DNA of 64,000 nt, taken from assembly GCF_900607235.1 (NCBI RefSeq), contig NZ_LR027849.1, positions 62,001-126,000 on the forward strand. The letters run 5' to 3'. How positions within the stretch are numbered: the first letter of the stretch is position 1; each line of letters starts with the position of its first letter. The DNA is from Olivibacter jilunii (GTDB lineage: Bacteria; Bacteroidota; Bacteroidia; Sphingobacteriales; Sphingobacteriaceae). A model generated the notes under the pieces. The model was not told where the DNA came from and ran no database searches. It saw only the letters and a program-made list of their open reading frames with translations. Of this stretch, positions 1-64,000 are shown piece after piece. The position numbers were made by a program, and so were the translations under genes.

Positions 1-3000
1 GGTAAATCCATTACCCGGATTTTCCTCTGAACGCCAGCGGTTATTCAACTCCTTTAATCCGTTAGCAGTTCCGGCGAAGTTGGCATAAAAACGGCGGCCT
101 AAATGCATAATTTCGTTACCTTGAACACCTTGTATCAAAAAGCTCAATTCGAGATTTTTGTAGCGAAAGGCATTGGTGATGCCGAAGACATAGTCGGGTT
201 GGGGATTGCCCAGAATGGTGCGGTCGTCTACACTTAGTATTCCGTCGCCATTAACATCTGCAAAACGGAATTGCCCCGGCTTTGAATCGGCAAAAGAGGC
301 ATTCTGATCAATTTCCTGCTGATTTTGGAAGATGCCAATTACCTCGTAGCCATAGAAATTTCCCATGGGCTTTCCGATTTCGGTAATATGACTATTGGTA
401 AGCTGATAATTGCTGAATAGGGGCTCGCCACTGGGGCCGAGGGCCAGTACTTTGTTCCGGTTAAAGGACAGGTTGATATCGGTTGTCCATTTAAGGGCTT
501 TTGTTAGATTTTGGCTGCGCAGATCAAATTCCCACCCTTGATTCTCTACACGACCGATATTTTGGGTAGCTATGGTGTAACCGGTGAGTGATGGCACGGG
601 TACATTCAATAACAGATCGGAGGTTATCTTGCGGTAATAATCAGCAACGAAGAATAAGCGCCCGCCAAATAATCCCAGCTCCAGGGCTAGATCCAGTTGC
701 TTGTTCTTTTCCCAACTCAGGTTGGCGTTGCTTACGGTATTGGGCCCTAGGCCATGGGCAATGGCGCCGCCACTGCTGCCGAATACGTAATTGCTATTGC
801 TGAGTAGGCCAATATGATCATAATTGCCAATAAAGTTGTTGCCCGTAAAACCATAACTGGCCCGTAGTTTCAGTTCATTGATGGCAGTAAGGTTGGCCAT
901 AAAATCCTCTTGAGAAAGACGCCATCCACCTGAAAACGAAGGGAAAACACCCCAACGGTTGTTGGCACCAAAACGCGAAGATCCGTCTGTTCGAAGGGTG
1001 GCTGTAAAGAGGTATTTGCCAGCGTAATCGTAATTGAGTCTGCCCAGATAGGAGAGTAAAGACCACTCCAGCGCAGTAGTGCTAGCGCCCGAAACCACTC
1101 CTGCGTTGATCGTCTGTACCAAGTCGTTCGGGAAATTCGTGGCGTTGATACTAGCCATATCAGACCGCACTTTTTGTGCAGTAAAGCCCGCTAAAGCATC
1201 AACATGGTGATCTCCGAAGAATTTGTTATAGCTGAGGGTATGTTCAATTAACCAATTATAAGATTCCTGTGAACTGTAAGAGGCACTCGGAATAACCGGT
1301 GCCGGATTACCGTCGCGTCCAACAGTGGATGGGTTGAAGGTGTTAGACTTCATGTGTTGCAAATCGGTGCCAATTAGCAATTTGTATTTCAACTCGTCCG
1401 TAAACGCGTATTCCGCAAAAGTTGTACCCAATAGTCTGAAATTAGTGCGGTGGTTCACCAGCTCGCGGGCAACTTTTACGGGGTTTTCCAGACTGCTGAA
1501 TCCATTTCCGAGGGAGATGCCGGAGCTATAGCTTCCATCCGGATTATAAACCGGTAAATTTGGTGGCATCATCAATGCGCTCAACACAACGGCGCCATCT
1601 GCAAAATGGCCTTCTGCCCTAACAGGGTTGCTTACCGTGTAAGTGGGGCTCAGGTTTAAACCTATCCGGAATTTTTTTGAGGTATTGGCATCGAGGTTTA
1701 CGCGAAAAGAATAGCGCTCAAAATCGGAGTTTAGGATGATGCCTTCTTGTTTAAAATAGCCCGCACTGGTCAGGTAATTGACCTGTTCGTTACCCCCGGA
1801 GAAAGTGAGCTGAATATTATGCATGGGTGCCGTACGGAATATTTCTTTCTGCCAGTTAGTGCCTTCTCCGAGTGTTTCAGGATGCTGAAGCTCAGGTAAA
1901 ATTTGATAGATGGCGCTGCGCTCCTCATTGGGTGCATTGATGTCGCCGCCCATATCTACCCAAGCGTTGTTGCGCGAATCGACGATATAGGAAGCAAATT
2001 CCTGCGCATTCATCAGATCCATATATTTGCTTACCTTTTGCAAACCGGTATAGGTGTCTAAGTCGATTTTCATTTTTCCCGACTTGCCGCTTTTGGTAGT
2101 AACGATAATGACCCCATTGCTGCCCCTGGAGCCATAGATAGCAGTTGCCGAGGCATCTTTTAACACTTCTATCGATTGTATATCGCTCGGGTTGATGGAG
2201 TTTAAGGGGTTGTTGCTCTGGTTATAATTTGCGGTGATGGGGAAACCGTCAATCACATATAATGGCTCATTGCCAGCTCCGATAGATCCGGTACCGCGCA
2301 CCTTTACCGACAGGCCGCCGCCTGGCGCACCGGTTGTTTGCGATACTTGTACCCCCGCCATTTTGCCGGTGATGGCGGCATCCAAACTGGGAGCGGGTAC
2401 ATCCTGAATATCTTGAGCACTAACCGAAACCACGGAGCCGGTGATGTTGGTGCGCTTTTGGGTACCGTAACCTACCACCACCACTTCATTTAAGTCGGCC
2501 ACCTGTTCCCGGAGTTGGATTCTGATTTCCCGCTCGGCGTTTGCTACGCGCTCTTCGGTGCCATGACCCATTAAGCTGAAAACAAGCACGCTTTCTGCCG
2601 AGGGCACTTTTATACTAAACCGGCCGGATGCATCCGTGCTGCTTTGCAAACGCTCATTCTTGATGCGCACCGTAACACCGGGCAAGGGGTCTCCTTCGGT
2701 ATTTACCACAGTGCCGCTGATGATTCGATCTTGTACTGCCGAAGCCGCTTTTTTTATAATAATATTCTTATCCAAAATCTCATAGCTCAAGCCTTGGTTG
2801 ACTAGGGTTTGCTCCATCGCTTCCTTGATGGATACACGTAGCAGTTGTAGGCTAACGGGCTTCGTGTTACGGAGCATTTCGGCATCATAAAAGATATGAT
2901 AATCACTCTGCTTTTGAATTTCTTTAAATATAGCGGTGATGCTGGCGTGTTGCTTATGAATACTGATCTGTTGGGCATAGCTCGCGGCGTTGACTTTCCA

Positions 3001-3105
3001 TAAGCTGATACACAGGAGGATGAATGCGAGCTTCATGACAAGTATGGGTTTGAATAAGGCGTTTCTTTCCCATCTGCGGGAAAAAGCAGTATTTTTTTTA
3101 TACAT
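1..3105 (-). CDS. SusC-like TonB-dependent outer-membrane receptor with STN domain (C-terminus beyond window)
   Basis: The frame is open from an ATG at 3105 to the left edge (1035 codons), and the end of the barrel lies outside the window. An N-terminal export signal (about residues 20-44) is followed by an STN domain (about 46-97), a carboxypeptidase-regulatory-like beta-sandwich (about 126-200), the SusC signature around NEVVVVGYGTQKR (205-217) and a plug domain containing LYVIDGFPI (281-289). The rest is beta-barrel, ending here in the conserved RSEENPGNGFT region. Family knowledge: such proteins import glycans or other large substrates across the outer membrane with a SusD partner. SusD would lie to the left and is not seen. 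The STN domain indicates signalling to the FecR/ECF sigma pair encoded immediately upstream. The substrate cannot be inferred from this fragment. Confidence 0.95.
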   Translation of the reverse strand, partial: MYKKNTAFSRRWERNALFKPILVMKLAFILLCISLWKVNAASYAQQISIHKQHASITAIFKEIQKQSDYHIFYDAEMLRNTKPVSLQLLRVSIKEAMEQTLVNQGLSYEILDKNIIIKKAASAVQDRIISGTVVNTEGDPLPGVTVRIKNERLQSSTDASGRFSIKVPSAESVLVFSLMGHGTEERVANAEREIRIQLREQVADLNEVVVVGYGTQKRTNITGSVVSVSAQDIQDVPAPSLDAAITGKMAGVQVSQTTGAPGGGLSVKVRGTGSIGAGNEPLYVIDGFPITANYNQSNNPLNSINPSDIQSIEVLKDASATAIYGSRGSNGVIIVTTKSGKSGKMKIDLDTYTGLQKVSKYMDLMNAQEFASYIVDSRNNAWVDMGGDINAPNEERSAIYQILPELQHPETLGEGTNWQKEIFRTAPMHNIQLTFSGGNEQVNYLTSAGYFKQEGIILNSDFERYSFRVNLDANTSKKFRIGLNLSPTYTVSNPVRAEGHFADGAVVLSALMMPPNLPVYNPDGSYSSGISLGNGFSSLENPVKVARELVNHRTNFRLLGTTFAEYAFTDELKYKLLIGTDLQHMKSNTFNPSTVGRDGNPAPVIPSASYSSQESYNWLIEHTLSYNKFFGDHHVDALAGFTAQKVRSDMASINATNFPNDLVQTINAGVVSGASTTALEWSLLSYLGRLNYDYAGKYLFTATLRTDGSSRFGANNRWGVFPSFSGGWRLSQEDFMANLTAINELKLRASYGFTGNNFIGNYDHIGLLSNSNYVFGSSGGAIAHGLGPNTVSNANLSWEKNKQLDLALELGLFGGRLFFVADYYRKITSDLLLNVPVPSLTGYTIATQNIGRVENQGWEFDLRSQNLTKALKWTTDINLSFNRNKVLALGPSGEPLFSNYQLTNSHITEIGKPMGNFYGYEVIGIFQNQQEIDQNASFADSKPGQFRFADVNGDGILSVDDRTILGNPQPDYVFGITNAFRYKNLELSFLIQGVQGNEIMHLGRRFYANFAGTANGLKELNNRWRSEENPGNGFT

Positions 3106-3216
3106 TTGATGGTGATTTAATGAATGATCCTACGTTTTTTAAATCCAGGCATTTGATGCTATCGGTCAGGAGCGGTTCCAAGCGTTCCTGACTTTATGTG
3201 TCAATGCCGCTTCTAG

Positions 3217-4398
3217 TTAGGGAGACACGGTAACCCTCCTTCCTGTTATGGTAAATTTAACGGATCCTGTTTGTTCTATCGCATGCAATAGCTGTCGGAA
3301 ATCAGTATACCTGGATAATGTTCCGCCAAAGGTTTTACCTTTTAGATTTCCTTCATATACGACTTCTATATCGTACCACCGGGCCAAGGTATTCATAACC
3401 TGTTTAATGTCATCTTGGTCAAAAACAAAATAACCCCTGGCCCAAGCCATGATTTCGTCTGGATCTACCTCCCGAATAACGATGGGGTGCCCAGTTTCGT
3501 TACTAAGTGCCTGTTGTCCGGGGCGCAGTATTTTGGACTGTACTTTCAGACTCCCGGTAAGTAAAGTAGTGACAACATAAGGATCTTCCTGATATGCGCT
3601 AACGTTGAATGCCGTTCCTAAGACGTGAATATCGGTGCCTTTTGCTTGCACAAGGAAAGCTTGGTTAGGATGTTTGGCGACATCAAAATAAGCTTCACCT
3701 TGGAGTTCCACTTTACGTTCCTGCCGACCGAAGGCGACGGGAAACGTAAGGGAAGAACCGGCATTGAGCTGTACGCGGGTACCATCCGGTAAGGTCAGCT
3801 TATAATCCATTCCGATAGGGGTGGTGATGGTATGTAAAGCGGGCGATGGATGAGCCTTTGTGTCTTGGTCTTCGGTATAAATCAGCTGGTTTTGATCTCT
3901 TTTTACATGTGTGCCGGATTGAAAGGTCTGAACGCCTTCGCTGAGTGCATTAACAGGGATTTGATGTCCGTCTGATAGGGTAAGCATAACTTCTCTTCTA
4001 TCCGATGTAAGTGTATCTTCTTCTTGAGTTAGCAACTTTTCTTTGGCCGCTTGAAGTGGAAGGGGGGTATATTGCCTAACTAATAAAGTGGCGAGACATA
4101 CCAGCGCTGCTATGCTCGCGGCAATCAACCAGACCTTTGGTTTTTTCCTCCGGGCTTGTGTGTTAAGCTGTGGCGAAGTCATTATCCCGTGTAAGACACG
4201 CTCTGCATCCAATTTGATCGGGAGCTGCTGATTTGCTTGCTGCCAAGCTTTGTCAAATAAGTCCAACAGTTGCTCGTTTAATTGCGCTGTATCTGCTTGT
4301 TGTATATAGTTTACGAGCTCCTCGAATTCGGATTCGCTGATTTGCTCATTCATATAAGCCTTTAAAAGCGTAATAAATCTTTCTTCTTTGAAGCGCAT
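3217..4398 (-). CDS. FecR-family anti-sigma factor
   Basis: This 393-residue inner-membrane regulator has a cytoplasmic N-terminal part, a single membrane helix around residues 88-107 (WLIAASIAALVCLATLLV), a FecR domain around 190-285 (GMDYKLTLPDGTRVQLNAGS, GEAYFDVAKHP) and a C-terminal DUF4974-type domain (about 325-391) that contacts the receptor STN domain. It lies between the ECF sigma gene (68 bp upstream) and the SusC-like receptor (111 bp downstream), all on the minus strand. This is the classic trans-envelope cassette: substrate-loaded receptor to FecR to sigma factor, inducing receptor transcription. Length and domain order are normal. Confidence 0.95.
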   Translation of the reverse strand: MRFKEERFITLLKAYMNEQISESEFEELVNYIQQADTAQLNEQLLDLFDKAWQQANQQLPIKLDAERVLHGIMTSPQLNTQARRKKPKVWLIAASIAALVCLATLLVRQYTPLPLQAAKEKLLTQEEDTLTSDRREVMLTLSDGHQIPVNALSEGVQTFQSGTHVKRDQNQLIYTEDQDTKAHPSPALHTITTPIGMDYKLTLPDGTRVQLNAGSSLTFPVAFGRQERKVELQGEAYFDVAKHPNQAFLVQAKGTDIHVLGTAFNVSAYQEDPYVVTTLLTGSLKVQSKILRPGQQALSNETGHPIVIREVDPDEIMAWARGYFVFDQDDIKQVMNTLARWYDIEVVYEGNLKGKTFGGTLSRYTDFRQLLHAIEQTGSVKFTITGRRVTVSP

Positions 4399-4466
4399 CG
4401 TTATTGGTTAGCAGGGGACAGTTTTATCCCTTTTATATATAGATACGGATAAGGAAGGGGATCGAA

Positions 4467-5063
4467 CTAGTGTAAAAGGAAAAAAAATAAAAAAAAGATA
4501 GTGATATCATTTTTTGAAATAAATATCTTCATGGTTTTTAAAGCACTTACGAGGTGATTGCGTACGGTATTGCGGGATATTTTGAGATTTTTGGCGATTT
4601 CGTCATACGACAAACCCTCTAAGCGATTAAGCTGAAAAACAAGCCGTTGCTGATGGGGTAATTGTTTCATTCCAGCATCAATACATTGCCGCAAATCGTG
4701 TAGCAATAGTTGCTCTTCGGTGTGGTTGCTTACATCGTTCACCACGTATTGCAAATGCTCTTTCAATTTGTTTTCTGTAATTACTTTGCGAAAAGCATCG
4801 ATCGATAAACGTCGGGCGATAAGGTATAAGTAGGGATATAGTGGCTGCTGGCTGTCTAATTTATGCCGGTTCGCCCATAGCTTGATAAAGGTTTCCTGCA
4901 GGATTTCCTCGCTATGGCTTTGGTCTTTTAACAAGGCATAGATGAAACGATAAACAGCAGGATGTAGTTGCTCGTACAGTACCCTAAACGCGCGTTTATC
5001 TCCCGATTGGAGCGCAGTAATCAAAAGAGATTCATCCTTTTCTACGACTGATACTGGTTTCAT
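4467..5063 (-). CDS. ECF-type RNA polymerase sigma factor
   Basis: This 198-residue sigma-70 family protein of the Bacteroidetes ECF type has sigma region 2 at about residues 26-92 (YRFIYALLKDQSHSEEILQE, TFIKLWAN) and region 4 at about 130-185 with a helix-turn-helix (LEGLSYDEIAKNLKISRNTV). The C-terminus ends in a short hydrophobic tail (TIFFLFFFLLH), which is somewhat unusual for a soluble sigma factor. It is the first gene of the sigma/FecR/SusC cassette and should transcribe the receptor genes when released by the FecR protein. The start is an ATG with no convincing upstream alternative. Confidence 0.95.
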   Translation of the reverse strand: MKPVSVVEKDESLLITALQSGDKRAFRVLYEQLHPAVYRFIYALLKDQSHSEEILQETFIKLWANRHKLDSQQPLYPYLYLIARRLSIDAFRKVITENKLKEHLQYVVNDVSNHTEEQLLLHDLRQCIDAGMKQLPHQQRLVFQLNRLEGLSYDEIAKNLKISRNTVRNHLVSALKTMKIFISKNDITIFFLFFFLLH

Positions 5064-5088
5064 CTATTTATTTTTAGCTTTTCATTTG

Positions 5089-5385
5089 TCAGATGGAGCC
5101 TTTGATGATTGCTTTAATCATGCCGGGTTCATATTGGTTATGAGTGCTAGGTCTACCGTACAAACGTATAGAATTTAATTGGTATTTGCAATCCTTTGCA
5201 CAGCCTGTCAATAAAATGACCATATGGGCATTGATTGGCCATTTGCAGTAACCGCTGGACGTTAAATTCAATTTAAGTATGCTCTAAAATAAAATTCGTC
5301 TTCCTGCTTTCAGCTATTTTTATATAGAACCTATATTCTATTGCACGGAAAATTCTATTTCCTATGTAAGGTTGAAATTTCAAAG
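5089..5385 (-). pseudogene. Decayed, internally deleted copy of the 272-residue gene at 10329-11147 with its leader
   Basis: Positions 5272-5382 are about 80% identical to the leader at 11161-11271, which sits directly upstream of the 272-residue gene. Immediately after the leader in the minus-strand direction (about 5237-5259) the sequence can be read as VQRLLQMAN, matching VQELLQMAN inside that protein. About 650 bp of intervening coding sequence present in the intact copy is missing here. A 60-codon open frame (5271 to 5089) runs through the region in a different frame and resembles nothing. The simplest reading is an old duplication followed by deletion. I compared the two sites by eye. 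Confidence 0.6.
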
Positions 5386-5498
5386 GAATTAGCTCCACGC
5401 TTACGCAGTTGGATTTTGGAAGCAATAGGGAAAATTGAGAAGGAGGATGGAAGTTAAGATCGCTGTCAATTCATTTGGCATTGGTTTTCATATATCCA

Positions 5499-6047
5499 TT
5501 ATTCTTTGAACTGTTGACTGAATTTTTCGACGGCTGCTTCAAGTGCACGATTGGCTTCTATCAAAATGGCAGGCTCTATTTCTTTAGTGGTACTATAATC
5601 TTTGAACAAGGCCTGCTGTGAAGCGAACTCCAGATAGGCCATCACTTCTTCGCAATCCCAGAAAAAATCATAGATAAAAGCGACACCGGTATCTGCTGCA
5701 TCTTGATAGGTTGCCAATTGTTTCAGCAGAGAGAGCATCGGTGATATCTCTGTATAATTCTCACTAAAAAAAACAACGATGAATGTCCATCTTTCCGTAT
5801 TTTTGTCGTAATGCTCAACACCCCCGAAATCTCTTCCATTAAGCAATTGGTCGAAGACGGCACGGTTGTTCTGAACGCGATAATAGGGGAGGTCCGATAA
5901 AGGTTGTTTGCTATACATTCTTCGGCTGTCCCACCATTTCGACCAGTTTTCATCGATGCTTTGCGGCATGGGTTTCTCTTGAAAAAAGTGTTGAAGTTTT
6001 TCTTCTTTGATCTGGATGTTGATATAAAGCGAAGAGTATTCTGACAT
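5499..6047 (-). CDS. Uncharacterised 182-residue protein
   Basis: This single clean open frame starts at an ATG and has normal composition, with no signal peptide or membrane segment. It is rich in aromatic and acidic residues (ENWSKWWDSRRMYS, ERWTFIVVFFSENYTEISPM, FIYDFFWDCEEVMAYLEFA). A mixed alpha/beta cytoplasmic protein is likely, but I do not recognise the family. It is isolated between the decayed repeat copy and a non-coding stretch with a terminator-like hairpin. The call rests on length, codon regularity and absence of a competing frame. Confidence 0.65.
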   Translation of the reverse strand: MSEYSSLYINIQIKEEKLQHFFQEKPMPQSIDENWSKWWDSRRMYSKQPLSDLPYYRVQNNRAVFDQLLNGRDFGGVEHYDKNTERWTFIVVFFSENYTEISPMLSLLKQLATYQDAADTGVAFIYDFFWDCEEVMAYLEFASQQALFKDYSTTKEIEPAILIEANRALEAAVEKFSQQFKE

Positions 6048-6161
6048 GATCTAAAAATTAAATTATTCCGAATTTAAAGAAAAAATGGTTTACTCCAATG
6101 AACAACATCGAAGTAGAAACTGCAGCGCTTAACTTTGCTGAGCTCGCGCTGCATACCCTCA

Positions 6162-6307
6162 TATTTTTGTGTTACTTAAATTCAGGTAAATTTATACGAC
6201 TGATTATATCATATAACGATTCCGTTGATTTTGCCATACGCTATTCAACCCAAATATCTAAATTTAATTTGGTGATTGCTAGCCGTGTCCTGTACGGCTA
6301 GCTTTTT
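6162..6307 (+). ncRNA. Candidate short transcript: TAnnTTTG box followed by an intrinsic terminator
   Basis: TATTTTTG at 6162-6169 fits the Bacteroidetes -7 consensus TAnnTTTG. About 110 bp downstream, 6278-6302 forms a perfect 9-bp hairpin (GCTAGCCGT / ACGGCTAGC, 7-nt loop) followed by TTTTT at 6303-6307, a textbook plus-strand terminator. No recognised plus-strand gene precedes it. The only plus-strand frame, 67 codons at 6098-6301, runs into the hairpin and looks non-coding. A small RNA of about 130 nt, or the tail of an unannotated transcript, would explain the terminator. Confidence 0.3.
6278..6307 (+). terminator. Intrinsic terminator with no obvious upstream gene
   Basis: The arms 6278-6286 and 6294-6302 are perfectly complementary (9 bp, 7-nt loop), and five T residues follow on the plus strand. 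The minus-strand side lacks a T tract, so the signal works best for plus-strand transcription. Confidence 0.65.
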
Positions 6308-6327
6308 GGGAAGGTCGTTTGACTCAT

Positions 6328-6579
6328 TTACCTTTTTTTTTCGATAAAGCCCTCTAACGCAAAAGGCTTCCACATAATAATAGTTGGAACTGTTAAGAAT
6401 TCGCATAATTCTTCGCCAGTATATAAAAAAGTGGGTGTTAGCTGGGTGATGCCCTCGTACTGCCCGCAACCGAACAACAACTGTTCGATATCGAACAGCC
6501 TTGGTAAGGAATGGCCTACCAGTGTGCTTTGCAGCGTTTTCTTTACAGATGGCAGATTAATTGTAGTAGCATGGTTCAA
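6328..6579 (-). CDS. Possible 83-residue protein, doubtful
   Basis: An ATG-started open frame ends 11 bp before the divergently read permease gene. The product has no signal peptide or membrane helix and resembles no family I know. Against coding: another minus-strand frame covers part of the same DNA, and the stretch contains a perfect 18-bp palindrome. It could be a fragment of an older gene or chance. I list it because it is the only candidate in the interval 6048-6590. Confidence 0.25.
   Translation of the reverse strand: MNHATTINLPSVKKTLQSTLVGHSLPRLFDIEQLLFGCGQYEGITQLTPTFLYTGEELCEFLTVPTIIMWKPFALEGFIEKKR
6481..6498. promoter_or_regulatory. Perfect 18-bp palindrome upstream of the MacB-type permease
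   Basis: CTGTTCGATATCGAACAG reads the same on both strands. It lies 93 bp before the permease ATG, where a dimeric repressor could bind. It also falls inside the doubtful 83-codon frame, so a coincidental origin is possible. Confidence 0.35.
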
Positions 6580-6590
6580 TCTGTTTCATT

Positions 6591-8954
6591 ATGATCAAGC
6601 ATTACTTTAAGACCGCTTTACGTAACCTTTGGAGAACCCGTAGCTTTAGCTTTCTCAATATCTTCGGACTCGCTGTAGGCATTGCCACGGCATCGCTGAT
6701 TTTTTTATGGATTGAGGATGAAGCCGGGTACGATAAGGACTTCCCGAACAATGAAAATATATACATAACGAAATCGAAACAACCTTCGGGTGAAGGGGTG
6801 CGGGTTTTTGATGCCGTTTCAGGCCTTTTAAGTGACGCGATGAAAGCTGAAATACCAGGTGTTAAATACAGTGCACGTGCAGATTGGGGCAGATCTTTTC
6901 TGTTTACGAAAGACGAACGGTCGATTTACCAGAACGGACAAATTGTAGACCCTGAATTTATGGACATTTTCTCGCTTGAATTTGTGGAAGGGAACAGATC
7001 GAGTGCATTGGTAAGGCCTGATCAATTGGTTATCACACAATCTGCAGCTAATCGCATCTTTGGACAAGGGTCGGCGCTTGGAAAGACTGTACGCGTGAAT
7101 AACGATAAGCGTTTTGTGGTGTCTGGTGTGGTTAAAGATCTTCCGAGGAATAGCAGCATTCAGTTTGATTGGCTTATCTCATTTGAAGAGTTTGAAAAAG
7201 ATAATGCGTGGGTACGTGATTGGGGCAATTCGGTTGTGATGACTTATGTACAACTGGAACCAGCTGCCAGCTTAGCAAACGTGAACAAAAGGCTTTTTGA
7301 TTTGGTAAAACGTCAACCGGGCAATGAGCAAGCAAACATTCGAAACTTTCTGTACCCGATGGAGCGCTGGCGGCTCTACAATAATTTTGATAAAAATGGG
7401 AATGAACAGGATGGCCGTATGAAATACATTCGCTTGTTCAGCATCATTGCCTGGGTTATATTACTCATCGCCTGTATCAATTTCACGAATCTCACAACCG
7501 CCAGATCTGAAAAGAGGGCGAAAGAAGTAGGTATGCGTAAGGTCGCAGGAGCTCGCAGGGCTTCGCTGATCGGCCAATTTTTAGGGGAATCGCTTATCCT
7601 GGCTACGATATCGGCTTTGCTTGCTATGGTGTTTATATACAGTTCGATTGGTGCGTTTAACGCCCTGGTTGGAAAAGAATTAGTGATTAATTTATTCAAA
7701 CCAGCCCATCAGCTTTTTTTGATAAGCATTGTGCTGATTTGTGGTTTATTGTCCGGGATCTATCCTGCCTTTTATCTCGCCTCTTTTAATCCGATAAGCA
7801 CCTTAAAAGGGGCCAAGCAAAGGATCGGATCGGTGGGATTTATTCGCCGTGGTTTGGTAGTGCTCCAGTATGCAGCATCTGTCACGCTCATTATTTGCAC
7901 CGTGATCATTTTCCAGCAGATTCGGTATGCTAAGGGGCGCGACTTGGGTTTTGACCTTAGTCAGGTGCTGACAGTTCCTTTGCGAGGGGAGGCCGTGAAA
8001 CACTCGGATCTCATCAAGGAACAGCTGCTAGCAACAGGCCGTGTGGAAAGTGTAGGAGCGGGTGCTGGAAGTATACTGAATTTTGGCGTGAGGACCGACC
8101 TGGACTGGGCCGGGAAGGATCCCAATCAACAGATAGATATATTTTATTCTTGGGCGGATGAGGGCATTATTCCGGCCATGGGATTGGAATTAGTGGATGG
8201 CCGTAACTTTCACCCGAATATACAGGGAGATAGCAGTAGTTTCCTGGTCAACGAAACTTTTGCAAAGCTGATCAGCGCGGACGGAAAAGTTGCTGGCCGG
8301 CAGGTTTTCTGGGAAGATGAACCGTTCACCATTGTAGGGGTGGTAAAAGACTTTGTTTATAATGATGTTTATAGCCCAACCGCACCGGTATTTTTCCGTC
8401 CTTATACGGGTAACGGAGGGATGCTGAGTATTAAAATTAAGGCAGGGGCAGACCTCGCTAAAACAGTTGAACAGATCGAACAGGTCATGAAGGCCAATAA
8501 CAAGGAATTTCCATTTGAATATCAGTTTCTGGATGAAGCTTTTAATGAAAAGTTTAAATCCGAAATGCTCCTCCAGAAACTGGGCAGTATATTTGCGGTC
8601 TTGTCTATCATTATCTCTTGCCTCGGTTTGTTTGGACTTGCCGCCTTCACAGCCGAAAGGCGTACGAAAGAGCTGGGTATCCGAAAGGTATTGGGCGCTT
8701 CCATTTCTTCATTGATCAGTTTACTTAACCGAGAGTTTGTTATACTTATTCTGATTTCCTGTCTGGTATCATTTCCTCTGGCGTGGTGGGTAATGAACGA
8801 CTGGCTAGATAACTTTGCGTATCGTACTGATTTACAGTGGTGGGTGTTTGCTTTCACAGGATTAGGGGCTTTGATACTTGCACTCTTTACCGTGAGTTCA
8901 CAGGCGATAAAGACTGCTCTTACGAATCCGACAAAGAGCCTTCGAGAAGAGTGA
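6591..8954 (+). CDS. MacB/FtsX-type ABC transporter permease (orphan)
   Basis: This 787-residue inner-membrane protein is the large Bacteroidetes permease type: two fused halves, each with a MacB-like periplasmic core and an FtsX domain. The first membrane helix is near residues 20-43 (FSFLNIFGLAVGIATASLIF). The first FtsX domain is around 280-400 (EKRAKEVGMRKVAGARR) and the second around 660-780 (ERRTKELGIRKVLGAS). No ATPase or periplasmic adaptor gene is adjacent, so it probably works with an ATPase encoded elsewhere. Family knowledge: relatives export peptides, lipoproteins or drugs, or transmit stress signals mechanically. The start is the ATG in MIKHYFKTALRNLWR, which matches family starts. 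Confidence 0.9.
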   Translation: MIKHYFKTALRNLWRTRSFSFLNIFGLAVGIATASLIFLWIEDEAGYDKDFPNNENIYITKSKQPSGEGVRVFDAVSGLLSDAMKAEIPGVKYSARADWGRSFLFTKDERSIYQNGQIVDPEFMDIFSLEFVEGNRSSALVRPDQLVITQSAANRIFGQGSALGKTVRVNNDKRFVVSGVVKDLPRNSSIQFDWLISFEEFEKDNAWVRDWGNSVVMTYVQLEPAASLANVNKRLFDLVKRQPGNEQANIRNFLYPMERWRLYNNFDKNGNEQDGRMKYIRLFSIIAWVILLIACINFTNLTTARSEKRAKEVGMRKVAGARRASLIGQFLGESLILATISALLAMVFIYSSIGAFNALVGKELVINLFKPAHQLFLISIVLICGLLSGIYPAFYLASFNPISTLKGAKQRIGSVGFIRRGLVVLQYAASVTLIICTVIIFQQIRYAKGRDLGFDLSQVLTVPLRGEAVKHSDLIKEQLLATGRVESVGAGAGSILNFGVRTDLDWAGKDPNQQIDIFYSWADEGIIPAMGLELVDGRNFHPNIQGDSSSFLVNETFAKLISADGKVAGRQVFWEDEPFTIVGVVKDFVYNDVYSPTAPVFFRPYTGNGGMLSIKIKAGADLAKTVEQIEQVMKANNKEFPFEYQFLDEAFNEKFKSEMLLQKLGSIFAVLSIIISCLGLFGLAAFTAERRTKELGIRKVLGASISSLISLLNREFVILILISCLVSFPLAWWVMNDWLDNFAYRTDLQWWVFAFTGLGALILALFTVSSQAIKTALTNPTKSLREE

Positions 8955-8968
8955 CAACGTGGAGTCCA

Positions 8969-8992
8969 CCAAACCCTTTCTTAAGCGTTTGG
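8969..8992. terminator. Weak stem-loop between convergent genes
   Basis: CCAAAC at 8969-8974 pairs with GTTTGG at 8987-8992, with possible extension through one bulge, followed by an AT-rich run. It lies between the permease stop and the end of the convergent ATPase gene and may terminate the permease transcript. The short stem makes this a modest call. Confidence 0.35.
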
Positions 8993-9003
8993 GTGATTAT
9001 TTA

Positions 9004-10188
9004 TTAAAACAATGTGCTAATGTTGAGCTGCAGAAATTCCTGCCAAGGTAAACTGCTGTCACCAACTAACAGAACCTGGTCAGGCTTTTGCGTTTTTTGA
9101 AATACTTGCATGCCGGATGTAGTTTGTGCATGACCGCTTTTTATCTCTATGCCGATTACCTTACCCCGGTATTCCAAAACAAAATCGACTTCATAATTTC
9201 CCTCCCGCCAATAATATAATTGGAAACCAGTACTAAATGAACTGTTGATTAGGTAGGCACCGATTGCAGATTCAACCATTCTTCCCCAGGAATCGGGCTG
9301 CGATCGTACTTCTTGAAATGTTTCCACCCTTTGGGCACTGATAAGCGCAGTGTTATGCACCTGAAATTTTGGACTGGACGATCGCTTGCGTATCAGTTTA
9401 TTGTCAAACTTCTCTAATCCATTTAGCAGACCTGCTGTATTTAGAAGGCCGAGATAATGAGCCAGTGTGGTTGTATTTCCAGCGTCTAACAGTTGTCCCA
9501 TTATTTTCGTGTAGGATAGTATTTGTCCGGAATAATTGCAACCGATCTCAAAAAGTCTTTTCATGAGTGCCGGTTTGTCTACTCGAGTAAGCATTAATAT
9601 GTCTTTAGAGATACTGGTTTCGATCAGGGACCCAACAACGTACTGTTTCCACCTCTCTTCATCTGAAATTAGACTTGCTGATCCTGGATATCCCCCAAAC
9701 CATACATAATCATCCACCGTCCAGTCAAAGGCCTGTTGCATCTCGGAGAATGACCAGTGCCCCATATAAGTGGTTTCAAATCTCCCAGCCAAGGATTCGG
9801 TTAAACCCTGTTGAAGGAGTAAGCGGGACGATCCAAGTAAAATGACTTTTAAGTTGGTTTCTGTTCGGGTGTCTGTATCCCAAAGGAGCTTTACAGTTTC
9901 ACTCCAATTATTTATTTTTTGTATTTCATCGATGATCAAGAGAAATTCATTGCTCTCCTTTTGCTTCATTTGTATACGCGCAGTATCCCATTGCGCTGAA
10001 AGCCAGCTGCCATCAGAAGCAGGTACAGCATCGGCCGAAACAAATAAGTAAGGAATGCTTATTTTTTTTGTCAATTGGGTTATCAAGGTGGTTTTGCCCA
10101 CTTGGCGAGGTCCCATTAAAATTTGAATGAACTTTCTTTCTTCGTTTATTCTGTTTGTAAGTGTCTGTAAATAAGGTCTTTCAAACAT
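9004..10188 (-). CDS. AAA-family ATPase with DUF4143 domain
   Basis: An N-terminal ATPase domain shows a Walker A motif (GPRQVGKTTLI), Walker B (FLLIIDEIQKI) and a sensor-type segment (ILLGSSRLLLQQGLTESLAG). The C-terminal DUF4143 domain carries EVDFVLEYRGKVIGIEIKSG, a PD-(D/E)xK-nuclease-like pattern (D, then EIK). The protein is probably cytoplasmic and its physiological role is unknown in the family. I prefer the ATG at 10188 (MFERPYLQTLTNRIN) over a TTG at 10206, because MFERP is a common family start and the TTG lies inside an operator-like palindrome. Two 20-bp palindromes sit directly upstream and probably control it. Confidence 0.88.
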   Translation of the reverse strand: MFERPYLQTLTNRINEERKFIQILMGPRQVGKTTLITQLTKKISIPYLFVSADAVPASDGSWLSAQWDTARIQMKQKESNEFLLIIDEIQKINNWSETVKLLWDTDTRTETNLKVILLGSSRLLLQQGLTESLAGRFETTYMGHWSFSEMQQAFDWTVDDYVWFGGYPGSASLISDEERWKQYVVGSLIETSISKDILMLTRVDKPALMKRLFEIGCNYSGQILSYTKIMGQLLDAGNTTTLAHYLGLLNTAGLLNGLEKFDNKLIRKRSSSPKFQVHNTALISAQRVETFQEVRSQPDSWGRMVESAIGAYLINSSFSTGFQLYYWREGNYEVDFVLEYRGKVIGIEIKSGHAQTTSGMQVFQKTQKPDQVLLVGDSSLPWQEFLQLNISTLF

Positions 10189-10198
10189 ATTTATAAAA

Positions 10199-10240
10199 TT
10201 ACTCAATACGTTGAGTAAAATTACTCAATATATTGAGTAA
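10199..10240. promoter_or_regulatory. Two tandem 20-bp palindromes just upstream of the ATPase start
   Basis: TTACTCAATATATTGAGTAA (10221-10240) is a perfect palindrome. TTACTCAATACGTTGAGTAA (10199-10218) is the same site with two changed central bases. They are spaced 22 bp centre to centre, about two helical turns, ending 11 bp before the ATG at 10188. This arrangement fits a cooperative repressor operator that also masks translation initiation or promoter sequence. Confidence 0.6.
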
Positions 10241-10328
10241 TTACAAATAATCCATTATTTAGCTTTCTCCAAAGCTAATTTTTTTATCGGCTAGGTTTCC
10301 GAGGATGCTAAATCAAGGAACAGTTATC

Positions 10329-11147
10329 TTATTGCCATTTAAGATTTTTCATCACGCCATATCTTCTACAGGTACTTCCCCAGGCTATATTGCCCAATTG
10401 TGCAGCTACAAGAACCTCTCGCATTAATTCGTCCTTTATCTCGTAAGATGCTAGCAAATAGTCATTGGCCATTTGCAATAACTCTTGGACGTTATGTTCA
10501 ATATCGTTTTTTTCCTTCTGTAGTAAAACGAGGGCATTATATTGCTCGTTCTCTGCTTTTTCTTTAATATAAGAGTGTAGGTCATTAAAAATAAGAATGT
10601 TAAAAACGGCTTTTCTGAAATAATGATCGTGTTCGGTAGGGAAATTCAAATTTAATGCATCGTACAGCATGATAAAGAAAATATGCACAGCGATGTTTTT
10701 AAGACGTTCATTTAAATAATCGTCCATACTGCTAAAATGCTTCTCCTGGTTACCGTCAAATTCCGTAGGTAAAAAGTCAAGCAAATCTTTATGTACAAGT
10801 TCATAGTTGAAGGGGCTCAGCGTTTCCTGTAACAGCTTTTCATAGTAATAAACGATGTCATACTTGTTGCGGTCATATTCGTCCGTTGGAGCCGTGGCCC
10901 GCCTACTATGAATATCCATCGCATGATGAACAAAATCCTTGTACCTTACCTTTGCATCTTCTACGTAGAACAGATAAGTGACACTAAAACAGGCCAGGTA
11001 TAAATGTTTTTCACTGGTTAATATTTTAGGGAGTATGTAGGGAGCCCAGAGCATTTGTTCTTTTATGGTGTTAAAGTCGTAACGCCAGTCGATTCCCTTA
11101 TTCAATGCTATGTTTGCTGTTTTATGGATCACATCTTCTACTATCAT
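10329..11147 (-). CDS. Uncharacterised 272-residue alpha-helical protein
   Basis: This clean ATG-started frame encodes a predicted mostly helical, soluble protein rich in Tyr, His and charged residues (FYVEDAKVRYKDFVHHAMDI, NKYDIVYYYEKLLQE). The C-terminus is CRRYGVMKNLKWQ. I do not recognise the family, and no signal peptide is seen. Its leader (11161-11271) is repeated at 5272-5382 beside a decayed fragment of the same gene, so the gene has been duplicated locally at least once and one copy has degraded. It stands alone between the AAA ATPase and the start of the EPS locus. Confidence 0.7.
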   Translation of the reverse strand: MIVEDVIHKTANIALNKGIDWRYDFNTIKEQMLWAPYILPKILTSEKHLYLACFSVTYLFYVEDAKVRYKDFVHHAMDIHSRRATAPTDEYDRNKYDIVYYYEKLLQETLSPFNYELVHKDLLDFLPTEFDGNQEKHFSSMDDYLNERLKNIAVHIFFIMLYDALNLNFPTEHDHYFRKAVFNILIFNDLHSYIKEKAENEQYNALVLLQKEKNDIEHNVQELLQMANDYLLASYEIKDELMREVLVAAQLGNIAWGSTCRRYGVMKNLKWQ

Positions 11148-11160
11148 AGGAGTCCTAAAT

Positions 11161-11271
11161 TTTAAGTGCGCTCTAAAATAAAATTCGTGTACCTGCTTTC
11201 CGCTATTTTTACACAGAACTTATATTCTACTACACGGAAAGTTTCGGTCTCTTTATAAGATTGAGATTTCG
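11161..11271 (-). repeat. Conserved leader copy (partner of 5272-5382)
   Basis: Both copies begin TTTAAGT, share an identical 19-base core (GCTCTAAAATAAAATTCGT) and remain alignable without gaps for about 110 bp at roughly 80% identity. In this copy the repeat abuts the start of the 272-residue gene. Conservation of a non-coding leader suggests a promoter or structured 5' untranslated region, or the edge of a duplicated mobile segment. Confidence 0.7.
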
Positions 11272-11597
11272 TTTAAAAAAAGAAATTTTTTAGTCTATTT
11301 TATTCGTTATCCTTTGTTCTAAAACGAACTCATGTTACTTCGTGGTTTTGCCGCTTTGGCATGATGTTTTTTTTAATTTCATTCTCGTTACCCGGACGCA
11401 AAAGAGGAGTTTATGTCGGGCCTCTTCGCATGAAACGCTTCTCTTTCAACTGTGAACAATTTTTACTTTTATGTTTATAATTGAGTATTGATGAGTATAT
11501 TTGAGATGAATCATCGAACTTTGTGTGACATAACTGTGCAGTGAGCGTTGGGAGCATAAATAAAGAGGTCGACGGTCATTGTTCCACGCAATCAGCT
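11272..11597 (+). promoter_or_regulatory. Non-coding upstream region of the EPS locus with TATATTTG element
   Basis: I find no credible gene in this AT-rich interval. TATATTTG at 11496-11503 fits the TAnnTTTG promoter element, about 95 bp before the preferred ATG of the first EPS glycosyltransferase. The identical octamer occurs upstream of two other plus-strand EPS transcription starts (14558 and 27740). A -33 element at canonical spacing is not obvious. Confidence 0.4.
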
Positions 11598-12806
11598 ATG
11601 AAATTAAAAGGCAAAATTATTGTGATATTAAGTTATATGCGGTTTGATGGATTGGCGTCCACGAATCTAACCATAGCTAAATATCTGAGCAACGAAAATG
11701 CCGTTTATTATGTAGATCATCCCTACACATGGCGAGATTATTTTTTTTCGGACAAAGCTAATAGCTCTTTTAAGTGCAGAAAGCCGTTCTTCTCGTGGTT
11801 CTCAAAGAAAGTTTTAATGCTGGAAAAATTGAGGCTTATTATTCCCTCTCCGGTACTTCCTATAAACTGGTTGCCGGAAGGACCTTTGTACCGTTTTTTT
11901 CTTAAGCTTAATGAAAAGATGATTGCCCGGAAGATACGAGCTGTTTTGGAGAAGGACGGAGTAACGAATTATATTTTTATCAATTCCTGGAATTTCCATT
12001 ATCCGAATATAGGTAGATACCTGAAGGCCGATTTGTATGTTTATCATTGCGTTGATCCTTTGATAACCCCCTATGATAAAAAGCATGGCGAAACTTCAGA
12101 AAAGATATTGGTAACAGAAAGTGATGTAGTGATCTGTACGAGTAGGGCATTGGAACGTGAAAAGAAACTGCTGAACCGACATACATTTTTTATTCCGAAT
12201 GCGGCTGATTTAGTGCTTTATTATCAAAAAAATAGAGGAAAAATAGTGAAGCATCCTGCAGTTAACACAATTCCTTATCCTAGGGTAGGGTATATCGGCG
12301 CGGTGGAGCGGCGCTTAGATTTTGATCTGCTATATAAGGTGGCGACCAAAAATAGCGATATGCAGTTCGTTTTTGTAGGACCGGTGAGTCATGATGTGGT
12401 GCCAAAATGGTTTTTTGGTCAACCCAATGTGCATGTGATACCGGCTATCCGTTACGAAGAGGTGCCGGCATGTATAGCGAGCTTTGATATTTGCATTATA
12501 CCCTTCAAAAAGGATGAGGTAAGTGATACGATTTTTCCGCTTAAACTTTTCGAATACTTAGGTATGGGCAAGCCGGTTGTGTCTACTGATTTTAATCTCG
12601 ACTTGCAAGAGTTTACAGGCAACGTAGTACGTTTTGCCGCTTGCGACATCGGTTTTAGTGATCAGCTTAAAGAGGCATTGATAAATCCTCAGAAAGGGCT
12701 GGAAAAACGGCTACATATTGCAGCGCAGAATACATGGCAGCAACGGGTGAGTCAATTTGGTGACTTAGTTTGTGAATGCTTAAATGATAAAAAGATGTCA
12801 ATTTAA
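11598..12806 (+). CDS. Glycosyltransferase, GT4/GT-B type
   Basis: The product probably transfers a sugar during EPS repeat-unit assembly on the cytoplasmic face. It has a GT-B architecture. The N-terminal half begins MKLKGKIIVILSYMRFDG. The C-terminal half has the donor-binding pattern around FPLKLFEYLGMGKPVVST, where the Glu of LFEYL is the family's nucleotide-sugar contact. I chose the ATG at 11598 rather than a GTG at 11541, because the first 19 residues after the GTG look non-conserved and the beta-strand begins right after the ATG. It is homologous to the glycosyltransferase at 20593-21810 (same GYIGAVERRLDFDLL / GYVGSLQSSRLDMELL region). First gene of the EPS locus. Sugar specificity is not predictable. 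Confidence 0.88.
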   Translation: MKLKGKIIVILSYMRFDGLASTNLTIAKYLSNENAVYYVDHPYTWRDYFFSDKANSSFKCRKPFFSWFSKKVLMLEKLRLIIPSPVLPINWLPEGPLYRFFLKLNEKMIARKIRAVLEKDGVTNYIFINSWNFHYPNIGRYLKADLYVYHCVDPLITPYDKKHGETSEKILVTESDVVICTSRALEREKKLLNRHTFFIPNAADLVLYYQKNRGKIVKHPAVNTIPYPRVGYIGAVERRLDFDLLYKVATKNSDMQFVFVGPVSHDVVPKWFFGQPNVHVIPAIRYEEVPACIASFDICIIPFKKDEVSDTIFPLKLFEYLGMGKPVVSTDFNLDLQEFTGNVVRFAACDIGFSDQLKEALINPQKGLEKRLHIAAQNTWQQRVSQFGDLVCECLNDKKMSI

Positions 12807-12834
12807 TTTTCATGTGTATATTAACGGGCTTCAT

Positions 12835-13938
12835 ATGGTGCATCAGATAGCAATAGACAAAATTAAAATCCTTTACCTGGATGACGAACTGCACAGCTTA
12901 CATGCTTTTAAAGCAATGTTGCGGGAAGCCTATGAAGTGTTTATTACCACAGAGGAAGAGCGTGCCTATGAGCTGTTGGCCGAACATAAGGATATACGGA
13001 TTGTTTTTTCCGATCAGTCCATGCCAACACATTCGGGAACCGATTTCTTTGAAAAAATAAGTCATTTACACCCATTGCCGATACGAATCTTGGTTACAGG
13101 ATACAGTGAGGATGAACAACACATTATTGACGCAATTAACAGAGGTAATATTTTTCGGTACCTGAAAAAGCCATGGAGCATAGATATGCTGCATAGGGTG
13201 ATAGGGGAAGCCAATAGAAGCTATGTAACGACCTCCTTGCTCCAACAAAAGAATAGCGAGTTAACCGAGGCCTATGCTGAACTAGATAAATTTGCTTATA
13301 GTGTCAGTCATGACATGCGAGGTCCTTTGGCAGGCATTATGTCGGCCATGCAGTTGTTACGTATGATTGATGATCCGGCCGAGCGTGAGGAGATTGTCGA
13401 GATAGCTATTAATTCTGCTGAGCGATTGGATCGTTATATTATTAATCTGCATGATTATTATAGTGTGAGACGTGGCCAATTAACCATCGCTGAAATAAAT
13501 TTATTGGCGCTGAAGCAAGAGCTAGAGCAGCTCTATGAGGCAATAGCCAATGCTAAGCAAATCCAATTTAGTATAAGTCTACAAAACGAAGAGCCCTTCC
13601 GGAATGACGAAATGGCCATCAGGTTAATCCTCACAAATCTTATTTCAAACGCCTTCAAATATCAGAAAAAGTCTTCTGGACCGAAGTATGTGGAAGTAGC
13701 GATTGAAGTGACTAAAGGAACTGCAGTCTTTTTCGTCCGGGATAATGGTATCGGTATAAAAGAATATTATCTTGATGAGATATTCACGTTGTTTTTTAGA
13801 GCATCTTTGGATGAAGCCGGTAGCGGATTAGGACTTTATAATGTTAAAAGCGTGGTGGAGCAATTGGGAGGGCAGATTAGTGTCGAATCGACAGTTGACG
13901 TTGGGTCGACTTTCAAGGTGGTACTCCCAAACAAATAA
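12835..13938 (+). CDS. Receiver-histidine kinase protein (REC first, then HisKA-HATPase), soluble
   Basis: An N-terminal receiver domain (KIKILYLDDE, acceptor Asp in IVFSDQSMP, Lys in YLKKPW) precedes a HisKA domain with the phospho-His in SVSHDMRGPLAG and an HATPase domain (NLISNAFKY N box, DNGIGI G1, GSGLGL G2). There is no membrane segment, so it senses internally or receives phosphate through its own REC domain. I prefer the ATG at 12835 (MVHQIAIDKIKILY). An ATG at 12784 would overlap the preceding gene by 23 bp and add a segment without receiver character. It lies directly after an EPS glycosyltransferase and before a stand-alone receiver, suggesting a local phosphorelay. Confidence 0.9.
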   Translation: MVHQIAIDKIKILYLDDELHSLHAFKAMLREAYEVFITTEEERAYELLAEHKDIRIVFSDQSMPTHSGTDFFEKISHLHPLPIRILVTGYSEDEQHIIDAINRGNIFRYLKKPWSIDMLHRVIGEANRSYVTTSLLQQKNSELTEAYAELDKFAYSVSHDMRGPLAGIMSAMQLLRMIDDPAEREEIVEIAINSAERLDRYIINLHDYYSVRRGQLTIAEINLLALKQELEQLYEAIANAKQIQFSISLQNEEPFRNDEMAIRLILTNLISNAFKYQKKSSGPKYVEVAIEVTKGTAVFFVRDNGIGIKEYYLDEIFTLFFRASLDEAGSGLGLYNVKSVVEQLGGQISVESTVDVGSTFKVVLPNK

Positions 13939-13992
13939 TTTTCGAGCATTTTGTTTAAATTTGAATACTAAATACTATAAAATAGGTCTATT

Positions 13993-14400
13993 ATGATGTT
14001 CTCTTTTCTTGTAATTGATGATGACGATCTGGATGGTTTGATAGCCAAAAAATTTATCTCTTTAACGGGAAAAGCGAAAAATGTGCTTTTGATGCAGAGC
14101 GGAAGAGAGGCCCTAGATCACCTAGCAGCTTTTGAGCTTACCACGGTAGACGCTACTTGGATTATTGTGCTGGATTTAATGATGCCAGGTATGGACGGCT
14201 TTCAGTTTCTTGACGAATTTTCAAAGCTACCCGCCTCTGTGAAACAACATTTCAGAATTATGATTCTGACACTCTCTAGCGATCCCTATCGATTGAAGAA
14301 GCTTGCACATTACGCGACTGTGAATGCGGTGCTTGAAAAACCGATTACTTTGGATAAGTTAAACAGCACCCTCGCTAGAATCGAACAAACCATTGTGTGA
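13993..14400 (+). CDS. Stand-alone response-regulator receiver (CheY/Rcp1-like)
   Basis: This 135-residue single receiver domain carries the acidic cluster VIDDDDLDG, the acceptor Asp in VLDLMMPGMDG, a Thr in MILTLSS and the Lys in LEKPITLDKL. There is no output domain, so it likely acts by protein contact or as a phosphate shuttle. It follows the REC-histidine kinase gene by 54 bp and is probably its partner. Two adjacent ATGs at the start give a one-residue ambiguity. Confidence 0.92.
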   Translation: MMFSFLVIDDDDLDGLIAKKFISLTGKAKNVLLMQSGREALDHLAAFELTTVDATWIIVLDLMMPGMDGFQFLDEFSKLPASVKQHFRIMILTLSSDPYRLKKLAHYATVNAVLEKPITLDKLNSTLARIEQTIV

Positions 14401-14658
14401 AATTTGTGTTTTAATCAACAAAAATTCATAACAATTGCATCTTTAATGCGATAAATATGTTGTTTAATGAGAAAAAGTTGTGTCATTTCTATTGATTAAA
14501 ATGATGGTATAGCTGATTTATTTTTTGTAATAATCTTTTTACATTATTGTTAATGTGTATATTTGTAAAATATTGAGATGTATTTTTTTACGATATTTCA
14601 CATGAATTTTTACCTTTACTTCTCGTCAAACGGCTAGTCTCTTAAATGTTATAAAATT
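14401..14658 (+). promoter_or_regulatory. AT-rich intergenic region with TATATTTG promoter element
   Basis: No gene is seen. TATATTTG at 14558-14565 matches the -7 consensus and lies 93 bp before the ATG of the next receiver gene. A new transcript for the EPS export and assembly genes probably begins here. A matching -33 box at normal distance is not evident. Confidence 0.4.
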
Positions 14659-15048
14659 ATGAAAAAGCAAATTCTCGTAGTTGATGATGAGCCGTCCATT
14701 TTACAACTGTTGAAGTTCATTCTTGCTAAAGATTACGATGTAGTGTTGAAGAGTAACGGCTACGACGCTACATTATGGTTGGAGGAAGCCAATTGTCCTG
14801 ATTTGATATTATTAGATGTCGAAATGCCCTACTTTAATGGTCCCGAATTTTTAAAGTCGATCAGAATCAGTGGTTTGTTTCGAGATATTCCGGTGGTTAT
14901 TTTATCGGTTACCGAAGACATGGATTCCTTAGCACAACGGACTCCCTATTTAGTAAACAAATTTATAAAAAAACCTTTCGACCCAATCTATTTAAGAAAT
15001 GTAGTGAAAGAACTGTTGGAGGAAAATGTTCATGAAAAATCCTTATGA
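14659..15048 (+). CDS. Stand-alone response-regulator receiver
   Basis: This 129-residue receiver has all canonical residues: VVDDEPS, acceptor Asp in ILLDVEMPYFNGPEFL, Ser in VILSVTED and Lys in IKKPFDP. It has no output domain. The gene overlaps the start of the sugar-transferase gene by 23 bp, so the two are translationally coupled. That downstream protein begins with a degenerate receiver-like domain, so this intact receiver is a natural candidate to dimerise with or regulate it. This interaction is inference. Confidence 0.93.
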   Translation: MKKQILVVDDEPSILQLLKFILAKDYDVVLKSNGYDATLWLEEANCPDLILLDVEMPYFNGPEFLKSIRISGLFRDIPVVILSVTEDMDSLAQRTPYLVNKFIKKPFDPIYLRNVVKELLEENVHEKSL

Positions 15049-16126
15049 GGAGCTGGAACAGCGACGTGCATTTGTACCTAACCTTGCCTACTGTGGCCAA
15101 AAGTATGTAGACGAATTACAGCACTTACTGGAACGTGATTTTGACCTCAATTTTTTAGCGTCAACCGATGCTTTGAAGATACATCTAGAACACTGCTCCA
15201 TTATTACAAGTCCGGAGATCATCATAATGGAAGTGGATGAGGAACGGGCAGTTTTTCCATTAATCAATGCGATTAGAACAAACCCGCTTACTTCTGGATC
15301 GGTTATTATTTTGATCGCCGATAAAAAGGATGCTGGATTAAAAGCCCGTTCATTGAAGGCCAAAGTTAATGATTTTTATGTTTGCCCTTTTGATAAAGCA
15401 GAGCTGATGGAGCGTCTGAAGTTTTTGATTAAGTTCAAATTGATCAAGCCTGATATCAAAAAGCTGATTCCAAACACGGTGCAGGAGTACAAGATACCTC
15501 CTGCCAAGCGGCTGTTCGATGTTTTCTTTTCAGCTTTGGCGGTACTGCTACTTTTGCCTGTCTTTCTCCTGATTGCTATCTGTATCAAATTGGAATCAAA
15601 GGGGCCTGTATTTTACAAAAGCAAACGAGCAGGTACGGGCTATCGGATTTTTGATTTCTATAAGTTTAGATCGATGGCCGTAGGAGCGGATGCAAAATTA
15701 AAGGATCTAGCAAAAACGTCCAATCAATATGCCGGGACGGAGGCCTCGGCAAATGAACCTTTGGCTTTCGTCAAGATTAAAAATGATCCCCGCGTAACAA
15801 AGGTGGGAAATTTTATTCGGAATACGAGTCTGGATGAGCTGCCACAACTTTTTAACGTTTTAAAAGGCGATATGTCCATTGTCGGAAATAGGCCGCTTCC
15901 ACTTTACGAGGCGGAACAACTGACTTCCAATTTATGGTCAATGCGCTTTTTAGGCCCTGCAGGTATTACTGGCTTATGGCAGATTACGAAAAGAGGAAAG
16001 AGTGAGATGTCTGATGAGGAACGGAAAGGACTGGATAATTTCTACGCGCAACATAGTTCCGTATGGATTGATTTAAAAATTCTGTTAAAAACTTTTCCGG
16101 CGCTTTTACAAAAAGAAAAAGTATAA
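15026..16126 (+). CDS. Initiating sugar-phosphate transferase fused to a degenerate receiver domain
   Basis: The C-terminal two thirds (from about residue 155) is a bacterial sugar transferase: membrane helix near 165-185 (LFDVFFSALAVLLLLPVF), then FYKFRSM, NTSLDELPQLFNVLKGDMS and the catalytic VGNRPLPLYE region. This class transfers a sugar-1-phosphate to undecaprenyl phosphate, the first committed EPS step at the inner membrane. The N-terminal part (about 15-140) follows the receiver fold but lacks the phosphorylation residues: the N-terminal acidic pair is absent, the acceptor Asp is Glu (IIIMEVDE, aligned to ILLDVEM) and the conserved Lys is Cys (VCPFDKAEL). The start overlaps the preceding receiver gene. 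An ATG six bases further (MKNPYEEL) is equally possible. Confidence 0.92.
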   Translation: MFMKNPYEELEQRRAFVPNLAYCGQKYVDELQHLLERDFDLNFLASTDALKIHLEHCSIITSPEIIIMEVDEERAVFPLINAIRTNPLTSGSVIILIADKKDAGLKARSLKAKVNDFYVCPFDKAELMERLKFLIKFKLIKPDIKKLIPNTVQEYKIPPAKRLFDVFFSALAVLLLLPVFLLIAICIKLESKGPVFYKSKRAGTGYRIFDFYKFRSMAVGADAKLKDLAKTSNQYAGTEASANEPLAFVKIKNDPRVTKVGNFIRNTSLDELPQLFNVLKGDMSIVGNRPLPLYEAEQLTSNLWSMRFLGPAGITGLWQITKRGKSEMSDEERKGLDNFYAQHSSVWIDLKILLKTFPALLQKEKV

Positions 16127-16150
16127 ATTTTAGAAACGTATTTATAACCT

Positions 16151-16828
16151 ATGAGAATACAGTTTACCCTTATTAGTATGTTTTTCCTGGCTTGTTTTAA
16201 CTTGAGCGCGCAGGAATCTATCATCGAGGATGTCAATTATGCACAGCTAGAGCGCTTCATTGAATTGGCGAAGGAACATTACCCGCGGAAAAAAATGTTC
16301 GAAGCGGCGGAAGAAAAGGCAAAAGCAGGCGTTCCCGCTGCGAAAGTTTCCTATCTGGATATACTAAATGCCTCATATTTCTACCGGCCGGAGGGTAAAA
16401 GTGCCATTGACGTAGTCAATCCGTATATAATCAATGGATTTCAATTCGGCGCGACACTGAATGTTGGAAATTTTTTACAAAAGCCTCATGAAGTTAAACA
16501 AGCGAAAGCAGACTACAAATTAGCGCAATACGAATCGAAAGAATATGACATCTTGTTGAGCAATGAGGTCAAAAAAAGGTATTACGATTATATCCTTCAG
16601 CAGCGCAAACTCAAGATCAAAACACAGGCAGAACAAGATGCGAATAGCCTGATGGAAGATCTCCGATTTAAGTTTGAAAAAGCCGAAATCACCCATGATG
16701 TATATAGCGAGGCACGCGCTGCTTTAACGACTGCAGAAACGGATAAAGTGGAAGCAGAAGCTGATTTCTTAAAGTCGCGGGATGCACTGGAGGATATCAT
16801 CGGTATGAAGCTAACAGAAATTAACTAA
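16151..16828 (+). CDS. Short TolC-like outer-membrane protein of the EPS locus
   Basis: A signal peptide (residues 1-20, ending NLSAQ) is followed by a segment predicted to form one TolC repeat: beta strands around FQFGATLNVGNFLQKPHEVK and long helices to the C-terminus (KRYYDYILQQRKLKIK, HDVYSEARAALTTAETDK). At 225 residues it is about half the length of a standard TolC protein. It sits between the initiating transferase and the Wzz-like co-polymerase, where a Wza-type export channel might be expected. It may therefore contribute to EPS export across the outer membrane, or be a periplasmic scaffold. Role is inference. Confidence 0.75.
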   Translation: MRIQFTLISMFFLACFNLSAQESIIEDVNYAQLERFIELAKEHYPRKKMFEAAEEKAKAGVPAAKVSYLDILNASYFYRPEGKSAIDVVNPYIINGFQFGATLNVGNFLQKPHEVKQAKADYKLAQYESKEYDILLSNEVKKRYYDYILQQRKLKIKTQAEQDANSLMEDLRFKFEKAEITHDVYSEARAALTTAETDKVEAEADFLKSRDALEDIIGMKLTEIN

Positions 16829-16854
16829 GAGTGAGCGTAAAGAACGGATAAGCT

Positions 16855-19011
16855 ATGGATATTAAAGCCCTATTGAAGCACTACGGTAGGTATAAATGGT
16901 TGATTATCTCTGTACCCCTATTGTGTGTGGTGGTTACTTATTTCTTAGTGAAAGATCTGCCTCAGAAATATATTTCACAGGCGCAGGTAGCTACGGGCTT
17001 AACTGATGAATCGCAGCGAACCGCTGACAGTCAGAACCTCGACTATTTCAGAGTGACCACACAATTTGGCAATATCATGGAAACGATGCGCAACCGTACC
17101 GTTTTGAGTATACTGACCAACAGTCTGATGTTACATGATCTGCAAAATCCGGTGACGGCTTTTCAACCTTGGAGTGATTTGTTGCAGAAACTTTCACCGC
17201 AAGAGCGGGAAAAGGCTGCCTCATTCGTCCGTCAGAAGCTAATAGCACGTGAGCCCATTACCTTAAACGACAATAAAGCAGCAGGTATACCTTTGCTGGA
17301 TATTGCCAAATCAATGGCTTATGACGAAAAAGGGCTGTTGAAAAATCTGAACATTCAACGCCTCGGAGAAAGTGATTTTATCAATATTGAATTTACTTCT
17401 ACCAATCCTGACCTCTCGGCTTATGTGGTAAACACGCTGGCGCAGGAATTTTTGACTTATTACACAAATACTACTTTTACCAATCAACGTAACTCGCTGA
17501 CCTTGCTGGATTCGCTCTTGAAGGATAAAGAACGGGTAATGACCGAAAAAAATGCGGAACTGAAAAATTATAAGATAGGCAGTGGGGTATTAAATTTGGA
17601 CAAACAATCTGATGTCATTTATACCCAGATATCGCAAATAGAGGCCAAAAGGGCCGAAACAATCAGTCAGATCCAGTCATTGAAGGGAGCCTTAAAGGCG
17701 ATCAATACGAAATTGGCGGCCGGTGGGGAAGCTTCTACAGGCGGTACTTCCCTTGAGGAGAATAACCAGATTATTGATCTTGAAAATCAATTGAAAATTG
17801 CCAATCAGCAATATATTAAGAATAATTTCAGGGCAGAGGATAAACGGCAGATTGACTCTTTGTCTGCATTGAGACGGCTCAAAGTTGCCGCTGCTGCTGA
17901 CAAGTATATAACGAGTCCATCTGCTGTAAGAAAAGAATTGAATGATCAGCGACTCAAACTGGAAACTGATCTGGCACTTGCGCAGAATAGTATGTCGTCC
18001 ATAGAAGCCGAATTGGCTACCCTGCGTGGCCGCTACAGTTCATTGGTGCCGACGGATGCGGGCGTGCAGAATTTAGAGCGAGATGCTGATGTGGCCACAA
18101 AAGAGTATATGGATGCCTTGACACGCTATAATCAGACCAGCGTCGAAAAGAATACTACCGCCAAATTACATCTGGCGCAACCTGGCTTACCGGGAACGCC
18201 GGAACCATCGAAAGGTTTTATTTATGTGGGCCTCGCTGGTTTTGCCGGTCTCTCCTTGTGTTTAGCCATACTCACAATAGCTTTCGTATTGGATAAAACG
18301 ATCCGTACGCCACGGGATTGGAAATCCGCAACAGGGATCAACGTGGTGGGAAGTTTAAATTTTATTCAGGAAAAGAATAAGGATCTTCGGGATATTTGGG
18401 AGGATAATGCTATTGTTGGTAACTATAGTATTTATAAGGATCTTTTGCGTTCCTTGCGTTTTGAGGTAGACCGCGAGCTGCTAACAGTTGAGGGCAACGT
18501 CCTTGGTGTGACGAGCTTGTATCGCGGAAGTGGTAAAACGTTCTTGAGTTCCAGCTTGGCCTATGCCTTCGCTATGACTGGCCGGAAGGTTTTGCTGATT
18601 TCAGAACACTCACCAAATTTAGCCAGCATGATCCGTAATGATCAGGAGCAGCCCATGCAAGGGTTTGAATCATTTCTGGTAAAGAAGGAAATTAAGGTAG
18701 AGGATCTGATTACTATTTTGAACCGAACCCCAGGGAGTAAATCCCTATTGGAAATGAAGGATGCGAACAGCTTAATAGCAGGATTCTCTTATCTGAAAGA
18801 CAAGTTTGACCTGATTATTATTGATATGGATAGCCTACAGGACATGAACCGCGTGAAAGAATGGATGATGTTTGTGAGCAAATTCCTGTTGGTATTTGAT
18901 GCGGGAACAAAATTAGATGATCATAGTTTAGAACTACTGGAACAGGTTAGGAAGGAGCCTGGTTTTTTAGGAGCCGTGTTAAATAAAGTGGTGCTAAATC
19001 AACCTGTATAG
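16855..19011 (+). CDS. Wzz/GumC-like polysaccharide co-polymerase with degenerate BY-kinase domain
   Basis: This 718-residue inner-membrane protein has membrane helices near residues 14-32 (KWLIISVPLLCVVVTYFLV) and 453-477 (YVGLAGFAGLSLCLAILTIA). A Wzz domain and long periplasmic coiled coil lie between them, and a cytoplasmic ATPase-like domain runs from about 520. Walker A is present (SLYRGSGKTFLSSSLA) and a Walker B-like strand is present (FDLIIIDMDSL). In the Walker A' position the usual LLIDxD reads VLLISEHSPN, so both aspartates are gone. The C-terminus has no tyrosine cluster. Family knowledge: these proteins set chain length and couple polymerisation to export by cycles of tyrosine phosphorylation. 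This one probably binds nucleotide but is unlikely to autophosphorylate. Confidence 0.9.
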   Translation: MDIKALLKHYGRYKWLIISVPLLCVVVTYFLVKDLPQKYISQAQVATGLTDESQRTADSQNLDYFRVTTQFGNIMETMRNRTVLSILTNSLMLHDLQNPVTAFQPWSDLLQKLSPQEREKAASFVRQKLIAREPITLNDNKAAGIPLLDIAKSMAYDEKGLLKNLNIQRLGESDFINIEFTSTNPDLSAYVVNTLAQEFLTYYTNTTFTNQRNSLTLLDSLLKDKERVMTEKNAELKNYKIGSGVLNLDKQSDVIYTQISQIEAKRAETISQIQSLKGALKAINTKLAAGGEASTGGTSLEENNQIIDLENQLKIANQQYIKNNFRAEDKRQIDSLSALRRLKVAAAADKYITSPSAVRKELNDQRLKLETDLALAQNSMSSIEAELATLRGRYSSLVPTDAGVQNLERDADVATKEYMDALTRYNQTSVEKNTTAKLHLAQPGLPGTPEPSKGFIYVGLAGFAGLSLCLAILTIAFVLDKTIRTPRDWKSATGINVVGSLNFIQEKNKDLRDIWEDNAIVGNYSIYKDLLRSLRFEVDRELLTVEGNVLGVTSLYRGSGKTFLSSSLAYAFAMTGRKVLLISEHSPNLASMIRNDQEQPMQGFESFLVKKEIKVEDLITILNRTPGSKSLLEMKDANSLIAGFSYLKDKFDLIIIDMDSLQDMNRVKEWMMFVSKFLLVFDAGTKLDDHSLELLEQVRKEPGFLGAVLNKVVLNQPV

Positions 19012-19044
19012 GAGGTTTACAAAATACCGATAGGGTTCAAATAT

Positions 19045-20481
19045 ATGGAAATGGTAATCCCTTATAGCCGCAAAGTAATTGTCGCATGTGTCTCGTCTGC
19101 ACTGATCATATCGGTGATGACACCAAGAATAGGGCTCGCGCTTCCTGTATTGGCTTCGGTTTTTTGCTTTGGATTGATATATACGATTTTCTTATTTAAG
19201 GATCCTGCTGTTGGACTTTATACGACCTTGGCATTTTGCTTTCTCATGCCCATGTTAGGGCGTGAGCTAAACGGCGTGCCCTTCGGTATTGGGGTGGAAG
19301 TATTACTGATCGGCACGTGGATAGCAGTTTTGTTTAATCATCACCTGTATGATTGGTCTGTTCTTCGGGTAGATTTGGTGGCATGGACCGCTGGCTGGTT
19401 TATTATCTCTGTCTTAGAGGTATTCAATCCGGCCGGCGCAAGTGTGATGGGCTGGATACAGGAAATCCGTAATTCCGCATTGCACGCCATGTTATTAATC
19501 CCTTTAGCTCTTTTAATTCTTCAGCAGAAGAAAGTGTCTTCAGTGAATTGCATACTTTGGATTTGTCTTGCTGTATCTGTATTGGCGGCAGTAAATGGTT
19601 ATAGACAATTAAAGATCCTCACGCCGGGCGAGCAAATTTTTTTGCAGGAGATGGCTTCAACGCATTTGATATGGGGAAAACTACGTGTATTTTCCTTTTA
19701 TACGGATGCTGGCCAGTTCGGCGCCTCTCAGGCACATATTTTATTGGTAGCAGTGCTCTTAGCTCTCGGCCCGTTTAAATGGTGGGTGAGAGGATTGTGC
19801 CTGGTTGGCGCTGTAAGCTTGTTGGTTGGCATGATGATATCCGGAACAAGAGGTGCCTTTTTCGTGCTTTTTTTTGGCGCTTTCTTTTCGCTGATTCTCT
19901 TTAAGAATTTTAAAGCGTTATTGTTGGGAGGACTGGCGATGATGCTATTGGTAGGATTTCTGAAGTTTACTACTATAGGAAACGGGAACTACGAGATAGC
20001 GCGTCTAAGAACCGCGCTGGACCCGCAAGACGCCTCATTAAATTTACGCTTTATAAACCAGCGGAAGCTTGCAGATTATTTGAAGACGAGACCTTTTGGC
20101 GGAGGGTTGGGCGTGATTGGCGTTTGGGGACATGAATATAATAGTGATAAATACCTGTCAACGATTGAGCCGGATAGTTATTGGGTAAAGGTATGGGCCA
20201 TGTATGGTATTGTTGGCTTCACAATTTGGTTTTGCATGATGATGTACTTGTTTGGCAAATGTGGCGGTATCATTTGGAAAATTCGCAATCCAAAACTCAA
20301 AATCAAGCTGGTTGCACTGACCGCCGGAGCCTTTGGGGTCTTTATTGCCAGTTATGGTAATGAGGTCATTAACAGAGTGCCTTCCTCACTTGTGGTGTAT
20401 GTGTCGCTCGCCTTAATATACCTCGGACCAGCATTTGATCGGCAGGTGAATCGAATGAATTCTTTATCTAATCCTAGCTGA
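19045..20481 (+). CDS. O-antigen ligase/Wzy-like polymerase, multi-pass membrane protein
   Basis: This 478-residue protein has about ten to twelve hydrophobic helices and a large loop in the C-terminal half with the typical Wzy_C/WaaL features (GMMISGTRGAFFVLFFGAFF, followed by a periplasmic loop with RPFGGGLGVIG and HEYNSDKYLSTIEPDSYWVK). In this setting (after the co-polymerase and before glycosyltransferases) polymerisation of the lipid-linked repeat unit is the most likely role. Ligation to a lipid or protein acceptor cannot be excluded from sequence. Starts MEMVIPYSRK, with a second ATG two codons later. Confidence 0.88.
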   Translation: MEMVIPYSRKVIVACVSSALIISVMTPRIGLALPVLASVFCFGLIYTIFLFKDPAVGLYTTLAFCFLMPMLGRELNGVPFGIGVEVLLIGTWIAVLFNHHLYDWSVLRVDLVAWTAGWFIISVLEVFNPAGASVMGWIQEIRNSALHAMLLIPLALLILQQKKVSSVNCILWICLAVSVLAAVNGYRQLKILTPGEQIFLQEMASTHLIWGKLRVFSFYTDAGQFGASQAHILLVAVLLALGPFKWWVRGLCLVGAVSLLVGMMISGTRGAFFVLFFGAFFSLILFKNFKALLLGGLAMMLLVGFLKFTTIGNGNYEIARLRTALDPQDASLNLRFINQRKLADYLKTRPFGGGLGVIGVWGHEYNSDKYLSTIEPDSYWVKVWAMYGIVGFTIWFCMMMYLFGKCGGIIWKIRNPKLKIKLVALTAGAFGVFIASYGNEVINRVPSSLVVYVSLALIYLGPAFDRQVNRMNSLSNPS

Positions 20482-20482
20482 T

Positions 20483-20572
20483 ATGCCTTTTGAACTGTTT
20501 TTATTGCCAGGTATTGTATGTTTGATTTTTGGTTTCTATAAAGGAATGAAGTTTTACAAGGATAATGATTGA
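20483..20572 (+). CDS. 29-residue single-span membrane peptide in the EPS operon
   Basis: An ATG directly after the Wzy-like stop codon (one base between) opens a 29-codon frame. Its product starts MPFELFLLPGIVCLIFGFYK, so a hydrophobic core near residues 4-19 is flanked by a Lys-rich, charged tail ending FYKDND. The TGA lies 20 bases before the ATG of the next glycosyltransferase. Composition and position suit a small inner-membrane subunit or regulator, perhaps of the polymerase. Length alone does not prove coding, but the frame, spacing and hydrophobic-then-positive pattern are what a real small membrane protein shows. Confidence 0.5.
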   Translation: MPFELFLLPGIVCLIFGFYKGMKFYKDND

Positions 20573-20592
20573 TTGTTGCAAGAGATAAATGT

Positions 20593-21810
20593 ATGCTGAA
20601 AGGGCAATGTATAATTGTGGTTGGTCAACAACCTTGGGACATCGATATAGGCAGTAATTGCAAGGATATAGCACTTGAATTCAGTAAAGATAATCGGGTG
20701 CTTTATGTAAATGCACCACTGGATCGGATCACAGCCATCAGGCGGGCGGGAGAGCAAGAAGTCATCAGAAGAAAGCGAGTTATCCGGCATCAGGAAGAGG
20801 GCTTGTTGAAGGTAAATGATCGTTTGTTTGTACTGTATCCCGATTGTCTGGTTGAATCCGTAAATTGGTTGAAACCCTATTTTCTATTCGATTTCTTTAA
20901 CCGGTTCAATAATAAAAAATTTGCGAAAGTAATCGCTCATGCCATAAGACTCTTGGATTTTACCGACTTTATCTTGTTCAATGACAATGAAATTATTAAA
21001 TGTTTTTATCTGCAAGAGTTGCTGAAACCAAAGTTAAGTGTTTACTATTCACGTGACTATATTTTGGGTACACCCTACTGGCGCCGCCAAGGTCTGATTG
21101 CTGAGCCCAAAATGCTTGAAAAGGTTGATCTGTGTGTGGCTAACTCGGCTTACCTGAAGAAATATTGTAAACAATACAATCCGCATAGCTATGATGTGGG
21201 GCAGGGATGCTGGTTGCCTGAGCCCGCACAGGAATATGTCACTCCGGCTGATATGATAACGATACCCAGGCCTATCATCGGTTATGTGGGTTCACTGCAG
21301 AGCAGTAGGCTGGATATGGAACTTTTGCTGAAAATAGTTGCGAGCAAACCGTACTGGCAGTTGGTATTAGTTGGGCCTGAAGATGAACAATTTAAAAGCT
21401 CTCGTTTACACGTTTGCGCAAACGTTCATTTTTTAGGTAGCAAGTATCAGCAGGAGCTGCCAGCTTATGTGAACGCTTTCGATGTCTGTATTAATCCGCA
21501 ATTGGTGAATCCACTCACGATTGGAAATTATCCGCGTAAAATAGATGAGTATTTAGCACTTGGCAAGAAGGTCGTAGCGATGTCAACGGATGCCATGCTG
21601 CTGTTTAAAGAATATGTTTACCTAGCCAATAACCAAGATGAGTACATCGAAAAGATAACAGAAGCCCTGTCAGAATCTTTTAACTTAGAACGTGTAAAAG
21701 CGCGCATGGACTTTGCCGCTTCTCACACTTGGTCGAATTCGGTTTCGTCCATTTACAGAGCCATGCAGCAGCGATTAAGCGAATTAGTAAGGAAAAATAA
21801 AAAAGAATGA
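20593..21810 (+). CDS. Glycosyltransferase, GT4/GT-B type
   Basis: The product is a GT-B protein related to the first gene of the locus. The N-terminal strand is QCIIVVGQQPWDIDIGSNC. The donor-binding region includes RPIIGYVGSLQSSRLDMELL, FDVCINPQL and YPRKIDEYLALGKKVVAMST with the conserved Glu of KIDEYL. I chose the ATG at 20593 over the TTG at 20569, because the TTG lies inside the preceding 29-codon gene and adds residues without structure. It should add a sugar to the lipid-linked intermediate on the cytoplasmic side. It overlaps the next gene by 4 bp (ATGA), indicating translational coupling. Confidence 0.88.
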   Translation: MLKGQCIIVVGQQPWDIDIGSNCKDIALEFSKDNRVLYVNAPLDRITAIRRAGEQEVIRRKRVIRHQEEGLLKVNDRLFVLYPDCLVESVNWLKPYFLFDFFNRFNNKKFAKVIAHAIRLLDFTDFILFNDNEIIKCFYLQELLKPKLSVYYSRDYILGTPYWRRQGLIAEPKMLEKVDLCVANSAYLKKYCKQYNPHSYDVGQGCWLPEPAQEYVTPADMITIPRPIIGYVGSLQSSRLDMELLLKIVASKPYWQLVLVGPEDEQFKSSRLHVCANVHFLGSKYQQELPAYVNAFDVCINPQLVNPLTIGNYPRKIDEYLALGKKVVAMSTDAMLLFKEYVYLANNQDEYIEKITEALSESFNLERVKARMDFAASHTWSNSVSSIYRAMQQRLSELVRKNKKE

Positions 21811-22979
21811 TTGCCTTAAAAATCATATGGTGGTTGGTACAATGCGTTATATTATTTAACTTATTGATGCCCATTATTTTTTATTGTTTCTATAAGTTGA
21901 TTTCCCGCAAGATGCCTCCACCGGTACCTGCTACAGAAGCGGACTATGCTATTATTGTAACCGCCTATGAAGATGTTTCAATGCTCCCCGCCGTTGTTCA
22001 GTCATTACTGGCGCTCGATTATCAGCGGTATACAATATACGTAGTTGCTGATAAGTGTGATACTTCTTCGTTACAATTTGATTCGGATCAGGTGGTGTTA
22101 CTCCAGCCGGAAGTGGTGCTGGCCGGAAATGTGCGATCTCATTTTTATGCAATAGAACGATTTCAACGATCACATGATCGATTGACGATTATTGATAGCG
22201 ATAATCTAGTACACAAAGATTATTTAAAAGCCTTGGACGAGTACTTTGCATTGGGATTTGATAGTGTACAAGGCGTACGTATGCCTAAAAATACGAATAC
22301 CATGTATGCTTCTTTGGATGCAGCGCGCGATCTATATTATCATTTTTATGATGGAAAGGTTTTGTTTTCGTTGGGATCTTCGGCTACACTGGCAGGTTCC
22401 GGAATGGCTTTTAAGGTGGATCTTTATCGGGAGATATTCTGTAATAGTGGGGTGCAGGGCGCTGGATTTGATAAGGTCTTGCAATATGGTATTGTACGCA
22501 AGAATCTCCGTATCGCTTTCGCTGACAAGGCGATCGTGTGGGATGAGAAAACAGCCAGGACCGATCAGCTAGTGAAACAGCGAGCCCGTTGGATAAACAC
22601 TTGGTTCAAATATGCAGGCTACAGTTGGAAATTAATCTTTTTTTCTTTTTCAAATGCAAGCATCAATCAGTTTCTTTTCGGCTTGGTTTTAATGAGGCCG
22701 CCTTTATTTATTTTCCTCGGGCTGGGCTCTTTGTGTTTTGTGGTAAACATGCTGACACAAAATTGGTGGATTGCCTGCTCGTTTGTGCTCGGATTTCTTT
22801 TGTTTGTGAGTGCTTTTCTGTTGGCATTGAAAGAAGGGAATGCGAACAGAAGAATATATAAAGCCTTGAAAGGAGTGCCTAATTTTATATTCTATCAGCT
22901 GAAAGCGCTATTATTGGCCAGAAGGGCAAACAAGGTTTCGGTGGCAACGAAACACGATTATCATCAACAACAGGAGTAA
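21807..22979 (+). CDS. Membrane-bound family 2 glycosyltransferase
   Basis: This 390-residue GT-A enzyme has an N-terminal membrane helix (about residues 5-28), a catalytic domain (IIVTAYEDVSMLP, VVADKCD, DxD-type IIDSDNLVHKDYL) and the QxxRW-like motif QRARWINTW near residue 262. At least two C-terminal membrane helices follow. The architecture resembles processive synthases, but in this Wzx/Wzy-type locus a single-step transferase is also likely. It is the last gene of the plus-strand run. The minus-strand genes converge on it with only 8 bp between stop codons. Confidence 0.9.
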   Translation: MIALKIIWWLVQCVILFNLLMPIIFYCFYKLISRKMPPPVPATEADYAIIVTAYEDVSMLPAVVQSLLALDYQRYTIYVVADKCDTSSLQFDSDQVVLLQPEVVLAGNVRSHFYAIERFQRSHDRLTIIDSDNLVHKDYLKALDEYFALGFDSVQGVRMPKNTNTMYASLDAARDLYYHFYDGKVLFSLGSSATLAGSGMAFKVDLYREIFCNSGVQGAGFDKVLQYGIVRKNLRIAFADKAIVWDEKTARTDQLVKQRARWINTWFKYAGYSWKLIFFSFSNASINQFLFGLVLMRPPLFIFLGLGSLCFVVNMLTQNWWIACSFVLGFLLFVSAFLLALKEGNANRRIYKALKGVPNFIFYQLKALLLARRANKVSVATKHDYHQQQE

Positions 22980-22987
22980 CGGTGAAA

Positions 22988-23770
22988 TTAGCTTCTGTTT
23001 TTTTTGAGGCGCTTGAAATGGATGTCATAATTGAACTTTATTTGCCTGAAAAGATCGCGCCCCCACTTTAGGAGAAAAAAGTTACTGTAACGCAGTTTAT
23101 TTCGAATCATGGTGCTGGGTTCGTCGCTGGTATTCACCTGCTTAAAAAGGGCCCGATAGTCACGATGAAATAACACTTCACCTTTGTTTTGTATAACACT
23201 CAAACACATATTGTATTCTGTCACATCACCTTTTATTCCTTCTTTGTATCGCCCGAATTTCTCAAAGAAGTTGCTGCGCCGTAGATGGGGGTGGTCACTG
23301 TACATATGTAGCTTGTTGTATTTGATGCCGAAACTTTTAAATAGTAATTTAGAAAAGTGTTCGTCATAAGGGCGGCTGTAAGGAAAAGGTATATACGAAT
23401 AGAACCTGACGAGATCAATTTTTTGATCTCTTTCCATGTGATGCAGTGCCATACCCAGCCTTTCTATAAACAAAGGCATAGGTATAAAGTCTTCCTGCAC
23501 ATAAAGCGTATAGAGCTTGCTTACGACGTCCTGTCCCTTATTCAAGTTATTTCCAAGTCCACGGTTTCGCTCTGACGTGACGCACCGAAAGTTAAATTGC
23601 TCCTGCAATTGACGGATGTATTCTATGTGCTCCGGTCTGCTGCCATCGTCCGAAACAATGATTTCTCCAAAAGTGCAGTTCAGGTTTGAAAATGCGTTTA
23701 ACAAATTGTGTAGTGACCTGCTGCGGTTGTAGTGTGTAATTAATAAGGAAACAGATGGGAATTGATTCAT
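22988..23770 (-). CDS. Family 2 glycosyltransferase (GT-A)
   Basis: This 260-residue soluble or peripheral enzyme shows VSLLITHYNRSRSLHNLL at the nucleotide-binding strand, EIIVSDDGSRPEHIEY and an acidic metal site in the LYVQEDFIP segment in place of a standard DxD. The C-terminus is basic (KRLKKNRS), compatible with membrane surface attachment. It lies last in the minus-strand group (glycosidase, flippase, two glycosyltransferases), 16 bp after the preceding gene, and probably contributes one linkage of the EPS repeat unit. Confidence 0.88.
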   Translation of the reverse strand: MNQFPSVSLLITHYNRSRSLHNLLNAFSNLNCTFGEIIVSDDGSRPEHIEYIRQLQEQFNFRCVTSERNRGLGNNLNKGQDVVSKLYTLYVQEDFIPMPLFIERLGMALHHMERDQKIDLVRFYSYIPFPYSRPYDEHFSKLLFKSFGIKYNKLHMYSDHPHLRRSNFFEKFGRYKEGIKGDVTEYNMCLSVIQNKGEVLFHRDYRALFKQVNTSDEPSTMIRNKLRYSNFFLLKWGRDLFRQIKFNYDIHFKRLKKNRS

Positions 23771-23786
23771 AACCTAAAGTGCAAAA

Positions 23787-24647
23787 TTAGTCATTCTTCG
23801 AGGTCTTCGTGTCGTGTGGTTCTTGTTTGCGTAGTAGGCTGGTGAAACGTTTGGTTTCCTTGGCAATTCTTAATTTCATAGCTTGCCAGAGACTGCCATC
23901 TTGTTTCAAGGTGCGCGGTTTCGTCCATACCCGCGCCCGTGTCCGTTTAAGTTGTTTCACTGTTCCGTAGTGCATTAGATCAAAACAAAGACGCCCATCT
24001 TCGCCTCGGATCTTTTGCATTACGTAGCCTATTTTTTTGCCGTATTCCGTAACATACCCAAAACTCATACCATAGGCGTTGAGGTGGGGTCGATGGAGGT
24101 GCCTGAAAGAAGCGATGATGTCTTTTAGACCTTCGTATAAATAGAGTTTCCATCGTGGATAGCCCTCTTCCGGAATAAATGAATAACGACCGTATACAGC
24201 AACGACCTCACGCTGCTCCAATAGCTCAACCATGTCATCAACCCACTTCCTGGGATATAGCACATCGGCATCCGCTGATAGAAGGTATTTTCCCCGCGCG
24301 TGATCTAGTCCCATCTGCCTTCCAGGCCCCCATCCCTGAATGGGTTGAAAATAATGTTTTACATGTAAAGCTGCCAACGTATCGCGGGTCCGATCGGTTG
24401 AGTTGTTGTCTACTACGATGATCTCCAGCGGAATGTTGGTCTCGAAGTCGGCCATGCTGGCGATGGTTTTCACCACATTCGTTTCCTCATTCCAGGCAGT
24501 AATGACAATGCTAACGAGGGGAGGTGCAGCCTGTAGCCTATCTAGCTTTTTATTGATACCGTCAAAAAAAGCAGCGGGAATCTCTTCAAATTTAGTGAAG
24601 GGAAAATCGTACTGTTTGATCCATTTAGGTGTATTTAAAGCAGGCAT
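23787..24647 (-). CDS. Family 2 glycosyltransferase (GT-A)
   Basis: This 286-residue enzyme has a standard GT-A layout: VSIVITAWNEETNVVKTIAS, EIIVVDNNSTDRTRDTL and the metal-binding DxD motif in YLLSADADVLYPRKW. The C-terminal extension is basic and unstructured (LLRKQEPHDTKTSKND). It lies between the flippase gene (15 bp away) and another glycosyltransferase, so it is part of the same EPS operon. Substrate unknown. Confidence 0.9.
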   Translation of the reverse strand: MPALNTPKWIKQYDFPFTKFEEIPAAFFDGINKKLDRLQAAPPLVSIVITAWNEETNVVKTIASMADFETNIPLEIIVVDNNSTDRTRDTLAALHVKHYFQPIQGWGPGRQMGLDHARGKYLLSADADVLYPRKWVDDMVELLEQREVVAVYGRYSFIPEEGYPRWKLYLYEGLKDIIASFRHLHRPHLNAYGMSFGYVTEYGKKIGYVMQKIRGEDGRLCFDLMHYGTVKQLKRTRARVWTKPRTLKQDGSLWQAMKLRIAKETKRFTSLLRKQEPHDTKTSKND

Positions 24648-24662
24648 ATGGCATGTGATTTT

Positions 24663-26003
24663 TTAGGTGTTTTTCATCGTCTTTTTTAATGCTCGGAAAA
24701 TTTCTTGCGCACCCATTTGATAGGCCTTCTGAAGCCTGAAAGGCGCGTAATGTTTATTAACAGCCTTCAAGGACAGGAAGATCGCAACTAATACCGGAAG
24801 TGTATTGGCGAAAACGATTACATAAATATTCTGAAAAACGTACAGTCCAATGCCACCAACGGATAGATTCATGCAAAGCATAATGAGTATTTTTCTGAAA
24901 TTAATTTCCGGTTTGTGAATAGCATCCAGCATCACAGCTAAAAAGCGGTCTGCCGGATAAAACAAAGCAAAGAGTACAAACAAACGAAAAATATTACCGG
25001 CCGTATGGCCGGTTGGATTGTGATAGTATTGACTGCCTCCGATAATTCCCATCGCTAAGTCCGCAAAAAGCAATGCAAACAACAGTGCTGGGATTATTGA
25101 TAGGGTGATGGTGCCAATATATTTTTGCGTTGTTCGCACTACTTCATGCTTGAGGCCCTGATTGTAGTACTTAGAGAGCATTGGCATGGCTGTTGCAACA
25201 AAACTACGTAGCGGGATTTCAACAATTTCCATCAAACGGGTTCCGAGATTATAAATAGCGAGATGTGAAGGTCCTAGTATGAAATTTATGAGGGTAGCAT
25301 TGGTGACATTGAATAAGTTCGCACTTATAATGGTACCTACTGTATACCGACCAAAATTAAATAATTCGGATATCGCTTTTTTTGTGCTGAATTTTATATA
25401 GTGTATTCCTGTCCACCCTTTTATAAGGCAACGCAGACTGGTGCAGACGCTTGCGAATATATTAATGTACATCAAATGCTGCAAGTCATTGCGTTTAAGA
25501 AGAATAAGGGCGACAAAGCTTATGATAAGCAAACTTATCTGTATCAAGCGAATAGACAACAGCCGATCAAAGCGTAGCTGGGCCTGAGCAAGGCACATGG
25601 CAATAATCATTGGTAAGGATGCAACAAAATTGAAAGAGAAGTAGCTTATAAAGTTACGCAAGCTCGCATCTTTGATGTAATGGATAAAAAGTAGCGATAT
25701 CAGGTCGATGACAATCGCAGATGAGGTAATACCGCCAAGTATAATCCAGGTAGAGCCGACGAGTTGCCGTTGCCGTTTGAAAGTGGCTCCGGCATAAAAT
25801 TTAACAAAGGCCGTGCTCAAAAAGCCCTGACGAAACATGTCAAAAAAAGCAAGTGTGGTCTGAAAAAAGAACCAGATACCGATCTCCTCGATTTCCATAA
25901 AGCGGTAGAGTACAGCAGAAAATAGGAATGTCAGTACGGACATGCTACCTGTGCCCAGTAAAGACAATAGATGAATATTTTTAAATAATTTTCCTGTTTT
26001 CAT
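24663..26003 (-). CDS. Wzx-type lipid-linked oligosaccharide flippase
   Basis: This 446-residue protein has about twelve to fourteen hydrophobic helices, in the polysaccharide transporter/MATE-like superfamily. It has N-terminal helices around MSVLTFLFSAVLYRFMEIEE and the typical loop GPSHLAIYNLGTRLMEIVEI after the sixth or seventh span. It should move the undecaprenyl-linked EPS repeat unit to the periplasmic side for polymerisation by the Wzy-like protein. It is the only flippase gene in the locus. Upstream on the same strand is a clan-A glycosidase. Confidence 0.88.
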   Translation of the reverse strand: MKTGKLFKNIHLLSLLGTGSMSVLTFLFSAVLYRFMEIEEIGIWFFFQTTLAFFDMFRQGFLSTAFVKFYAGATFKRQRQLVGSTWIILGGITSSAIVIDLISLLFIHYIKDASLRNFISYFSFNFVASLPMIIAMCLAQAQLRFDRLLSIRLIQISLLIISFVALILLKRNDLQHLMYINIFASVCTSLRCLIKGWTGIHYIKFSTKKAISELFNFGRYTVGTIISANLFNVTNATLINFILGPSHLAIYNLGTRLMEIVEIPLRSFVATAMPMLSKYYNQGLKHEVVRTTQKYIGTITLSIIPALLFALLFADLAMGIIGGSQYYHNPTGHTAGNIFRLFVLFALFYPADRFLAVMLDAIHKPEINFRKILIMLCMNLSVGGIGLYVFQNIYVIVFANTLPVLVAIFLSLKAVNKHYAPFRLQKAYQMGAQEIFRALKKTMKNT

Positions 26004-26045
26004 TTATACAAAACACGCACTGGTTACTTGATTTTCGCTTACTTG

Positions 26046-27629
26046 CTATTTAACCAATACAAAGGTCGGTTTTTCATTTACATTTAGCTCAATCCGATTA
26101 TTTTTTATCCGTTGATCTATTCGCTTCCCACGGGTTTTTCCCACTATGGGTTCAATAATCGTCGCATGTCTTGCGCGGGACTTAATTTTCAATCGGTAAT
26201 TGTTTTGCTGATAACCAGTTGATGTGCCAGACCAAAGTACATAGACTAGCTCATTCTTCGACAAGTGTTTGAATTTATAAATTAAAATCGTGGGATGCGT
26301 TGATCTTTCTTCTCCGGCAAACACCATATTCGTTAAAACATTTTTCATGGTATAAACATAATACCAAGATGTCTTCGGTTCCCAGACGCCTTTTTCACTA
26401 ACTAGTCCGCTGGAAGAAAACTGTATGGGATCATTTGGATTTACATCGCGCAACATGTACAATTGGGCTCTGTCTACACCTGCGGCTGCAAAGGCAAGGT
26501 AGGCTCGCAAAATCCATCGTGCCTGCACTTCTCTGATGTCTGACTTGCCGATAGCAGGGGGGCTTAGAACGGACCCCGGATGGGTATCCCAACCGAATTC
26601 GGAAATCCATACCTCCAAATTTGGCAAGTGTTCATTCCGGTAAGCAACCAGCGCGGCGGCTTGTTCTTTGAATTTGGCCTGCTCAGGACTAATGGCCGGC
26701 CCACCTCCTTGCCAGTCTTTCCCGTTTTTCCACGCATAGGTGTGTACGTTAATAACATCTGCCGCAAACTTTTTGTCGCGCCGATTTTGCTTGAACCATT
26801 GATTCATTTGATCAATGTATTCCAAATTGATGCTGCTCAAGCCGCCCATGACCAATTTGATTGTTGGATCTGCATTTTTTACACCAAAGCTCGGTTTACC
26901 TGTCTTATAATGTACCATGCTCTGTTCATGGCCGTCGTAATCTGCGCTGAGCATGGCAGCAAATTCGTCGGGCTTGAATGCCGATTTAGCGCCTTCCCAA
27001 AAGCGATCAGGCTCATTCCAATCTTCCAGATACTGTATATGACCAAGTCCGGAGACCATTGGCTGATCTGCAGCAAAACGCTGTTCTTGGTTCGGAATAG
27101 GATGACTGCCGTAACGGCCGGCAAATTGGAAAAGATAGCTGGCCCTTGCTTCATAAGAACTCGGCTGATCTGCGGCAGCATTCGGCTGATCTGTCGGTTT
27201 GATGTTTGTTGGAAACCAAGACGCACTGTCCAGCCAGGGAACCGAGCTTTGAATACAAGGCGAAACTTGCAGACCAATCTGTCTTAACTGTCCATAAAAT
27301 TGGTCGAAATTCCAACCAGGATATCCAGGGGCTACCTTTATCTGACGATATGGATGACCTTGGTAACCGGTACTCCCATTTCCTTCATCCCACACCCATG
27401 AGTGATATTCACGAATGAAACCCAGCGCAAGCATGTCTTCCGGGGGATCATCTACGAACGCGTTTACCCCCATAAATCTGTCTACGGTTATGGACGGGAT
27501 CAAGGCGGTCGTATCCTGAAAAACAACTTTTGTTTGACTTTGATGATGTCCATCGCAGCGAATAGCTGCTAATAGGTGCATCGAAATTGCCAAAAACCTC
27601 AATGGTAAGTAAAACAGTTTGATCACCAT
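26046..27629 (-). CDS. Exported clan GH-A glycoside hydrolase of the EPS locus
   Basis: I start the protein at the ATG at 27629 (527 residues). The longer frame to 27764 adds a hydrophilic stretch before the export signal (LFYLPLRFLAISMHLLAAI). A Cys follows the hydrophobic core, but the lipobox is poor. The fold is a TIM-barrel: the likely acid/base Glu is in EDWNEPDRFWEG (about Glu206) and the nucleophile Glu is in VWISEFGWD (about Glu344), the clan GH-A arrangement. It is a paralogue of the divergent gene at 27793. By analogy with PslG in Pseudomonas Psl loci, it probably trims or releases EPS in the periplasm or at the surface. Exact family and substrate unresolved. Confidence 0.82.
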   Translation of the reverse strand: MVIKLFYLPLRFLAISMHLLAAIRCDGHHQSQTKVVFQDTTALIPSITVDRFMGVNAFVDDPPEDMLALGFIREYHSWVWDEGNGSTGYQGHPYRQIKVAPGYPGWNFDQFYGQLRQIGLQVSPCIQSSVPWLDSASWFPTNIKPTDQPNAAADQPSSYEARASYLFQFAGRYGSHPIPNQEQRFAADQPMVSGLGHIQYLEDWNEPDRFWEGAKSAFKPDEFAAMLSADYDGHEQSMVHYKTGKPSFGVKNADPTIKLVMGGLSSINLEYIDQMNQWFKQNRRDKKFAADVINVHTYAWKNGKDWQGGGPAISPEQAKFKEQAAALVAYRNEHLPNLEVWISEFGWDTHPGSVLSPPAIGKSDIREVQARWILRAYLAFAAAGVDRAQLYMLRDVNPNDPIQFSSSGLVSEKGVWEPKTSWYYVYTMKNVLTNMVFAGEERSTHPTILIYKFKHLSKNELVYVLWSGTSTGYQQNNYRLKIKSRARHATIIEPIVGKTRGKRIDQRIKNNRIELNVNEKPTFVLVK

Positions 27630-27792
27630 ATTAAGAATGTATGCATGCACGTCTTCGTTTCTGTGATAAATGTAACATATTGCTGCGTAAAAACGGTTCT
27701 TTTTGTGTGTAAAAAATCTAGTTTTGAGTATGGTATGTATATATTTGTGTAATAATTTTAACAAGATCGCTAGCCTCTAGGAAAGTTTGCTT
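27630..27792. promoter_or_regulatory. Divergent promoter region between two glycosidase genes
   Basis: The gap is 163 bp and carries TATATTTG at 27740-27747, the same octamer found at 11496 and 14558, 46 bp before the plus-strand ATG. No clear minus-strand counterpart (CAAAnnTA on the plus strand) was seen. Confidence 0.4.
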
Positions 27793-29394
27793 ATGATTAG
27801 AAATATAACGCTATGCCAACTCATTGCAATTATGGTGCTGCTGTTCTTTACGAAGTGTACCGTTGATTGGGGCGAATGGTCTCCGGCAGGCGAACCGGTG
27901 GCTGTGAAAAATATGTTGGGCATCAATGCCTTCGAATGGGATTTTCTGCAGGATCCGAATGTACCTCATAAAATCGATAGTATTCAGGAGAGACAAATGC
28001 ATTTGATCAAATCGTTTAGTTCTGTCAGACATTACCTCGATTGGGATAAGTTAGAGCATGCGGAGGGAAGCTTTACATTTAATCCCACCTACAGTGGCGG
28101 CTGGAATCTGGATTTGGTGTACGAGCGTTGCAAGCAAGATAGTCTTACTACACTGGTATGCATCAAGAATGTTCCGGATTGGCTTTTTAATACCTATCCG
28201 GAAGGTGAGCGTGACCCGGAGAACATTCCCGCACCCTATAGCAGCGATTTGGAAGACGCTTCTTCCTATCACTTGATGGGACGTGTAGCCTTCCAGTTTG
28301 CTGCCAGATATGGATCAAACAAAGATCTCGACAGTAGTTTGGTGCGCGTTGATAAAAGGCCACGCTGGAAGGACGACTCGGTGAATAGGGTAAAGATTGG
28401 TTTAAACTTGGTGAAGTACATAGAGTGTAATAATGAGCCTAATAAATGGTGGAAAGGGAAAAAAGCACAACAAAATGGTCGTCAATACGCGGCTAATATG
28501 TCAGCTTTTTACGATGGACACAAAGGAAAATTGGGGAAGGATGTTGGGGTTAAAAATGCAGATCCGAACATGGTGGTTGTTATGGGTGGTTTGGCAAAAG
28601 GTGATATCAATTTTGTGAAAGATATGGTTGCTTGGTGCGTTGAAAACAGAGGTTACAAAACGGATGGTTCAGTAGATCTGTGTTTCGATGTACTGAACTA
28701 TCACATTTATTCGAATGATAATCTTTCTTGGTTCTCCAAAGTGTATAAAAGCAAGAGGCGGGGTATTGCGCCGGAGCGGAGCGATATGGGCGACGTCGCT
28801 GATGAATGGGTAGCGTATGGTAAAAACCTCAAACCAGGTTTGCCGGTTTGGGTGAGCGAAACAGGTTATGACTTGCGGCAAACGAGTACACAGCGCGCCA
28901 TTCCAATTGGCAATAAAGATGTACTGCAAACCCAAGCAGATTGGCTGCTTAGAACAGCGCTACTATATGCCAAACATGCTGTACAAAAAGTATTCTTTTA
29001 TCAGCTGTTTGATTTCGATGCAGAAGGGCAAAACTCGGGTACGCCGTATGGTAGGTGTGGTCTTGTTAACAGAGACAGCAGACGTCCTGCAGCCAACTAT
29101 TTCATACAGGTAAATCGGCTGATGGGTAACTATCGGTTCATCACAAGCCTAAGTAAAGACCCGGTGGTGGATCAATACAGCTATCAAGGAAACGATATAT
29201 ACGTGGCCTTCGTTCCTGATGAAGAGAATAGAAAGGAACGGTATACGCTGTCCTTGCCGGGTGCTAAGCAGGTAGTACTATATGAACCTGATCGCTCCGG
29301 AACAACCATGCGAAAAAAAGCAAAAAAATTGGTGGGGGAAACGCTGGAATTAGAAGTGGGCGAAACACCGTTGTTTATACAGCCAGTCAAATAA
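27793..29394 (+). CDS. Exported clan GH-A glycoside hydrolase of the EPS locus
   Basis: The ATG at 27793 gives 533 residues beginning MIRNITLCQLIAIMVLLFF, a signal sequence ending near a Cys (FFTKC) that could be lipidated, although the lipobox is not canonical. Catalytic candidates are Glu215 in IECNNEPNKWWKG (acid/base) and Glu356 in VWVSETGYD (nucleophile). The sequence is homologous along its length to the divergent glycosidase at 26046-27629 (shared ML.GINAF, GVKNADP, VMGGL segments). Two such enzymes in one EPS locus suggest trimming of polymer at two linkages or two cell locations. An upstream TTG at 27787 is less likely as a start. Confidence 0.83.
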   Translation: MIRNITLCQLIAIMVLLFFTKCTVDWGEWSPAGEPVAVKNMLGINAFEWDFLQDPNVPHKIDSIQERQMHLIKSFSSVRHYLDWDKLEHAEGSFTFNPTYSGGWNLDLVYERCKQDSLTTLVCIKNVPDWLFNTYPEGERDPENIPAPYSSDLEDASSYHLMGRVAFQFAARYGSNKDLDSSLVRVDKRPRWKDDSVNRVKIGLNLVKYIECNNEPNKWWKGKKAQQNGRQYAANMSAFYDGHKGKLGKDVGVKNADPNMVVVMGGLAKGDINFVKDMVAWCVENRGYKTDGSVDLCFDVLNYHIYSNDNLSWFSKVYKSKRRGIAPERSDMGDVADEWVAYGKNLKPGLPVWVSETGYDLRQTSTQRAIPIGNKDVLQTQADWLLRTALLYAKHAVQKVFFYQLFDFDAEGQNSGTPYGRCGLVNRDSRRPAANYFIQVNRLMGNYRFITSLSKDPVVDQYSYQGNDIYVAFVPDEENRKERYTLSLPGAKQVVLYEPDRSGTTMRKKAKKLVGETLELEVGETPLFIQPVK

Positions 29395-29412
29395 TTTGGT
29401 AAAAAAGGTGAT

Positions 29413-30324
29413 ATGGGACTCGTTTCAATCATTTCCGTCAACTATAAGCAGCCCGTCGTTACCGCCGCATTTTTGGAGTCTATCGTCGCGTTGGCGCCTC
29501 AAATTGAATTGGAAGTAATTATCGTGGACAATGGAAGTGAGCAAGACCAAGAAGATTATTTTAAAAAGATTTTACCAAGTCTGACTTATCTGCGTGTGGA
29601 AAAAAACATAGGTTTCGCCGGCGGAAATAATATCGGAATACAGGCCTCAAGCGGCGATTACCTGTTGTTTTTAAATAATGATACAGAGATTACTGCCGGG
29701 ATGATCGAGGCGCTTTTAGCAGTATTGGAAACCAAACAGGACGTGGGTATTGTATCTCCTTTGCTTTTGTATTATGACGATAAAAAGCTTATACAGTATG
29801 CCGGTTATACAGAAATGAATTATTTGACGGGACGGAATCAACAAATAGCATTTCAAGAAGTAAACCAAGGTCAATATGCATCGACAAGTCGGGAAACAGC
29901 CTATTGCCATGGAGCTGCCATGATGGTACGGCGAAAGGATGTGAACCGGATAGGACTGATGGACGAATCTTACTTTCTCTATTATGAAGAGCTGGACTGG
30001 TGTGAGAAATTTAGGAAAAGTGGGTTGCGTTGCTGGTTTCATGGTCAGGCGGTCATTTACCATAAAGAATCGATTTCGGTTGGTAAAGCAAGTGCCTTAA
30101 AGACATATTTTATGGCGCGCAACAGAATGCTCTTTATTCGTAAAAATTGCTCATGGCCATTCGTGCTGTTTTTTTCTCTTTTTTTTGTGTTTGTATCTTC
30201 TACAAAACAAGCCTTGGTTTTTTTAAGAAAAGGGCGAGCGGATCTGATCAAATGGCATTACAAAGGGATATGGTGGAATCTTACCCATGGCACAAAAAGC
30301 AAACGGCTTGGGTTTCAAACGTAG
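29413..30324 (+). CDS. Family 2 glycosyltransferase (rhamnosyltransferase-like)
   Basis: This 303-residue GT-A enzyme carries VSIISVNYKQPVVTAAFLES, EVIIVDNGSEQD, NIGFAGGNNIGI and the DxD-type LLFLNNDTEIT. This set is typical of WbbL/RfbF-like transferases, which often use dTDP-rhamnose. A C-terminal hydrophobic segment (PFVLFFSLFFVFVSSTKQAL) suggests membrane association. It follows the glycosidase gene by 18 bp and belongs to the third transcription unit of the EPS locus. Donor sugar is a guess from family. Confidence 0.88.
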   Translation: MGLVSIISVNYKQPVVTAAFLESIVALAPQIELEVIIVDNGSEQDQEDYFKKILPSLTYLRVEKNIGFAGGNNIGIQASSGDYLLFLNNDTEITAGMIEALLAVLETKQDVGIVSPLLLYYDDKKLIQYAGYTEMNYLTGRNQQIAFQEVNQGQYASTSRETAYCHGAAMMVRRKDVNRIGLMDESYFLYYEELDWCEKFRKSGLRCWFHGQAVIYHKESISVGKASALKTYFMARNRMLFIRKNCSWPFVLFFSLFFVFVSSTKQALVFLRKGRADLIKWHYKGIWWNLTHGTKSKRLGFQT

Positions 30325-30425
30325 ATGATTTGTCTGCAGCAATGAAACAGCGTTGTGAAAAAAACAAATTTATGAGTCTGTCATCAGTCTTTGGGCATTT
30401 ATTTATAGCGGAAATATAGGATGTT

Positions 30426-31622
30426 ATGATTTTCTTTTTTTGGTTTTGTTTAGCCTTGATTGCTTACACATTTGTTGGTTATGGACTACTATTATATATA
30501 TTCGTCCGTTTAAAAGAGTTTTTTGTAAAGCCGAGATTATGGGAGGCAGGGGAGAGATATGTTCCCGAGGTTACCTTGATCGTTGCGGCCTACAATGAAG
30601 AAGCAATTATCGAAGAAAAATTAAAGAATTCACTGGCGATAGACTATCCACAGGATAAATTGCATTTCATTTTTATCACCGATGGATCTACCGATCGTAC
30701 GCTGCAAATTGTTCAGCAATTTGAAATGGTTACTCTTATGCATGATGCTGCGCGGCGTGGCAAAATGGCGGCCATTAAAAGGGCTATGCAGGTTGTTAGT
30801 AGCGAAATAACCGTTTTCACAGATGCCAATACTTTTCTCAATAAAGAGGCTATACGTAATTTAGTGAGACATTATCGGACACCGAAAGTTGGCGCGGTAG
30901 CGGGGGAAAAACGTATTGCGCTACGAGGCTCAGCAGACGCCAGCGCGGCAGGTGAGGGCTTCTATTGGAAATATGAGTCTTGGCTCAAACGGCTGGATTA
31001 TGCTTTCTATTCTAATGTGGGAGCCGCAGGCGAACTATTCAGTATCAGGACTGCTCTGTTTCCTTATGTAGAGGAAGATACCATCATTGACGATCATATG
31101 ATTGCTATGCGCATTGCTGAAAAAGGGTATATTATTGGTTATGAGCCTGAAGCCTACGCAAGCGAGGTTGCTTCTGAAAATACCGCGGAAGAACTGAAAA
31201 GGAAAATCCGTATCGCAGCTGGGGGAATGCAATCCATCCTTCGTTTACCAATAGCTGCCAATCCTTTTAAATATCCCATGTTTTGCTTTCAATATATCAG
31301 CCATCGCGTGCTACGTTGGACGATTGTGCCCTTTTTATTGATCATATTCTTATTGCTCAATATTCTCTTGGTCATCCAAGGGCAAGGTATGTTCTATGTA
31401 GTGGGCCTTTTTTTCCAATTGGGCTTTTATTTGTTAGCCCTGATCGGTATGGCCATGGAGCGCGTATCGTTGAAAGTAAAAGCATTTTTTATTCCATACT
31501 ATTTTTGCCTGATGAATTACGCTGTAATCGTGGGTATTTATCGATATTTTTCAGGTAGACAAAGTGCCATTTGGGAAAAATCAAAAAGAAAATCGGACTT
31601 AATGTTGCCGCACCATAAATGA
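30426..31622 (+). CDS. Membrane family 2 glycosyltransferase
   Basis: This 398-residue protein has an N-terminal membrane helix (FFWFCLALIAYTFVGYGLLL), a GT-A catalytic domain (VTLIVAAYNEEAIIEEKL, FIFITDGSTDRTL, metal site VFTDANTFLNKE, acid cluster EEDTIIDDHMIA) and several C-terminal membrane helices. The usual QxxRW is replaced by RKIRIAAGG. It resembles polysaccharide-synthase-type GT2 proteins of EPS clusters. The stop codon overlaps the ATG of the large hybrid kinase (ATGA), so enzyme and sensor are co-translated. Confidence 0.88.
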   Translation: MIFFFWFCLALIAYTFVGYGLLLYIFVRLKEFFVKPRLWEAGERYVPEVTLIVAAYNEEAIIEEKLKNSLAIDYPQDKLHFIFITDGSTDRTLQIVQQFEMVTLMHDAARRGKMAAIKRAMQVVSSEITVFTDANTFLNKEAIRNLVRHYRTPKVGAVAGEKRIALRGSADASAAGEGFYWKYESWLKRLDYAFYSNVGAAGELFSIRTALFPYVEEDTIIDDHMIAMRIAEKGYIIGYEPEAYASEVASENTAEELKRKIRIAAGGMQSILRLPIAANPFKYPMFCFQYISHRVLRWTIVPFLLIIFLLLNILLVIQGQGMFYVVGLFFQLGFYLLALIGMAMERVSLKVKAFFIPYYFCLMNYAVIVGIYRYFSGRQSAIWEKSKRKSDLMLPHHK

Positions 31623-34600
31623 AAAATATAATACCTCTTCAAACGCGACTGTATCTAGGTTTAGCTTTCTGTATCATCATGGTAATTGCCATTGGGGTTG
31701 TGTCATATGATCGTATTAAAAGTCAAAATAAGGAAGCCGAATGGGTTACCCATTCTTATCAGGTTATCAGTACATCACAGCATGTACGGAACTTGTTACT
31801 GAGGTTGCAAACCAATAAGATGGCTTATCGGAACACGGGTGACGAATCTTTTTCCAAACTCGTGGAGGGCTTACATGGTAAAGTAGTTTATACCCTCGAT
31901 TCGCTTACAGAGCTGACGAGAAGCAATTCTGTTCAGCACGGGCTGGCTAAACAGATCATGTTAGATGTCAAGGACTATCTTGAATTTGAGGGATCTGAAC
32001 AGAGAAAAGCTGTATCAAATGCGGATGATTCCATGTTGATTATGAAGGAGGATGGTTATTTTTCGGTTATTAATAAGACAATCGACCAATTTCAACATAA
32101 CGAAAGGAACTTACTCACAAAGCGTAAAGACCGGAACGATCATCTGGTGAGGTTAACCCTGCGGGTCATTGTTATCAACCTATCCATCGTTTTGTTCATC
32201 GTCTTGATTTTGTGTTATGTGATACGGGCGGAGCTTATTGGCCGATTGAAAGCCCAACGTAGATTAAAAGACACCATAAAGAATATCGAACAGCTGAATG
32301 AAGAAGCAAACGAAAAAAACTGGCAGCTGGAAGGGGTGGTCAAAATCAATGATGAGTTACAAAAATATCCCCATGATTTGGAGCAGTTGGCGCAGAATGC
32401 ACTGAATGTTGTTACCGACTACCTGATGGTGCCGGCCGCTGTATTTTATGTGTTTCGCGAGGAAAGACAGTCGTTGGAGGTCGCTGGTGCGGTAGCCGTT
32501 CCTGCTGCTAAAAGAATAAGTGCTAAGCTGGGTGAAAATTTAGCAGGTAGAGCGGCGCTCAACACCAAAGTGCAGGTGATTAATGGCATTGATCCAGCTT
32601 ATTGGAAAATTGAATCAGGCTTAGGCAGTATCGATATAGATACCTTGGCATATGTGCCGTTGTATGACGCGACAGGATTAAAGGGATTGATTGAGCTGGC
32701 ATGTGTTAGCGATACCATTAATAACAAAGCTGACTTCTTGCAGATTATTGCTTCTAATATAGCGCGGGCGTTGAACAGTTGTATTGCACATGGCAAAATG
32801 GAATCGTTAATTGAACATGTTAATCAACAAAAGGAAGAGTTGATCGCTCAAAAGGAAGACTTGGCCGCCTCGAATGAGCAAATCAAAATACAGACCGAAG
32901 AGCTGCGCGCATCAGAAGAGGAGCTTCGTGTTCAGCAGGAAGAGCTTAGGGAGATTAATGCCGAGCTGGCTATTCAGAACGGGATGATGGAAGAAGCCAA
33001 GAAAGCCATCGAATCACAGAAGAATGAACTTGAAAAAAGTAGCCGATACAAGTCTGAGTTTTTGGCAAATATGTCGCATGAGTTACGTACCCCTTTGAAC
33101 AGCATATTGGTGTTGGCGAAAATGTTGGCCGACAACACCTCCGGAAACTTGACTGAAAAGCAGCAGCAATATAGCGAGATCATACATAAATCCGGATCGA
33201 ATCTCCTAAACCTGATTAATGATATTCTAGACCTATCAAAAATCGAAGCGGGTAAGATTGACGTTTTTTTCGAGATGATTTCCCTTGGTTCTATTGTACG
33301 GAATATGGAAGAAACGTTTGAGGCTGTAGCAAAAGAACGCTCCATCAACTTCGTCATTGAATTCCAGGAAGATCTTCCTGAAAAAATCGAATCTGATCAA
33401 AAGCGATTGGAACAGATCTTAAAAAATTTACTGTCAAATGCCTTCAAATTCACCCCTGCGAACGGACGTGTCACCTTGGCTATAGACACAGAAGAACGAG
33501 ATGCAGAAAAATTTATCGCTTTCCATGTCATGGACACCGGAATCGGTATAGCTAAAGATAAGCAGGCACTTGTTTTTGCCGCCTTCCAACAGATCGATGG
33601 AGCTATTAATAGAAAATATGCCGGTACGGGTTTGGGGCTTTCGATCAGTAGTGAACTTGCCAGGCGTCTGAACGGGTTTGTTAAACTGGTGAGTGAATTG
33701 AACGAAGGAAGCACATTTTCCCTCTATATTCCAATGGATGCTACTAGTCCACAAAACAAGCAGCTCGAACGGACTAACGCTGTTGAGACTTCCCAAATTC
33801 CCATTGCGATACCTTCGATGGTGAAGGAACAAGAAATCATACGGGATGACCGAAACGTTGTGAGCAGAGGAGATAAATGTATATTGATTGTGGAAGATGA
33901 TATCAGTTTTTCTACGATTTTGCGAGATTTTGCAAGATCAAAGGGCTACCGTGTTATTGTTGCCCTTAGCGGAGATGAGGGGATCTTCTGCGTCAATAAA
34001 TATAAACCAGATGCCATCATACTCGATATGAATTTACCTGTTTATAGTGGACGGGAAATTCTCCAATATGTCAAAAGTTTAGAAATACTGCGGCATATAC
34101 CGGTGCACATTATTAGTTCACAGGATGATCCGGGTATAGACAAAAACGATATAACAGGTTACACCCTCAAACCGCTAGTTATAGAGGAAATGGATATGGT
34201 TTTCAATTTAATAGATAGTCAAGGAGTAGCGGATCAGCCAAAGCGGATCTTGATAGTTAATAGCGGAAAAGAAAGCACAACAGGTTTAGAGGAGCTTTTA
34301 AAAAACTATCAAGGTGTTGAGTTAACGATTATTAATGATTTTACAGCCCTCGATAATGATAAAACGGATCGCTATGATATTATTCTTTATTATCTGAATG
34401 CTCCGCTTCCACACGTAGAGAAGCGTTTATCGGCACTGAACGATCGACTGCAAGTGGATCACGGAAATATGATTATTTTTATCAACCGCCAAATTGATGA
34501 AAAAGAAGAGTTACTACTTAAAAAATATGCCAGGACGCTCATTCATATTTCTCCGAAAGCCAAGGAGCGTTTGATAGACGAGCTTGATCATTTCCTGAAA

Positions 34601-35068
34601 AAAAAACGCGAAGTGTCGTCGGCAGTTCCAACGGAAAGGCAAAGTTTGATTGACGACCATGTATCGAAAGTCAATACAGTCTATGATCTCCGCGATACAT
34701 TGGTGTTATTGGCAGACGATGATATGCGAAATGTTTTTGCGCTGACGGCTGTACTGGAAGAGAAAGGCGCCCGAATAATTGTTGCAAATAATGGGCAAGA
34801 AGCTCTTGATGAGTTGTACGCTAATCCTAGTATTAAAGTTATCTTGATGGATGTTATGATGCCGGTAATGGATGGGCTGGAAGCAATAAAGCGGATTCGT
34901 GCAATTGAAAAATATAAGAGTCTGCCAATCATTGCTTTAACTGCAAAAGCCATGCAGGGTGATCGTGAAAAATGCATGGAGGCCGGAGCCTCGGAATATG
35001 TGACCAAGCCGCTCGATGTAAATAAACTACTAAATCTGATTAAAATTTTGGTTAGCGAAATAGCTTAG
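31619..35068 (+). CDS. Hybrid histidine kinase with CHASE3-like sensor, GAF and three receiver-type domains
   Basis: Membrane helices at about residues 8-29 and 182-204 flank a periplasmic CHASE3-like sensor region. Next come a GAF domain (about 250-400), a long coiled coil (about 405-478), HisKA with the phospho-His in ANMSHELRTPLNS, and HATPase (NLLSNAFKF, DTGIGI, GTGLGL). The C-terminal part has REC1 (ILIVEDDISF, acceptor ILDMNLP), a degenerate receiver (ILIVNSGKES, no acceptor Asp) and REC3 (LLADDDMR, LMDVMMPVMDG, VTKPLD). At 1149 residues it is a typical multi-input phosphorelay hub. Coupled to the glycosyltransferase upstream and another REC-kinase downstream, it probably tunes EPS production to an envelope signal. 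Confidence 0.92.
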   Translation: MKNIIPLQTRLYLGLAFCIIMVIAIGVVSYDRIKSQNKEAEWVTHSYQVISTSQHVRNLLLRLQTNKMAYRNTGDESFSKLVEGLHGKVVYTLDSLTELTRSNSVQHGLAKQIMLDVKDYLEFEGSEQRKAVSNADDSMLIMKEDGYFSVINKTIDQFQHNERNLLTKRKDRNDHLVRLTLRVIVINLSIVLFIVLILCYVIRAELIGRLKAQRRLKDTIKNIEQLNEEANEKNWQLEGVVKINDELQKYPHDLEQLAQNALNVVTDYLMVPAAVFYVFREERQSLEVAGAVAVPAAKRISAKLGENLAGRAALNTKVQVINGIDPAYWKIESGLGSIDIDTLAYVPLYDATGLKGLIELACVSDTINNKADFLQIIASNIARALNSCIAHGKMESLIEHVNQQKEELIAQKEDLAASNEQIKIQTEELRASEEELRVQQEELREINAELAIQNGMMEEAKKAIESQKNELEKSSRYKSEFLANMSHELRTPLNSILVLAKMLADNTSGNLTEKQQQYSEIIHKSGSNLLNLINDILDLSKIEAGKIDVFFEMISLGSIVRNMEETFEAVAKERSINFVIEFQEDLPEKIESDQKRLEQILKNLLSNAFKFTPANGRVTLAIDTEERDAEKFIAFHVMDTGIGIAKDKQALVFAAFQQIDGAINRKYAGTGLGLSISSELARRLNGFVKLVSELNEGSTFSLYIPMDATSPQNKQLERTNAVETSQIPIAIPSMVKEQEIIRDDRNVVSRGDKCILIVEDDISFSTILRDFARSKGYRVIVALSGDEGIFCVNKYKPDAIILDMNLPVYSGREILQYVKSLEILRHIPVHIISSQDDPGIDKNDITGYTLKPLVIEEMDMVFNLIDSQGVADQPKRILIVNSGKESTTGLEELLKNYQGVELTIINDFTALDNDKTDRYDIILYYLNAPLPHVEKRLSALNDRLQVDHGNMIIFINRQIDEKEELLLKKYARTLIHISPKAKERLIDELDHFLKKKREVSSAVPTERQSLIDDHVSKVNTVYDLRDTLVLLADDDMRNVFALTAVLEEKGARIIVANNGQEALDELYANPSIKVILMDVMMPVMDGLEAIKRIRAIEKYKSLPIIALTAKAMQGDREKCMEAGASEYVTKPLDVNKLLNLIKILVSEIA

Positions 35069-35072
35069 ATTT

Positions 35073-36191
35073 ATGCAAGATAAAAAGGAAAATATCAATA
35101 TACTGATTGTCGATGACAAGCTGGAAAACTTACTCACGCTGGAAGCTATTTTAGAAGCACCTAACCGAACGTTTATACGCGCAACTAGTGGCAATGAGGC
35201 GCTTAGGTGCGCCATTAAACAGGGTGATATAGGGTTGATCATCTTAGATGTACAGATGCCGGAAATGGATGGTTTTGAAGTGGCATCCATTTTACAGTCC
35301 AATTCAAGCACGAAACAGATTTCTATCATATTTGTAACGGCTATCAATAAGGAAGAACATTATGTGATGAGAGGATACGCAGATGGAGCGGTTGATTACC
35401 TGTCGAAACCGTTGGATATCAAGCTTGCCCAGGCGAAAGTGAACGTTTTCGAACGTATGTATTTTTACCAGAAGAACTTAAAATTGGCGCTGGAAGAAAA
35501 AAAAGAGATTAACAATCAGCTGGAACGTTTTATGTACGTCGTCGCTCACGATCTTAAATCGCCCTTGGCAGGCCTAATCTCCATCTTGGGCATGATGGAA
35601 TATGCGCTGGATGATGATGATCAGGAAACACTCAGGTCATATCTTCATTTAGGCGAAGTTTCCGCCAATAAACTAAACCAAATGATTTCATCCATTCTCA
35701 ATTATTCGAAAAATGCACATAATTTTCAAGAGAAGGAATTGGTATCGGTAAAGGACCTTTTGTCAGATATAAAAGCTGCTTTGTTCCTGCCAGAAAAGGT
35801 GCAAGTCTCTGTTATAGAGCCTCTGCCCTGCTTTTATACGAATGCTGTACAGCTTTATCAGGTATTCCAAAATCTAATTTCAAACGCCATTAAGCACAAC
35901 GATAAGGAACGGGTGCAGGTGGAAGCTGGTATGTCCCGTGAGGATGAAGATTTTTACACATTCTATGTAAAAGACAATGGTTCTGGAATTGCACAGAAGG
36001 ATTACGCGAAGGTCTTTGGCCTTTTTCAGACGGTCGATCAGGTGGACGGTGATACCAAAGATAATACAGGAATAGGTTTGAATTTAGTAAAAATGTTTGT
36101 TGAGAAACAGGGCGGAACGGTCGATGTTGTTTCCGAGCTTGGGACAGGAAGTACATTTTATTTTAAATGGAGAAGGGCAAAACCCGAGTAA
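35073..36191 (+). CDS. Receiver-histidine kinase protein, soluble
   Basis: The N-terminal receiver (ILIVDDKLEN, acceptor IILDVQMPEMDG, LSKPLD) is followed by a HisKA domain (VVAHDLKSPLAGL) and HATPase (NLISNAIKHN, DNGSGI, NTGIGLNL). There is no transmembrane region. It has the same REC-first order as the protein at 12835, so the EPS locus is bracketed by two related REC-kinases. It begins 4 bp after the large hybrid kinase, so the two are co-transcribed and may exchange phosphate. Last gene of the locus. Confidence 0.92.
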   Translation: MQDKKENINILIVDDKLENLLTLEAILEAPNRTFIRATSGNEALRCAIKQGDIGLIILDVQMPEMDGFEVASILQSNSSTKQISIIFVTAINKEEHYVMRGYADGAVDYLSKPLDIKLAQAKVNVFERMYFYQKNLKLALEEKKEINNQLERFMYVVAHDLKSPLAGLISILGMMEYALDDDDQETLRSYLHLGEVSANKLNQMISSILNYSKNAHNFQEKELVSVKDLLSDIKAALFLPEKVQVSVIEPLPCFYTNAVQLYQVFQNLISNAIKHNDKERVQVEAGMSREDEDFYTFYVKDNGSGIAQKDYAKVFGLFQTVDQVDGDTKDNTGIGLNLVKMFVEKQGGTVDVVSELGTGSTFYFKWRRAKPE

Positions 36192-36596
36192 AGAGGAATG
36201 ATACGGGGTTAGCATAACGACACAACGAATGCGATCGCCGACTTAAGTATGGAGAAGTAAATACGGTAAGGTACAGCTTTTCGGCACAGGTATTTACCTG
36301 CCGAAAAAAACTATGTCATTGATGGAAATGCACAGGTGCTTGTTGGTATCGATAAGCTGGCAGAATTAAAGTTTGCAGATTACACGACGAAGTTAACCGA
36401 GAAACTACAGTGATCATTTTCTTTGCAGCATGTGTAATGCCTTATCTATTATAGCGTTGCTCTACTTCAAATTGGTTGTGACACCTTCTTGGATGCTGGG
36501 TTCGGATGGTATTATTTTAAGTTGTTTCAAATGGTGTTTTCGCTGCCAAAGTTGCGAGCTGTCTTGAAAAAACAGCTCGCAATAATACACCTTATC
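36192..36596. other. Intergenic region with a possible gene remnant and a strong hairpin
   Basis: A 47-codon stretch (36270-36413, plus strand) without a start reads like the C-terminal end of a protein (NYVIDGNAQVLVGIDKLAEL) and is closed by TGA. I cannot name the family, and chance is possible. Apart from the hairpin at 36552-36582 nothing else is seen. Confidence 0.3.
36552..36582 (-). terminator. Strong stem-loop downstream of the RND operon
   Basis: TTGCGAGCTGT (36552-36562) pairs perfectly with ACAGCTCGCAA (36572-36582), an 11-bp stem with a 9-nt loop. It lies 14 bp past the adaptor stop codon on the minus strand. The T tract is weak, so it may act as a transcript-stabilising hairpin as much as a terminator. 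Confidence 0.55.
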
Positions 36597-37682
36597 TTAT
36601 TGGATGGTGCTACCTTCTTTTATCTCATCGTTTGCGTGTAACAGAATCTGGTCATGAGCCTTTAAGTTACCGAAAACTTCTACCGAATCGTTGGCGGCGA
36701 TTCCTTCCTTTACATCTGCAAAGACGGCTTTCTGGTTGACTACTTTAACAACATACTGCCTTTCTGTTGAACGTACAACACTGTGATTGGGCACCAGCAG
36801 GGAGCTTGCTCCCGATAATAAGGGGATGCTTACTTCACAATACATACCAGGTTTGAGGCGTTGATCCTTATTGATGACGTCTATTTCAATGGCTTCAGAT
36901 TGTGTGGAACCGAGCATGTTGGCCGAGCGGCTGATTTTACCTTGATAGCGCTTACCGGGCTGGCTATTGAAGATATAGGACACCGGCTTACTGAGATCTA
37001 CTTTATCTACATAGTTCTCCGGAATATGGACTTCAAGTCTGAGCTTGGCGATATCCTGTAGGATGAACATGGGCCGCTCATTGCTTTTTCCGGGGCCAAC
37101 TAATGCTCCGGCAGAGACATTCCGCTGTACCACCATGCCGCTAAAGGGGGCGTGGATGTTGAGATAGGATTGCACCATCTTCATGGCTTCGACGTTCGAC
37201 TTTTCTGACATGGCAACGGCTTCATCACCTTTCATTTTTGATAGGGCGTTGTCTAGGTCTAGTGGTGATACGGCTCCTTCTTCTAAAGAAGCTTCCTTGA
37301 GTCGGCGATATTTTTCTCTACTGGCATTGGCGGCTTCGTTTGCTTGGATGTAACGCGAGTTGGCGGATTGTAGCTGTGATAACATTTCGGGTGCTTCTAA
37401 GGCTACCATCAATTGCCCTTTTTCTACAATGCTGCCGCGGTCTACAAAAATCTGGTTGACAAAGCTATTGACTTTAGCAAATATATTGACTTCGTTGAAG
37501 GGTCTGAGCTGCCCGGGAAGGCGCACGGAACTGGCGAGTGACTTTTCGGTTACTTGCCCTATTTCGTAACGGCTTTTTGTTTGTTGTCCTTCTTTTTGAG
37601 CCGAGAGGTCAACAGGTTTATTTTGGCCTCCACATGCCGCTGCGAGCAGAGCAAAGGAAAGGATATAAAGTTGTTTGTTCAT
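36597..37682 (-). CDS. RND efflux periplasmic adaptor (membrane-fusion protein)
   Basis: This 361-residue protein has a lipoprotein-like N-terminus (LLAAACGGQNKPVD, lipobox with Cys17). Its biotinyl-lipoyl halves surround a helical hairpin (VNIFAKVNSFVNQIFVDRGS, LNIHAPFSGMVVQRNVSAG), followed by beta-barrel and membrane-proximal domains (LLVPNHSVVRSTERQYVVKV). It joins the inner-membrane pump to the TolC channel. It starts 2 bp after the pump gene, so the operon order is TolC, pump, adaptor. Substrates are not predictable. Confidence 0.93.
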   Translation of the reverse strand: MNKQLYILSFALLAAACGGQNKPVDLSAQKEGQQTKSRYEIGQVTEKSLASSVRLPGQLRPFNEVNIFAKVNSFVNQIFVDRGSIVEKGQLMVALEAPEMLSQLQSANSRYIQANEAANASREKYRRLKEASLEEGAVSPLDLDNALSKMKGDEAVAMSEKSNVEAMKMVQSYLNIHAPFSGMVVQRNVSAGALVGPGKSNERPMFILQDIAKLRLEVHIPENYVDKVDLSKPVSYIFNSQPGKRYQGKISRSANMLGSTQSEAIEIDVINKDQRLKPGMYCEVSIPLLSGASSLLVPNHSVVRSTERQYVVKVVNQKAVFADVKEGIAANDSVEVFGNLKAHDQILLHANDEIKEGSTIQ

Positions 37683-37684
37683 CG

Positions 37685-40600
37685 TTAATTGTTATGAATA
37701 ATGTCTGTTACTAATGGATTACTTGGTTTATGTGCATTGTCAATTGCGTTGGGAAGTAAGGAAGGAGATTGAAATCCGGCCTTTCCTTTAGCCCAGGCAA
37801 ATACGAGCGGAAGAATAAATAACACAGCAAAGGTGGATGCAAAAAGCCCCCCAATAACCGCGCGCCCTAAAGGTGCAGCCTGCTCGCCGGCCTCGCCCAT
37901 TCCCATGGCCATGGGGATCATACCTGCAATCATGGCCAAACTGGTCATCATAATCGGTCGAAGGCGTGTAGAGGCGCTGAAAAGGGCCGCTGTTTCTGCA
38001 TGTTGGTGATGCAAACGGAGTTGTTCTGCATTGGAAACAATAAGTATGGCATTAGCCACTGAAACGCCTGTTGACATGATCATGCCCATATAGGATTGGA
38101 GGTTAAGGGTAGATCCGCTCAGCAGCAGAAATACCAGCGAACCGAGCACTACAGCCGGAATGGTGGCAAGGGCAGTGAGCGAGAGTTTGGTCGACTGGTA
38201 ATTGGCTGCGAGTAAAAGAAAGATAACCAGCATGGCGAAGCCTAAGCCTAATTGTAAACTATGAAGGGTTTCGTCCAATAAGGTTGCCATGCCTTGTAAT
38301 GTCACCGTAACACCACGCGGAGGTGCCTCTAGCCGATCGAGTACTTTTTGGACCTGTACGGTGGCCGACCCCAAATCAATATGGTGGAGGTTAGCTATAA
38401 CGGTTAGGTATCGGCGCGGGCCCTGGCGATCGTACTGCCCGGCTTCATAGGAAGTGTTAAAGGTGGCAATATCGCCTAAGGTGGGCGATCGTTGGCCTTT
38501 TACGAGGGAAATTTCGCGTAGTTCGTCCATGGTATTCATCACATATTCCGGAACTTGTACCTGCACTTGATAAGTGTAGGTGTTTTTCTCATCAAGCCAT
38601 TGTATTTTTTCGGTAAAACGGCTTGAAGAGGTGCTGGCGGTAACGGAGCGCGCAATATCAGTCATTTTAAGTCCGAGTTGTGCAGCTTTTAAACGATCAA
38701 TGTGAATGGAAACGGTGGGCATTTTCAGTGGCTGGGCAATTTGAATGTCCCGAAGGTCTTTAATTTGTTTCAAACCATCTTCTACCTGACGGGCATAAGC
38801 TTTTAACTGATCCATATCTTTTCCGGCTATTCTTACCTCAATGGGGGTAGCGGCACCTCGGCTCATAATCTTCTCCGTCATATCAATGGGCTCGAAATTG
38901 ACCCGTAGATTGGGAAGTTTATAGGCAATGTTGCGCCGGAGGGCGTCTTTTAACTCGTCGGTATTGATGTGGTATCCCTTTTTTAGGTTTACTTGAATAA
39001 CCGCTTCGTGGGTGCCGGTATTGAAGACATATAAGTTGCTGACACCGTAACTGCTGGGTACAATACCGACATAGGCTGAAGTGATTGCGACTTGGCCGTT
39101 TACGGTACTGTCGATAATGGCGAGCACTTGCTTAACTTTTTCTTCGGTCCGCTCTAAACGGGTTCCGTCAGGCTCTTTGATCCGCAATTGGAATTGACCG
39201 TTGTTTAATTTTGGCATCATGTCTTTGCCGATATAAGAGAAAGCGAAGGCCGTGAGCAGGATGGTGGCGACGAGATAGATGAGGGTAGTTGTACGCTTCC
39301 ATTTCATCAGACCCCTTAATATATGGAGGTATTTTTTTTGTATCCTGTCAAACAGCGAGGTATCTGGGGAGGTTGCTTTGACATGATCTTTTAATAGCCA
39401 GTTGGCCAATATGGGCACGAGTGTTTGTGCCATGACATAAGACGCGATCATGGTAAGCCCAATGGCTAAAGACAGCGGCAGAAACATGGCTTTGGGAATA
39501 CCTTCCATCAGAAAGGATGGAGCAAAAACGGCGAGGATACACAGCAAAATCAAAAAGAGCGGAAGGGCAATTTCTGCACACGCATCGTAGATTGCTAGGC
39601 GCTTCGGCTTGCCTGCTTCCTGATGCTGGTGGATACTCTCTATCGTGACCGTAGCTTGATCTACTAAAATACCAATAGCTAAGGCCAACCCGCTCAGGGT
39701 CATGATGTTGATGGTTTGATTGAAAAGGCTGAGTAAGAGAACGCCAATGAGCACGGAGACCGGAATGGTAATGACGACAATGAGGCTGCTTCGCCAATCT
39801 TTCAAAAAGAGCAACACCATAAGACCGGTTAAAAGTGCACCGAGCCCCCCTTCGGTGAGGAGGCTTTCTACCGAATTCATCACCGCTACGGATTGATCAA
39901 ACTCGTACGAAATGGTAACATCCTCTGGTAAGAGGCTTTGTATCTCGGGTATTTTCTTTTTTAAGCCTTTTACAACTGACCAGGTGGAGGCATCTGCAGT
40001 TTTTACGGCGGGTATGTAAACAGAACGCCGCCCGTTGATAAGGGCATAGCTCACCGTTACATCGGAGGCGTCGGCCACGCGTGCTACATCTTTGATGTAA
40101 ATAGGAACACCGTCTTTGGTAACTACAGGGATATTACCGAATTCATCTACATCTTTTATGAGGGAATTGATGGTGGTTACATACATGTTGTTGTCCATGC
40201 GCAGGTTGCCCGATGGAGACATGACGTTGAAAGCGGCGAGCGCTTGTACAACCTCGTCCGGTGTTAGGTTGTAACTGCGCAATTTGTTGGGATTCACGTT
40301 GATGGTGATGGTTCTGGAGTTGGCACCAAATGGGGGAGGGGCGGACAGCCCCGGCACAGCGGAGAAGCTTGGCCTTACCAAGGTGCTGGCCATGTCGTAG
40401 ATTTCTTTTAGGCTGCGGCTCTTTGAGGAGAGTACCAGTTGCCCTACAGGTAATGACGATGCATCGAAGCGTATCACTTGCGGGGGCAACGCGCCGGGAG
40501 GAAAGAATTTCATAGCACGATTTACCTGCAAGGCTACCTGTGCGGAGGCTTCGGCCATGTCGGTTTTTTCGTAGAAACTGAGCTTAAGCAAGGTTAGACC

Positions 40601-40858
40601 CTGAATATTTTTGGCGCTTATTTCCTTAATACCCGTAACGTACAGGAATTGATCTTGAAGGCGCGACGAAAAGAACCCTTCCATCTGCTTTGGCGACATC
40701 CCGCCATACGACTCAATGACGTAAATGGTTGGGGAGTTGAGCTTCGGAAAAATATCGATGGGTATTTTGGTGGCCGCAATAAGGGAGAATATCAAGAGGC
40801 TGACGGTAAAGATAATAACCGAAATGGGCCTTTTTAATGCGTTTGTTACTAAAGACAT
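37685..40858 (-). CDS. RND-family efflux pump, inner-membrane permease
   Basis: I start at the ATG at 40858 (1057 residues, MSLVTNALKRPISVIIF). The TTG at 40870 overlaps the preceding stop. Twelve membrane helices and two large periplasmic loops are present, with the usual duplicated plan. The TM4 motif reads ALAIGILVDQATVTIE, so the second acidic residue of the AcrB-type Asp-Asp pair is Gln. TM10 reads GVSVANAILIV, with Ala where AcrB has the proton-relay Lys. These match an RND subfamily of Bacteroidetes and Acidobacteria that is separate from HAE1 pumps, with unclear substrates. It is probably proton-driven with an altered relay. Confidence 0.93.
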   Translation of the reverse strand: MSLVTNALKRPISVIIFTVSLLIFSLIAATKIPIDIFPKLNSPTIYVIESYGGMSPKQMEGFFSSRLQDQFLYVTGIKEISAKNIQGLTLLKLSFYEKTDMAEASAQVALQVNRAMKFFPPGALPPQVIRFDASSLPVGQLVLSSKSRSLKEIYDMASTLVRPSFSAVPGLSAPPPFGANSRTITINVNPNKLRSYNLTPDEVVQALAAFNVMSPSGNLRMDNNMYVTTINSLIKDVDEFGNIPVVTKDGVPIYIKDVARVADASDVTVSYALINGRRSVYIPAVKTADASTWSVVKGLKKKIPEIQSLLPEDVTISYEFDQSVAVMNSVESLLTEGGLGALLTGLMVLLFLKDWRSSLIVVITIPVSVLIGVLLLSLFNQTINIMTLSGLALAIGILVDQATVTIESIHQHQEAGKPKRLAIYDACAEIALPLFLILLCILAVFAPSFLMEGIPKAMFLPLSLAIGLTMIASYVMAQTLVPILANWLLKDHVKATSPDTSLFDRIQKKYLHILRGLMKWKRTTTLIYLVATILLTAFAFSYIGKDMMPKLNNGQFQLRIKEPDGTRLERTEEKVKQVLAIIDSTVNGQVAITSAYVGIVPSSYGVSNLYVFNTGTHEAVIQVNLKKGYHINTDELKDALRRNIAYKLPNLRVNFEPIDMTEKIMSRGAATPIEVRIAGKDMDQLKAYARQVEDGLKQIKDLRDIQIAQPLKMPTVSIHIDRLKAAQLGLKMTDIARSVTASTSSSRFTEKIQWLDEKNTYTYQVQVQVPEYVMNTMDELREISLVKGQRSPTLGDIATFNTSYEAGQYDRQGPRRYLTVIANLHHIDLGSATVQVQKVLDRLEAPPRGVTVTLQGMATLLDETLHSLQLGLGFAMLVIFLLLAANYQSTKLSLTALATIPAVVLGSLVFLLLSGSTLNLQSYMGMIMSTGVSVANAILIVSNAEQLRLHHQHAETAALFSASTRLRPIMMTSLAMIAGMIPMAMGMGEAGEQAAPLGRAVIGGLFASTFAVLFILPLVFAWAKGKAGFQSPSLLPNAIDNAHKPSNPLVTDIIHNN

Positions 40859-40866
40859 GCGATAGA

Positions 40867-42255
40867 TCAATTAAAGAGTTGAAGAAATGGGTCGACGTTG
40901 TTCTGCGCAATAACTTGATGAAACAACGCAAGGTAGTAGTTGTACTTGGCTGTTATATAGTCTGTTTCGGCTCGATAAAGCATGTTTTGTGCAACATTCA
41001 GTTCTACAATGTCCGTTAGGCCGTTTTTATACAGCGAGAACTTCTGCCTGTAGGCTGCATTGGCAGCTTTCACTTGTCGCGGTATTTCATGCAGGCGCTC
41101 TTCTGCGGCGCTTACTTCGGCTTTAGCCTGTAGGATATTAGTTTGCACATTCACCTGTTCTTCGGCTAGCTTTTTACTGGCACGCATGGTTTGCCTTTCG
41201 GTAAGGGCTAGATCGAGCCGCTGCCGTCGCCTATCAAACAAATTGTAGCTAATACCTAGGCCTACTAAGTAATTGCCTCGTTGCATACCGATACCTTGGT
41301 TAAGGGGAAGAAATTCATCCACACTGTTTACGCTGCTTGCGCGCCCCCATACGGCCGCCGATAGGAAAAGCTTTGGACGGTAACTTTTTCGTACCAGATC
41401 CTCTTTAAGCTCTTGATTGGCTACAATGGATTGATAGTAATTAATGAGTGGATGCTGATTGGTTTCCTGTAGCGTTGCAGGTAATGCGGTCACCTGTTGG
41501 AATAAGATATGCTCGGCTGCGGTATCGGGAATAACCTCCTGTACTTGGAGTCCGCTCACGGCGGCGATTCTTATTTTGAGTTGATTTTCTTGATTTTTGA
41601 GGTCAATCTGCTGCAGTCTGGCCTGTGAAAGCGCTGCTTCAGCCATGCTGGTGTCAACGCCGGCACGAATACCGCTTTTGGCCAAAGCCAAAATAGAACG
41701 ATGTATTTCAACATTTCGTTCGATGCTGCGCTGTTGGATAATGGATAAGTCCGTTAGCTTGAGGAGCTGAAGGTAACTGTAAATGGTAAATGATTGCAAA
41801 TCGAATTGCGCTTGGGCGAACTTATTGGCCTCCACGGCTAAGTCGCCTTCTGCAGCGGCCCGCTGTGCCCGGTATGCGCCAAAGTTGGCGAACTCCCACT
41901 GAAAGGCGGCAATACCTAGATTGGAGCTGACAGGCTGATAGTTGTTGCTTTCACGTACACCGCGATTATTGGTGGGTACAATACCGAAGCCAAAGTAGGG
42001 GCCTGCGACATTATTGTTGGATCCTAGGTTTGTTTGATAAGATAAGTAGAGATCTGGCGATCGGTTGTTTGCTGTTTTCTTTATTTGACTTTCCCGAATG
42101 GCTAAGGCTGCTGCATCGGTTTGTAAGGAGGGTGCATGTTGTCTCACCAGCTCCAACAGCTGATGGAGTGTAATCGGGGTAGGATTCTCTTGACCATAGC
42201 AAAGCAGTATGCCACATAGCATGCTATAGCCAAGCAATAAAAAATGCTTGAGCAT
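40867..42255 (-). CDS. TolC-family outer-membrane efflux channel
   Basis: This 462-residue outer-membrane protein has a signal peptide (LLLGYSMLCGILLCYGQ) and the duplicated OEP repeat of alternating long helices and beta strands (FTIYSYLQLLKLTDLSIIQQ, GLTDIVELNVAQNMLYRAET). Normal full length, in contrast to the short TolC-like protein of the EPS locus. It is the first gene of the three-gene RND operon. Its stop codon lies 8 bp before the pump ATG. Confidence 0.93.
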   Translation of the reverse strand: MLKHFLLLGYSMLCGILLCYGQENPTPITLHQLLELVRQHAPSLQTDAAALAIRESQIKKTANNRSPDLYLSYQTNLGSNNNVAGPYFGFGIVPTNNRGVRESNNYQPVSSNLGIAAFQWEFANFGAYRAQRAAAEGDLAVEANKFAQAQFDLQSFTIYSYLQLLKLTDLSIIQQRSIERNVEIHRSILALAKSGIRAGVDTSMAEAALSQARLQQIDLKNQENQLKIRIAAVSGLQVQEVIPDTAAEHILFQQVTALPATLQETNQHPLINYYQSIVANQELKEDLVRKSYRPKLFLSAAVWGRASSVNSVDEFLPLNQGIGMQRGNYLVGLGISYNLFDRRRQRLDLALTERQTMRASKKLAEEQVNVQTNILQAKAEVSAAEERLHEIPRQVKAANAAYRQKFSLYKNGLTDIVELNVAQNMLYRAETDYITAKYNYYLALFHQVIAQNNVDPFLQLFN

Positions 42256-42347
42256 ATGTACGTTGTTTTAGTTTGAATGAGAGACGTTAAGGTGATCACC
42301 CTGACGGAGGCTTCACCTACTAAGAAATAAAATGGAGTGGAGGCGCA

Positions 42348-42713
42348 TCATAGCGCTAATTGCTCGAAAATGAGGTATTGTTTAGTGGGCCAAAACCGAT
42401 AGATTGAACATTGCCTTAATTGAACCAACCAGTTCGTTAGCTGATCCTTATAGCGATTAATGTATTGTAAAATGTAACTTAAGCGTAGGGGTAATAAGTT
42501 GGTTTGTCCGCTTTGCGTTGCAATATCATTCTCGCAAAGCATATCATCGAAGTATTCTTGTTTTCGCTTACTGAATGATTTTATAATAGTGATTAGCTCG
42601 TTGGCAGATAGTGGCTGCGTTTTAGCATACAGATGAAAACCGACTATTGGCTTCACTGAAAATAATAATGCTATCGTTAGCAAAAGAAGTTTTGAAAAGA
42701 TGTTCTTTGGCAT
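42348..42713 (-). CDS. Small secreted protein upstream of the RND operon, family unknown
   Basis: This 121-residue product has a clear N-terminal signal sequence (LLLLTIALLFSVKPIVG) and then a helical mature part of about 95 residues with two cysteines (MLCENDI, LRQCSIY). It lies 92 bp before the TolC gene on the same strand and is probably co-transcribed. Small exported proteins often accompany RND genes in Bacteroidota, as metal-binding or regulatory partners. No metal motif is evident here, so I make no functional claim. Confidence 0.65.
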   Translation of the reverse strand: MPKNIFSKLLLLTIALLFSVKPIVGFHLYAKTQPLSANELITIIKSFSKRKQEYFDDMLCENDIATQSGQTNLLPLRLSYILQYINRYKDQLTNWLVQLRQCSIYRFWPTKQYLIFEQLAL

Positions 42714-42930
42714 GTTGATCGGCGTTAGTACTATCCGCTTAGGCCAAAGATAAGTATCCTGAAATAAATCGTGTAATATATTAGAAAAATATAATGTTAA
42801 AATAACTGTTTACAGTTATCTATAAGGGTTTATCGGGTACAACCGGTCGCACCCGGCACAAGTCTGTTTCATGGCCGAAGGGTGCACGAAGTTAATCGGT
42901 AAAAAGCATTGCCGTTATCATGGCAGCTCT
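42714..42930. other. Intergenic region, nothing supported
   Basis: No gene, strong hairpin or promoter motif that I would defend is visible between the small secreted protein and the end of the dehydrogenase gene. Confidence 0.5.
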
Positions 42931-43680
42931 TTATATAGCGGTATACCCACCATCAATTGCATAATAGCTGCCATTGATAAAAGTAGAGGTCTCTGCACTT
43001 AAGAACAGGACGAGGTTGGCAACTTCTTCTGCTGTTCCGAGACGACCAATGGGATGCTTGCCGATTAATGCCTGCTTTTTTTCTTCATCAAGCTGATCTA
43101 GCAGCGGCGTATCAATATAACCGGGGCCTACAGCATTGACGCGTATGTTTTGTGCAGCATATTCGACACCAAAATTGCGCGTAAGTCCCAAAACCGCGTG
43201 TTTGGATGCAGCATAACCGACAGACTGCGGTACGGCGGTAATGCTGTGGATGGAGCCTACATTGACAACAGCGCCGCCTCCATTTTTCAACATCTGGGCA
43301 GTTGCATATTTACAGCCATAGAATACGCCATTGAGATTGATGTCGATGATGGTTTTCCAACCTTCAATACTCAGGTCTGCACCGAGGTTAGCCTCTCCGC
43401 CAATACCGGCGTTATTGCAGGCAATGTCTAAGCTGCCATATTGCGCTACTGTTTTTTCAACGAGATTTTCCACCTCTTCCGGTATGGCTGTATTGGCATT
43501 TACATAAATGGCATCTCCACCATCGTTTTTGATGGACGCCACCACAGCTTCACCATGCTCGTCGTTTATATCTGAAACAACCACCTTAGCACCTTCTTTG
43601 GCATATAATAAGGCAATTGCTTTTCCAATACCAGAACCGGCTCCGGTTACGTAGGCAACTTTATCATTTAAAATACCCAT
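42931..43680 (-). CDS. Short-chain dehydrogenase/reductase (classical SDR)
   Basis: This 249-residue NAD(P)-dependent oxidoreductase has the cofactor motif VTGAGSGIGKAIALLYA, the NNAG motif (CNNAGIGGEA) and the catalytic Ser-Tyr-Lys set (VNVGSIHSI, VGYAASKHAVLG). The acidic residue after the second strand (VVSDIND) favours NAD over NADP. Full family length. The C-terminal GSYYAIDGGYTAI is typical. Substrate not predictable. It is separated from neighbours by non-coding DNA, so is probably a single-gene transcript. Confidence 0.92.
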   Translation of the reverse strand: MGILNDKVAYVTGAGSGIGKAIALLYAKEGAKVVVSDINDEHGEAVVASIKNDGGDAIYVNANTAIPEEVENLVEKTVAQYGSLDIACNNAGIGGEANLGADLSIEGWKTIIDINLNGVFYGCKYATAQMLKNGGGAVVNVGSIHSITAVPQSVGYAASKHAVLGLTRNFGVEYAAQNIRVNAVGPGYIDTPLLDQLDEEKKQALIGKHPIGRLGTAEEVANLVLFLSAETSTFINGSYYAIDGGYTAI

Positions 43681-43834
43681 GATCGATTGTAGTTTTGTTA
43701 TAGGTATAACAATGAACTATTTGCATTGTTCACCGTCAGGATACTGAGTTATTCATGGTAAGCAAAAGGTACCGGATTTACAACGGTTAAAATGGGGAAA
43801 CAATGGAAGTGGTTATTTTCCTGACAGAAGTGGA

Positions 43835-44017
43835 TTACTTTATCAAACCCGCTTTCTGCATTAAGTGGGTGGCATTTTTATTCTTCGTAATACCTTTGTT
43901 TATTTTATAATCAAAATAAAGCTCATTGGCTTCCAACCGGCTTTCAAAGCAATAGTTGCTTACTTCCAATGGATATTTGCTTTCGAGTTTATGCAAAATA
44001 TGAATAAAGTTATCCAT
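43835..44017 (-). CDS. Possible 60-residue protein with start codon inside an inverted repeat
   Basis: ATG-started frame, product beginning MDNFIHILHKLESKYPLEV and ending MQKAGLIK, hydrophilic, no known family. The start codon sits in the first arm of the inverted-repeat cluster at 44004-44062, so translation or transcription could be controlled by it. An opposing 62-codon plus-strand frame (43865-44053) overlaps but is less protein-like. Moderate to low support. Confidence 0.4.
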   Translation of the reverse strand: MDNFIHILHKLESKYPLEVSNYCFESRLEANELYFDYKINKGITKNKNATHLMQKAGLIK

Positions 44018-44062
44018 TACAAATGGATAACTTTATCCACTAGTACTGGATAAAGTTATCCA
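44004..44062. repeat. Three alternating copies of an inverted-repeat unit
   Basis: The unit ATAAAGTTATCCA occurs as plus (44004-44016), inverted (44024-44036) and plus (44050-44062). Arms 44004-44018 and 44022-44036 form a perfect 15-bp hairpin with a 3-nt loop. Arms 44024-44039 and 44047-44062 form a perfect 16-bp hairpin with a 7-nt spacer. The middle arm can pair with either neighbour, so two structures compete. It could be an operator, a small mobile hairpin element or an RNA switch. Confidence 0.7.
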
Positions 44063-44098
44063 GTATTAATGGGAAACTATGAAAAAAATGTATCACCG

Positions 44099-44491
44099 CT
44101 AATGCTGTGCTGCTGATAGGCTATAGTATAGTCCACAGCCCGCGCATATTATTGCCGCTATAAGGTGCGCATAAAGATAACCGGTTATTCGCCCTTGGTA
44201 GGATAGTACGGTGATGAAATCACTAGCTGGAATGATGGTTCCGGCCAATAGAATATAGCCCAATATCCGGAAATCTTTTTTCAGCAGCAGTAGCAAGATA
44301 ATGAATCCGAAAAAGAAGTCGCGTACACCTTTGATGTGGTGAAACGAAAAATCTCCGTTGGTAGGTGTATTGATGCCGAAAGCAATTTCTGCGCCTACCG
44401 GATCGAAAAAGAATCGGGCACCAATAAATAATAAACCTATGCCTGAAAGTAGGCATAACCACCAATTGATTTGTTTTGTTAAACGTTGCAT
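44099..44491 (-). CDS. DUF4267-type small membrane protein
   Basis: The ATG at 44491 (MQRLTKQINWWLCLLSG) gives 130 residues with four hydrophobic helices (WLCLLSGIGLLFIGARFFF, FFFGFIILLLLL, ILGYILLAGTIIPASDFI, LYAHLIAAIICAGCGLYY). The charged GVRD segment after helix one is typical of the DUF4267 family, whose function is unknown. A TTG at 44515 is a weaker start. It lies just downstream of the Crp/Fnr-type gene on the same strand and may be under its control, since such regulators in Bacteroidota often sit beside DUF4267 or DoxX-like genes. Confidence 0.75.
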   Translation of the reverse strand: MQRLTKQINWWLCLLSGIGLLFIGARFFFDPVGAEIAFGINTPTNGDFSFHHIKGVRDFFFGFIILLLLLKKDFRILGYILLAGTIIPASDFITVLSYQGRITGYLYAHLIAAIICAGCGLYYSLSAAQH

Positions 44492-44561
44492 AACATTGAA
44501 TTTTTGTTGAAACAAAATTGCCCAATGGCTTACTCAATTTAATGCACCTAGGTTAACAAAA

Positions 44562-45191
44562 TCAGGAAGTGAGCAACCTTTTTCTAATGCGACTGAGCGA
44601 TTGCGGTTTTACGCCTACATAAGAGGCTATATAATATTGCGATAAGCGCTGCTGCAGCTCGGGATGCTGCCGGATAAAATTTTCATAGCGTAATGGTGCG
44701 GTATCCGTATAAAAGGAGTTTAGATCTTTTAGCGTTTGGATAAACACTTGTTCAATGACCAACCTGCCAAAACGATCACCCGCATGTATTTTATCGTAAA
44801 ATTGCTGTAAATCACGGTAGGATATCACCAATAGTTCGCTGTCTTCTAATGCTTGGATGATCTGGCGGGAAGGTTTCTGTGGTACAAAACTTTCGTAATT
44901 ACAAATAAATTCAGCTTCTTGGGAAAAGCCATAGGTTTTCTCCTCTCCATCATCGTTGATATAATAACGCAAAATGCCTTTTTTGATAAAGCCAACATAT
45001 TTGCAGGTTTCTCCTTCTGCTAAGAAAAAAGTACCTTTTTTATAGGTTTTTAACTTGAATAAGCGTTGGATAATGTCAATCTCCTCAACATTGAGTGGAA
45101 TGGCTTGTGCTATTACCTCGATTAATGGTGCATGTATAGCGGTGATGTTCATCGTCATATTGTCAAATAGACTGTTCGCTAATTTAGGCAT
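44562..45191 (-). CDS. Crp/Fnr-family transcriptional regulator
   Basis: It has an N-terminal cyclic-nucleotide-binding-like domain (YKKGTFFLAEGETCKYVGFI, GILRYYINDDGEEKTYGFS) and a short C-terminal helix-turn-helix (YIASYVGVKPQSLSRIRKRL). The domain lacks the full cAMP-pocket Arg pattern, as in most Bacteroidota members, so the effector is unknown. The start is uncertain: ATG codons at 45191, 45158 and 45152 are possible. I use the first ATG. It is followed by the DUF4267 membrane protein. Confidence 0.85.
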   Translation of the reverse strand: MPKLANSLFDNMTMNITAIHAPLIEVIAQAIPLNVEEIDIIQRLFKLKTYKKGTFFLAEGETCKYVGFIKKGILRYYINDDGEEKTYGFSQEAEFICNYESFVPQKPSRQIIQALEDSELLVISYRDLQQFYDKIHAGDRFGRLVIEQVFIQTLKDLNSFYTDTAPLRYENFIRQHPELQQRLSQYYIASYVGVKPQSLSRIRKRLLTS

Positions 45192-45326
45192 ATTGTTCCT
45201 TTTTGCCAATCCAACAACGATACATCGACTTAATTAATTCAAGTAGATCCCCTCATCAAGAGTCAGCTACCTTTTTCATACTTACTTCATAGGTTTCTCG
45301 ATATTTAATTAGTTTCATACCAAGTT

Positions 45327-45380
45327 TTTACCAGATTCTGATCAGGTTTATCTGATGAGAATCTGGTGATACCTGGTAAA
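45327..45380. promoter_or_regulatory. Long interrupted hairpin with an alternative pairing
   Basis: ACCAGATTCT (45330-45339) pairs with AGAATCTGGT (45358-45367), and inside it ATCAG (45341-45345) pairs with CTGAT (45352-45356), giving 15 bp with one mismatch and a 6-nt loop. TTTACCAG (45327-45334) can instead pair with CTGGTAAA (45373-45380). It lies upstream of the Crp/Fnr gene and downstream of the SnoaL-Atu4866 gene, so it may be an operator or a structured terminator. Confidence 0.5.
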
Positions 45381-45466
45381 GATCTGATAACGAGCGAAAT
45401 TGGTGGGGAGTTAGTAGGGGCTTGATACGTTCAACGCTGAAACCCTCATTATTGCACGGACCTTAT

Positions 45467-46237
45467 TTATTGTTTTTCGTCTTTTACTTCTTTGTAAAAG
45501 ATATAACCACCATGGTGAAGGGTATTTTCGTCAACAAATGTTCCGTCTGCCGTAAAGCCGGTGTCATCTCGATAAAAGATTTCATTTCCGCTTACTTTAT
45601 AGGCTCCCTGATAAGCACTTAGACGGCTTCCCCGAGCTTCGTCGTAACGGTTGCCGGGAAGTAATTCTTGGCGTATATGTCCATCTGCCGTTACCCACAT
45701 GCCGATGTACCCTTTGGTTTCTTCTATTGTTTTCTTCATAACTGTTATATTGTTTTGCATTAATTGAACTAATTCATACGTGTCTAAAAAAGCAACCGCG
45801 TGGATGATTTTCCCGTCGTTGAGTTGCAGTTTCCAGATGTAGGTGTTTTCATAAATCGTATTCGTTTTGGTTTTTGCCTGTGCTTTGAAATGAAGCCAGA
45901 TAAATCGGTCGTCTGCCGTAAGACTAATTAGTTTTGGCTTTAAGGGCTCTTTCAATTTTTCAATAATGGGCGCTACAGCGCGCTCCATAAACGCTTGCTT
46001 GCCTTTATAAGCACCGGAAACGGGAGACCGTCCGCTAACCTCCCAGTTAACGTCATCCGCTAGCAGATCAAAGAAACTCGCTGTGCCATTTTCCCATTGC
46101 TTAAACTGATGGGCAACCAAGTCTAACTGTTTTTGCAAAGCAGACTCTTTCTTTTCTTGGGCATTTGCAGAAAAAACAACATGCCCAAGAAATAGTGCGA
46201 GCGTTAGAGCGCCGTAGACAGTGTGTAGCTTTTCCAT
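45467..46237 (-). CDS. Exported SnoaL-like domain fused to an Atu4866 domain
   Basis: This 256-residue protein has a signal peptide (residues 1-26, VVFSANAQ). A SnoaL/NTF2-like cone domain follows (about 30-160: FFDLLADDVNWEVSGRSPVS, TNTIYENTYIWKLQLNDGKI). A C-terminal Atu4866 domain (about 175-250) is recognised by YIGMWVTADGHIRQELLPG, YDEARGSRLSAYQGAYKVSG and DDTGFTADGTF. The Atu4866 domain is usually a stand-alone protein of about 80 residues, and its biochemical function is unknown. It overlaps the end of the next SDR gene by 34 bp, so the pair is co-expressed. A small-molecule-modifying or binding role in the periplasm is plausible. Confidence 0.85.
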   Translation of the reverse strand: MEKLHTVYGALTLALFLGHVVFSANAQEKKESALQKQLDLVAHQFKQWENGTASFFDLLADDVNWEVSGRSPVSGAYKGKQAFMERAVAPIIEKLKEPLKPKLISLTADDRFIWLHFKAQAKTKTNTIYENTYIWKLQLNDGKIIHAVAFLDTYELVQLMQNNITVMKKTIEETKGYIGMWVTADGHIRQELLPGNRYDEARGSRLSAYQGAYKVSGNEIFYRDDTGFTADGTFVDENTLHHGGYIFYKEVKDEKQ

Positions 46238-47046
46238 TGCTCTACTTCGCTGGTTATAAAATCTACTTTTTTATACACGATATCATAGGCATCACTACCC
46301 AAAAACAAATGAACCGGCGGTTTTTCTTCTTTGCTTATCGCAATCAATACTTCTGCTGCCTTTTCCGGATCATTGGGCTGATTGCCATTTATGTCGCTAA
46401 GGTGTGCCTGTTGGGATTGGCGGGCAGCTTCATACTCCTCAATGGTATGCTGAGGTGTTTTTACCGAACCTTTGGCGAGAAAATCGGTACGGAAATAACC
46501 GGGATAAACAACAGTAGCATGTACACCCAATCCTTTGACTTCTTCGGCCAAGCTCTCTGTAAAACCGACAACGGCAAATTTAGTGGCGCAATAGATGCCC
46601 CAACCCGGAAATGCACCGGAAAAGCCGCCAACAGAGGCGATATTGAAGATATGCCCCGATCTATTTTTGCGTAAGTAAGGCATGGCATTTCTGATGACAT
46701 TCAGCGAGCCGAAAACGTTGACATCAAAACTGTTTCGCGCTTCTTCATCTGTCAGTTCCTCCAATGTGCCTATTTGTCCGAAACCGGCATTGTTTACGAT
46801 AACGTCTAGCTGACCGAAATGGGCGATGCTTTTGGCAATTCCTTCCTTTACATGTTCATTGTCTGTTAAACGAACTTCCAGTGGTAGGAATACGTCTGAG
46901 ACTTCACCAACTTCAGCGATTAATGACTGGATGTTGCGGGAAGTGGCTACTACGCGATAGTTCTGCGCTAACAATTTTTTAACCAGTGATAGGCCTAAAC
47001 CTTTTGAAGCACCGGTAACTAACCAAACTTTTTTTGTTGTGTCCAT
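46204..47046 (-). CDS. Short-chain dehydrogenase/reductase
   Basis: The ATG at 47046 (MDTTKKVWLVTGASKGLGLS) gives 280 residues. Cofactor motif TGASKGLG, Arg in ATSRNIQSL suggesting NADP preference, NNAG (VNNAGFGQIGT), catalytic Ser (NIASVGGFSG) and YCATKFAV with Tyr and Lys. This matches the Bacteroidota SDR subfamily usually annotated as oxidoreductase next to AraC regulators. Its C-terminus overlaps the SnoaL-Atu4866 gene, and an AraC-type regulator gene lies 74 bp upstream on the same strand, probably controlling it. Confidence 0.9.
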   Translation of the reverse strand: MDTTKKVWLVTGASKGLGLSLVKKLLAQNYRVVATSRNIQSLIAEVGEVSDVFLPLEVRLTDNEHVKEGIAKSIAHFGQLDVIVNNAGFGQIGTLEELTDEEARNSFDVNVFGSLNVIRNAMPYLRKNRSGHIFNIASVGGFSGAFPGWGIYCATKFAVVGFTESLAEEVKGLGVHATVVYPGYFRTDFLAKGSVKTPQHTIEEYEAARQSQQAHLSDINGNQPNDPEKAAEVLIAISKEEKPPVHLFLGSDAYDIVYKKVDFITSEVEQWKSYTLSTAL

Positions 47047-47120
47047 ATGTTTTAATTTTTTATGATGACACAAAATTAAAGCGGCCGTAGCGGAACAATT
47101 AACGAAATGCTAACAATAAC

Positions 47121-48029
47121 TTACGAAATTCTAACATTGCGGAATTGGGTAGGGTTTATGTTCAAATGTTTCTTAAAAAAGTTGTTGAAATGGGTCACTT
47201 CGGTAAAGCCCAAGGCAAAGGCAATTTCTGATATATTCCAGGTGGTTTGTGTGAGCAAGATTTTAGCTTCCTGTAATAAGCGCTCAGCGATAATCTGTGA
47301 AGTGGTTTTTTCTGTGGTTTCTCTGATCGCTCTGCTTAAATGGTTGACGTGTATTGAAAGTTGATTGGCGAAATCGGATGCGGAACGGAACTGTACGCGT
47401 TGTCTGACGTCCTCAATGGGAAATTGCCTTTCCAGTAATTCCAGAAATAGGATGGATATTCGATGAGATGCATTGATTTCCTGTTTGTCAATTTTCTTTG
47501 CGGGTTTCATTTTATGGGTTTGATGTAAAATAGCAAACACCAGATTTCTTAATGCATCGTATTTATGTTCATAATCTGAGCTAATTTCTTCAAACATCTG
47601 CAGGTAAATCTGCTTGATGCTTTCAGCCTGCTCATCGTTGATTTCAAAAATAGGTGTACCGTTGGGCTGGAAAACTTCGTACTTGCTCAGGTTTCCGAAA
47701 TGGTGAAAAAAAGCGGGTGTAAACACACAGAAATAGCCGGATTGTTCGTCATCAAGCGATTCCCAGTTATAGGGTATCTGCGGGTTGGCAAATAATAATG
47801 CCTGCTTGGTTATTTCGATTTCTTTATCAGCATAATAGATTTTATTTCTGCCGATAATCAGGCTGATTTTGTAATAGTCTTTTCTGCTGTACGGAACCGG
47901 TTTGGGATGGGTGCCTGCGAAATCATCCAACTTGAAAACGTTAAAATGGCCAATCTCCCTACGGATATTGTCGGGTACCCAGTTGAGTTTGCTTTTGTAG
48001 AATTCTTCTATTGATTGCGTTTTCTCCAT
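47121..48029 (-). CDS. AraC-family transcriptional regulator
   Basis: This 302-residue protein has an N-terminal cupin-like sensor (about 20-170) and a C-terminal double helix-turn-helix (about 205-300: FANQLSIHVNHLSRAIRETT, WNISEIAFALGFTEVTHFNN, HLNINPTQFR). Normal length. It precedes the SDR and SnoaL-Atu4866 genes on the same strand, as in many Bacteroidota AraC/SDR modules, and most likely activates them in response to a small ligand. Confidence 0.92.
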   Translation of the reverse strand: MEKTQSIEEFYKSKLNWVPDNIRREIGHFNVFKLDDFAGTHPKPVPYSRKDYYKISLIIGRNKIYYADKEIEITKQALLFANPQIPYNWESLDDEQSGYFCVFTPAFFHHFGNLSKYEVFQPNGTPIFEINDEQAESIKQIYLQMFEEISSDYEHKYDALRNLVFAILHQTHKMKPAKKIDKQEINASHRISILFLELLERQFPIEDVRQRVQFRSASDFANQLSIHVNHLSRAIRETTEKTTSQIIAERLLQEAKILLTQTTWNISEIAFALGFTEVTHFNNFFKKHLNINPTQFRNVRIS

Positions 48030-48326
48030 GGGACAAAGTTACGAAAATCAAACAGAATTCGCTGGATGTTTGTCTGTGCGTATTCTGCAGCAAAGTATAC
48101 CGTTGATTTCACTTTGAATTGGTTGGGGCACCTGCTAAGACATGTTAATGATGGTAAAGTAACCAGGTATAGAAAAGAAAAGGTAATAAACATTGTTCTA
48201 ATGTTGCTATTTTATCCGTTGTATGCATAAATGAGTTAATTTTCATACGGATTGGATAGCCCATGTTGGATCTCTCCGTACGACAGCGGTACGGAGAGAT
48301 TTGATGCGAATGACCAGCGACCGGGG
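48030..48326. other. Intergenic region, no gene supported, stem-loop at its end
   Basis: Plus- and minus-strand frames of 60 to 70 codons exist here, but their products look random. The only clear element is the stem-loop at 48271-48301. Confidence 0.5.
48271..48301 (-). terminator. 12-bp stem-loop downstream of the giant gene
   Basis: ATCTCTCCGTAC (48271-48282) pairs perfectly with GTACGGAGAGAT (48290-48301) around a 7-nt loop, 25 bp beyond the giant gene stop on the minus strand. No T tract follows on that strand, so termination efficiency is uncertain. Confidence 0.6.
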
Positions 48327-51300
48327 CTAGGCTGTTACTTCGCATGTAAACGTGACTGCGGGGCCTTCGTTAACACCAGCCTTCACGCTAAACCTGCCGA
48401 TTGCATAGTAGGCATAAACACTGTAGCCTCCATAAAATTTTTCAAAACGTGCTATCCCATTTTGATCGGTTTGTACCATCGTTGGATATGCGCCGGAAGG
48501 ATCTACCTGTACGGCCATACCAGTAGGCTGTTCAAACGGACCGAGGCTTACATATGCATTTGCTATTGGCCGATCATGTTCGTCTGTTACAAGAACAACC
48601 ATTGGTGTAAATTTAGCGGATATAGGACCCCCACCACCCGCCGTACGGGCAAGCTTTTGGTCATTACCACTTATAATGGTGAGTTTCGCGTTTGGCAAAG
48701 GAGGTAGCGGTGGTGTGGGAAGAACTGTTAGTGAATATGTTTGTGCCTGCCCAAAACCAGCAGCGATAATGGTAAAATCACCTTGGTCATAGTAACATAT
48801 GACCGAATTGCCCGACAATTTTTCAAGTCGTGCAAATCCACTGCTATCGGTCAGGATTTTTACTGTCTTCGCTGCGCCACCCGGGTCAATTTGTACCGCC
48901 ATTGATTTTGGAAATTCACCTACAGAAAAAGTTACTTCTACACCTGGCACACCCACTCCTTTATCGTCCCGCACGGCAATGATTAATGGCTGGAAAAAGG
49001 CCTGACCTCCTGGAATGTGTGTCAGATTTGTACGTGGCACTGCTTGGTTATTGCCAGCTACGATACTGAGGCTAGCGGGGTTACCGGCGGCAGGCGTAAT
49101 AATGGGTTCTGAAAGTGCGGACCAAGGGCCGGGTGCCCCTGGATAGGGGAGCGTTAGGTAAACAACGGCCCCTGTCATTTTACTGCCGTAATGGCCCCTC
49201 CAGAACTTGGTGTCTTTGCCACTATGTTCAAAATATACCGAGCGAACGCCCTTTCCATAATCCGTAAATTGATGTGCTATGCGCTCCCATTTGTAGACCC
49301 AATCGGGTGTACTCGGTGCGATAACCTCCCCGCTGTCAAATCTGGCTATAGCTTGATTGTTAGTATCTCTTAGCTCGATATACATGCGATAAATGCCATT
49401 GCAATCGCTTCTGGAAGAAATCCAATCGGCTACTGTAATCAAAGGTGCTTCATCAAGTTGCGCTGCGGTAAAACCATTGGCTATTAGGTCGATGGTTTGC
49501 GCCTTTTTACACCATAGATAAGAAGTAACGAAGTTGTGTTGGCTTGTAGTACCGGGGCAGCTTTTAGCCGGTCCATCTTCAATGGCCCAACCGTTGCCAC
49601 CATTTTCCAGTATGTTCCAACCGCTGAAGTCGGCCGAGGCATCTCCGTTTTGTAAGAGTTGTGGCGGCGCAGGATTGAGCGCTCGGATACGGGCAATGTA
49701 GGCCGTATCTGCCTTAAGGTCGCTCAATAATACCTTTGCCCCTTGTTCATCATATTGAATAGGAGGCTGTGGATTCAATGGCATGCCATTGTTTGGATCA
49801 ACAAGCTGCGCCTCATAATGGGTAGCAGCTAGCCATTGATCTTGGGGGATAATTTTCAGCGTATCTCCCGCAAGGGATAGTAAAGGCGCTTGAGGTGTTT
49901 CAATCGGGTTATAGTGGATCACATCTGAAAGTGTCCAAATACTATCGATGAAATTGCTTGCAGTAGCGTGTGTACGTACTTGGATATCCTTCCCTGCCAC
50001 CGAAGTGTCTAAGGTATAAGAAGCGGTATAACCGATGTTATCTTCTTTTACCATTTGTGTCGCCTCGTTTGAAGGTGTGCCATCTATAACCAGCTGTGCC
50101 CAATAAGCAGTTGCATTTGCTACTTCTTGGCTTAAGGTAGCGCTGAGTTTATTGGCGGTAAGGCTAAGGCTAGCTGGTTCTGTTGCTGCTAGCCTAGCTA
50201 CCGTATTAGGCGCAGGTTGCCAAGCGCTTGGAGCGTAACCCTCTTTTATGGCGCGAGCTTGTACCGTAAAAGTGTTGCCGGTTTCATCAGGTATGGTAAA
50301 GTTTGCTTGGTATTTCGGCGGATCGCTTTCTGCGAGTTGCATGGGTATGATCTCACCCAGGGGTGTAGCATCTGCCAGCAGTTGGGCTTCGTAGCCCGTG
50401 GCCTCTTTGGAAAGTTGCGCCAGCTCCGCCTGAATTTCATTGCCGTCTTTTATTAGGAGTGCTTGCAAGCTAGGTGCGGGTAAATTGATAATAGTTACTG
50501 GATCACTTTCTCCAGGTAAACTGTTGAGTTTGTTAGCATCGCCCAAAATTTGTGCCCAAGCTCGGTAAATTCCATTAGGCAAGGAAGGAAGACCGTCTGC
50601 AGGCCAGCTACAGCTATTGCTTGTTCCGCTAACAGTTCGCCTAGCTAAAACAGTGGGAGTATCCACTTCTTGGACTTCTACAAGGATTTGTACGCTTGGC
50701 TCGGTTTGGGCCCAACTAACGCGCAGTTCTTGCGTGGTTGTGATCTTTGCCCCGCCGGGTCCGTCTTCTTCTGCTGTCGCGGAGATGAGCCAGCTTAACT
50801 GAACCTCTTGCGGTGTGGCTTGCCGCTCGACCATATTACTGCTGGCTGAAAGCCCGCTGTTGATTGTTTGCGCATCAGCAAGGGTGAGCACACGGGCGCT
50901 AAAGGGGCCGATATCGCCATCAAAGAGGTCTGGCAAGATTTCCCAGTGATTTTGATCCGTTGCAAAGGAACTGGTATCTGCCAGCTCTTCGCTGCTGTAT
51001 AGATTTGCCGTGTAACCTTGATTCGGATTGACTTGCTCCCAATCGGTAACAACTTTACCGTCTACAATTGACAGGGTAGGAGCAGAAGGCATGATCGCCC
51101 GATTAATGTTTTCAGGTGAAGAAGTGGGGTTACCGTCTAGTATCTGGGCGTTGCCGCAAGCTTTGACCTGCACGGTGAGCGAAGTTCCGCTTCCTTGTAA
51201 CGAAGTAAGCGAAATATCAGACTGGAGGGTGTTTGGAGCGATGTTGTCTACATAACAAACTGAAGCTTCTTTTTCGTCTACCACCCGTACCGCATAGGTG

Positions 51301-54300
51301 ACAACTCCGTCAACAGCACTCCAGTTGCATTGAATATAGCCGGCTTGTTTATCTAGCATGCTACCGACGGTTTCCGGCGAAGCGAGTTTAGAAAGATTGT
51401 TGCTCGTAGCTGCGGGGGCGTTTATGGTGTTTACACCGTTGCCGATGGCCCACAATATTGCGTTAACATTACCCGCTGCTAAGTTATACGTATCAACTGA
51501 ATAGTTTCTGTCGTCTTTGGGAATACTGTATTGTTGCTTATCGGTGCCTTGTATCACTTCGAGTAGGTAGTGGTCAACACCTGTCTGACTGTCCTGCCAA
51601 CTGGCTTGCAGCGATTGTTGATTGGCGGCGAGGGTGAAGGCGCTTACTGCGTGCAGTTTTTGCATCGTATTTCCGGATTGCACGCTTTGACTCGGAACAA
51701 CCTCTGCGTTGTGCTGTTTGGTGGCTGTTACCTTTGCAGCATAAGTGCCTGGTACCCAATTTTCGGTTGTGGTTGTTATCGGGCTTGTTTGGGCAGGGCT
51801 TTGCCAGCAGGCCATGCCGTCTGCCGTGTTAAATACGGTTATCTCAAAATTTGTAGCTCCATCCTGCGCCCAGCTAATGGCAAGTTTATCATCGTTAGGT
51901 GTATAGCTCAGCTGTACATCATGCGGATCCGCCAGTTTCGGAATAGTGACTGATACCCAATCCGATTTTTTCGAATCACGAGTACTCCTCAAATCTGCAC
52001 GGTAGCTACCACCATTAAATTGAAGGGAAATTGTTTCGCTACCTTGATAGGTATTCATACCGAACTGTTGTATAGTGCCTATCTGCTGCCCATTTGGATC
52101 ATAAAAGGCTAGTTCGTACCCGACGGCATAAGAGGCTCCGTTCCATTGTGCAGTAAGCGTAGTTCCCGCCAAGCTAAGTGGAGGGCTGGCAAAACTTGGT
52201 TTTTCCGGATCGGGATCATTTCCGCCACCACCACCTTTATTGTGCACTAGGTATCCATTTGCGTGGTAACTGTTATTGCCAGTCAGCAGAAAATTGTAAA
52301 GTGGTGTCAGTGGATCAGCCTCAGTACTGTCGATGCTTAATAGCTCCTCCTGTTTACCATTTATAAGAGCGAGTATATCGCCTACCTCCAGCATCCCAAC
52401 TTGCAGCGATGGATTCTCTGCCGCGGTTGCCAAGGGATCAATGGCTTTCCATCCTTCTGTGGTGTAAAAAGGGTGCTCGGCGGTTACGAAATAATCGCCT
52501 TTATTCAGCGCATAGAGTTTACGGTTACCTAAAAGGGGATGGTCGAAACCGATCACCTCGTTTATCTGTCCATCCATTCCTAACAGTTTATCGCCAAGTT
52601 GAACCTGTTCGATGGGCTTGGTAGAACCGTCTATCAGTAGTACCTGCGTGCCTGCAATAAAACAGGTGCTCCCTTTATTATGCGCCAGCAGTTTATTGGC
52701 AAAGTAGGTATTATTGCCGCTTAGCTTAAAATTATATAACGGAGTATGAAAATCGGCCTCAACCGAACGGATCAAGCTGAGCACCAAACGTTGCCCATTA
52801 GCAAGTAGCAGCTTATCACCACCTTCAAGTTTGGTAACGGGCAGATTTGGATTTTCTCTTTTGGTGGCCTCGGGATCGATGGCTTTCCATCCCGTTTCAG
52901 TTAAAAAGGGATGTTCGGCTGTTACGAAAAAGGGGCCATCATTGAAAGCGTACAGCTTTCTTTTACCAAGTAGCGGCCGATCGTAGGCCACTACGGTGTT
53001 AATCTGTCCATCATAGCCCAAGAGCTGATCGCCGATGCCGATCAATTCAATAGGCTTTACACTCCCGTCTGCTAAAATAACTTCGGTACCAGCTGTGAAG
53101 CAAGAGGAGAATATAGCCGCTGCCGCAACTGCACCTGCTGTGATTGCTGCGGCAGCGGCGGCTCCGCCTGCTGCAAGTGCCGCTACGCCGCCCGCCGATG
53201 TTACCGCTGCAGCTCCGGCTGCAATAGCTTCGGCAGTGAGTGCATCTATAAGTCCTTCACATAGCCACTGGGCCGCCAGTTCTGCAGCCTGTTCTACAAA
53301 TAACACAGCGGCTAATTGTGCCCATTGCGCTCCATTATTGACTAAGCTTTTAACGAAAGAGCTTGCTGATTCTTTTAATGCCGCTGCAATATAATTACCC
53401 AAATCATCGAAAGAGGTATTGTCCGGCAACGGAATCCGCACGGTATCGGGAAAGTCAATGGTGCTGACCTGCTGATTGGCTACGAGCACGGAAAATTGCC
53501 CATCCAATACAAAGTATAAGGTGTATTCGCCGCCCTCATCTTCCACAGTATCAAAGCTTGGTGTCATGGTAAACTGGTTGCTGTAGGCAACATCGGCGAC
53601 TAAATCGACAATGGCGCCGCAAACGAAGGTGGGGTCGGTTGCTTTCATTAATTTGGAAACCTCATCAGCTATATCAATAATCTTCTGTATGCTCTCGTAT
53701 AGCTGCGTAAAGGACGGCCAGTTATTGACGACGAAACCTTCGCTTTGACAGTAGGTAAAATCAATCGAAAGGTTGCCGAAAATCGGTACAGCTTCATCTG
53801 CTGTTAATTTTGCACCGATCTTGGTTTCAGTACGACCGTTGGATAAGCTCTTCGAACCAATGCTTATATCTGCTGTACCGAAGGGATATTCAAAGAAATT
53901 GAAACCTGTAGCGAAACCAAAAACAGGTGTTTCTGCTTTGGTGTTCAAGGTTAAGAGAGGTCCGCTGATATATTGTTTATTGCCTTCGTTTGCTTTTTGT
54001 TTACCGGCTAATTCCAATATAAATATAGAGATTGGACCGCTAAGCCCTAGACTTGCTTCCATCCCTATATCCTTTTGTACATTAATACGTAATTGTAAGC
54101 TGATGGTATAGAGAAAAGTTAAATCAATGGTGGCTTCTAAGTTATAGCCGTTTACAAAACCGTTACCCGCAAAATGGGCAGGATCTGCTTGGGCATCATA
54201 ATAATATACGCGCGATGGACTTTGATCGCTATTGGCTTTGAATACAATATCAAAGAAATCAGTAGGCCAAGCTTGACCGTTACCTACCAAGTTTCCGATG

Positions 54301-57300
54301 AGACTGCTGATGGAAAAATCCTGACTAAGGCTAACGGATGCAAGCATAGGATTTCCATTTAATAGGTAAAGGTTGGCCTGGAGGAAAATTGCAGCAAGAA
54401 GTTCGATCCGCCCGGATACTTGTAGTTCCAGTTGTTTTTCCTTCCGTGTTTCTGTTTGAAAATAATATAGTACATCGAGCCCGAGGTCGCGCAGTACAAA
54501 TACCGGTGGCAAGTTCTCTGGAAACAACTGGATCGTGACACTCGTATCGGGCGTGGTGGTTAAGGTGAAATGGGTTTGATCTTTATTTACCAGTAAATTG
54601 CCTATAAAAGCATAAGTTTCTCCAAATACTTGAAAACTAATCGTTCCGTTGAGTTTAAATTCAGTTGACGCGGTTTGTGTGTACTCCAGAAGGACGCCGG
54701 GATCTTCGTTAGCTCCACTGAACTGAACGATGCCGGAAATGATGGAAAACGGAGCGATTACGGCCCGAAAAATAGTTTTTGCTGAACCTTGATTGGGTTC
54801 GGCTTGGGTTGAGATAAAAGCATAGAGCGTCACGTCCAGGCCACTTGTGCTATCTGCATCTAGTTGTGTAAATACGGCAAAAAGTGGCCCGGTAAAGAGC
54901 AGTTGCGCGTAAAGATGGACTCCTTTTTCTAAGGTGTCGGTTGGTAAGTTACCCTGTTTTATCGGATTTTGAACGGTACCCGGTTTGTTGTTGATGCTTA
55001 GTATTTGGTCAACCTGCTGAACCAGATCTGCTACAGACGGCAGGGTATAGCTTGTGATGGCGATACTGGCATTTCTTACAAGTAAAATGTTATCAATGGG
55101 TGCAAGCGCACTGAAAAGACTGGAAAATTTAAAATTTTCTGCCAAAGCGAAGGCGAAAAGATAACCACGTTCATCGCCATCTGCTGTTTTCTGCGCAAGT
55201 AGTATGGCATCGCCGAAATTGGCGATGGCACCGTATAGGAAAAATTGGTTTTGTGTTTGGTTAAAATATACAACGGCTTGGGCGTAATTGACTGCCTGCA
55301 TGTCATTGGGCGTAAGTACTGACCAGCTGGTTTGGTCAGTATCCGGTTGATCTGCCACTAATCCATCGCCGAAAGTGCTTATCTGTAAGGAAGCAATCTC
55401 ATTTACGGTTAGGGTACCGGTAAAAATGGTGTCTATGCCCGCAGAGCCAAGTTGCAAAGTAAGCAGCACTTGAAGGCTGTTCATATCCAAGAGCGCACGC
55501 AAATTAGCTTTATAGAAGTTTTTATTGGCGGGATCTTCGGGTTCGAGGCTTTTTAAGGCCACTTCGGCATCTAAACCAAACATCTTTAGTTCCAATCCTA
55601 AAAACGGTACGGTCCAATCGGCCGTCTGGTTGTTCGCAGGCGGCGTAGAGGGCATAACGATAATTGACCCGCTGGCTTGAAAGTTACCGGTTTCGGGGGT
55701 CATACGACCTTCTAACGTTCTAATGGTAAGGGTAGGCAAGCCAATCGAATTTGGAATTACAAATAGCTCGTTGAGGTGTATTGCCTGCAAAAATGCATCG
55801 AAGTTAAAACGCTCTTCGCTCAGTAAGCTAGCGGTAAATACCCAATGCGGTGCCTCTGAACTGTAATCTGCCGTAAAAACAATGGGTGCGCTAGATACAA
55901 AAAGCGTTACGCCGAGATGCATTGTAAGTGTGCTATGATTGGGATCTTCCGGCACTACTTGTACACTTGATTCAATACGGGCATTATCGAACACTAGAAG
56001 ATTACCTATTGCATGCCATGGAGCACTGTTAACAATCGTGAAGTCGATCTTTTCAACTATTTCTGTGGTGATATTGAAGCTAATGTTTAACGCGGTGAGA
56101 TCAAAACCTTTCCCAAAGGGCATAAACGTTTCTGGAATGTATTCGACCACCACAGCAGGCAGCATCCAATTGGCAAGATCGCTTAGTCCGGGTAGATGGA
56201 TCGTGTCTTTTACCGCTAATGTAAATTGCCAGTTTTTCGCTAAATCATCCCGATACGCCTGTATCCATATAGCGTTGTTGAAAATATGGACAAAGGCATT
56301 GAAGGTGCCGGTACTGTTATACCCTTTGTCTTCTTGACTTATATTCAATGAGGCATATACGCTAGAGAAACTGAGGAAATCAGGCAGTACCACCCAGTCT
56401 TGTTTGCCCTTCAATGCAAATTGAAAATTTTTAATGTTAGCCGGTTGGGGCATAAATTGGATGCGCAACTGCGTTAAGCTAAAATTGCCAAAAGTATTGA
56501 AGCTGGCGGGTAACCCATCGGAAGATCCGCCAATTAATTTTAATAATTCGCCTATACCTGGAAACTCGATCGTGCTACCGGGTTTTAGGCTAATGGTCCA
56601 ACCCGTTTCACCTGCAGGAATGGGCATGCTTATCTCCATGTCTGCCACCGTACCTATCTTCATGAAGCCGTGTAGTAAGCCGGTGATGGTATAGTTAGCC
56701 GCTACATCTACGAACATATTAACGTCCCAACCATATACTTCGAAATCGGCTAAAATTTTCCAGCTTCCGATTTGAGAGAGGTCGAAGCTGACAGAAGACA
56801 GTGCCGGCGTAAAGGGATTGAAGGCAATTGCAATTTCATTGATGGCAATATTGAGCGAGCTATCTACCAAGCCTTCGGGGAGCGGTGCCAAAATATCTTG
56901 TTCCGAATGTCCTCCTTGCGGCCATATAAAGTTTGCTAGGTCAGTTAAGGTTGGTAGCTGCACATTGTCTGCGCTAATGCGGAGTGTCCAATTGCCTTCC
57001 AGCGGAATTTGCATAACAACTTTCAGATTGGTAACACTGCCAATGGCAATTTCGCCGCTCACGAAGGCCTGCAGAATAAAAGGCGCTGGATTATCTTCTG
57101 AAGGCACGAACGTGGTGCTCAGGCCGAATTGAAAACCGCCCACTGCAATATTGGGGCTAGTCAATATCTGCCAGTACCGGGCTGTGCCATCTTCATTAGG
57201 CAAGAAAGTAATGGCTGCAAAAAATTGGGCCCATAGTTGTGTACTGGGATCAAATTGGATGTAGTTACCGCCCACATGTAGTTGCAGCAAACTGGTGAGA

Positions 57301-58874
57301 GAAGGCGGGAAGATACCGGATAGCGCATTCCCTCCCGCCAACCGAATGGCATCTTCCATCGTGGCCAGCTGAATCCCTTCTGTTGTGTCGTTACTTAAAT
57401 ACCAGTTGGTATTGGCTGCATTCGGAAGGGTTAATTTGGCCGGATAGTTGAAGGATGCTGATAGGGTATACATACCGGATACAAAAGCGGTATTCACCAC
57501 CTGATTTGCTGCGGCCACCTCGCTGCTTAGCGAAAGGATAGGAGATACCAAGGTGGCTGCTTCTAAACCTATTGGTGCAATAGATAAGGTGCCGGCCAAT
57601 TCGCTGTTCATGCGCAATTGGTAACCATCACTCTTTTGTGTTACCTTACCGCGTAAGGCAAGAGCATCTTCTGTCGTGTATATATTGCGAAGTACCGCTA
57701 ATGAGCCCTCGTTCAGTGATGCAACCCAATACAGGTTAAGCCCGGGATCGAGCGCACCTATCGGCGCCACGTTCTGTTGCGCATAGGAGCTGGCAATCAT
57801 GGCTTTTTCTGACAGTATTAGTCCATCAAAGAGTTCGCTCTGTGTTTGCGGGAAACTAGTGGATGGCAACCAATCGTCCGGAAGTGGACTTATGTGTAAG
57901 GTGAAATCGAGCCGCTGATTATCGGTCTCTACCACTTGAATCCGGATTGGCTGATTTGTTAGGTTATAAATTTGGGTATCGCCGTTTATGGTAAGCTGAT
58001 CTCTCGTCTGTTCTAGTGATGCATTGCTAAGTTGCAGCGTCTGAGCAAATACCGCCGCATCAAACAATGGAGCTACGACATCGCCGAAATCTGTGTCGAA
58101 TATAGTAAGTTGACCGTCCTTCAACCGTTCATTCAACGTAATGTAAAGTTGATCTAGGAGGTCGAGCGTTGTAGGCACTTCTACAGCTACGGGATAGGTG
58201 AAATTTTCTTTTTGGTACGTTCCTTTAAGGTAAGCTAAGTTGAGCGCTTGCTCGTTACCCGATTGAAGGAGTAGAGTGGTAGTGGTTAGCTGCAAATTAA
58301 TCGGTTGCTCTAAATGCGCTTGTAGGCTTACTTGAGTAGCTGCCTCGCCTGTCTGGATCATCCCTCGCAAGGCTACCGTTTGTATGGCTGTGTTTAATTG
58401 TTGCAGACTGGCCAAAGCTGCGGTGGTCGTGCTGTTTGAGATGAAATTTAAACCAGCTTCCAAATTAGCTGAAGGAAGTTCAATGGCGTGTGCGTAGGAA
58501 CAGCCAATAAGCCAGGTTTGCTGTAAATCGAGATTGTCAAAGTACGTGTTCTGCAAATCTGGAAAGCTATCGGGAAAACTCCATCCCGTTAAGGCTTCCT
58601 GATGCTGAATACTAAATTGGAGAGTTTCATTTTTTTCGATAACAGTGAGTTGCGCTTGTAAGGAGCTTGACAAGTTCCAAAGCGCCGCTTGTCCGGTGAC
58701 CAGCAAAGGGCTTCCTTCGGGACTTATGCTAGTAGCCGTAAAATTTAGAGTATCAGTATTTAATGTAGACAAAAAGATCTGGCTGTTAGCGCCAAAATCT
58801 GCTGCATATATAGCAAGCTTTCCGTCGGAAAGGCGTTCCTGTAAGGTAGTTCTAAAAGTGTCTAAAAGTCCCAT
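48327..58874 (-). CDS. Giant 3515-residue protein: beta-repeat half, twin Hint domains, FN3-like array, FBA domain, Ig-like tail
   Basis: One uninterrupted frame from ATG 58874. Residues 1-1725 are beta-rich with two related N-terminal repeats (LQERLSDGKLAIYAADFG at 11, LNERLKDGQLTIFDTDFG at 247) and then units of about 130-160 residues marked by LPTLTDLANFIWP (640), FPGIGELLKLIGG (771) and LPGLSDLANWMLP (894). Residues 1873-1924 are Ala/Gly-rich and hydrophobic. Hint domain 1 spans Cys1925-Asn2066 and Hint 2 Cys2071-Asn2212, each with TAEH and C-terminal HN. Residues 2226-3068 form an FN3-like array, 3073-3240 match the F-box-associated (FBA) domain, and two Ig-like domains occupy 3266-3386 and 3396-3513. 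There is no classical signal peptide. It is last in an operon with an exported metallo-beta-lactamase-fold protein. A self-processing, surface or secreted glycan-binding role is inference. Confidence 0.9.
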   Translation of the reverse strand: MGLLDTFRTTLQERLSDGKLAIYAADFGANSQIFLSTLNTDTLNFTATSISPEGSPLLVTGQAALWNLSSSLQAQLTVIEKNETLQFSIQHQEALTGWSFPDSFPDLQNTYFDNLDLQQTWLIGCSYAHAIELPSANLEAGLNFISNSTTTAALASLQQLNTAIQTVALRGMIQTGEAATQVSLQAHLEQPINLQLTTTTLLLQSGNEQALNLAYLKGTYQKENFTYPVAVEVPTTLDLLDQLYITLNERLKDGQLTIFDTDFGDVVAPLFDAAVFAQTLQLSNASLEQTRDQLTINGDTQIYNLTNQPIRIQVVETDNQRLDFTLHISPLPDDWLPSTSFPQTQSELFDGLILSEKAMIASSYAQQNVAPIGALDPGLNLYWVASLNEGSLAVLRNIYTTEDALALRGKVTQKSDGYQLRMNSELAGTLSIAPIGLEAATLVSPILSLSSEVAAANQVVNTAFVSGMYTLSASFNYPAKLTLPNAANTNWYLSNDTTEGIQLATMEDAIRLAGGNALSGIFPPSLTSLLQLHVGGNYIQFDPSTQLWAQFFAAITFLPNEDGTARYWQILTSPNIAVGGFQFGLSTTFVPSEDNPAPFILQAFVSGEIAIGSVTNLKVVMQIPLEGNWTLRISADNVQLPTLTDLANFIWPQGGHSEQDILAPLPEGLVDSSLNIAINEIAIAFNPFTPALSSVSFDLSQIGSWKILADFEVYGWDVNMFVDVAANYTITGLLHGFMKIGTVADMEISMPIPAGETGWTISLKPGSTIEFPGIGELLKLIGGSSDGLPASFNTFGNFSLTQLRIQFMPQPANIKNFQFALKGKQDWVVLPDFLSFSSVYASLNISQEDKGYNSTGTFNAFVHIFNNAIWIQAYRDDLAKNWQFTLAVKDTIHLPGLSDLANWMLPAVVVEYIPETFMPFGKGFDLTALNISFNITTEIVEKIDFTIVNSAPWHAIGNLLVFDNARIESSVQVVPEDPNHSTLTMHLGVTLFVSSAPIVFTADYSSEAPHWVFTASLLSEERFNFDAFLQAIHLNELFVIPNSIGLPTLTIRTLEGRMTPETGNFQASGSIIVMPSTPPANNQTADWTVPFLGLELKMFGLDAEVALKSLEPEDPANKNFYKANLRALLDMNSLQVLLTLQLGSAGIDTIFTGTLTVNEIASLQISTFGDGLVADQPDTDQTSWSVLTPNDMQAVNYAQAVVYFNQTQNQFFLYGAIANFGDAILLAQKTADGDERGYLFAFALAENFKFSSLFSALAPIDNILLVRNASIAITSYTLPSVADLVQQVDQILSINNKPGTVQNPIKQGNLPTDTLEKGVHLYAQLLFTGPLFAVFTQLDADSTSGLDVTLYAFISTQAEPNQGSAKTIFRAVIAPFSIISGIVQFSGANEDPGVLLEYTQTASTEFKLNGTISFQVFGETYAFIGNLLVNKDQTHFTLTTTPDTSVTIQLFPENLPPVFVLRDLGLDVLYYFQTETRKEKQLELQVSGRIELLAAIFLQANLYLLNGNPMLASVSLSQDFSISSLIGNLVGNGQAWPTDFFDIVFKANSDQSPSRVYYYDAQADPAHFAGNGFVNGYNLEATIDLTFLYTISLQLRINVQKDIGMEASLGLSGPISIFILELAGKQKANEGNKQYISGPLLTLNTKAETPVFGFATGFNFFEYPFGTADISIGSKSLSNGRTETKIGAKLTADEAVPIFGNLSIDFTYCQSEGFVVNNWPSFTQLYESIQKIIDIADEVSKLMKATDPTFVCGAIVDLVADVAYSNQFTMTPSFDTVEDEGGEYTLYFVLDGQFSVLVANQQVSTIDFPDTVRIPLPDNTSFDDLGNYIAAALKESASSFVKSLVNNGAQWAQLAAVLFVEQAAELAAQWLCEGLIDALTAEAIAAGAAAVTSAGGVAALAAGGAAAAAAITAGAVAAAAIFSSCFTAGTEVILADGSVKPIELIGIGDQLLGYDGQINTVVAYDRPLLGKRKLYAFNDGPFFVTAEHPFLTETGWKAIDPEATKRENPNLPVTKLEGGDKLLLANGQRLVLSLIRSVEADFHTPLYNFKLSGNNTYFANKLLAHNKGSTCFIAGTQVLLIDGSTKPIEQVQLGDKLLGMDGQINEVIGFDHPLLGNRKLYALNKGDYFVTAEHPFYTTEGWKAIDPLATAAENPSLQVGMLEVGDILALINGKQEELLSIDSTEADPLTPLYNFLLTGNNSYHANGYLVHNKGGGGGNDPDPEKPSFASPPLSLAGTTLTAQWNGASYAVGYELAFYDPNGQQIGTIQQFGMNTYQGSETISLQFNGGSYRADLRSTRDSKKSDWVSVTIPKLADPHDVQLSYTPNDDKLAISWAQDGATNFEITVFNTADGMACWQSPAQTSPITTTTENWVPGTYAAKVTATKQHNAEVVPSQSVQSGNTMQKLHAVSAFTLAANQQSLQASWQDSQTGVDHYLLEVIQGTDKQQYSIPKDDRNYSVDTYNLAAGNVNAILWAIGNGVNTINAPAATSNNLSKLASPETVGSMLDKQAGYIQCNWSAVDGVVTYAVRVVDEKEASVCYVDNIAPNTLQSDISLTSLQGSGTSLTVQVKACGNAQILDGNPTSSPENINRAIMPSAPTLSIVDGKVVTDWEQVNPNQGYTANLYSSEELADTSSFATDQNHWEILPDLFDGDIGPFSARVLTLADAQTINSGLSASSNMVERQATPQEVQLSWLISATAEEDGPGGAKITTTQELRVSWAQTEPSVQILVEVQEVDTPTVLARRTVSGTSNSCSWPADGLPSLPNGIYRAWAQILGDANKLNSLPGESDPVTIINLPAPSLQALLIKDGNEIQAELAQLSKEATGYEAQLLADATPLGEIIPMQLAESDPPKYQANFTIPDETGNTFTVQARAIKEGYAPSAWQPAPNTVARLAATEPASLSLTANKLSATLSQEVANATAYWAQLVIDGTPSNEATQMVKEDNIGYTASYTLDTSVAGKDIQVRTHATASNFIDSIWTLSDVIHYNPIETPQAPLLSLAGDTLKIIPQDQWLAATHYEAQLVDPNNGMPLNPQPPIQYDEQGAKVLLSDLKADTAYIARIRALNPAPPQLLQNGDASADFSGWNILENGGNGWAIEDGPAKSCPGTTSQHNFVTSYLWCKKAQTIDLIANGFTAAQLDEAPLITVADWISSRSDCNGIYRMYIELRDTNNQAIARFDSGEVIAPSTPDWVYKWERIAHQFTDYGKGVRSVYFEHSGKDTKFWRGHYGSKMTGAVVYLTLPYPGAPGPWSALSEPIITPAAGNPASLSIVAGNNQAVPRTNLTHIPGGQAFFQPLIIAVRDDKGVGVPGVEVTFSVGEFPKSMAVQIDPGGAAKTVKILTDSSGFARLEKLSGNSVICYYDQGDFTIIAAGFGQAQTYSLTVLPTPPLPPLPNAKLTIISGNDQKLARTAGGGGPISAKFTPMVVLVTDEHDRPIANAYVSLGPFEQPTGMAVQVDPSGAYPTMVQTDQNGIARFEKFYGGYSVYAYYAIGRFSVKAGVNEGPAVTFTCEVTA

Positions 58875-58892
58875 GGTTTATAATTGAGATGA

Positions 58893-60164
58893 CTACAGAT
58901 AAGGTACGAGTTGACTGCCCGGATTTTGGTGACTGATAAATGCTTGAACGGTCTGCAAAAACTGTTGCCTGTCTATAGCTAACAAAGGTTCAGTATGGAA
59001 GGTAGTATCAAGCCATTGTTCGTTTCCCGAGATGATATAATTGTATTGTTTAGTTAACACTACGCGGAACCCATCGAAAACTTTTAAGTGATAAAGCTTG
59101 GTATCGGCATTATAGATGGTAGCACAGGCATAAGTGTCGTAGCGAAGTGATAAGCGAAATTTTTCAATCGATAGATTCTTAATGTAATATCCATATCGGC
59201 TACTTAATTCACCGTTTAAAGCGTTCAAATCTGGCCTACCATATATCAATTGTGCTTCTTCCCATTCTTCCTGCAGGTCGTCATCTAACACTGCGTAATA
59301 GGTTGTTTGCCCATCATTCCAAACCGCAAGGAATGTTTTAGAGCGTATGCTTCTATTAGCTTTTTCCGCGAAACTCTCATAACTAATTAAAAAATAAGAG
59401 ATGCCATTTATGGTTTGTGTGTTTTTTATTTGAGCGTTGTTGGGAATAATCCCCTGATCTGCAAGATATGTCTTAATAAAGGGAGCCTGGAACGGAACAA
59501 TTGCTGGAATAGCCGTTCCCCTGAGCGTCGATAAATCAAGTGTGTTGAAATAAGTTAGATTGTTGAAGTCTACCGGCAGCCCTTGATAGCTCAATGCGGT
59601 CTCTAAGGTCATGAAGGCGCAGAGATTATCATTCCCTTTACGCGTAATGCCTGCTGGATTATAGCGTGTGTATCCTCCGTAAAGTTGCGGATACTTGTAA
59701 AGCTGCGGTAAAGTTAGTTGTGGATCGTCTTGTAGGGCCCACAAGGGATACTCCGGGAACCATAAATTTTTGAGAGGATTATCGTATTGCTTGGGAATAT
59801 TCATCCATTTTAAAAGCTCGGGTGCATGCGATTGCGAATTGAATTGATTAGTGAAAAGGAAGGGGCTTGTCGGATCTTTCAGTTGAAAGGGCGTTTGCAA
59901 ACCGTTGATCAAAAAATCGCTTACTTGAATAAAACAGATCTGGTCGTAAGCTTGGTCTCGCGCCAAAGGCGATAAAGAGGGATCAAAAAAGGCTTTGATG
60001 GTGTAGGTAAGGTCGTCTAAACGAGTAAATCCGACTACCAACGGGTTGGAGGAGCCGCCAAAGGTCTGCGCGGTTTGGCCAATCCGGATCGCTGAGGTCC
60101 CTTGACCCTCGTATACACCGGTAACTACTTTGTATCCATTTGCGGTACTTAACGTTAATGCCAT
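58893..60164 (-). CDS. Uncharacterised 423-residue protein of the giant-protein operon
   Basis: A clean ATG-started frame sits 18 bp after the metallo-beta-lactamase gene and 18 bp before the giant gene. No signal peptide or membrane helix is visible. The N-terminal part (MALTLSTANGYKVVTGVYEG, VVGFTRLDDLTYTIKAFFD) looks like a beta-sandwich. The middle has an aromatic, Pro-rich segment (KNLWFPEYPLWALQDDPQLT) and a Cys within NLCAFMTLETALSYQGL. The rest is mixed alpha/beta (SYFLISYESFAEKANRS). I do not recognise a family. The fixed spacing to the giant gene points to a functional partner, for example a chaperone, adaptor or enzyme acting on it. Confidence 0.75.
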   Translation of the reverse strand: MALTLSTANGYKVVTGVYEGQGTSAIRIGQTAQTFGGSSNPLVVGFTRLDDLTYTIKAFFDPSLSPLARDQAYDQICFIQVSDFLINGLQTPFQLKDPTSPFLFTNQFNSQSHAPELLKWMNIPKQYDNPLKNLWFPEYPLWALQDDPQLTLPQLYKYPQLYGGYTRYNPAGITRKGNDNLCAFMTLETALSYQGLPVDFNNLTYFNTLDLSTLRGTAIPAIVPFQAPFIKTYLADQGIIPNNAQIKNTQTINGISYFLISYESFAEKANRSIRSKTFLAVWNDGQTTYYAVLDDDLQEEWEEAQLIYGRPDLNALNGELSSRYGYYIKNLSIEKFRLSLRYDTYACATIYNADTKLYHLKVFDGFRVVLTKQYNYIISGNEQWLDTTFHTEPLLAIDRQQFLQTVQAFISHQNPGSQLVPYL

Positions 60165-60182
60165 GATAATTGGTGTTACTGA

Positions 60183-61604
60183 TTATTTAAAATAGACGAG
60201 GTCTGCATTGTTGGTTTTCACTTCGTGGCACTCCATCTTAATATTCCCCTCGGCATTTGGGGTGCGCATTACGTGACTTACCATAGTGCCCGGTAGTTCG
60301 CCGTTCCAGAAAACGGTAAACCTGCTTTTTTGCTCAATATCCTCGTCATTAACAATCACCACGATATCGCCTGCAATAACGCCATTGCTTTTGGCGGGAT
60401 TTCCTATATTGACGCGTGCTGAGTCGGTAAAGCCATCCATTAAAGAAGTAAGAAAATAGCGTTGAAGGGAGTTGTCAACTGAATCAGGTGTGATACCTGT
60501 CCAGCTAGAGATATCCCATTTAGGGTAAATATGCGTGTCCAACGCTTCGATTACTTCTTCATTGGGATGTCCATGTTTATCACCACAGGAGATAAGACCG
60601 GTTATCGGTTTAATTAAGCTTAGAAAATACTCACTGGTGCTGATGGTACTGCCATGATGACTCAGCTTAAAGGAACAGACATGTCCCTTGGTAACATCAT
60701 TGCCGTTATGGACCCATTTGAAGTTCGATTGATCGTTAGCCTTTAACGCTTCTGCTAATGGGGATTCCATATCGATATAACCCCCACTTTTCCAACCACC
60801 AAGGTCACCTGCGCTGTAGAAACGAAAATTACCATATTGCAAGATCCAAGCTAAGCCCAGATCGTTCTGATTGCTTCCTGACCGTGGTGCCGGTTTTGTG
60901 GTGGTATCACCGAGAACGTAGTTGTTGGTGGCTACACACAGTAGTTGGATCTGTTTTTTGCCCGTACCGAATAAATTGAGTGTTGTGGCTAAATTGGTGG
61001 TGTTTCGTGTCATAGGCGCTTTGGTTACCGCTTTTACGTACTTGCCATAAACACTGGGTGATTTATTGGAGGTGGTTGAGCTTGGGAGCGGCTTTACCAG
61101 CCCCCGATCCCAGGAGCCTTTATTTGAATTGAAGTTTACAAGGACACCGGGTAAACCGCCTATATGATCCTGATGGTAATGTGAAGCAATCATATAGTTC
61201 AGCGAGTCGATCCCCATTTTGGTCATATAGAAGTTGATTTTGTTCGCTTGCTTACTGCCGTCGCCTCCGTCAATTAACACGGCATTAACGACAGTACCAT
61301 TCAGCGAAACGCTGCTGTCTACCGCTAATTGAAGCATATCGGTACGATCGGCTGGGACTGTTTGCCCGGCAGCTATAATCGCCTGCCTCACTTTGGCTGT
61401 GTCTCTAACGACTACGAGTGCGGCGTCACCGTGCCCCACACTCATCTGGTGGATCTCCAGCGTTTGAGCGGTTGTTTTTGCCAGATTGAGTATAGTGAGA
61501 AGCAAAGAAAGCATCATAACCTTTCCTTGGTTGGGAAAAGATGGATTGAGCATGCATCTACAGAAAACCTGCATACAAAGGCGTAGATTAATTTTGATTG
61601 TCAT
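60183..61604 (-). CDS. Exported metallo-beta-lactamase-fold protein, ComEC-like
   Basis: I start at the ATG at 61604 (473 residues). The longer frame to 61745 runs through non-coding-looking sequence. A signal segment (MMLSLLLTILNLAKTTAQ) precedes the metal-binding fold. Key motifs are SVGHGDAALVV, the HxHxDH site in ASHYHQDHIGG, SAGDLGG and LSHHGS. The GHGDA and HHGS pattern is that of the ComEC/Rec2 C-terminal domain and related secreted hydrolases. A phosphodiesterase or nuclease is therefore likelier than a beta-lactamase, although substrate is unknown. First gene of the operon with the 423-residue protein and the giant. It could supply a processing or degradative activity in the periplasm or outside the cell. 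Confidence 0.88.
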   Translation of the reverse strand: MTIKINLRLCMQVFCRCMLNPSFPNQGKVMMLSLLLTILNLAKTTAQTLEIHQMSVGHGDAALVVVRDTAKVRQAIIAAGQTVPADRTDMLQLAVDSSVSLNGTVVNAVLIDGGDGSKQANKINFYMTKMGIDSLNYMIASHYHQDHIGGLPGVLVNFNSNKGSWDRGLVKPLPSSTTSNKSPSVYGKYVKAVTKAPMTRNTTNLATTLNLFGTGKKQIQLLCVATNNYVLGDTTTKPAPRSGSNQNDLGLAWILQYGNFRFYSAGDLGGWKSGGYIDMESPLAEALKANDQSNFKWVHNGNDVTKGHVCSFKLSHHGSTISTSEYFLSLIKPITGLISCGDKHGHPNEEVIEALDTHIYPKWDISSWTGITPDSVDNSLQRYFLTSLMDGFTDSARVNIGNPAKSNGVIAGDIVVIVNDEDIEQKSRFTVFWNGELPGTMVSHVMRTPNAEGNIKMECHEVKTNNADLVYFK

Positions 61605-61699
61605 AATTTGAGAAAATATGTGTAATAATATGAAAAAATGTGTGAAAAACACTGATTTACTTCTATTATTAGCGATGGTAATTACATTAAGCTTAAAGC

Positions 61700-61912
61700 G
61701 TGAGACCTGCAGAAATTGCATTAGCGTGGCTACCGGCACATACATTTTTTATTGTGCCTATTCCCAGTACATCGAAATTGCTCCGCTTGCAGGAAAACCT
61801 TGGAGTTGTTGAGTTTTGCTTGATACACGAGGAGCTAAGCAATATCAATAAGGCATTAGCAGTATTAAAACTACAGACGGTACAGATACAGCAAGCAAGT
61901 GGCTCGACGTAA
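61700..61912 (+). pseudogene. C-terminal remnant of an aldo/keto reductase gene
   Basis: The plus-strand frame reads PAEIALAWLPAHTFFIVPIP, then STSKLLRLQENLGVVEFCLI, then HEELSNINKALAVLK. This is the conserved end of aldo/keto reductases (TPAQIALAWLLA..., IVPIPGTTKLxRLEENLGA, LTxEDLxEI). Everything upstream of the fragment (about 250 residues, with the catalytic Tyr) is missing, and the preceding bases are AT-rich and non-coding. Only the last 70 or so codons survive, read against the flanking minus-strand genes. The loss implies a deletion or insertion event exactly at the upstream boundary of the giant-protein operon. Confidence 0.8.
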
Positions 61913-61922
61913 AGGCTAATTG

Positions 61923-64000
61923 CTATTTTACATCATTTTCCCGAGAATTGTTTTTTATCACAACGGCTTCATAGTCGGAAAGCGTGGGTACGGTGAAGCG
62001 TATTCTGCCGTCTTTCCAAGAATAATCCAAAGCTTGATTAGCTTTTAATAGGTGAACCCCTGTCGGTTTTTCAGCTAAGGCAATATCAAGGTTTATACCA
62101 TGCAAATCGTTCGGCTTAAAGTAGGTATTCCCGCTGAAACCAGTTAGGTTGATCAGGTGCAAGATATGCCCTTCTGCCTGAAAATCGACCAAATGATTTG
62201 CATCATCATTGCGTGCATATTGTTTCCATATCATTTCTACACGTTCGGGAGCGTCGGTCTTTAATAAGCTTTGGGCTGCTGGATAGATCGCCGATAAGGT
62301 GTTTAGAAATATCGCTTTATGTTGCTCATAGCCTTTTAGGTAATAATGGCGCCCAATGGCGGGCACTAGAAGGGCATTTTTTTGTTTTTCAACGGTGTTG
62401 ATGGCCAGTGCTTGATGACCGATGGGTTCATGCCCGCCTACAATCTCCGGTGGGCCCGGGCGACCTTTACTAAGGATGGGCAGGTAGTTGCTAACCGATG
62501 AACTGAAGGTGTAAAGCGGCATTGGATAGGCTAAATGAATCATTTGCTGACCGCCCAATGTCTTAAAAATGCTGCTGTCATCAACCTGTAGGTAATTGCC
62601 GGCGGCATCATGGTTTATTGTTGTTAAAGAGGCTCCAAATTGCGCCTTCAGAAAGGCGGGATGATGTGAAAAAGCAGCTCCGGTTGCAAATAATCGGGTA
62701 CCTTTTTTTACGGCAACCGATAAGGCATGTAAATCTAAGCTGTCAAGCGAGGGTATGCCAGGGATAATGATAACTTTATATTGCCCAAGTCTTTCGGTTT
62801 GCGCATGGGGGCGGCGGTATTCCATCACATCGAAGGGAATATGGGTCTCTTTTAACATCAGCTGGATGCCTCTGTATTCTTCTCCCTCTGCGCCGTGGGC
62901 CCATAAGCTGGGGGAGAGAATCAATACCTTGGCCGTGGAGCGGTAATTGCCATAATAGGGTTCATGTGTTTTATGGAACTGGTAAATGGAACGAATAATG
63001 GGGAAGTTGCGCGGATCGGTATTGTTATTGAATTCGCCCATCATGCTGATATCTAACCCGGATCCATTGGCAATGTTTTCATATAGCCTGATGCGAACTT
63101 CTTCAGGACCTACACTGTTAAAGCGCGATTGAAAGGAAATCTGTTGGATGGATGCATTGCTGATAATGTGCGATGGATAAGAACCCATGGCATTACTGAC
63201 ATTGTCTGATGCATTGTAAGGCCAATAAGGGAGGCTGGTATTACTTTGCGATTCGTGGCGGATAATATCTACATATTGATCGGTGTAGGTGCAAATAGCG
63301 ACGGCTGGATTTTTGGTTTTAACCAGTTTGTGTAATCGCTGTGCCCAGTCGTCTAAAGTCATCTGTTTAAAGGCCTGGTACTTTTTAAATACGGGGTCTT
63401 GTGTGTCTTCTTTTTCCGGTAAATCCATGCCACTGAATGCTTTAAAACGTTTCTGATCATAGGGGTTGTGATCGATACCGTAGTACTTTCCGATGTAAGC
63501 ATTGTTGGTTTGATAACCGGGCATGTTCAGAAAAATACCATCAATGGGAAAGCGGTCCATGATTTCGCTTACGATTTCAAACGACTTTTCCTGTACATAA
63601 GGCGCATTGATAGATACGACGTAAATATCATCATTAAACATACGTTCTCCTTTGTTAGATAGGTAGCACCAATCGGGATGCGCTTCAAAAACGGATTTAT
63701 GTAATCTGCTGAAATCTACGCGTACGATGACACGGATGCCCTGTGCATGGCAACGATCAATGATTTCGCCCAATAGGGTGTCGGTGGCATAGGGATTTCG
63801 ATAATGATAGGGGAGCGCGGTGGGGTAAAAGGCCATGATGCCACCGGCGTTGATGATCAACGTGTTGGCTGATGCTTCAACGAGTTGGTCTACAAAGGCC
63901 TTCGGTTCGATACGTTCGGCGGTAAAGGCAGGAAGATTTGTTTGAATAACCCGCAGGTTATTGCGGCTCCACCAGGGGGTATCGGCTGTTTGGCCTGAGG
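61923..64000 (-). CDS. Glycoside hydrolase-like protein, probable GHL6 type (N-terminus beyond window)
   Basis: The frame continues to the right edge, and the start lies outside. It reads through TPWWSRNNLRVIQTNLPAFT into a TIM-barrel (TLIINAGGIMAFYPT, IIDRCHAQGIRVIVRVDFS, AHPDWCYLSNKGE, PIDGIFLNMPGYQ). This is the pattern of hypothetical glycosyl hydrolase 6 (GHL6). A Rossmann-like middle domain follows (KVLILSPSLWAHGAEG, YKVIIIPGIPSLDSLDLHAL) resembling the beta-galactosidase trimerisation domain, then a C-terminal beta domain (HILHLINLTGFSG). Catalytic residues cannot be named safely. Likely an exported or cytoplasmic enzyme of polysaccharide use. It stops 10 bp from the aldo/keto reductase remnant. 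Confidence 0.8.
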   Translation of the reverse strand, partial: SGQTADTPWWSRNNLRVIQTNLPAFTAERIEPKAFVDQLVEASANTLIINAGGIMAFYPTALPYHYRNPYATDTLLGEIIDRCHAQGIRVIVRVDFSRLHKSVFEAHPDWCYLSNKGERMFNDDIYVVSINAPYVQEKSFEIVSEIMDRFPIDGIFLNMPGYQTNNAYIGKYYGIDHNPYDQKRFKAFSGMDLPEKEDTQDPVFKKYQAFKQMTLDDWAQRLHKLVKTKNPAVAICTYTDQYVDIIRHESQSNTSLPYWPYNASDNVSNAMGSYPSHIISNASIQQISFQSRFNSVGPEEVRIRLYENIANGSGLDISMMGEFNNNTDPRNFPIIRSIYQFHKTHEPYYGNYRSTAKVLILSPSLWAHGAEGEEYRGIQLMLKETHIPFDVMEYRRPHAQTERLGQYKVIIIPGIPSLDSLDLHALSVAVKKGTRLFATGAAFSHHPAFLKAQFGASLTTINHDAAGNYLQVDDSSIFKTLGGQQMIHLAYPMPLYTFSSSVSNYLPILSKGRPGPPEIVGGHEPIGHQALAINTVEKQKNALLVPAIGRHYYLKGYEQHKAIFLNTLSAIYPAAQSLLKTDAPERVEMIWKQYARNDDANHLVDFQAEGHILHLINLTGFSGNTYFKPNDLHGINLDIALAEKPTGVHLLKANQALDYSWKDGRIRFTVPTLSDYEAVVIKNNSRENDVK

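Follow-up and report, generated by a model that had tools for sequence, protein, structure and literature searches.

A probable decayed copy of a terpene-synthase-like gene and its upstream region in Olivibacter jilunii

Introduction

Relics of pseudogenes arise in bacteria by duplication and deletion. Class I terpene synthases are characterized by an aspartate-rich motif, DDxx(x)D/E, by the motif ND-x-x-S-x-x-x-E and by a C-terminal RY pair. Chitinophaga belongs, as does Olivibacter, to the Bacteroidota. The locus analyzed here combines a relic and a gene of the terpene synthase type. It lies in a window of 64,000 nucleotides (the whole stretch of DNA studied) from Olivibacter jilunii, contig NZ_LR027849.1, positions 62,001 to 126,000, in which an intact gene (copy A) and its remnant (copy B) were compared. 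Copy B resembles the relics of bacterial pseudogenes in being composed of an upstream region and a coding fragment, in the lack of any gene-length frame and in a neutral-like drift; nothing unusual was noted in this comparison and, apart from the naming of the gene, the case is an ordinary one. As to the gene, terpene synthases of Bacteroidota include the enzyme of Chitinophaga pinensis named 18-hydroxydolabella-3,7-diene synthase in PMC5588592, and its likeness to the gene of the window is one of enzyme name and phylum only. No publication joining Olivibacter with a terpene synthase was found in the literature collection searched.

Results

Identity of the 272-residue gene

The intact gene of copy A (10329..11147, minus strand) codes for a protein of 272 residues which the original prediction had left among the genes of unknown function. 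This protein matches PF19086.5 (terpene synthase family 2, C-terminal metal binding) with 39 bits for a cut-off of 23.7 (E 9.5e-10; 39.4 bits in the genome search), the match spanning only positions 79-195 of the 199 positions of the profile. Eight other PF19086 proteins, taken from this genome and from Olivibacter domesticus, were combined into a profile, which aligned with the window protein over residues 5-264 with a probability of 90%. Compared with these eight proteins, the window protein is 18-21% identical and 37-62 residues shorter, all starts being taken as the first Met. Alignment with the enzymes of the genus highlighted an NSE/DTE-type motif of the NSE type, NDLHSYIKE (residues 188-196; 10560..10586, minus strand), and a C-terminal RY pair (residues 262-263) included in RRY (residues 261-263; 10359..10367, minus strand). 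Both motifs occur in the same order as in the PF19086 enzymes of the genus, and ND-x-x-S is present at the aligned place in seven of the eight other proteins, L041 being the one without it. The aspartate-rich motif could not be recognized: the aligned DD corresponds to E63-D64-A-K-V-R, where no acidic residue follows ED. As the strict motif is also lacking in four of the eight homologues (L034, L035, L037 and L039, the last one likewise with ED), its absence weighs little on the question of homology.

The best hit of a PDB sequence search was the TvTS cyclase domain (E 0.0061), and the only NCBIfam matches, all far below the cut-off, were to terpene cyclases. The single-sequence AlphaFold model was all-helical with a mean pLDDT of 39.1, which is too poor to be used. 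The gene is thus classed here as a divergent terpene-synthase homologue of the PF19086 family rather than as an active synthase.

Distribution of the gene in Olivibacter and beyond

The nearest relative of the window genome (6.70 Mb) in which the gene was detected is O. domesticus DSM 18733, of the same genus; it was the one other genome with a homologue of the 272-residue protein among 60 relatives, the window genome included. There the gene is partial: the match extends from about codon 186 as far as the end of the gene and is interrupted by a 2-base indel and by one stop in the matched frame. No match was found in the three other Olivibacter genomes searched, nor, besides the protein itself, among 400 genomes of the order, a sample from which O. 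domesticus was evidently absent. Among 395 genomes of the phylum, the sole additional match was a stretch of 62 residues with seven stops (E 4.2e-4), which was taken as chance. These single-protein searches speak of close relatives only, since they left the remaining PF19086 genes of both genomes unreported: two further ones are present in the window genome and six in O. domesticus, and none was detected at E 0.01 in the other three genomes of the genus.

Two of the O. domesticus genes, L033 and L035 (G004:C7:215312-216909), lie on one strand, their matched domains separated by about 450 bp, and are only 22.5% identical. The genus does thus carry neighbouring terpene-synthase genes.

A leader present in two copies

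The leader of copy A (11161..11271, minus strand) is separated from the start codon by 13 bases and, by its position, presumably holds the promoter and the 5'-untranslated region of this gene. The leader of copy B (5272..5382, minus strand) was identified by its pairwise match to the first one, by a shuffle test and by a repeat search. Positions 11161-11270 and 5272-5381 are aligned on the same strand and without gap, with 89 identities over 110 bases (E 4e-25 within the window), a score that was reached by none of 500 shuffles of two-base units, and the leader is the longest direct repeat detected in 3000-13000. These results are in agreement with the 110-bp leader of about 80% identity that had been announced in two places, and the coordinates proposed at the time were right to within a few bases, with the exception of the lower limit 5089, which only marks where an ORF of a different frame, called mechanically from a TTG start, comes to its end. 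Beyond the leader the homology is lost, the stretch 5383-5498 of copy B being no more similar to the upstream side of copy A than shuffled DNA (180 of 500 shuffles reached the score).

The same prediction saw in the leader a possible mobile unit and in the gene a member of a locally expanding, dispersed family, and the two leaders do have different neighbouring genes, as would be expected from a repeat inserting upstream of genes. In the genome-wide count that it had called for, only two copies were found in 6.70 Mb, the next-best match being of 26 bp (E 0.135), and neither a mobile element nor a dispersed repeat could be recognized. The absence of copies beyond these two is one of the two outcomes that the prediction itself had named as speaking against it. 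In 59 other genomes, where at most 14 candidates per genome were scored, only two short pieces of 32 bp and 23 bp were detected. No match was obtained at E 1e-5 with 72,556 plasmid and 50,697 phage records, and no inverted repeat of at least 20 nt bounds the leader. As the second leader moreover carries codons of the same gene, insertion of a mobile or dispersed repeat is very improbable, and neither the expanding family nor the mobile unit found support.

The leader was also absent upstream of the eight other PF19086 genes of the genus (searched from 500 bp before the first Met to 100 bp after it; 31 to 197 of 200 shuffles reached the scores; a ninth entry of the scan, L038, is the window gene itself). 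A comparison of the leader and the copy B stretch with O. domesticus gave a single match below E 0.1, to the gene remnant of this species (43 bp). The best of the other matches in the genus, in G002 (27 bp, E 0.011) and in G003 (26 bp, E 0.04), were taken as chance.

A single frame, of 35 codons, is open in both leaders on their own strand and ends at a common stop, so that the leader might be regarded as what is left, at the 3' end, of a lost protein-coding gene. The differences in this frame favour second codon positions (5/11/6 on positions 1/2/3; deviation from even, p 0.24) and copy A has a stop in this frame just before the homology, which makes a coding origin highly improbable. On the opposite strand, a frame with a shared TAA in which 11 of the 22 differences fall on third positions (p 0.24) was treated as chance.

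A gene fragment fused to the second leader

The fragment at 5234..5272 (minus strand), fused to the leader of copy B, is a relic of codons 216-228. It is identical to 10464-10502 at 33 of 39 bases (E 2e-8 in the pairwise comparison of 500 x 1300 bases), a score reached by none of 500 shuffles, and it reads IEFNVQRLLQMAN where residues 216-228 of the intact gene read IEHNVQELLQMAN. The VQxLLQMAN codons expected beside this leader at 5259-5237 were confirmed, their position being corrected to 5260-5234. The six differences are distributed 3/2/1 on codon positions 1/2/3, and the stops that bound the frame of the relic leave only some 40 codons open. The other 259 codons of the gene are unrecognizable in copy B: the stretch 5064-5221 gave shuffle-like scores with the 3' part of the gene (reached by 133 of 500 shuffles) as well as with all of copy A (370 of 500). 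Copy B has retained homology to the gene and to its flank and has lost the coding capacity, as in a pseudogene relic. Leader and codon fragment follow each other in the order of the gene, and each of them scores beyond 500 of 500 shuffles, so that an alignment no better than chance, the result that would have spoken against the relationship, was found for neither. With both flanks at shuffle level, these alignments bear out the earlier statement that one copy is intact and the other deleted.

Between the leader and codon 216, 658 bp of copy A are absent in copy B. The junction in copy A displays ATT at both edges of the missing stretch, the strict overlap being one base. A deletion by short homology is possible; the case for it is weakened by the fact that copy B has one A fewer than would remain after a deletion from ATT to ATT. 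Since the 3' codons are missing too, at least two events are needed.

Divergence and selection

The divergence between the two leaders (22/111) equals that of the third codon positions when the gene of copy A is compared with its O. domesticus remnant (17/88; p = 1.0 by Fisher's test). No constraint on the leader need be invoked from this neutral proxy, and by these counts drift alone can explain the 81% identity. The same equality suggests that the duplication is roughly as old as the split from O. domesticus. Within the leader, the proximal 83 bases differ less than the distal 28 (11/83 and 11/28; p 0.005, the split being chosen post hoc), which could reflect a constraint; compared with the third positions, 11/83 is not significantly lower (p 0.31). 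The changes between copy A and the O. domesticus remnant fall 5/5/17 on the three codon positions (p 0.005), a protein-like pattern suggesting that the gene was under selection before it was broken in that species. At the 39 codon bases shared by the three sequences, copy B and O. domesticus agree against copy A at two sites, copies A and B agree at one and four are unique to copy B; copy B may thus predate the species split or be a separate acquisition. As the break in copy B is not at the same place as that in the O. domesticus remnant, the gene would have been lost or truncated more than once in the genus.

Regulatory potential of the leader

An ECF sigma-factor gene (4467..5063, minus strand; PF04542/PF08281) starts 209 bp downstream of the copy B leader on the same strand, and no terminator-like site was found in 5000-5560. 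An imperfect dyad, AGAA-N6-TTCT, read from the sequence as a candidate operator, is kept in both leaders (5326..5339 in copy B and 11215..11228 in copy A, minus strand). Together with the lower divergence of the proximal part under the post hoc split, these features are compatible with a leader selected in both places as a regulatory element, be it a promoter/operator or a structured RNA, that of copy B driving the sigma-factor and anti-sigma genes. Against this, the divergence of the leader is not below the neutral proxy. No sigma-70-type promoter was detected on that strand in 5000-5560 by a scan that is blind to other promoter types. The RNA folds of the leaders are unremarkable (z -1.08 and -0.88), not clearly better than those of shuffles, and no Rfam match was obtained in 4900-11700 at E up to 1. 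An outer helix seen by eye in both folds was rejected as covariation because its arms pair in different registers. A selected element in both places is thus unlikely, and the regulatory unit of the original prediction keeps its plausibility by position only, its conservation not exceeding that of the neutral proxy.

The leader of the relic could also have been captured as promoter/operator of the ECF sigma-factor/anti-sigma (FecI/FecR-like) genes. Such a capture is conceivable since the sigma-factor gene lies on the same strand at 209 bp and no terminator-like site was found between them. The only hint in its favour is that the proximal 83 bases diverge less, and we regard this capture as quite improbable.

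Neighbouring genes and other observations

In G003, a 71% relative of the glycosyltransferase next to copy A lies at a locus where neither the leader nor a terpene gene was found in about 10.8 kb upstream. FecR matches in three other genomes were 34-47% identical. For the 182-aa protein encoded next to copy B, O. domesticus has a 49% relative; the ORF listing of the 3.5-kb locus of this relative covered lengths of 90 aa or more and would miss a relic.

Separate from the locus, the window contains a second relic at 36216-36410, whose DNA is about 76% identical, over 198 columns, to that of a lipoprotein-like gene of 233 residues in O. domesticus (L021 1935-2636, minus strand), which is located about 5.4 kb from the terpene-synthase remnant of that species; 36216-36410 is not covered by any ORF of at least 180 aa. 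L021 124-339 and 1765-1891, a few kb from the same remnant, are similar to a gene of the window at 6591-8954 coding for a permease which we take to be of the FtsX type, and this similarity suggests that the two stretches are gene debris. At 10194-10242, two tandem and near-identical 22-bp units form palindromes (TTACTCAATA...TTGAGTAA) around the start of an AAA/DUF4143 ATPase gene (9004-10206, minus strand), of which they could be a candidate autoregulatory operator. Finally, an open frame of 3515 residues (48327-58874) contains two internal stretches, presumably Hint-like, which begin with CFTAGTEVIL... and CFIAGTQVLL... and each end with HNKG.

Discussion

The two blocks of copy B are best explained by an old duplication of a terpene-synthase-like gene together with its upstream region, followed by deletions that left copy B as a roughly neutral relic, a reading to which we assign a probability of about 0.85. 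In this Olivibacter lineage, two copies of the gene, each with at least 124 bp of upstream region, would once have stood about 6 kb apart. Copy A would have stayed intact. In copy B, a stretch corresponding to about 658 bp of copy A would have disappeared, which began directly behind the leader, comprised the start codon and ended with codon 215. Everything 3' of codon 228 would have been lost or overwritten in a further event, the remainder drifting as a relic in a roughly neutral way. The absence of the missing parts by deletion and the order of these events are probable reconstructions, and the copying may have been a duplication in place or a second acquisition. The duplicated intermediate is likewise a reconstruction, as none of the genomes was found to carry both copies in intact form.

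Duplication followed by decay explains the repeat without the need for a new element. The gene formerly listed as unknown can now be named as a divergent terpene-synthase homologue, of which the searches of other genomes returned no close relative in intact form. If the promoter capture were true, the sigma and anti-sigma genes would be under a control that once governed the gene of copy B, and the terpene-synthase-like gene of copy A may still share this control. The locus would then illustrate, on a small scale, how a pseudogene can leave a functional regulatory region in place.

Follow-up and report, generated by a model that had tools for sequence, protein, structure and literature searches.

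A three-gene accessory cassette of Olivibacter jilunii with a giant Hint- and FBA-containing protein, related to an operon family found in five bacterial phyla

Do three adjacent genes of Olivibacter jilunii, one of which encodes a protein of 3515 aa, belong to one system, and if so, of what kind? From the DNA letters alone, the original prediction had been a self-processing surface or secreted system that recognizes a glycosylated target. The window (the whole stretch of DNA analyzed here, 64 kb) contains three intact ORFs on its minus strand, which encode an MBL-fold hydrolase, a 423-aa protein, and the giant; the next gene encodes an AraC-type regulator (47121-48029). The features of the locus are, in window coordinates:

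42801-61951, no strand: variable locus; its two flanks are conserved in genome G004 of the same genus, its content is not
60183-61745, minus: MBL-fold hydrolase, 520 aa, with signal segment and the motifs HxHxDH and HHGS
61164-61184, minus: metal-binding motif SHYHQDH, MBL residues 188-194
60648-60659, minus: HHGS motif, MBL residues 363-366, common to ComEC-type MBL domains
58893-60164, minus: 423-aa orphan protein, no recognizable family
48327-58874, minus: giant, 3515 aa, no signal peptide seen
57423-58874, minus: R1 region of the giant (residues 1-484), two copies sharing 31% identity, which match related giants at their N-terminus
55866-57407, minus: R2 region of the giant (residues 490-1003), four copies of ~125 aa with homology to N-terminal parts of giants from other phyla
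53175-55865, minus: giant residues 1004-1900, no detected relatives, Ala-rich end
52677-53102, minus: Hint domain A, residues 1925-2066, with Cys1, TAEH, and terminal His-Asn
52239-52664, minus: Hint domain B, residues 2071-2212, starting four residues past Hint A
49677-52232, minus: giant residues 2215-3066, repeated segments, FN3-like by inspection only
49155-49661, minus: FBA lectin-type domain, residues 3072-3240
48762-49076, minus: Ig-like repeat 1, residues 3267-3371
48378-48689, minus: Ig-like repeat 2, residues 3396-3499

As had been noted, both intergenic gaps are identical (exactly 18 bp). The gap lengths of related operons (see below) differ, so the equality carries no special meaning. 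Intact ORFs, and two Hint copies whose divergence is much greater at synonymous than nonsynonymous sites, show that the cassette is not a product of chance. Both flanks of the locus (window positions 41354-42801 and 61951-64000) are kept in G004, but the DNA between them comprises 12 kb of other genes there versus 19 kb in the window. At this site, G004 carries regulators, an SDR, and an excinuclease-like gene. The 423-aa gene, the N-terminus of the giant, and the MBL gene were jointly absent from the relatives searched, the same genus included (as for all distribution results given here, this covers the sampled genomes only). Codon use of all three genes is ordinary for the window; recent import, as judged from base composition, was therefore rejected, and the cassette, if imported at all, would be long settled. 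The cassette is real, accessory, and conserved by parts.

Everything that had been ascribed to the first gene, the HxHxDH and HHGS motifs and a signal segment, was found, the latter as an N-terminal hydrophobic segment (export signals were judged by eye throughout, not by a signal-peptide predictor). Its start had been misplaced: position 61604 is an internal ATG, the ORF opens at 61745, and the likely signal peptide begins later still. The protein scored just above the cut-off of Pfam Lactamase_B (24.8 versus 22.7 bits), and the best named profile was TIGR00361 (ComEC/Rec2) with 39.7 bits, which is far below the cut-off of that model (190). The label "ComEC-like" is apt for the HHGS part of the enzyme; it does not hold for motif II, where ComEC has an aspartate in place of one metal-binding histidine (PMC8579336) and the window MBL has HxHxDH. 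It shares with the C-terminal MBL domain of ComEC, a proven phosphodiesterase and nuclease (PMC8579336), and with phosphorylcholine esterase the MBL fold and the HHGS region; unlike the ComEC domain, it is a stand-alone protein predicted to be exported. No close relative was detected in 119 other genomes by single-sequence search. As haloarchaeal ComEC-like proteins score about equally, similarity to this MBL proves little by itself. In the window genome and in genomes G195 and G670, the only close signal-bearing HxHxDH MBL is the one encoded in the operon of a giant, and all other genomes yielded only weak superfamily matches to an MBL profile; since this profile was built from these same three genomes, the result is informative solely as to how scarce others are.

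The second gene had been described as lacking a recognizable family, and this held for Pfam, NCBIfam, PHROGs, PADLOC, and PDB, with the exception of one sub-threshold match (Rep-A_N, 19.7 bits, cut-off 26.7) that was taken as chance. A papain-like fold, suggested by a cysteine at the start of a helix, was dropped because a catalytic histidine was not present at the expected strand and the model was poor; the AlphaFold2 model of the protein reached a pLDDT of only 35, too poor for a fold search. No relatives were found in 199 other genomes by single-sequence search, and no signal peptide was seen.

The N-terminal half of the giant, used as a single sequence, had no relative in 199 related genomes and nothing convincing in 394 genomes of the phylum; three weak matches (E 0.001-0.008, two of them with stops) were judged to be chance. 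AlphaFold2 modeling of one R2 unit (pLDDT 42) was likewise too poor for a fold search. Identity as a DUF6603 giant was considered and discarded (PF20248 was unmatched in the giant's own genome at E ≤ 10). The FN3-like parts proposed for the giant could not be substantiated, as Pfam FN3 did not match even at E ≤ 10 and only internal repeats were evident. As for the Ig-like parts, two repeats are indeed present, with weak matches (Big_1, 24.7 bits, below the cut-off).

The giant had been credited with one Hint domain. Matches above the Pfam cut-offs (Hom_end_hint, 84.7 bits; Hint, 37.2 bits) bore out the assignment, but not the number: there are two adjacent, intact copies, 64% identical to each other. 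A weak PT-HINT match was also observed. Between the copies, synonymous divergence is near saturation (pS 0.75) while nonsynonymous divergence is limited (pN 0.29), which argues that selection has long kept both. Both copies retain Cys1, TAEH (TxxH), and a terminal His-Asn followed by the non-nucleophilic Lys. A-type bacterial intein-like (BIL) domains show this pattern and can cleave at the C-terminal Asn (PMC7765530). In contrast to A-type BIL domains, those of the giant are arranged in tandem, separated by a four-residue linker, and embedded in a giant protein. Self-processing of the giant is plausible from these residues.

The FBA domain of the giant, as originally noted, was confirmed (Pfam PF04300, 157.2 bits versus a cut-off of 32.4). 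It matched the structure 1umi (E 2e-36), and 40% of 164 aligned positions, spanning the whole domain, are identical to mammalian Fbs1 (FBXO2). Glycan stacking in Fbs1 requires Phe177, Tyr279, and Trp280 (PMC4603797), and the corresponding positions in the giant are all aromatic (Tyr, Phe, and Trp, respectively). Glycan binding by this domain is thus fairly likely. It is not assured, because FBG3 binds no glycan despite having Tyr, Tyr, and Trp in the pocket (PMC4603797). Unlike Fbs1, the giant contains no F-box or Skp1 link, and its FBA domain is flanked by repeats on one side and Ig-like domains on the other. FBA is rare in the phylum: a survey of 394 other Bacteroidota genomes gave no match above the cut-off (one weak match contained a stop). 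Plasmid, phage, and viral collections yielded no FBA match. The simplest reading is that the domain was captured from a eukaryote.

Relatives of the giant emerged when a profile made from the R2 repeats of the window alone was used. It matched 3 of 294 other genomes (E 1e-9 to 1e-5), in each case within a giant (G195, G670, and G197; frames of 2856-3480 codons). In G195 and G670, the order is gene A (1159-1219 aa), MBL, giant; in G197, gene A and a gene for a 498-aa protein precede the giant. Searches with gene A and with the giant of G195 converged on the same eight plasmid records (two from Azospirillum, and one each from Mycetohabitans, Nostoc, Lysinibacillus, Paenibacillus, Tistrella, and Embleya), in each of which the two lie close together. 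An independent search of 365 Bacteroidia with a gene-A profile identified eight loci in seven genomes, always next to a giant, and recovered the loci found with R2. The resulting family comprises 16 loci in five phyla (Bacteroidota, Pseudomonadota, Cyanobacteriota, Bacillota, and Actinomycetota) and follows a common plan, in which gene A (~1100-1300 aa) comes first, followed by an enzyme that varies and a giant (~2100-4100 aa). Phages were searched for the family with no result. It is apparently undescribed: consistent with the original statement that a system with this gene set was not known, no published account of either was found in open papers.

A recognized hydrolase is encoded in only about half of the family loci. 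Five of the 16 have an MBL (G195, G670, G652, Tistrella, and Embleya; in the last two, the assignment is based on HxDxDH motifs, HHG, and low-scoring profile matches), and three others have an endonuclease/exonuclease/phosphatase (EEP; A. lipoferum, Nostoc, and G684). A domain corresponding to the 498-aa protein of G197 is fused to, or precedes, the giant in Azospirillum B510, Mycetohabitans, and G291, and the remaining loci have small genes or none between gene A and the giant. MBL and EEP enzymes have different folds, and both often cleave phosphodiesters. The repeated choice of one or the other therefore points to a phosphodiester substrate. To this extent, the original interpretation gained support, as a phosphodiesterase-type partner recurs beside related giants.

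Individual loci vary around this plan. In G652, two consecutive MBL genes separate gene A from the giant (L048:5811-7941). G670 has two different loci with gene A and a giant (L050:3818-18121 and L029:4229-19587), one of which includes the MBL, the other small genes and glycosyltransferase-like genes. Upstream of gene A in Paenibacillus sp. 37 lies a gene for a NAL1/trypsin-like protein (L034:8401-9381). In A. lipoferum 4B, the operon of gene A, EEP, and giant adjoins type III-B (Cmr) CRISPR genes, possibly by coincidence (L036:1-22754). The Tistrella and Embleya operons open with a separate gene for a Hint protein, adjoining gene C; gene C has an FN3 match in G652 (sub-threshold in Tistrella), and its relative in Nostoc matches Laminin-G (a lectin). 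LysM domains occur in related giants.

How does the window cassette relate to this family? The order R1 then R2 is kept in the giants of Nostoc (R1 4-187, R2 268-389) and G652 (R1 50-232, R2 277-393), as judged with R1 and R2 profiles made from the window alone. Conversely, profiles of family blocks matched the R2 region of the window (E 2e-15) and nothing convincing past residue ~1070; some divergent family members gave no score in the R1/R2 region. Profiles of the conserved family core (residues ~600-3146 in G195) found no match in the window giant, and gene A is absent from the operon and, by the gene-A profile, from the whole window genome. Common to both are the R1/R2 N-terminal scaffold, Hint, which is a separate gene in Tistrella and Embleya, and, less clearly, an MBL partner (in the window one gene away from the giant, with the 423-aa gene between). 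Unlike the family operons, the window lacks gene A, the family core, and LysM, has Hint fused into the giant, and alone has FBA in it. By these comparisons, the window cassette is a relative of the family, not a member. Its giant appears to unite parts that are separate elsewhere (scaffold, Hint, and glycan-binding module), a parallel in which homology is shown for Hint and R1/R2 only.

Two expectations were not borne out. Conserved co-occurrence of the three genes was not found, as the 423-aa gene occurs nowhere else and only the N-terminal part of the giant and the MBL recur together. Secretion of the giant and the 423-aa protein, which had been envisaged, is unsupported; as already observed for the giant, no signal peptide was seen, by eye, on either of them or on related giants. 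What stood of the overall interpretation is the unmatched gene set, the recurring phosphodiesterase-type partner, the Hint residues, and the FBA aromatics.

Tentatively, we favor an accessory operon that follows a recurrent plan, in which a giant repeat scaffold is accompanied by a phosphodiesterase-type partner, the Hint domains cut, FBA binds N-glycans, and the MBL hydrolyzes phosphodiesters. The Hint domains would cut or splice near residues 1924/1925, 2066/2067, 2070/2071, and 2212/2213 and thereby divide the chain into an N-terminal scaffold (~1924 aa) and a binding module at the C-terminus (~1300 aa); this division is well founded in the sequence. FBA would bind the chitobiose core of N-glycans and tie the module to eukaryotic glycoproteins, a step that appears fairly well founded. 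The exported MBL would act at the same site, hydrolyzing a phosphodiester of nucleic acid or of a polymer decorated with phosphodiesters; its action outside the cytoplasm may be considered moderately founded. Lysis, or a route not yet recognized, would have to bring the giant to the outside. Against this explanation speak the lack of a signal peptide on the giant and the 423-aa protein, the absence of gene A and the core, and the precedent of FBG3.

The exported MBL, whose motif II keeps the histidine that ComEC swaps for aspartate, would also suit a structural system of the cell envelope or matrix, with a Hint-matured scaffold or adhesin and an MBL that trims or recycles an envelope polymer, in the manner of phosphorylcholine esterase, or extracellular DNA. 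LysM domains in related giants and, by inspection, glycosyltransferase-like genes after the giants of G804 and the second G670 locus (G670b) agree with this, but giants without signal peptides, the absence of a known envelope anchor, and the rarity of the cassette in relatives make it rather unlikely. The Hint domains themselves may suggest antagonism: such domains mark pretoxins, the weak PT-HINT match fits, and variable enzymes beside a constant giant with sporadic, partly plasmid-borne distribution recall polymorphic toxins, which also bear Hint among the modules of a giant chain. Hint would then free a C-terminal piece directed against a rival or eukaryotic grazer, and the MBL or the 423-aa protein would be effector or protection. 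However, the piece following Hint consists of FBA and Ig-like domains and not of a toxin, neither an immunity gene nor a secretion signal was recognized, and PADLOC returned superfamily matches only, which renders such a cassette unlikely.

Might the three genes just be unrelated neighbors, the MBL an ordinary one and both the giant and the 423-aa ORF orphans? The 423-aa gene recurring nowhere and the superfamily-wide homology of the MBL would agree. But an MBL lies beside related giants in five other operons, and all three genes are missing together from relatives, so that mere neighborhood is quite improbable.

Beyond the preferred reading of an accessory operon, it is conceivable, if doubtful, that the family is an undescribed modular system spanning phyla, made of giant scaffolds, interchangeable MBL or EEP enzymes, and Hint, of which the window branch has fused Hint, captured a eukaryotic N-glycan lectin, and thereby become a machine that cleaves itself and targets eukaryotic glycoproteins. 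If so, some of the largest bacterial proteins would be paired with interchangeable phosphodiesterases in an undescribed operon family of five phyla, and a bacterium would be using an N-glycan-binding domain of the animal Fbs type. The domains are of known kinds; knowledge of its function may yet show the operon family to be categorically new.

Some plasmid Hint matches led elsewhere. Those in Pantoea and Gloeothece belong to another, two-gene cassette and were excluded from the family. This cassette encodes an unknown protein (1157 and 1305 aa, respectively; identity 55%) together with a Hint protein of 800 aa (identity 41%; L011:4474-10362 and L010:3848-10380), and the Gloeothece copy adjoins type III-B CRISPR genes. 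In Aeromonas, an unannotated ORF of 236 aa (L009:8938-9648) encodes a signal segment, one Hint domain ending in HNKGG, and a Gly/Ser-rich tail.

Follow-up and report, generated by a model that had tools for sequence, protein, structure and literature searches.

In type A bacterial intein-like (BIL) domains, a thioester is formed at the N terminus and the terminal Asn is cyclized; cleavage is their main outcome, and now and then the freed amine attacks the thioester and ligation results (PMC4031507; also PMC5874633). The BIL domain of C. thermocellum (2lwy) belongs to this type and has the Hint fold, Cys1, the block B His, a C-terminal His-Asn pair, and insertion in a variable region (PMC5874633), together with a +1 residue that is not Cys, Ser, or Thr. 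In reviews, BIL domains are said to have no nucleophile at +1 and for the most part to cleave. The BIL2 domain of BUBL1 from Tetrahymena thermophila (6tmm, 6y75) has been reported to bond an acyl group to the side chain of a Lys in the domain that follows, forming an isopeptide (PMC8616854, PMC9200820), and Zn is reported to activate it. BUBL1 contains several BIL domains that alternate with ubiquitin-like domains; the +1 residue of BIL2 is Met, and its acceptor Lys lies in the next ubiquitin-like domain. The same fold, Cys1, block B His, and His-Asn end are found in class 1 inteins (e.g. gp41-1, 6qaz), and in the PT-HINT domains of polymorphic-toxin pretoxins a Hint placed in a large protein releases the C-terminal part. 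No literature on tandem Hint domains or on a class with Lys at +1 was found among open-access papers, which is weak evidence of absence.

Two tandem Hint domains in a giant protein

The window, i.e. the whole stretch of 64,000 nucleotides from Olivibacter jilunii that was analyzed, contains on its minus strand an open reading frame for a giant protein of 3515 amino acids (379 kDa; positions 48327-58874) that carries two Hint domains. Hint 1 (residues 1925-2066, minus strand, 52677-53102) and Hint 2 (residues 2071-2212, minus strand, 52239-52664) each span 142 residues from Cys1 to Asn, contain TAEH, and end in His-Asn followed by Lys-Gly. Between them lies the linker Lys-Gly-Ser-Thr (residues 2067-2070, minus strand, 52665-52676), in which Lys2067 is the +1 residue of Hint 1 and Thr2070 the -1 residue of Hint 2, and Hint 2 is followed by its own +1 residue, Lys2213 (minus strand, 52236-52238), and then by GGGGG. 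This agrees with a first-pass annotation, made from the sequence, of two 142-residue Hints with TAEH and a four-residue spacing; the range it gave, 52239-53102, proved to match the outer limits of the pair exactly, to which the minus strand can now be added, and its estimate by eye of about 60% identity compares with a computed 63% (90/142). Its view that standard splicing is unlikely is also borne out, as both domains have Lys at +1 and neither has Cys, Ser, or Thr there, so canonical class 1 splicing is not expected.

At the DNA level the two copies are 60% identical, with 39% identity at third codon positions, a dN of about 0.34-0.37, and a dS that is either saturated or about 2.3. The low third-position identity and saturated dS indicate that the pair is old, and both copies look constrained because dN is about 0.35 against a saturated dS. 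Duplication of the pair during assembly is ruled out by the identities of 63% in protein and 39% at third positions. Two Hom_end_hint plus Hint matches above the gathering score were found by Pfam in the giant protein, and an AlphaFold2 model of the pair, for which an alignment of 18 tandem pairs was the input, consists of two Hint folds with a mean pLDDT of 87 and values of 85-97 over most of both domains. Across tandem pairs 18 alignment columns are invariant, and in each unit these include Cys1, the block B His, and the His-Asn end. Asn occupies the block F Asp and block F His positions in both copies.

In the VIA fold comparison, where most of the rows listed align to the first domain and some to the second, the best match was 6y75, the BIL2 domain of Tetrahymena BUBL1 (Z 20.6, rmsd 2.0, 140 aligned). 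Next came the C. thermocellum BIL domain 2lwy (Z 17.1), tied within 1 Z with the best inteins (16.9), and Hedgehog lies behind the inteins at Z 14. On the best reading, the Hint domains of the giant are predicted to be catalytically intact type A BIL domains that would self-cleave the giant or excise themselves. Like the C. thermocellum domain, they have the Hint fold, the N-terminal Cys, the block B His, the C-terminal His-Asn, and a +1 residue other than Cys, Ser, or Thr. Insertion in non-conserved regions is seen in phage DUF4815 proteins, in which the relatives of these Hints lie in variable linkers; the giant itself is an orphan. What sets the family of the giant's Hints apart from type A BIL domains is a near-invariant Lys at +1 and a repeated tandem arrangement.

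A type B BIL domain, which would have no intein-like C-terminal motif, is excluded by the His-Asn end, and a canonical intein is ruled out by the +1 Lys of both domains and the Asn in place of the block F Asp; the giant's Hints further differ from class 1 inteins in having no conserved host site and in their tandem copies. They resemble BUBL1, the closest solved fold, in that several such domains occur in one protein, but they stand side by side with no ubiquitin-like domains alternating between them, and they have Lys rather than Met at +1. The likeness to PT-HINT lies in the placement of a Hint in a large protein from which a C-terminal part would be released. The lower-scoring bacterial Hints that were fetched, many of which look like PT-HINT, differ from those of the giant in occurring one to an ORF and in having chiefly Cys, Ala, or Ser at +1.

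An accessory three-gene locus

The giant gene is the last of three that probably form one operon (48327-61745, minus strand) with 18-bp gaps. The first gene is probably that of a metallo-beta-lactamase-fold protein (60183-61745, minus strand), and a 423-aa orphan protein (58893-60164, minus strand) is encoded 18 bp from the giant, with which it is probably co-transcribed. The N-terminal part of the giant (residues 1-1924, 208 kDa; 53103-58874, minus strand), described as beta-rich in the first-pass annotation, is an orphan in the searches made and has no close relative in 295 genomes of the class. Toward its end lies an Ala/Gly-rich stretch of 40 uncharged residues (residues 1883-1922; 53109-53228, minus strand), the most hydrophobic of the giant, which stops two residues upstream of Hint 1. 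The C-terminal part (residues 2213-3515, 139 kDa; 48330-52238, minus strand) contains FN3-like and Ig-like repeats recognized by reading only and an FBA domain (residues 3072-3238; 49161-49661, minus strand; Pfam E 4.6e-46). A strong FBA (F-box associated region) domain is present in a bacterial giant protein, and it is the sole curated-level match in the C-terminal part, where no toxin family was found by Pfam, although a toxin of an unknown kind may still be there. Nor did Pfam find a ubiquitin-like domain in the giant, although a diverged one could be missed by sequence profiles.

None of the three operon genes was found in the relatives searched, same-genus genomes included. Only weak matches to the Hint region were obtained in 150 relatives, from which the same giant was absent, and no close relative of the giant was found in the plasmids or viral contigs searched. 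In a genome of the same genus (G004), the genes that flank the locus on its two sides are retained, namely those for AcrB and an outer-membrane factor (97% and 90%) and a glycosidase-like gene (82%), with different genes between them; the locus is therefore accessory.

A mostly phage clade of Hint domains marked by Lys at +1

Scans of genome and viral collections showed that close relatives of the giant's Hints come mostly from uncultivated phage contigs. Bacteria contribute few members: a Gracilibacteria MAG in which one ORF holds two Hints (L009), an Alphaproteobacteria MAG (L010), and Aeromonas caviae (L123). Related Hints are also carried by Providencia phage PSTNGR1 and Achromobacter phage JWF. 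In a maximum likelihood tree of 87 domains, whose bootstrap was not fully settled, the giant's copies fall in a 55-row, mostly phage group with support of 96/99; the two copies are mutual nearest rows, joined by a fork that is itself unsupported. By this grouping and by their Lys at +1, the giant's domains belong to a +1 Lys phage Hint clade, which is a variant within the BIL kind; the fold is not new. A Hint profile run against 395 genomes of the phylum gave two other, weaker single-Hint matches. Two loci, L119 (G244) from the phylum scan and L008 (G059) from the scan of relatives, are RHS-like by reading, and no functional name for the Hints came from PHROGs.

When the clade set was cut to 80% identity, Cys1 and the block B His were present in 55/55 domains and the terminal His and Asn each in 54/55, the mean column conservation being 0.54. 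The block F Asp position is Asn in 52 of 55 clade members, and at the block F His position Asn is found in 17 and His in 24 of the 55. Lys occupies +1 in 50 of the 55 domains of the 80%-identity set, in 49 of the 55 clade rows of the tree, and in 66 of 72 distinct domains with scores of 100 bits or more, but in only 3 of 73 lower-scoring Hints, which most often have Cys there. Because 12 of the 32 remaining tree rows, outside the clade, also have Lys, this residue is a strong but non-exclusive mark of the clade.

The Lys is sharply delimited. In flanks other than array junctions it is found at +1 in 38 of 42 cases (entropy 0.64 bit), whereas +2 and +3 have entropies of 2.85 and 3.52 bit; the -1 residue is Ser, Cys, Gly, or Thr in 38 of 43 flanks, array junctions again left out. 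Two phage proteins terminate exactly at HNK (L113, 3932-4915; L114, 5470-6453) and others a few residues later, and other phage Hint proteins start with MGGS right before Cys1. Conserved next to variable +2 and +3 residues and kept at protein ends, the Lys therefore behaves like a piece of the module rather than of the host sequence. In phage DUF4815/VrlC proteins, the module stops exactly at the boundary HNK/DPLAQ. Hint-less homologs run through the same place in the cultured phages HTVC008M, S-CAM22, S-B43, P-TIM40, P-TIM68, and phiM7, and the residues ahead of DP in Hint-less homologs are GT, WY, RI, DD, or NP, with no Lys there; the Lys thus travels with the module.

Hint arrays in structural proteins of phages

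Two or more full Hints were found in 14 of 46 clade ORFs and in 0 of 70 lower-scoring ORFs; the former count is biased upwards because part of the sample was found by a pattern built for HNK/CF-type junctions, but L009, L101, L103, L105, and L106-L108 came from scans not asking for tandem copies. Per phage ORF there are seven Hints in L142, five in L140, and four, three, or two in several others; L134 is an array of four units and L141 one of two. The first-pass annotation had regarded tandem Hints as unusual and had suggested a search for other proteins with paired domains. The arrangement is not isolated: it recurs in the clade and in phage proteins, with up to seven copies per protein.

Most arrays lie in DUF4815/VrlC-type proteins, several of them right before a conserved DPLAQ(T/S)F block. 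Among related DUF4815 proteins the copy number ranges from zero to five, with the array of seven in another phage protein. Most junctions read HNK/CF, so that a single Lys is the whole linker and serves both as +1 of one unit and as -1 of the next. Unit 1 and later units form separate tree groups across different phages, which suggests arrays of long standing rather than passing expansions. The final units of L140 and L142 are degenerate and have no His-Asn end. That the arrays are artefacts is unlikely, as units within an array share 36-93% identity and more than one metagenome, in fact several different ones, yielded arrays; single phage contigs may have errors, and L101 ends in a frameshift.

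Several further features can be seen in these proteins. In L095, L101, L103, L104, L105, and L143, a run of two to four Cys leads into the first Hint and includes its Cys1. The second Hint of L105 (3583-6675) adjoins an intramolecular chaperone of the Peptidase_S74 type (SDARLKRN; weak Pfam match), and chaperones of this type are known for self-cleavage. The phage ORF L202 (3-5429) carries three Hints, two of them with Cys at +1, and is possibly a splicing-competent counterpart of the Lys arrays.

Predicted outcomes for the giant protein

By analogy with the chemistry in the BIL literature, an acyl-thioester would be formed at each Cys1 (Ser1924/Cys1925 and Thr2070/Cys2071) and each terminal Asn would cyclize (Asn2066/Lys2067 and Asn2212/Lys2213). 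The 31-kDa Hint region would thereby be freed, whole or as pieces of 15.6 and 15.5 kDa, and the 208-kDa N part separated from the 139-kDa C part; pieces of 1924 and 1303 residues, as had been predicted, follow from the sequence. A fraction would probably be re-ligated through attack of the +1 Lys, freed or exposed, on the neighboring thioester, a role as acyl acceptor, by peptide or isopeptide, that we infer. Taken as a whole, double cleavage at the Cys1 and Asn sites with partial re-ligation is probably the best explanation. The earlier proposal of cleavage or attachment to a nucleophile named the right class of outcome (PMC4031507) but missed that the +1 Lys is the signature of a phage-associated, often tandem clade and maybe itself the nucleophile. 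Both domains are predicted from their conserved residues to be active; the Asn at the block F Asp and His positions counts against activity, although clade members commonly have Asn at these positions too. An N fragment released by cleavage would have a possible membrane segment, the Ala/Gly stretch, at its end. The giant is without a detected relative and so offers no comparison of halves working joined with halves working apart.

The Hints may do no more than cut, giving a two-chain protein or two separate proteins in which the +1 Lys merely favors Asn cyclization. This is quite possible, if a little short of an even chance: it is the known behavior of type A BIL domains (PMC4031507, PMC5874633), and the hydrophobic segment closing the N fragment could be a membrane anchor. 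One Hint would be enough to cut, however, so this view does not account for arrays of three to seven units that keep the Lys, and it explains the strict conservation of the Lys only in part. It is also possible, though somewhat unlikely, that the +1 Lys is a dedicated acyl acceptor, with the N-terminal acyl group passing from Cys1 to its side chain or to its freed alpha-amine. Each Hint would then excise itself and leave one Lys at the seam, zero-linker arrays would yield N-part-(K)n-C-part, and the giant would become ...SS-KGST-KGGGGG.... A Lys nearly as conserved as the catalytic residues and belonging to the module is consistent with such ligation, as are its retention as the final protein residue in L113 and L114, its place as the entire linker at most array junctions, the continuity of N and C parts in Hint-less phage homologs, and the Lys isopeptides reported for the closest structural homolog (PMC8616854). 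Against it stand the mainly cleaving type A BIL domains (PMC4031507), the 5 of 55 clade members without an aligned Lys at +1, and the Met at +1 of BIL2 itself; because of this Met, the analogy with BIL2 is loose, its isopeptide chemistry being independent of a +1 Lys. Conservation argues that the +1 Lys matters for the outcome, which could mean positioning or Asn cyclization instead of acyl transfer. For the giant, cleavage is slightly likelier, with Lys-dependent ligation the most interesting alternative.

A giant that remains in one piece, its Hints being inert spacers or inteins in decay, would fit the Asn at both block F positions of both copies and the degenerate last units of the L140 and L142 arrays, but this reading is made improbable by the retention of Cys1, the block B His, and the terminal His-Asn in two diverged copies and across the clade, and by a dN that is low against saturated dS. 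Selfish spread of a mini-module (C...HNK), which would enter tolerant linkers of large proteins, multiply there, and do the host protein no good apart from removing itself again, would be compatible with any chemistry. The module does occupy variable linkers of unrelated proteins (DUF4815, other phage proteins, and the orphan bacterial giant), and its copy number varies widely among phage proteins. Such spread is nevertheless improbable, as the 142-residue unit has no endonuclease and the separate groups of first and later units across phages suggest long-term retention with positional identity. A broader proposal, for now unlikely, is that a distinct Hint class uses the conserved +1 Lys as acyl acceptor and that its tandem domains excise themselves and leave Lys, in peptide or isopeptide linkage, at the seam. 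In phages, arrays with as many as seven units would in this way build a short Lys-rich or branched bridge into a structural protein, with no need for enzymes or ATP; the giant would be the two-unit version.

An almost fixed +1 Lys that moves with the module, and stays even as the final residue of a protein, points to a chemical role that is not described in the open-access literature searched. Phage DUF4815/VrlC-like or other proteins, together with the giant as a case of two, form a graded natural series of 0, 1, 2, 3, 4, 5, and 7 Hint copies, which makes the purpose of the domains testable. A Hint that accepts Lys would be useful for protein ligation. The Lys-marked tandem clade suggests a mode of self-cleavage or self-ligation of proteins that has not been described.
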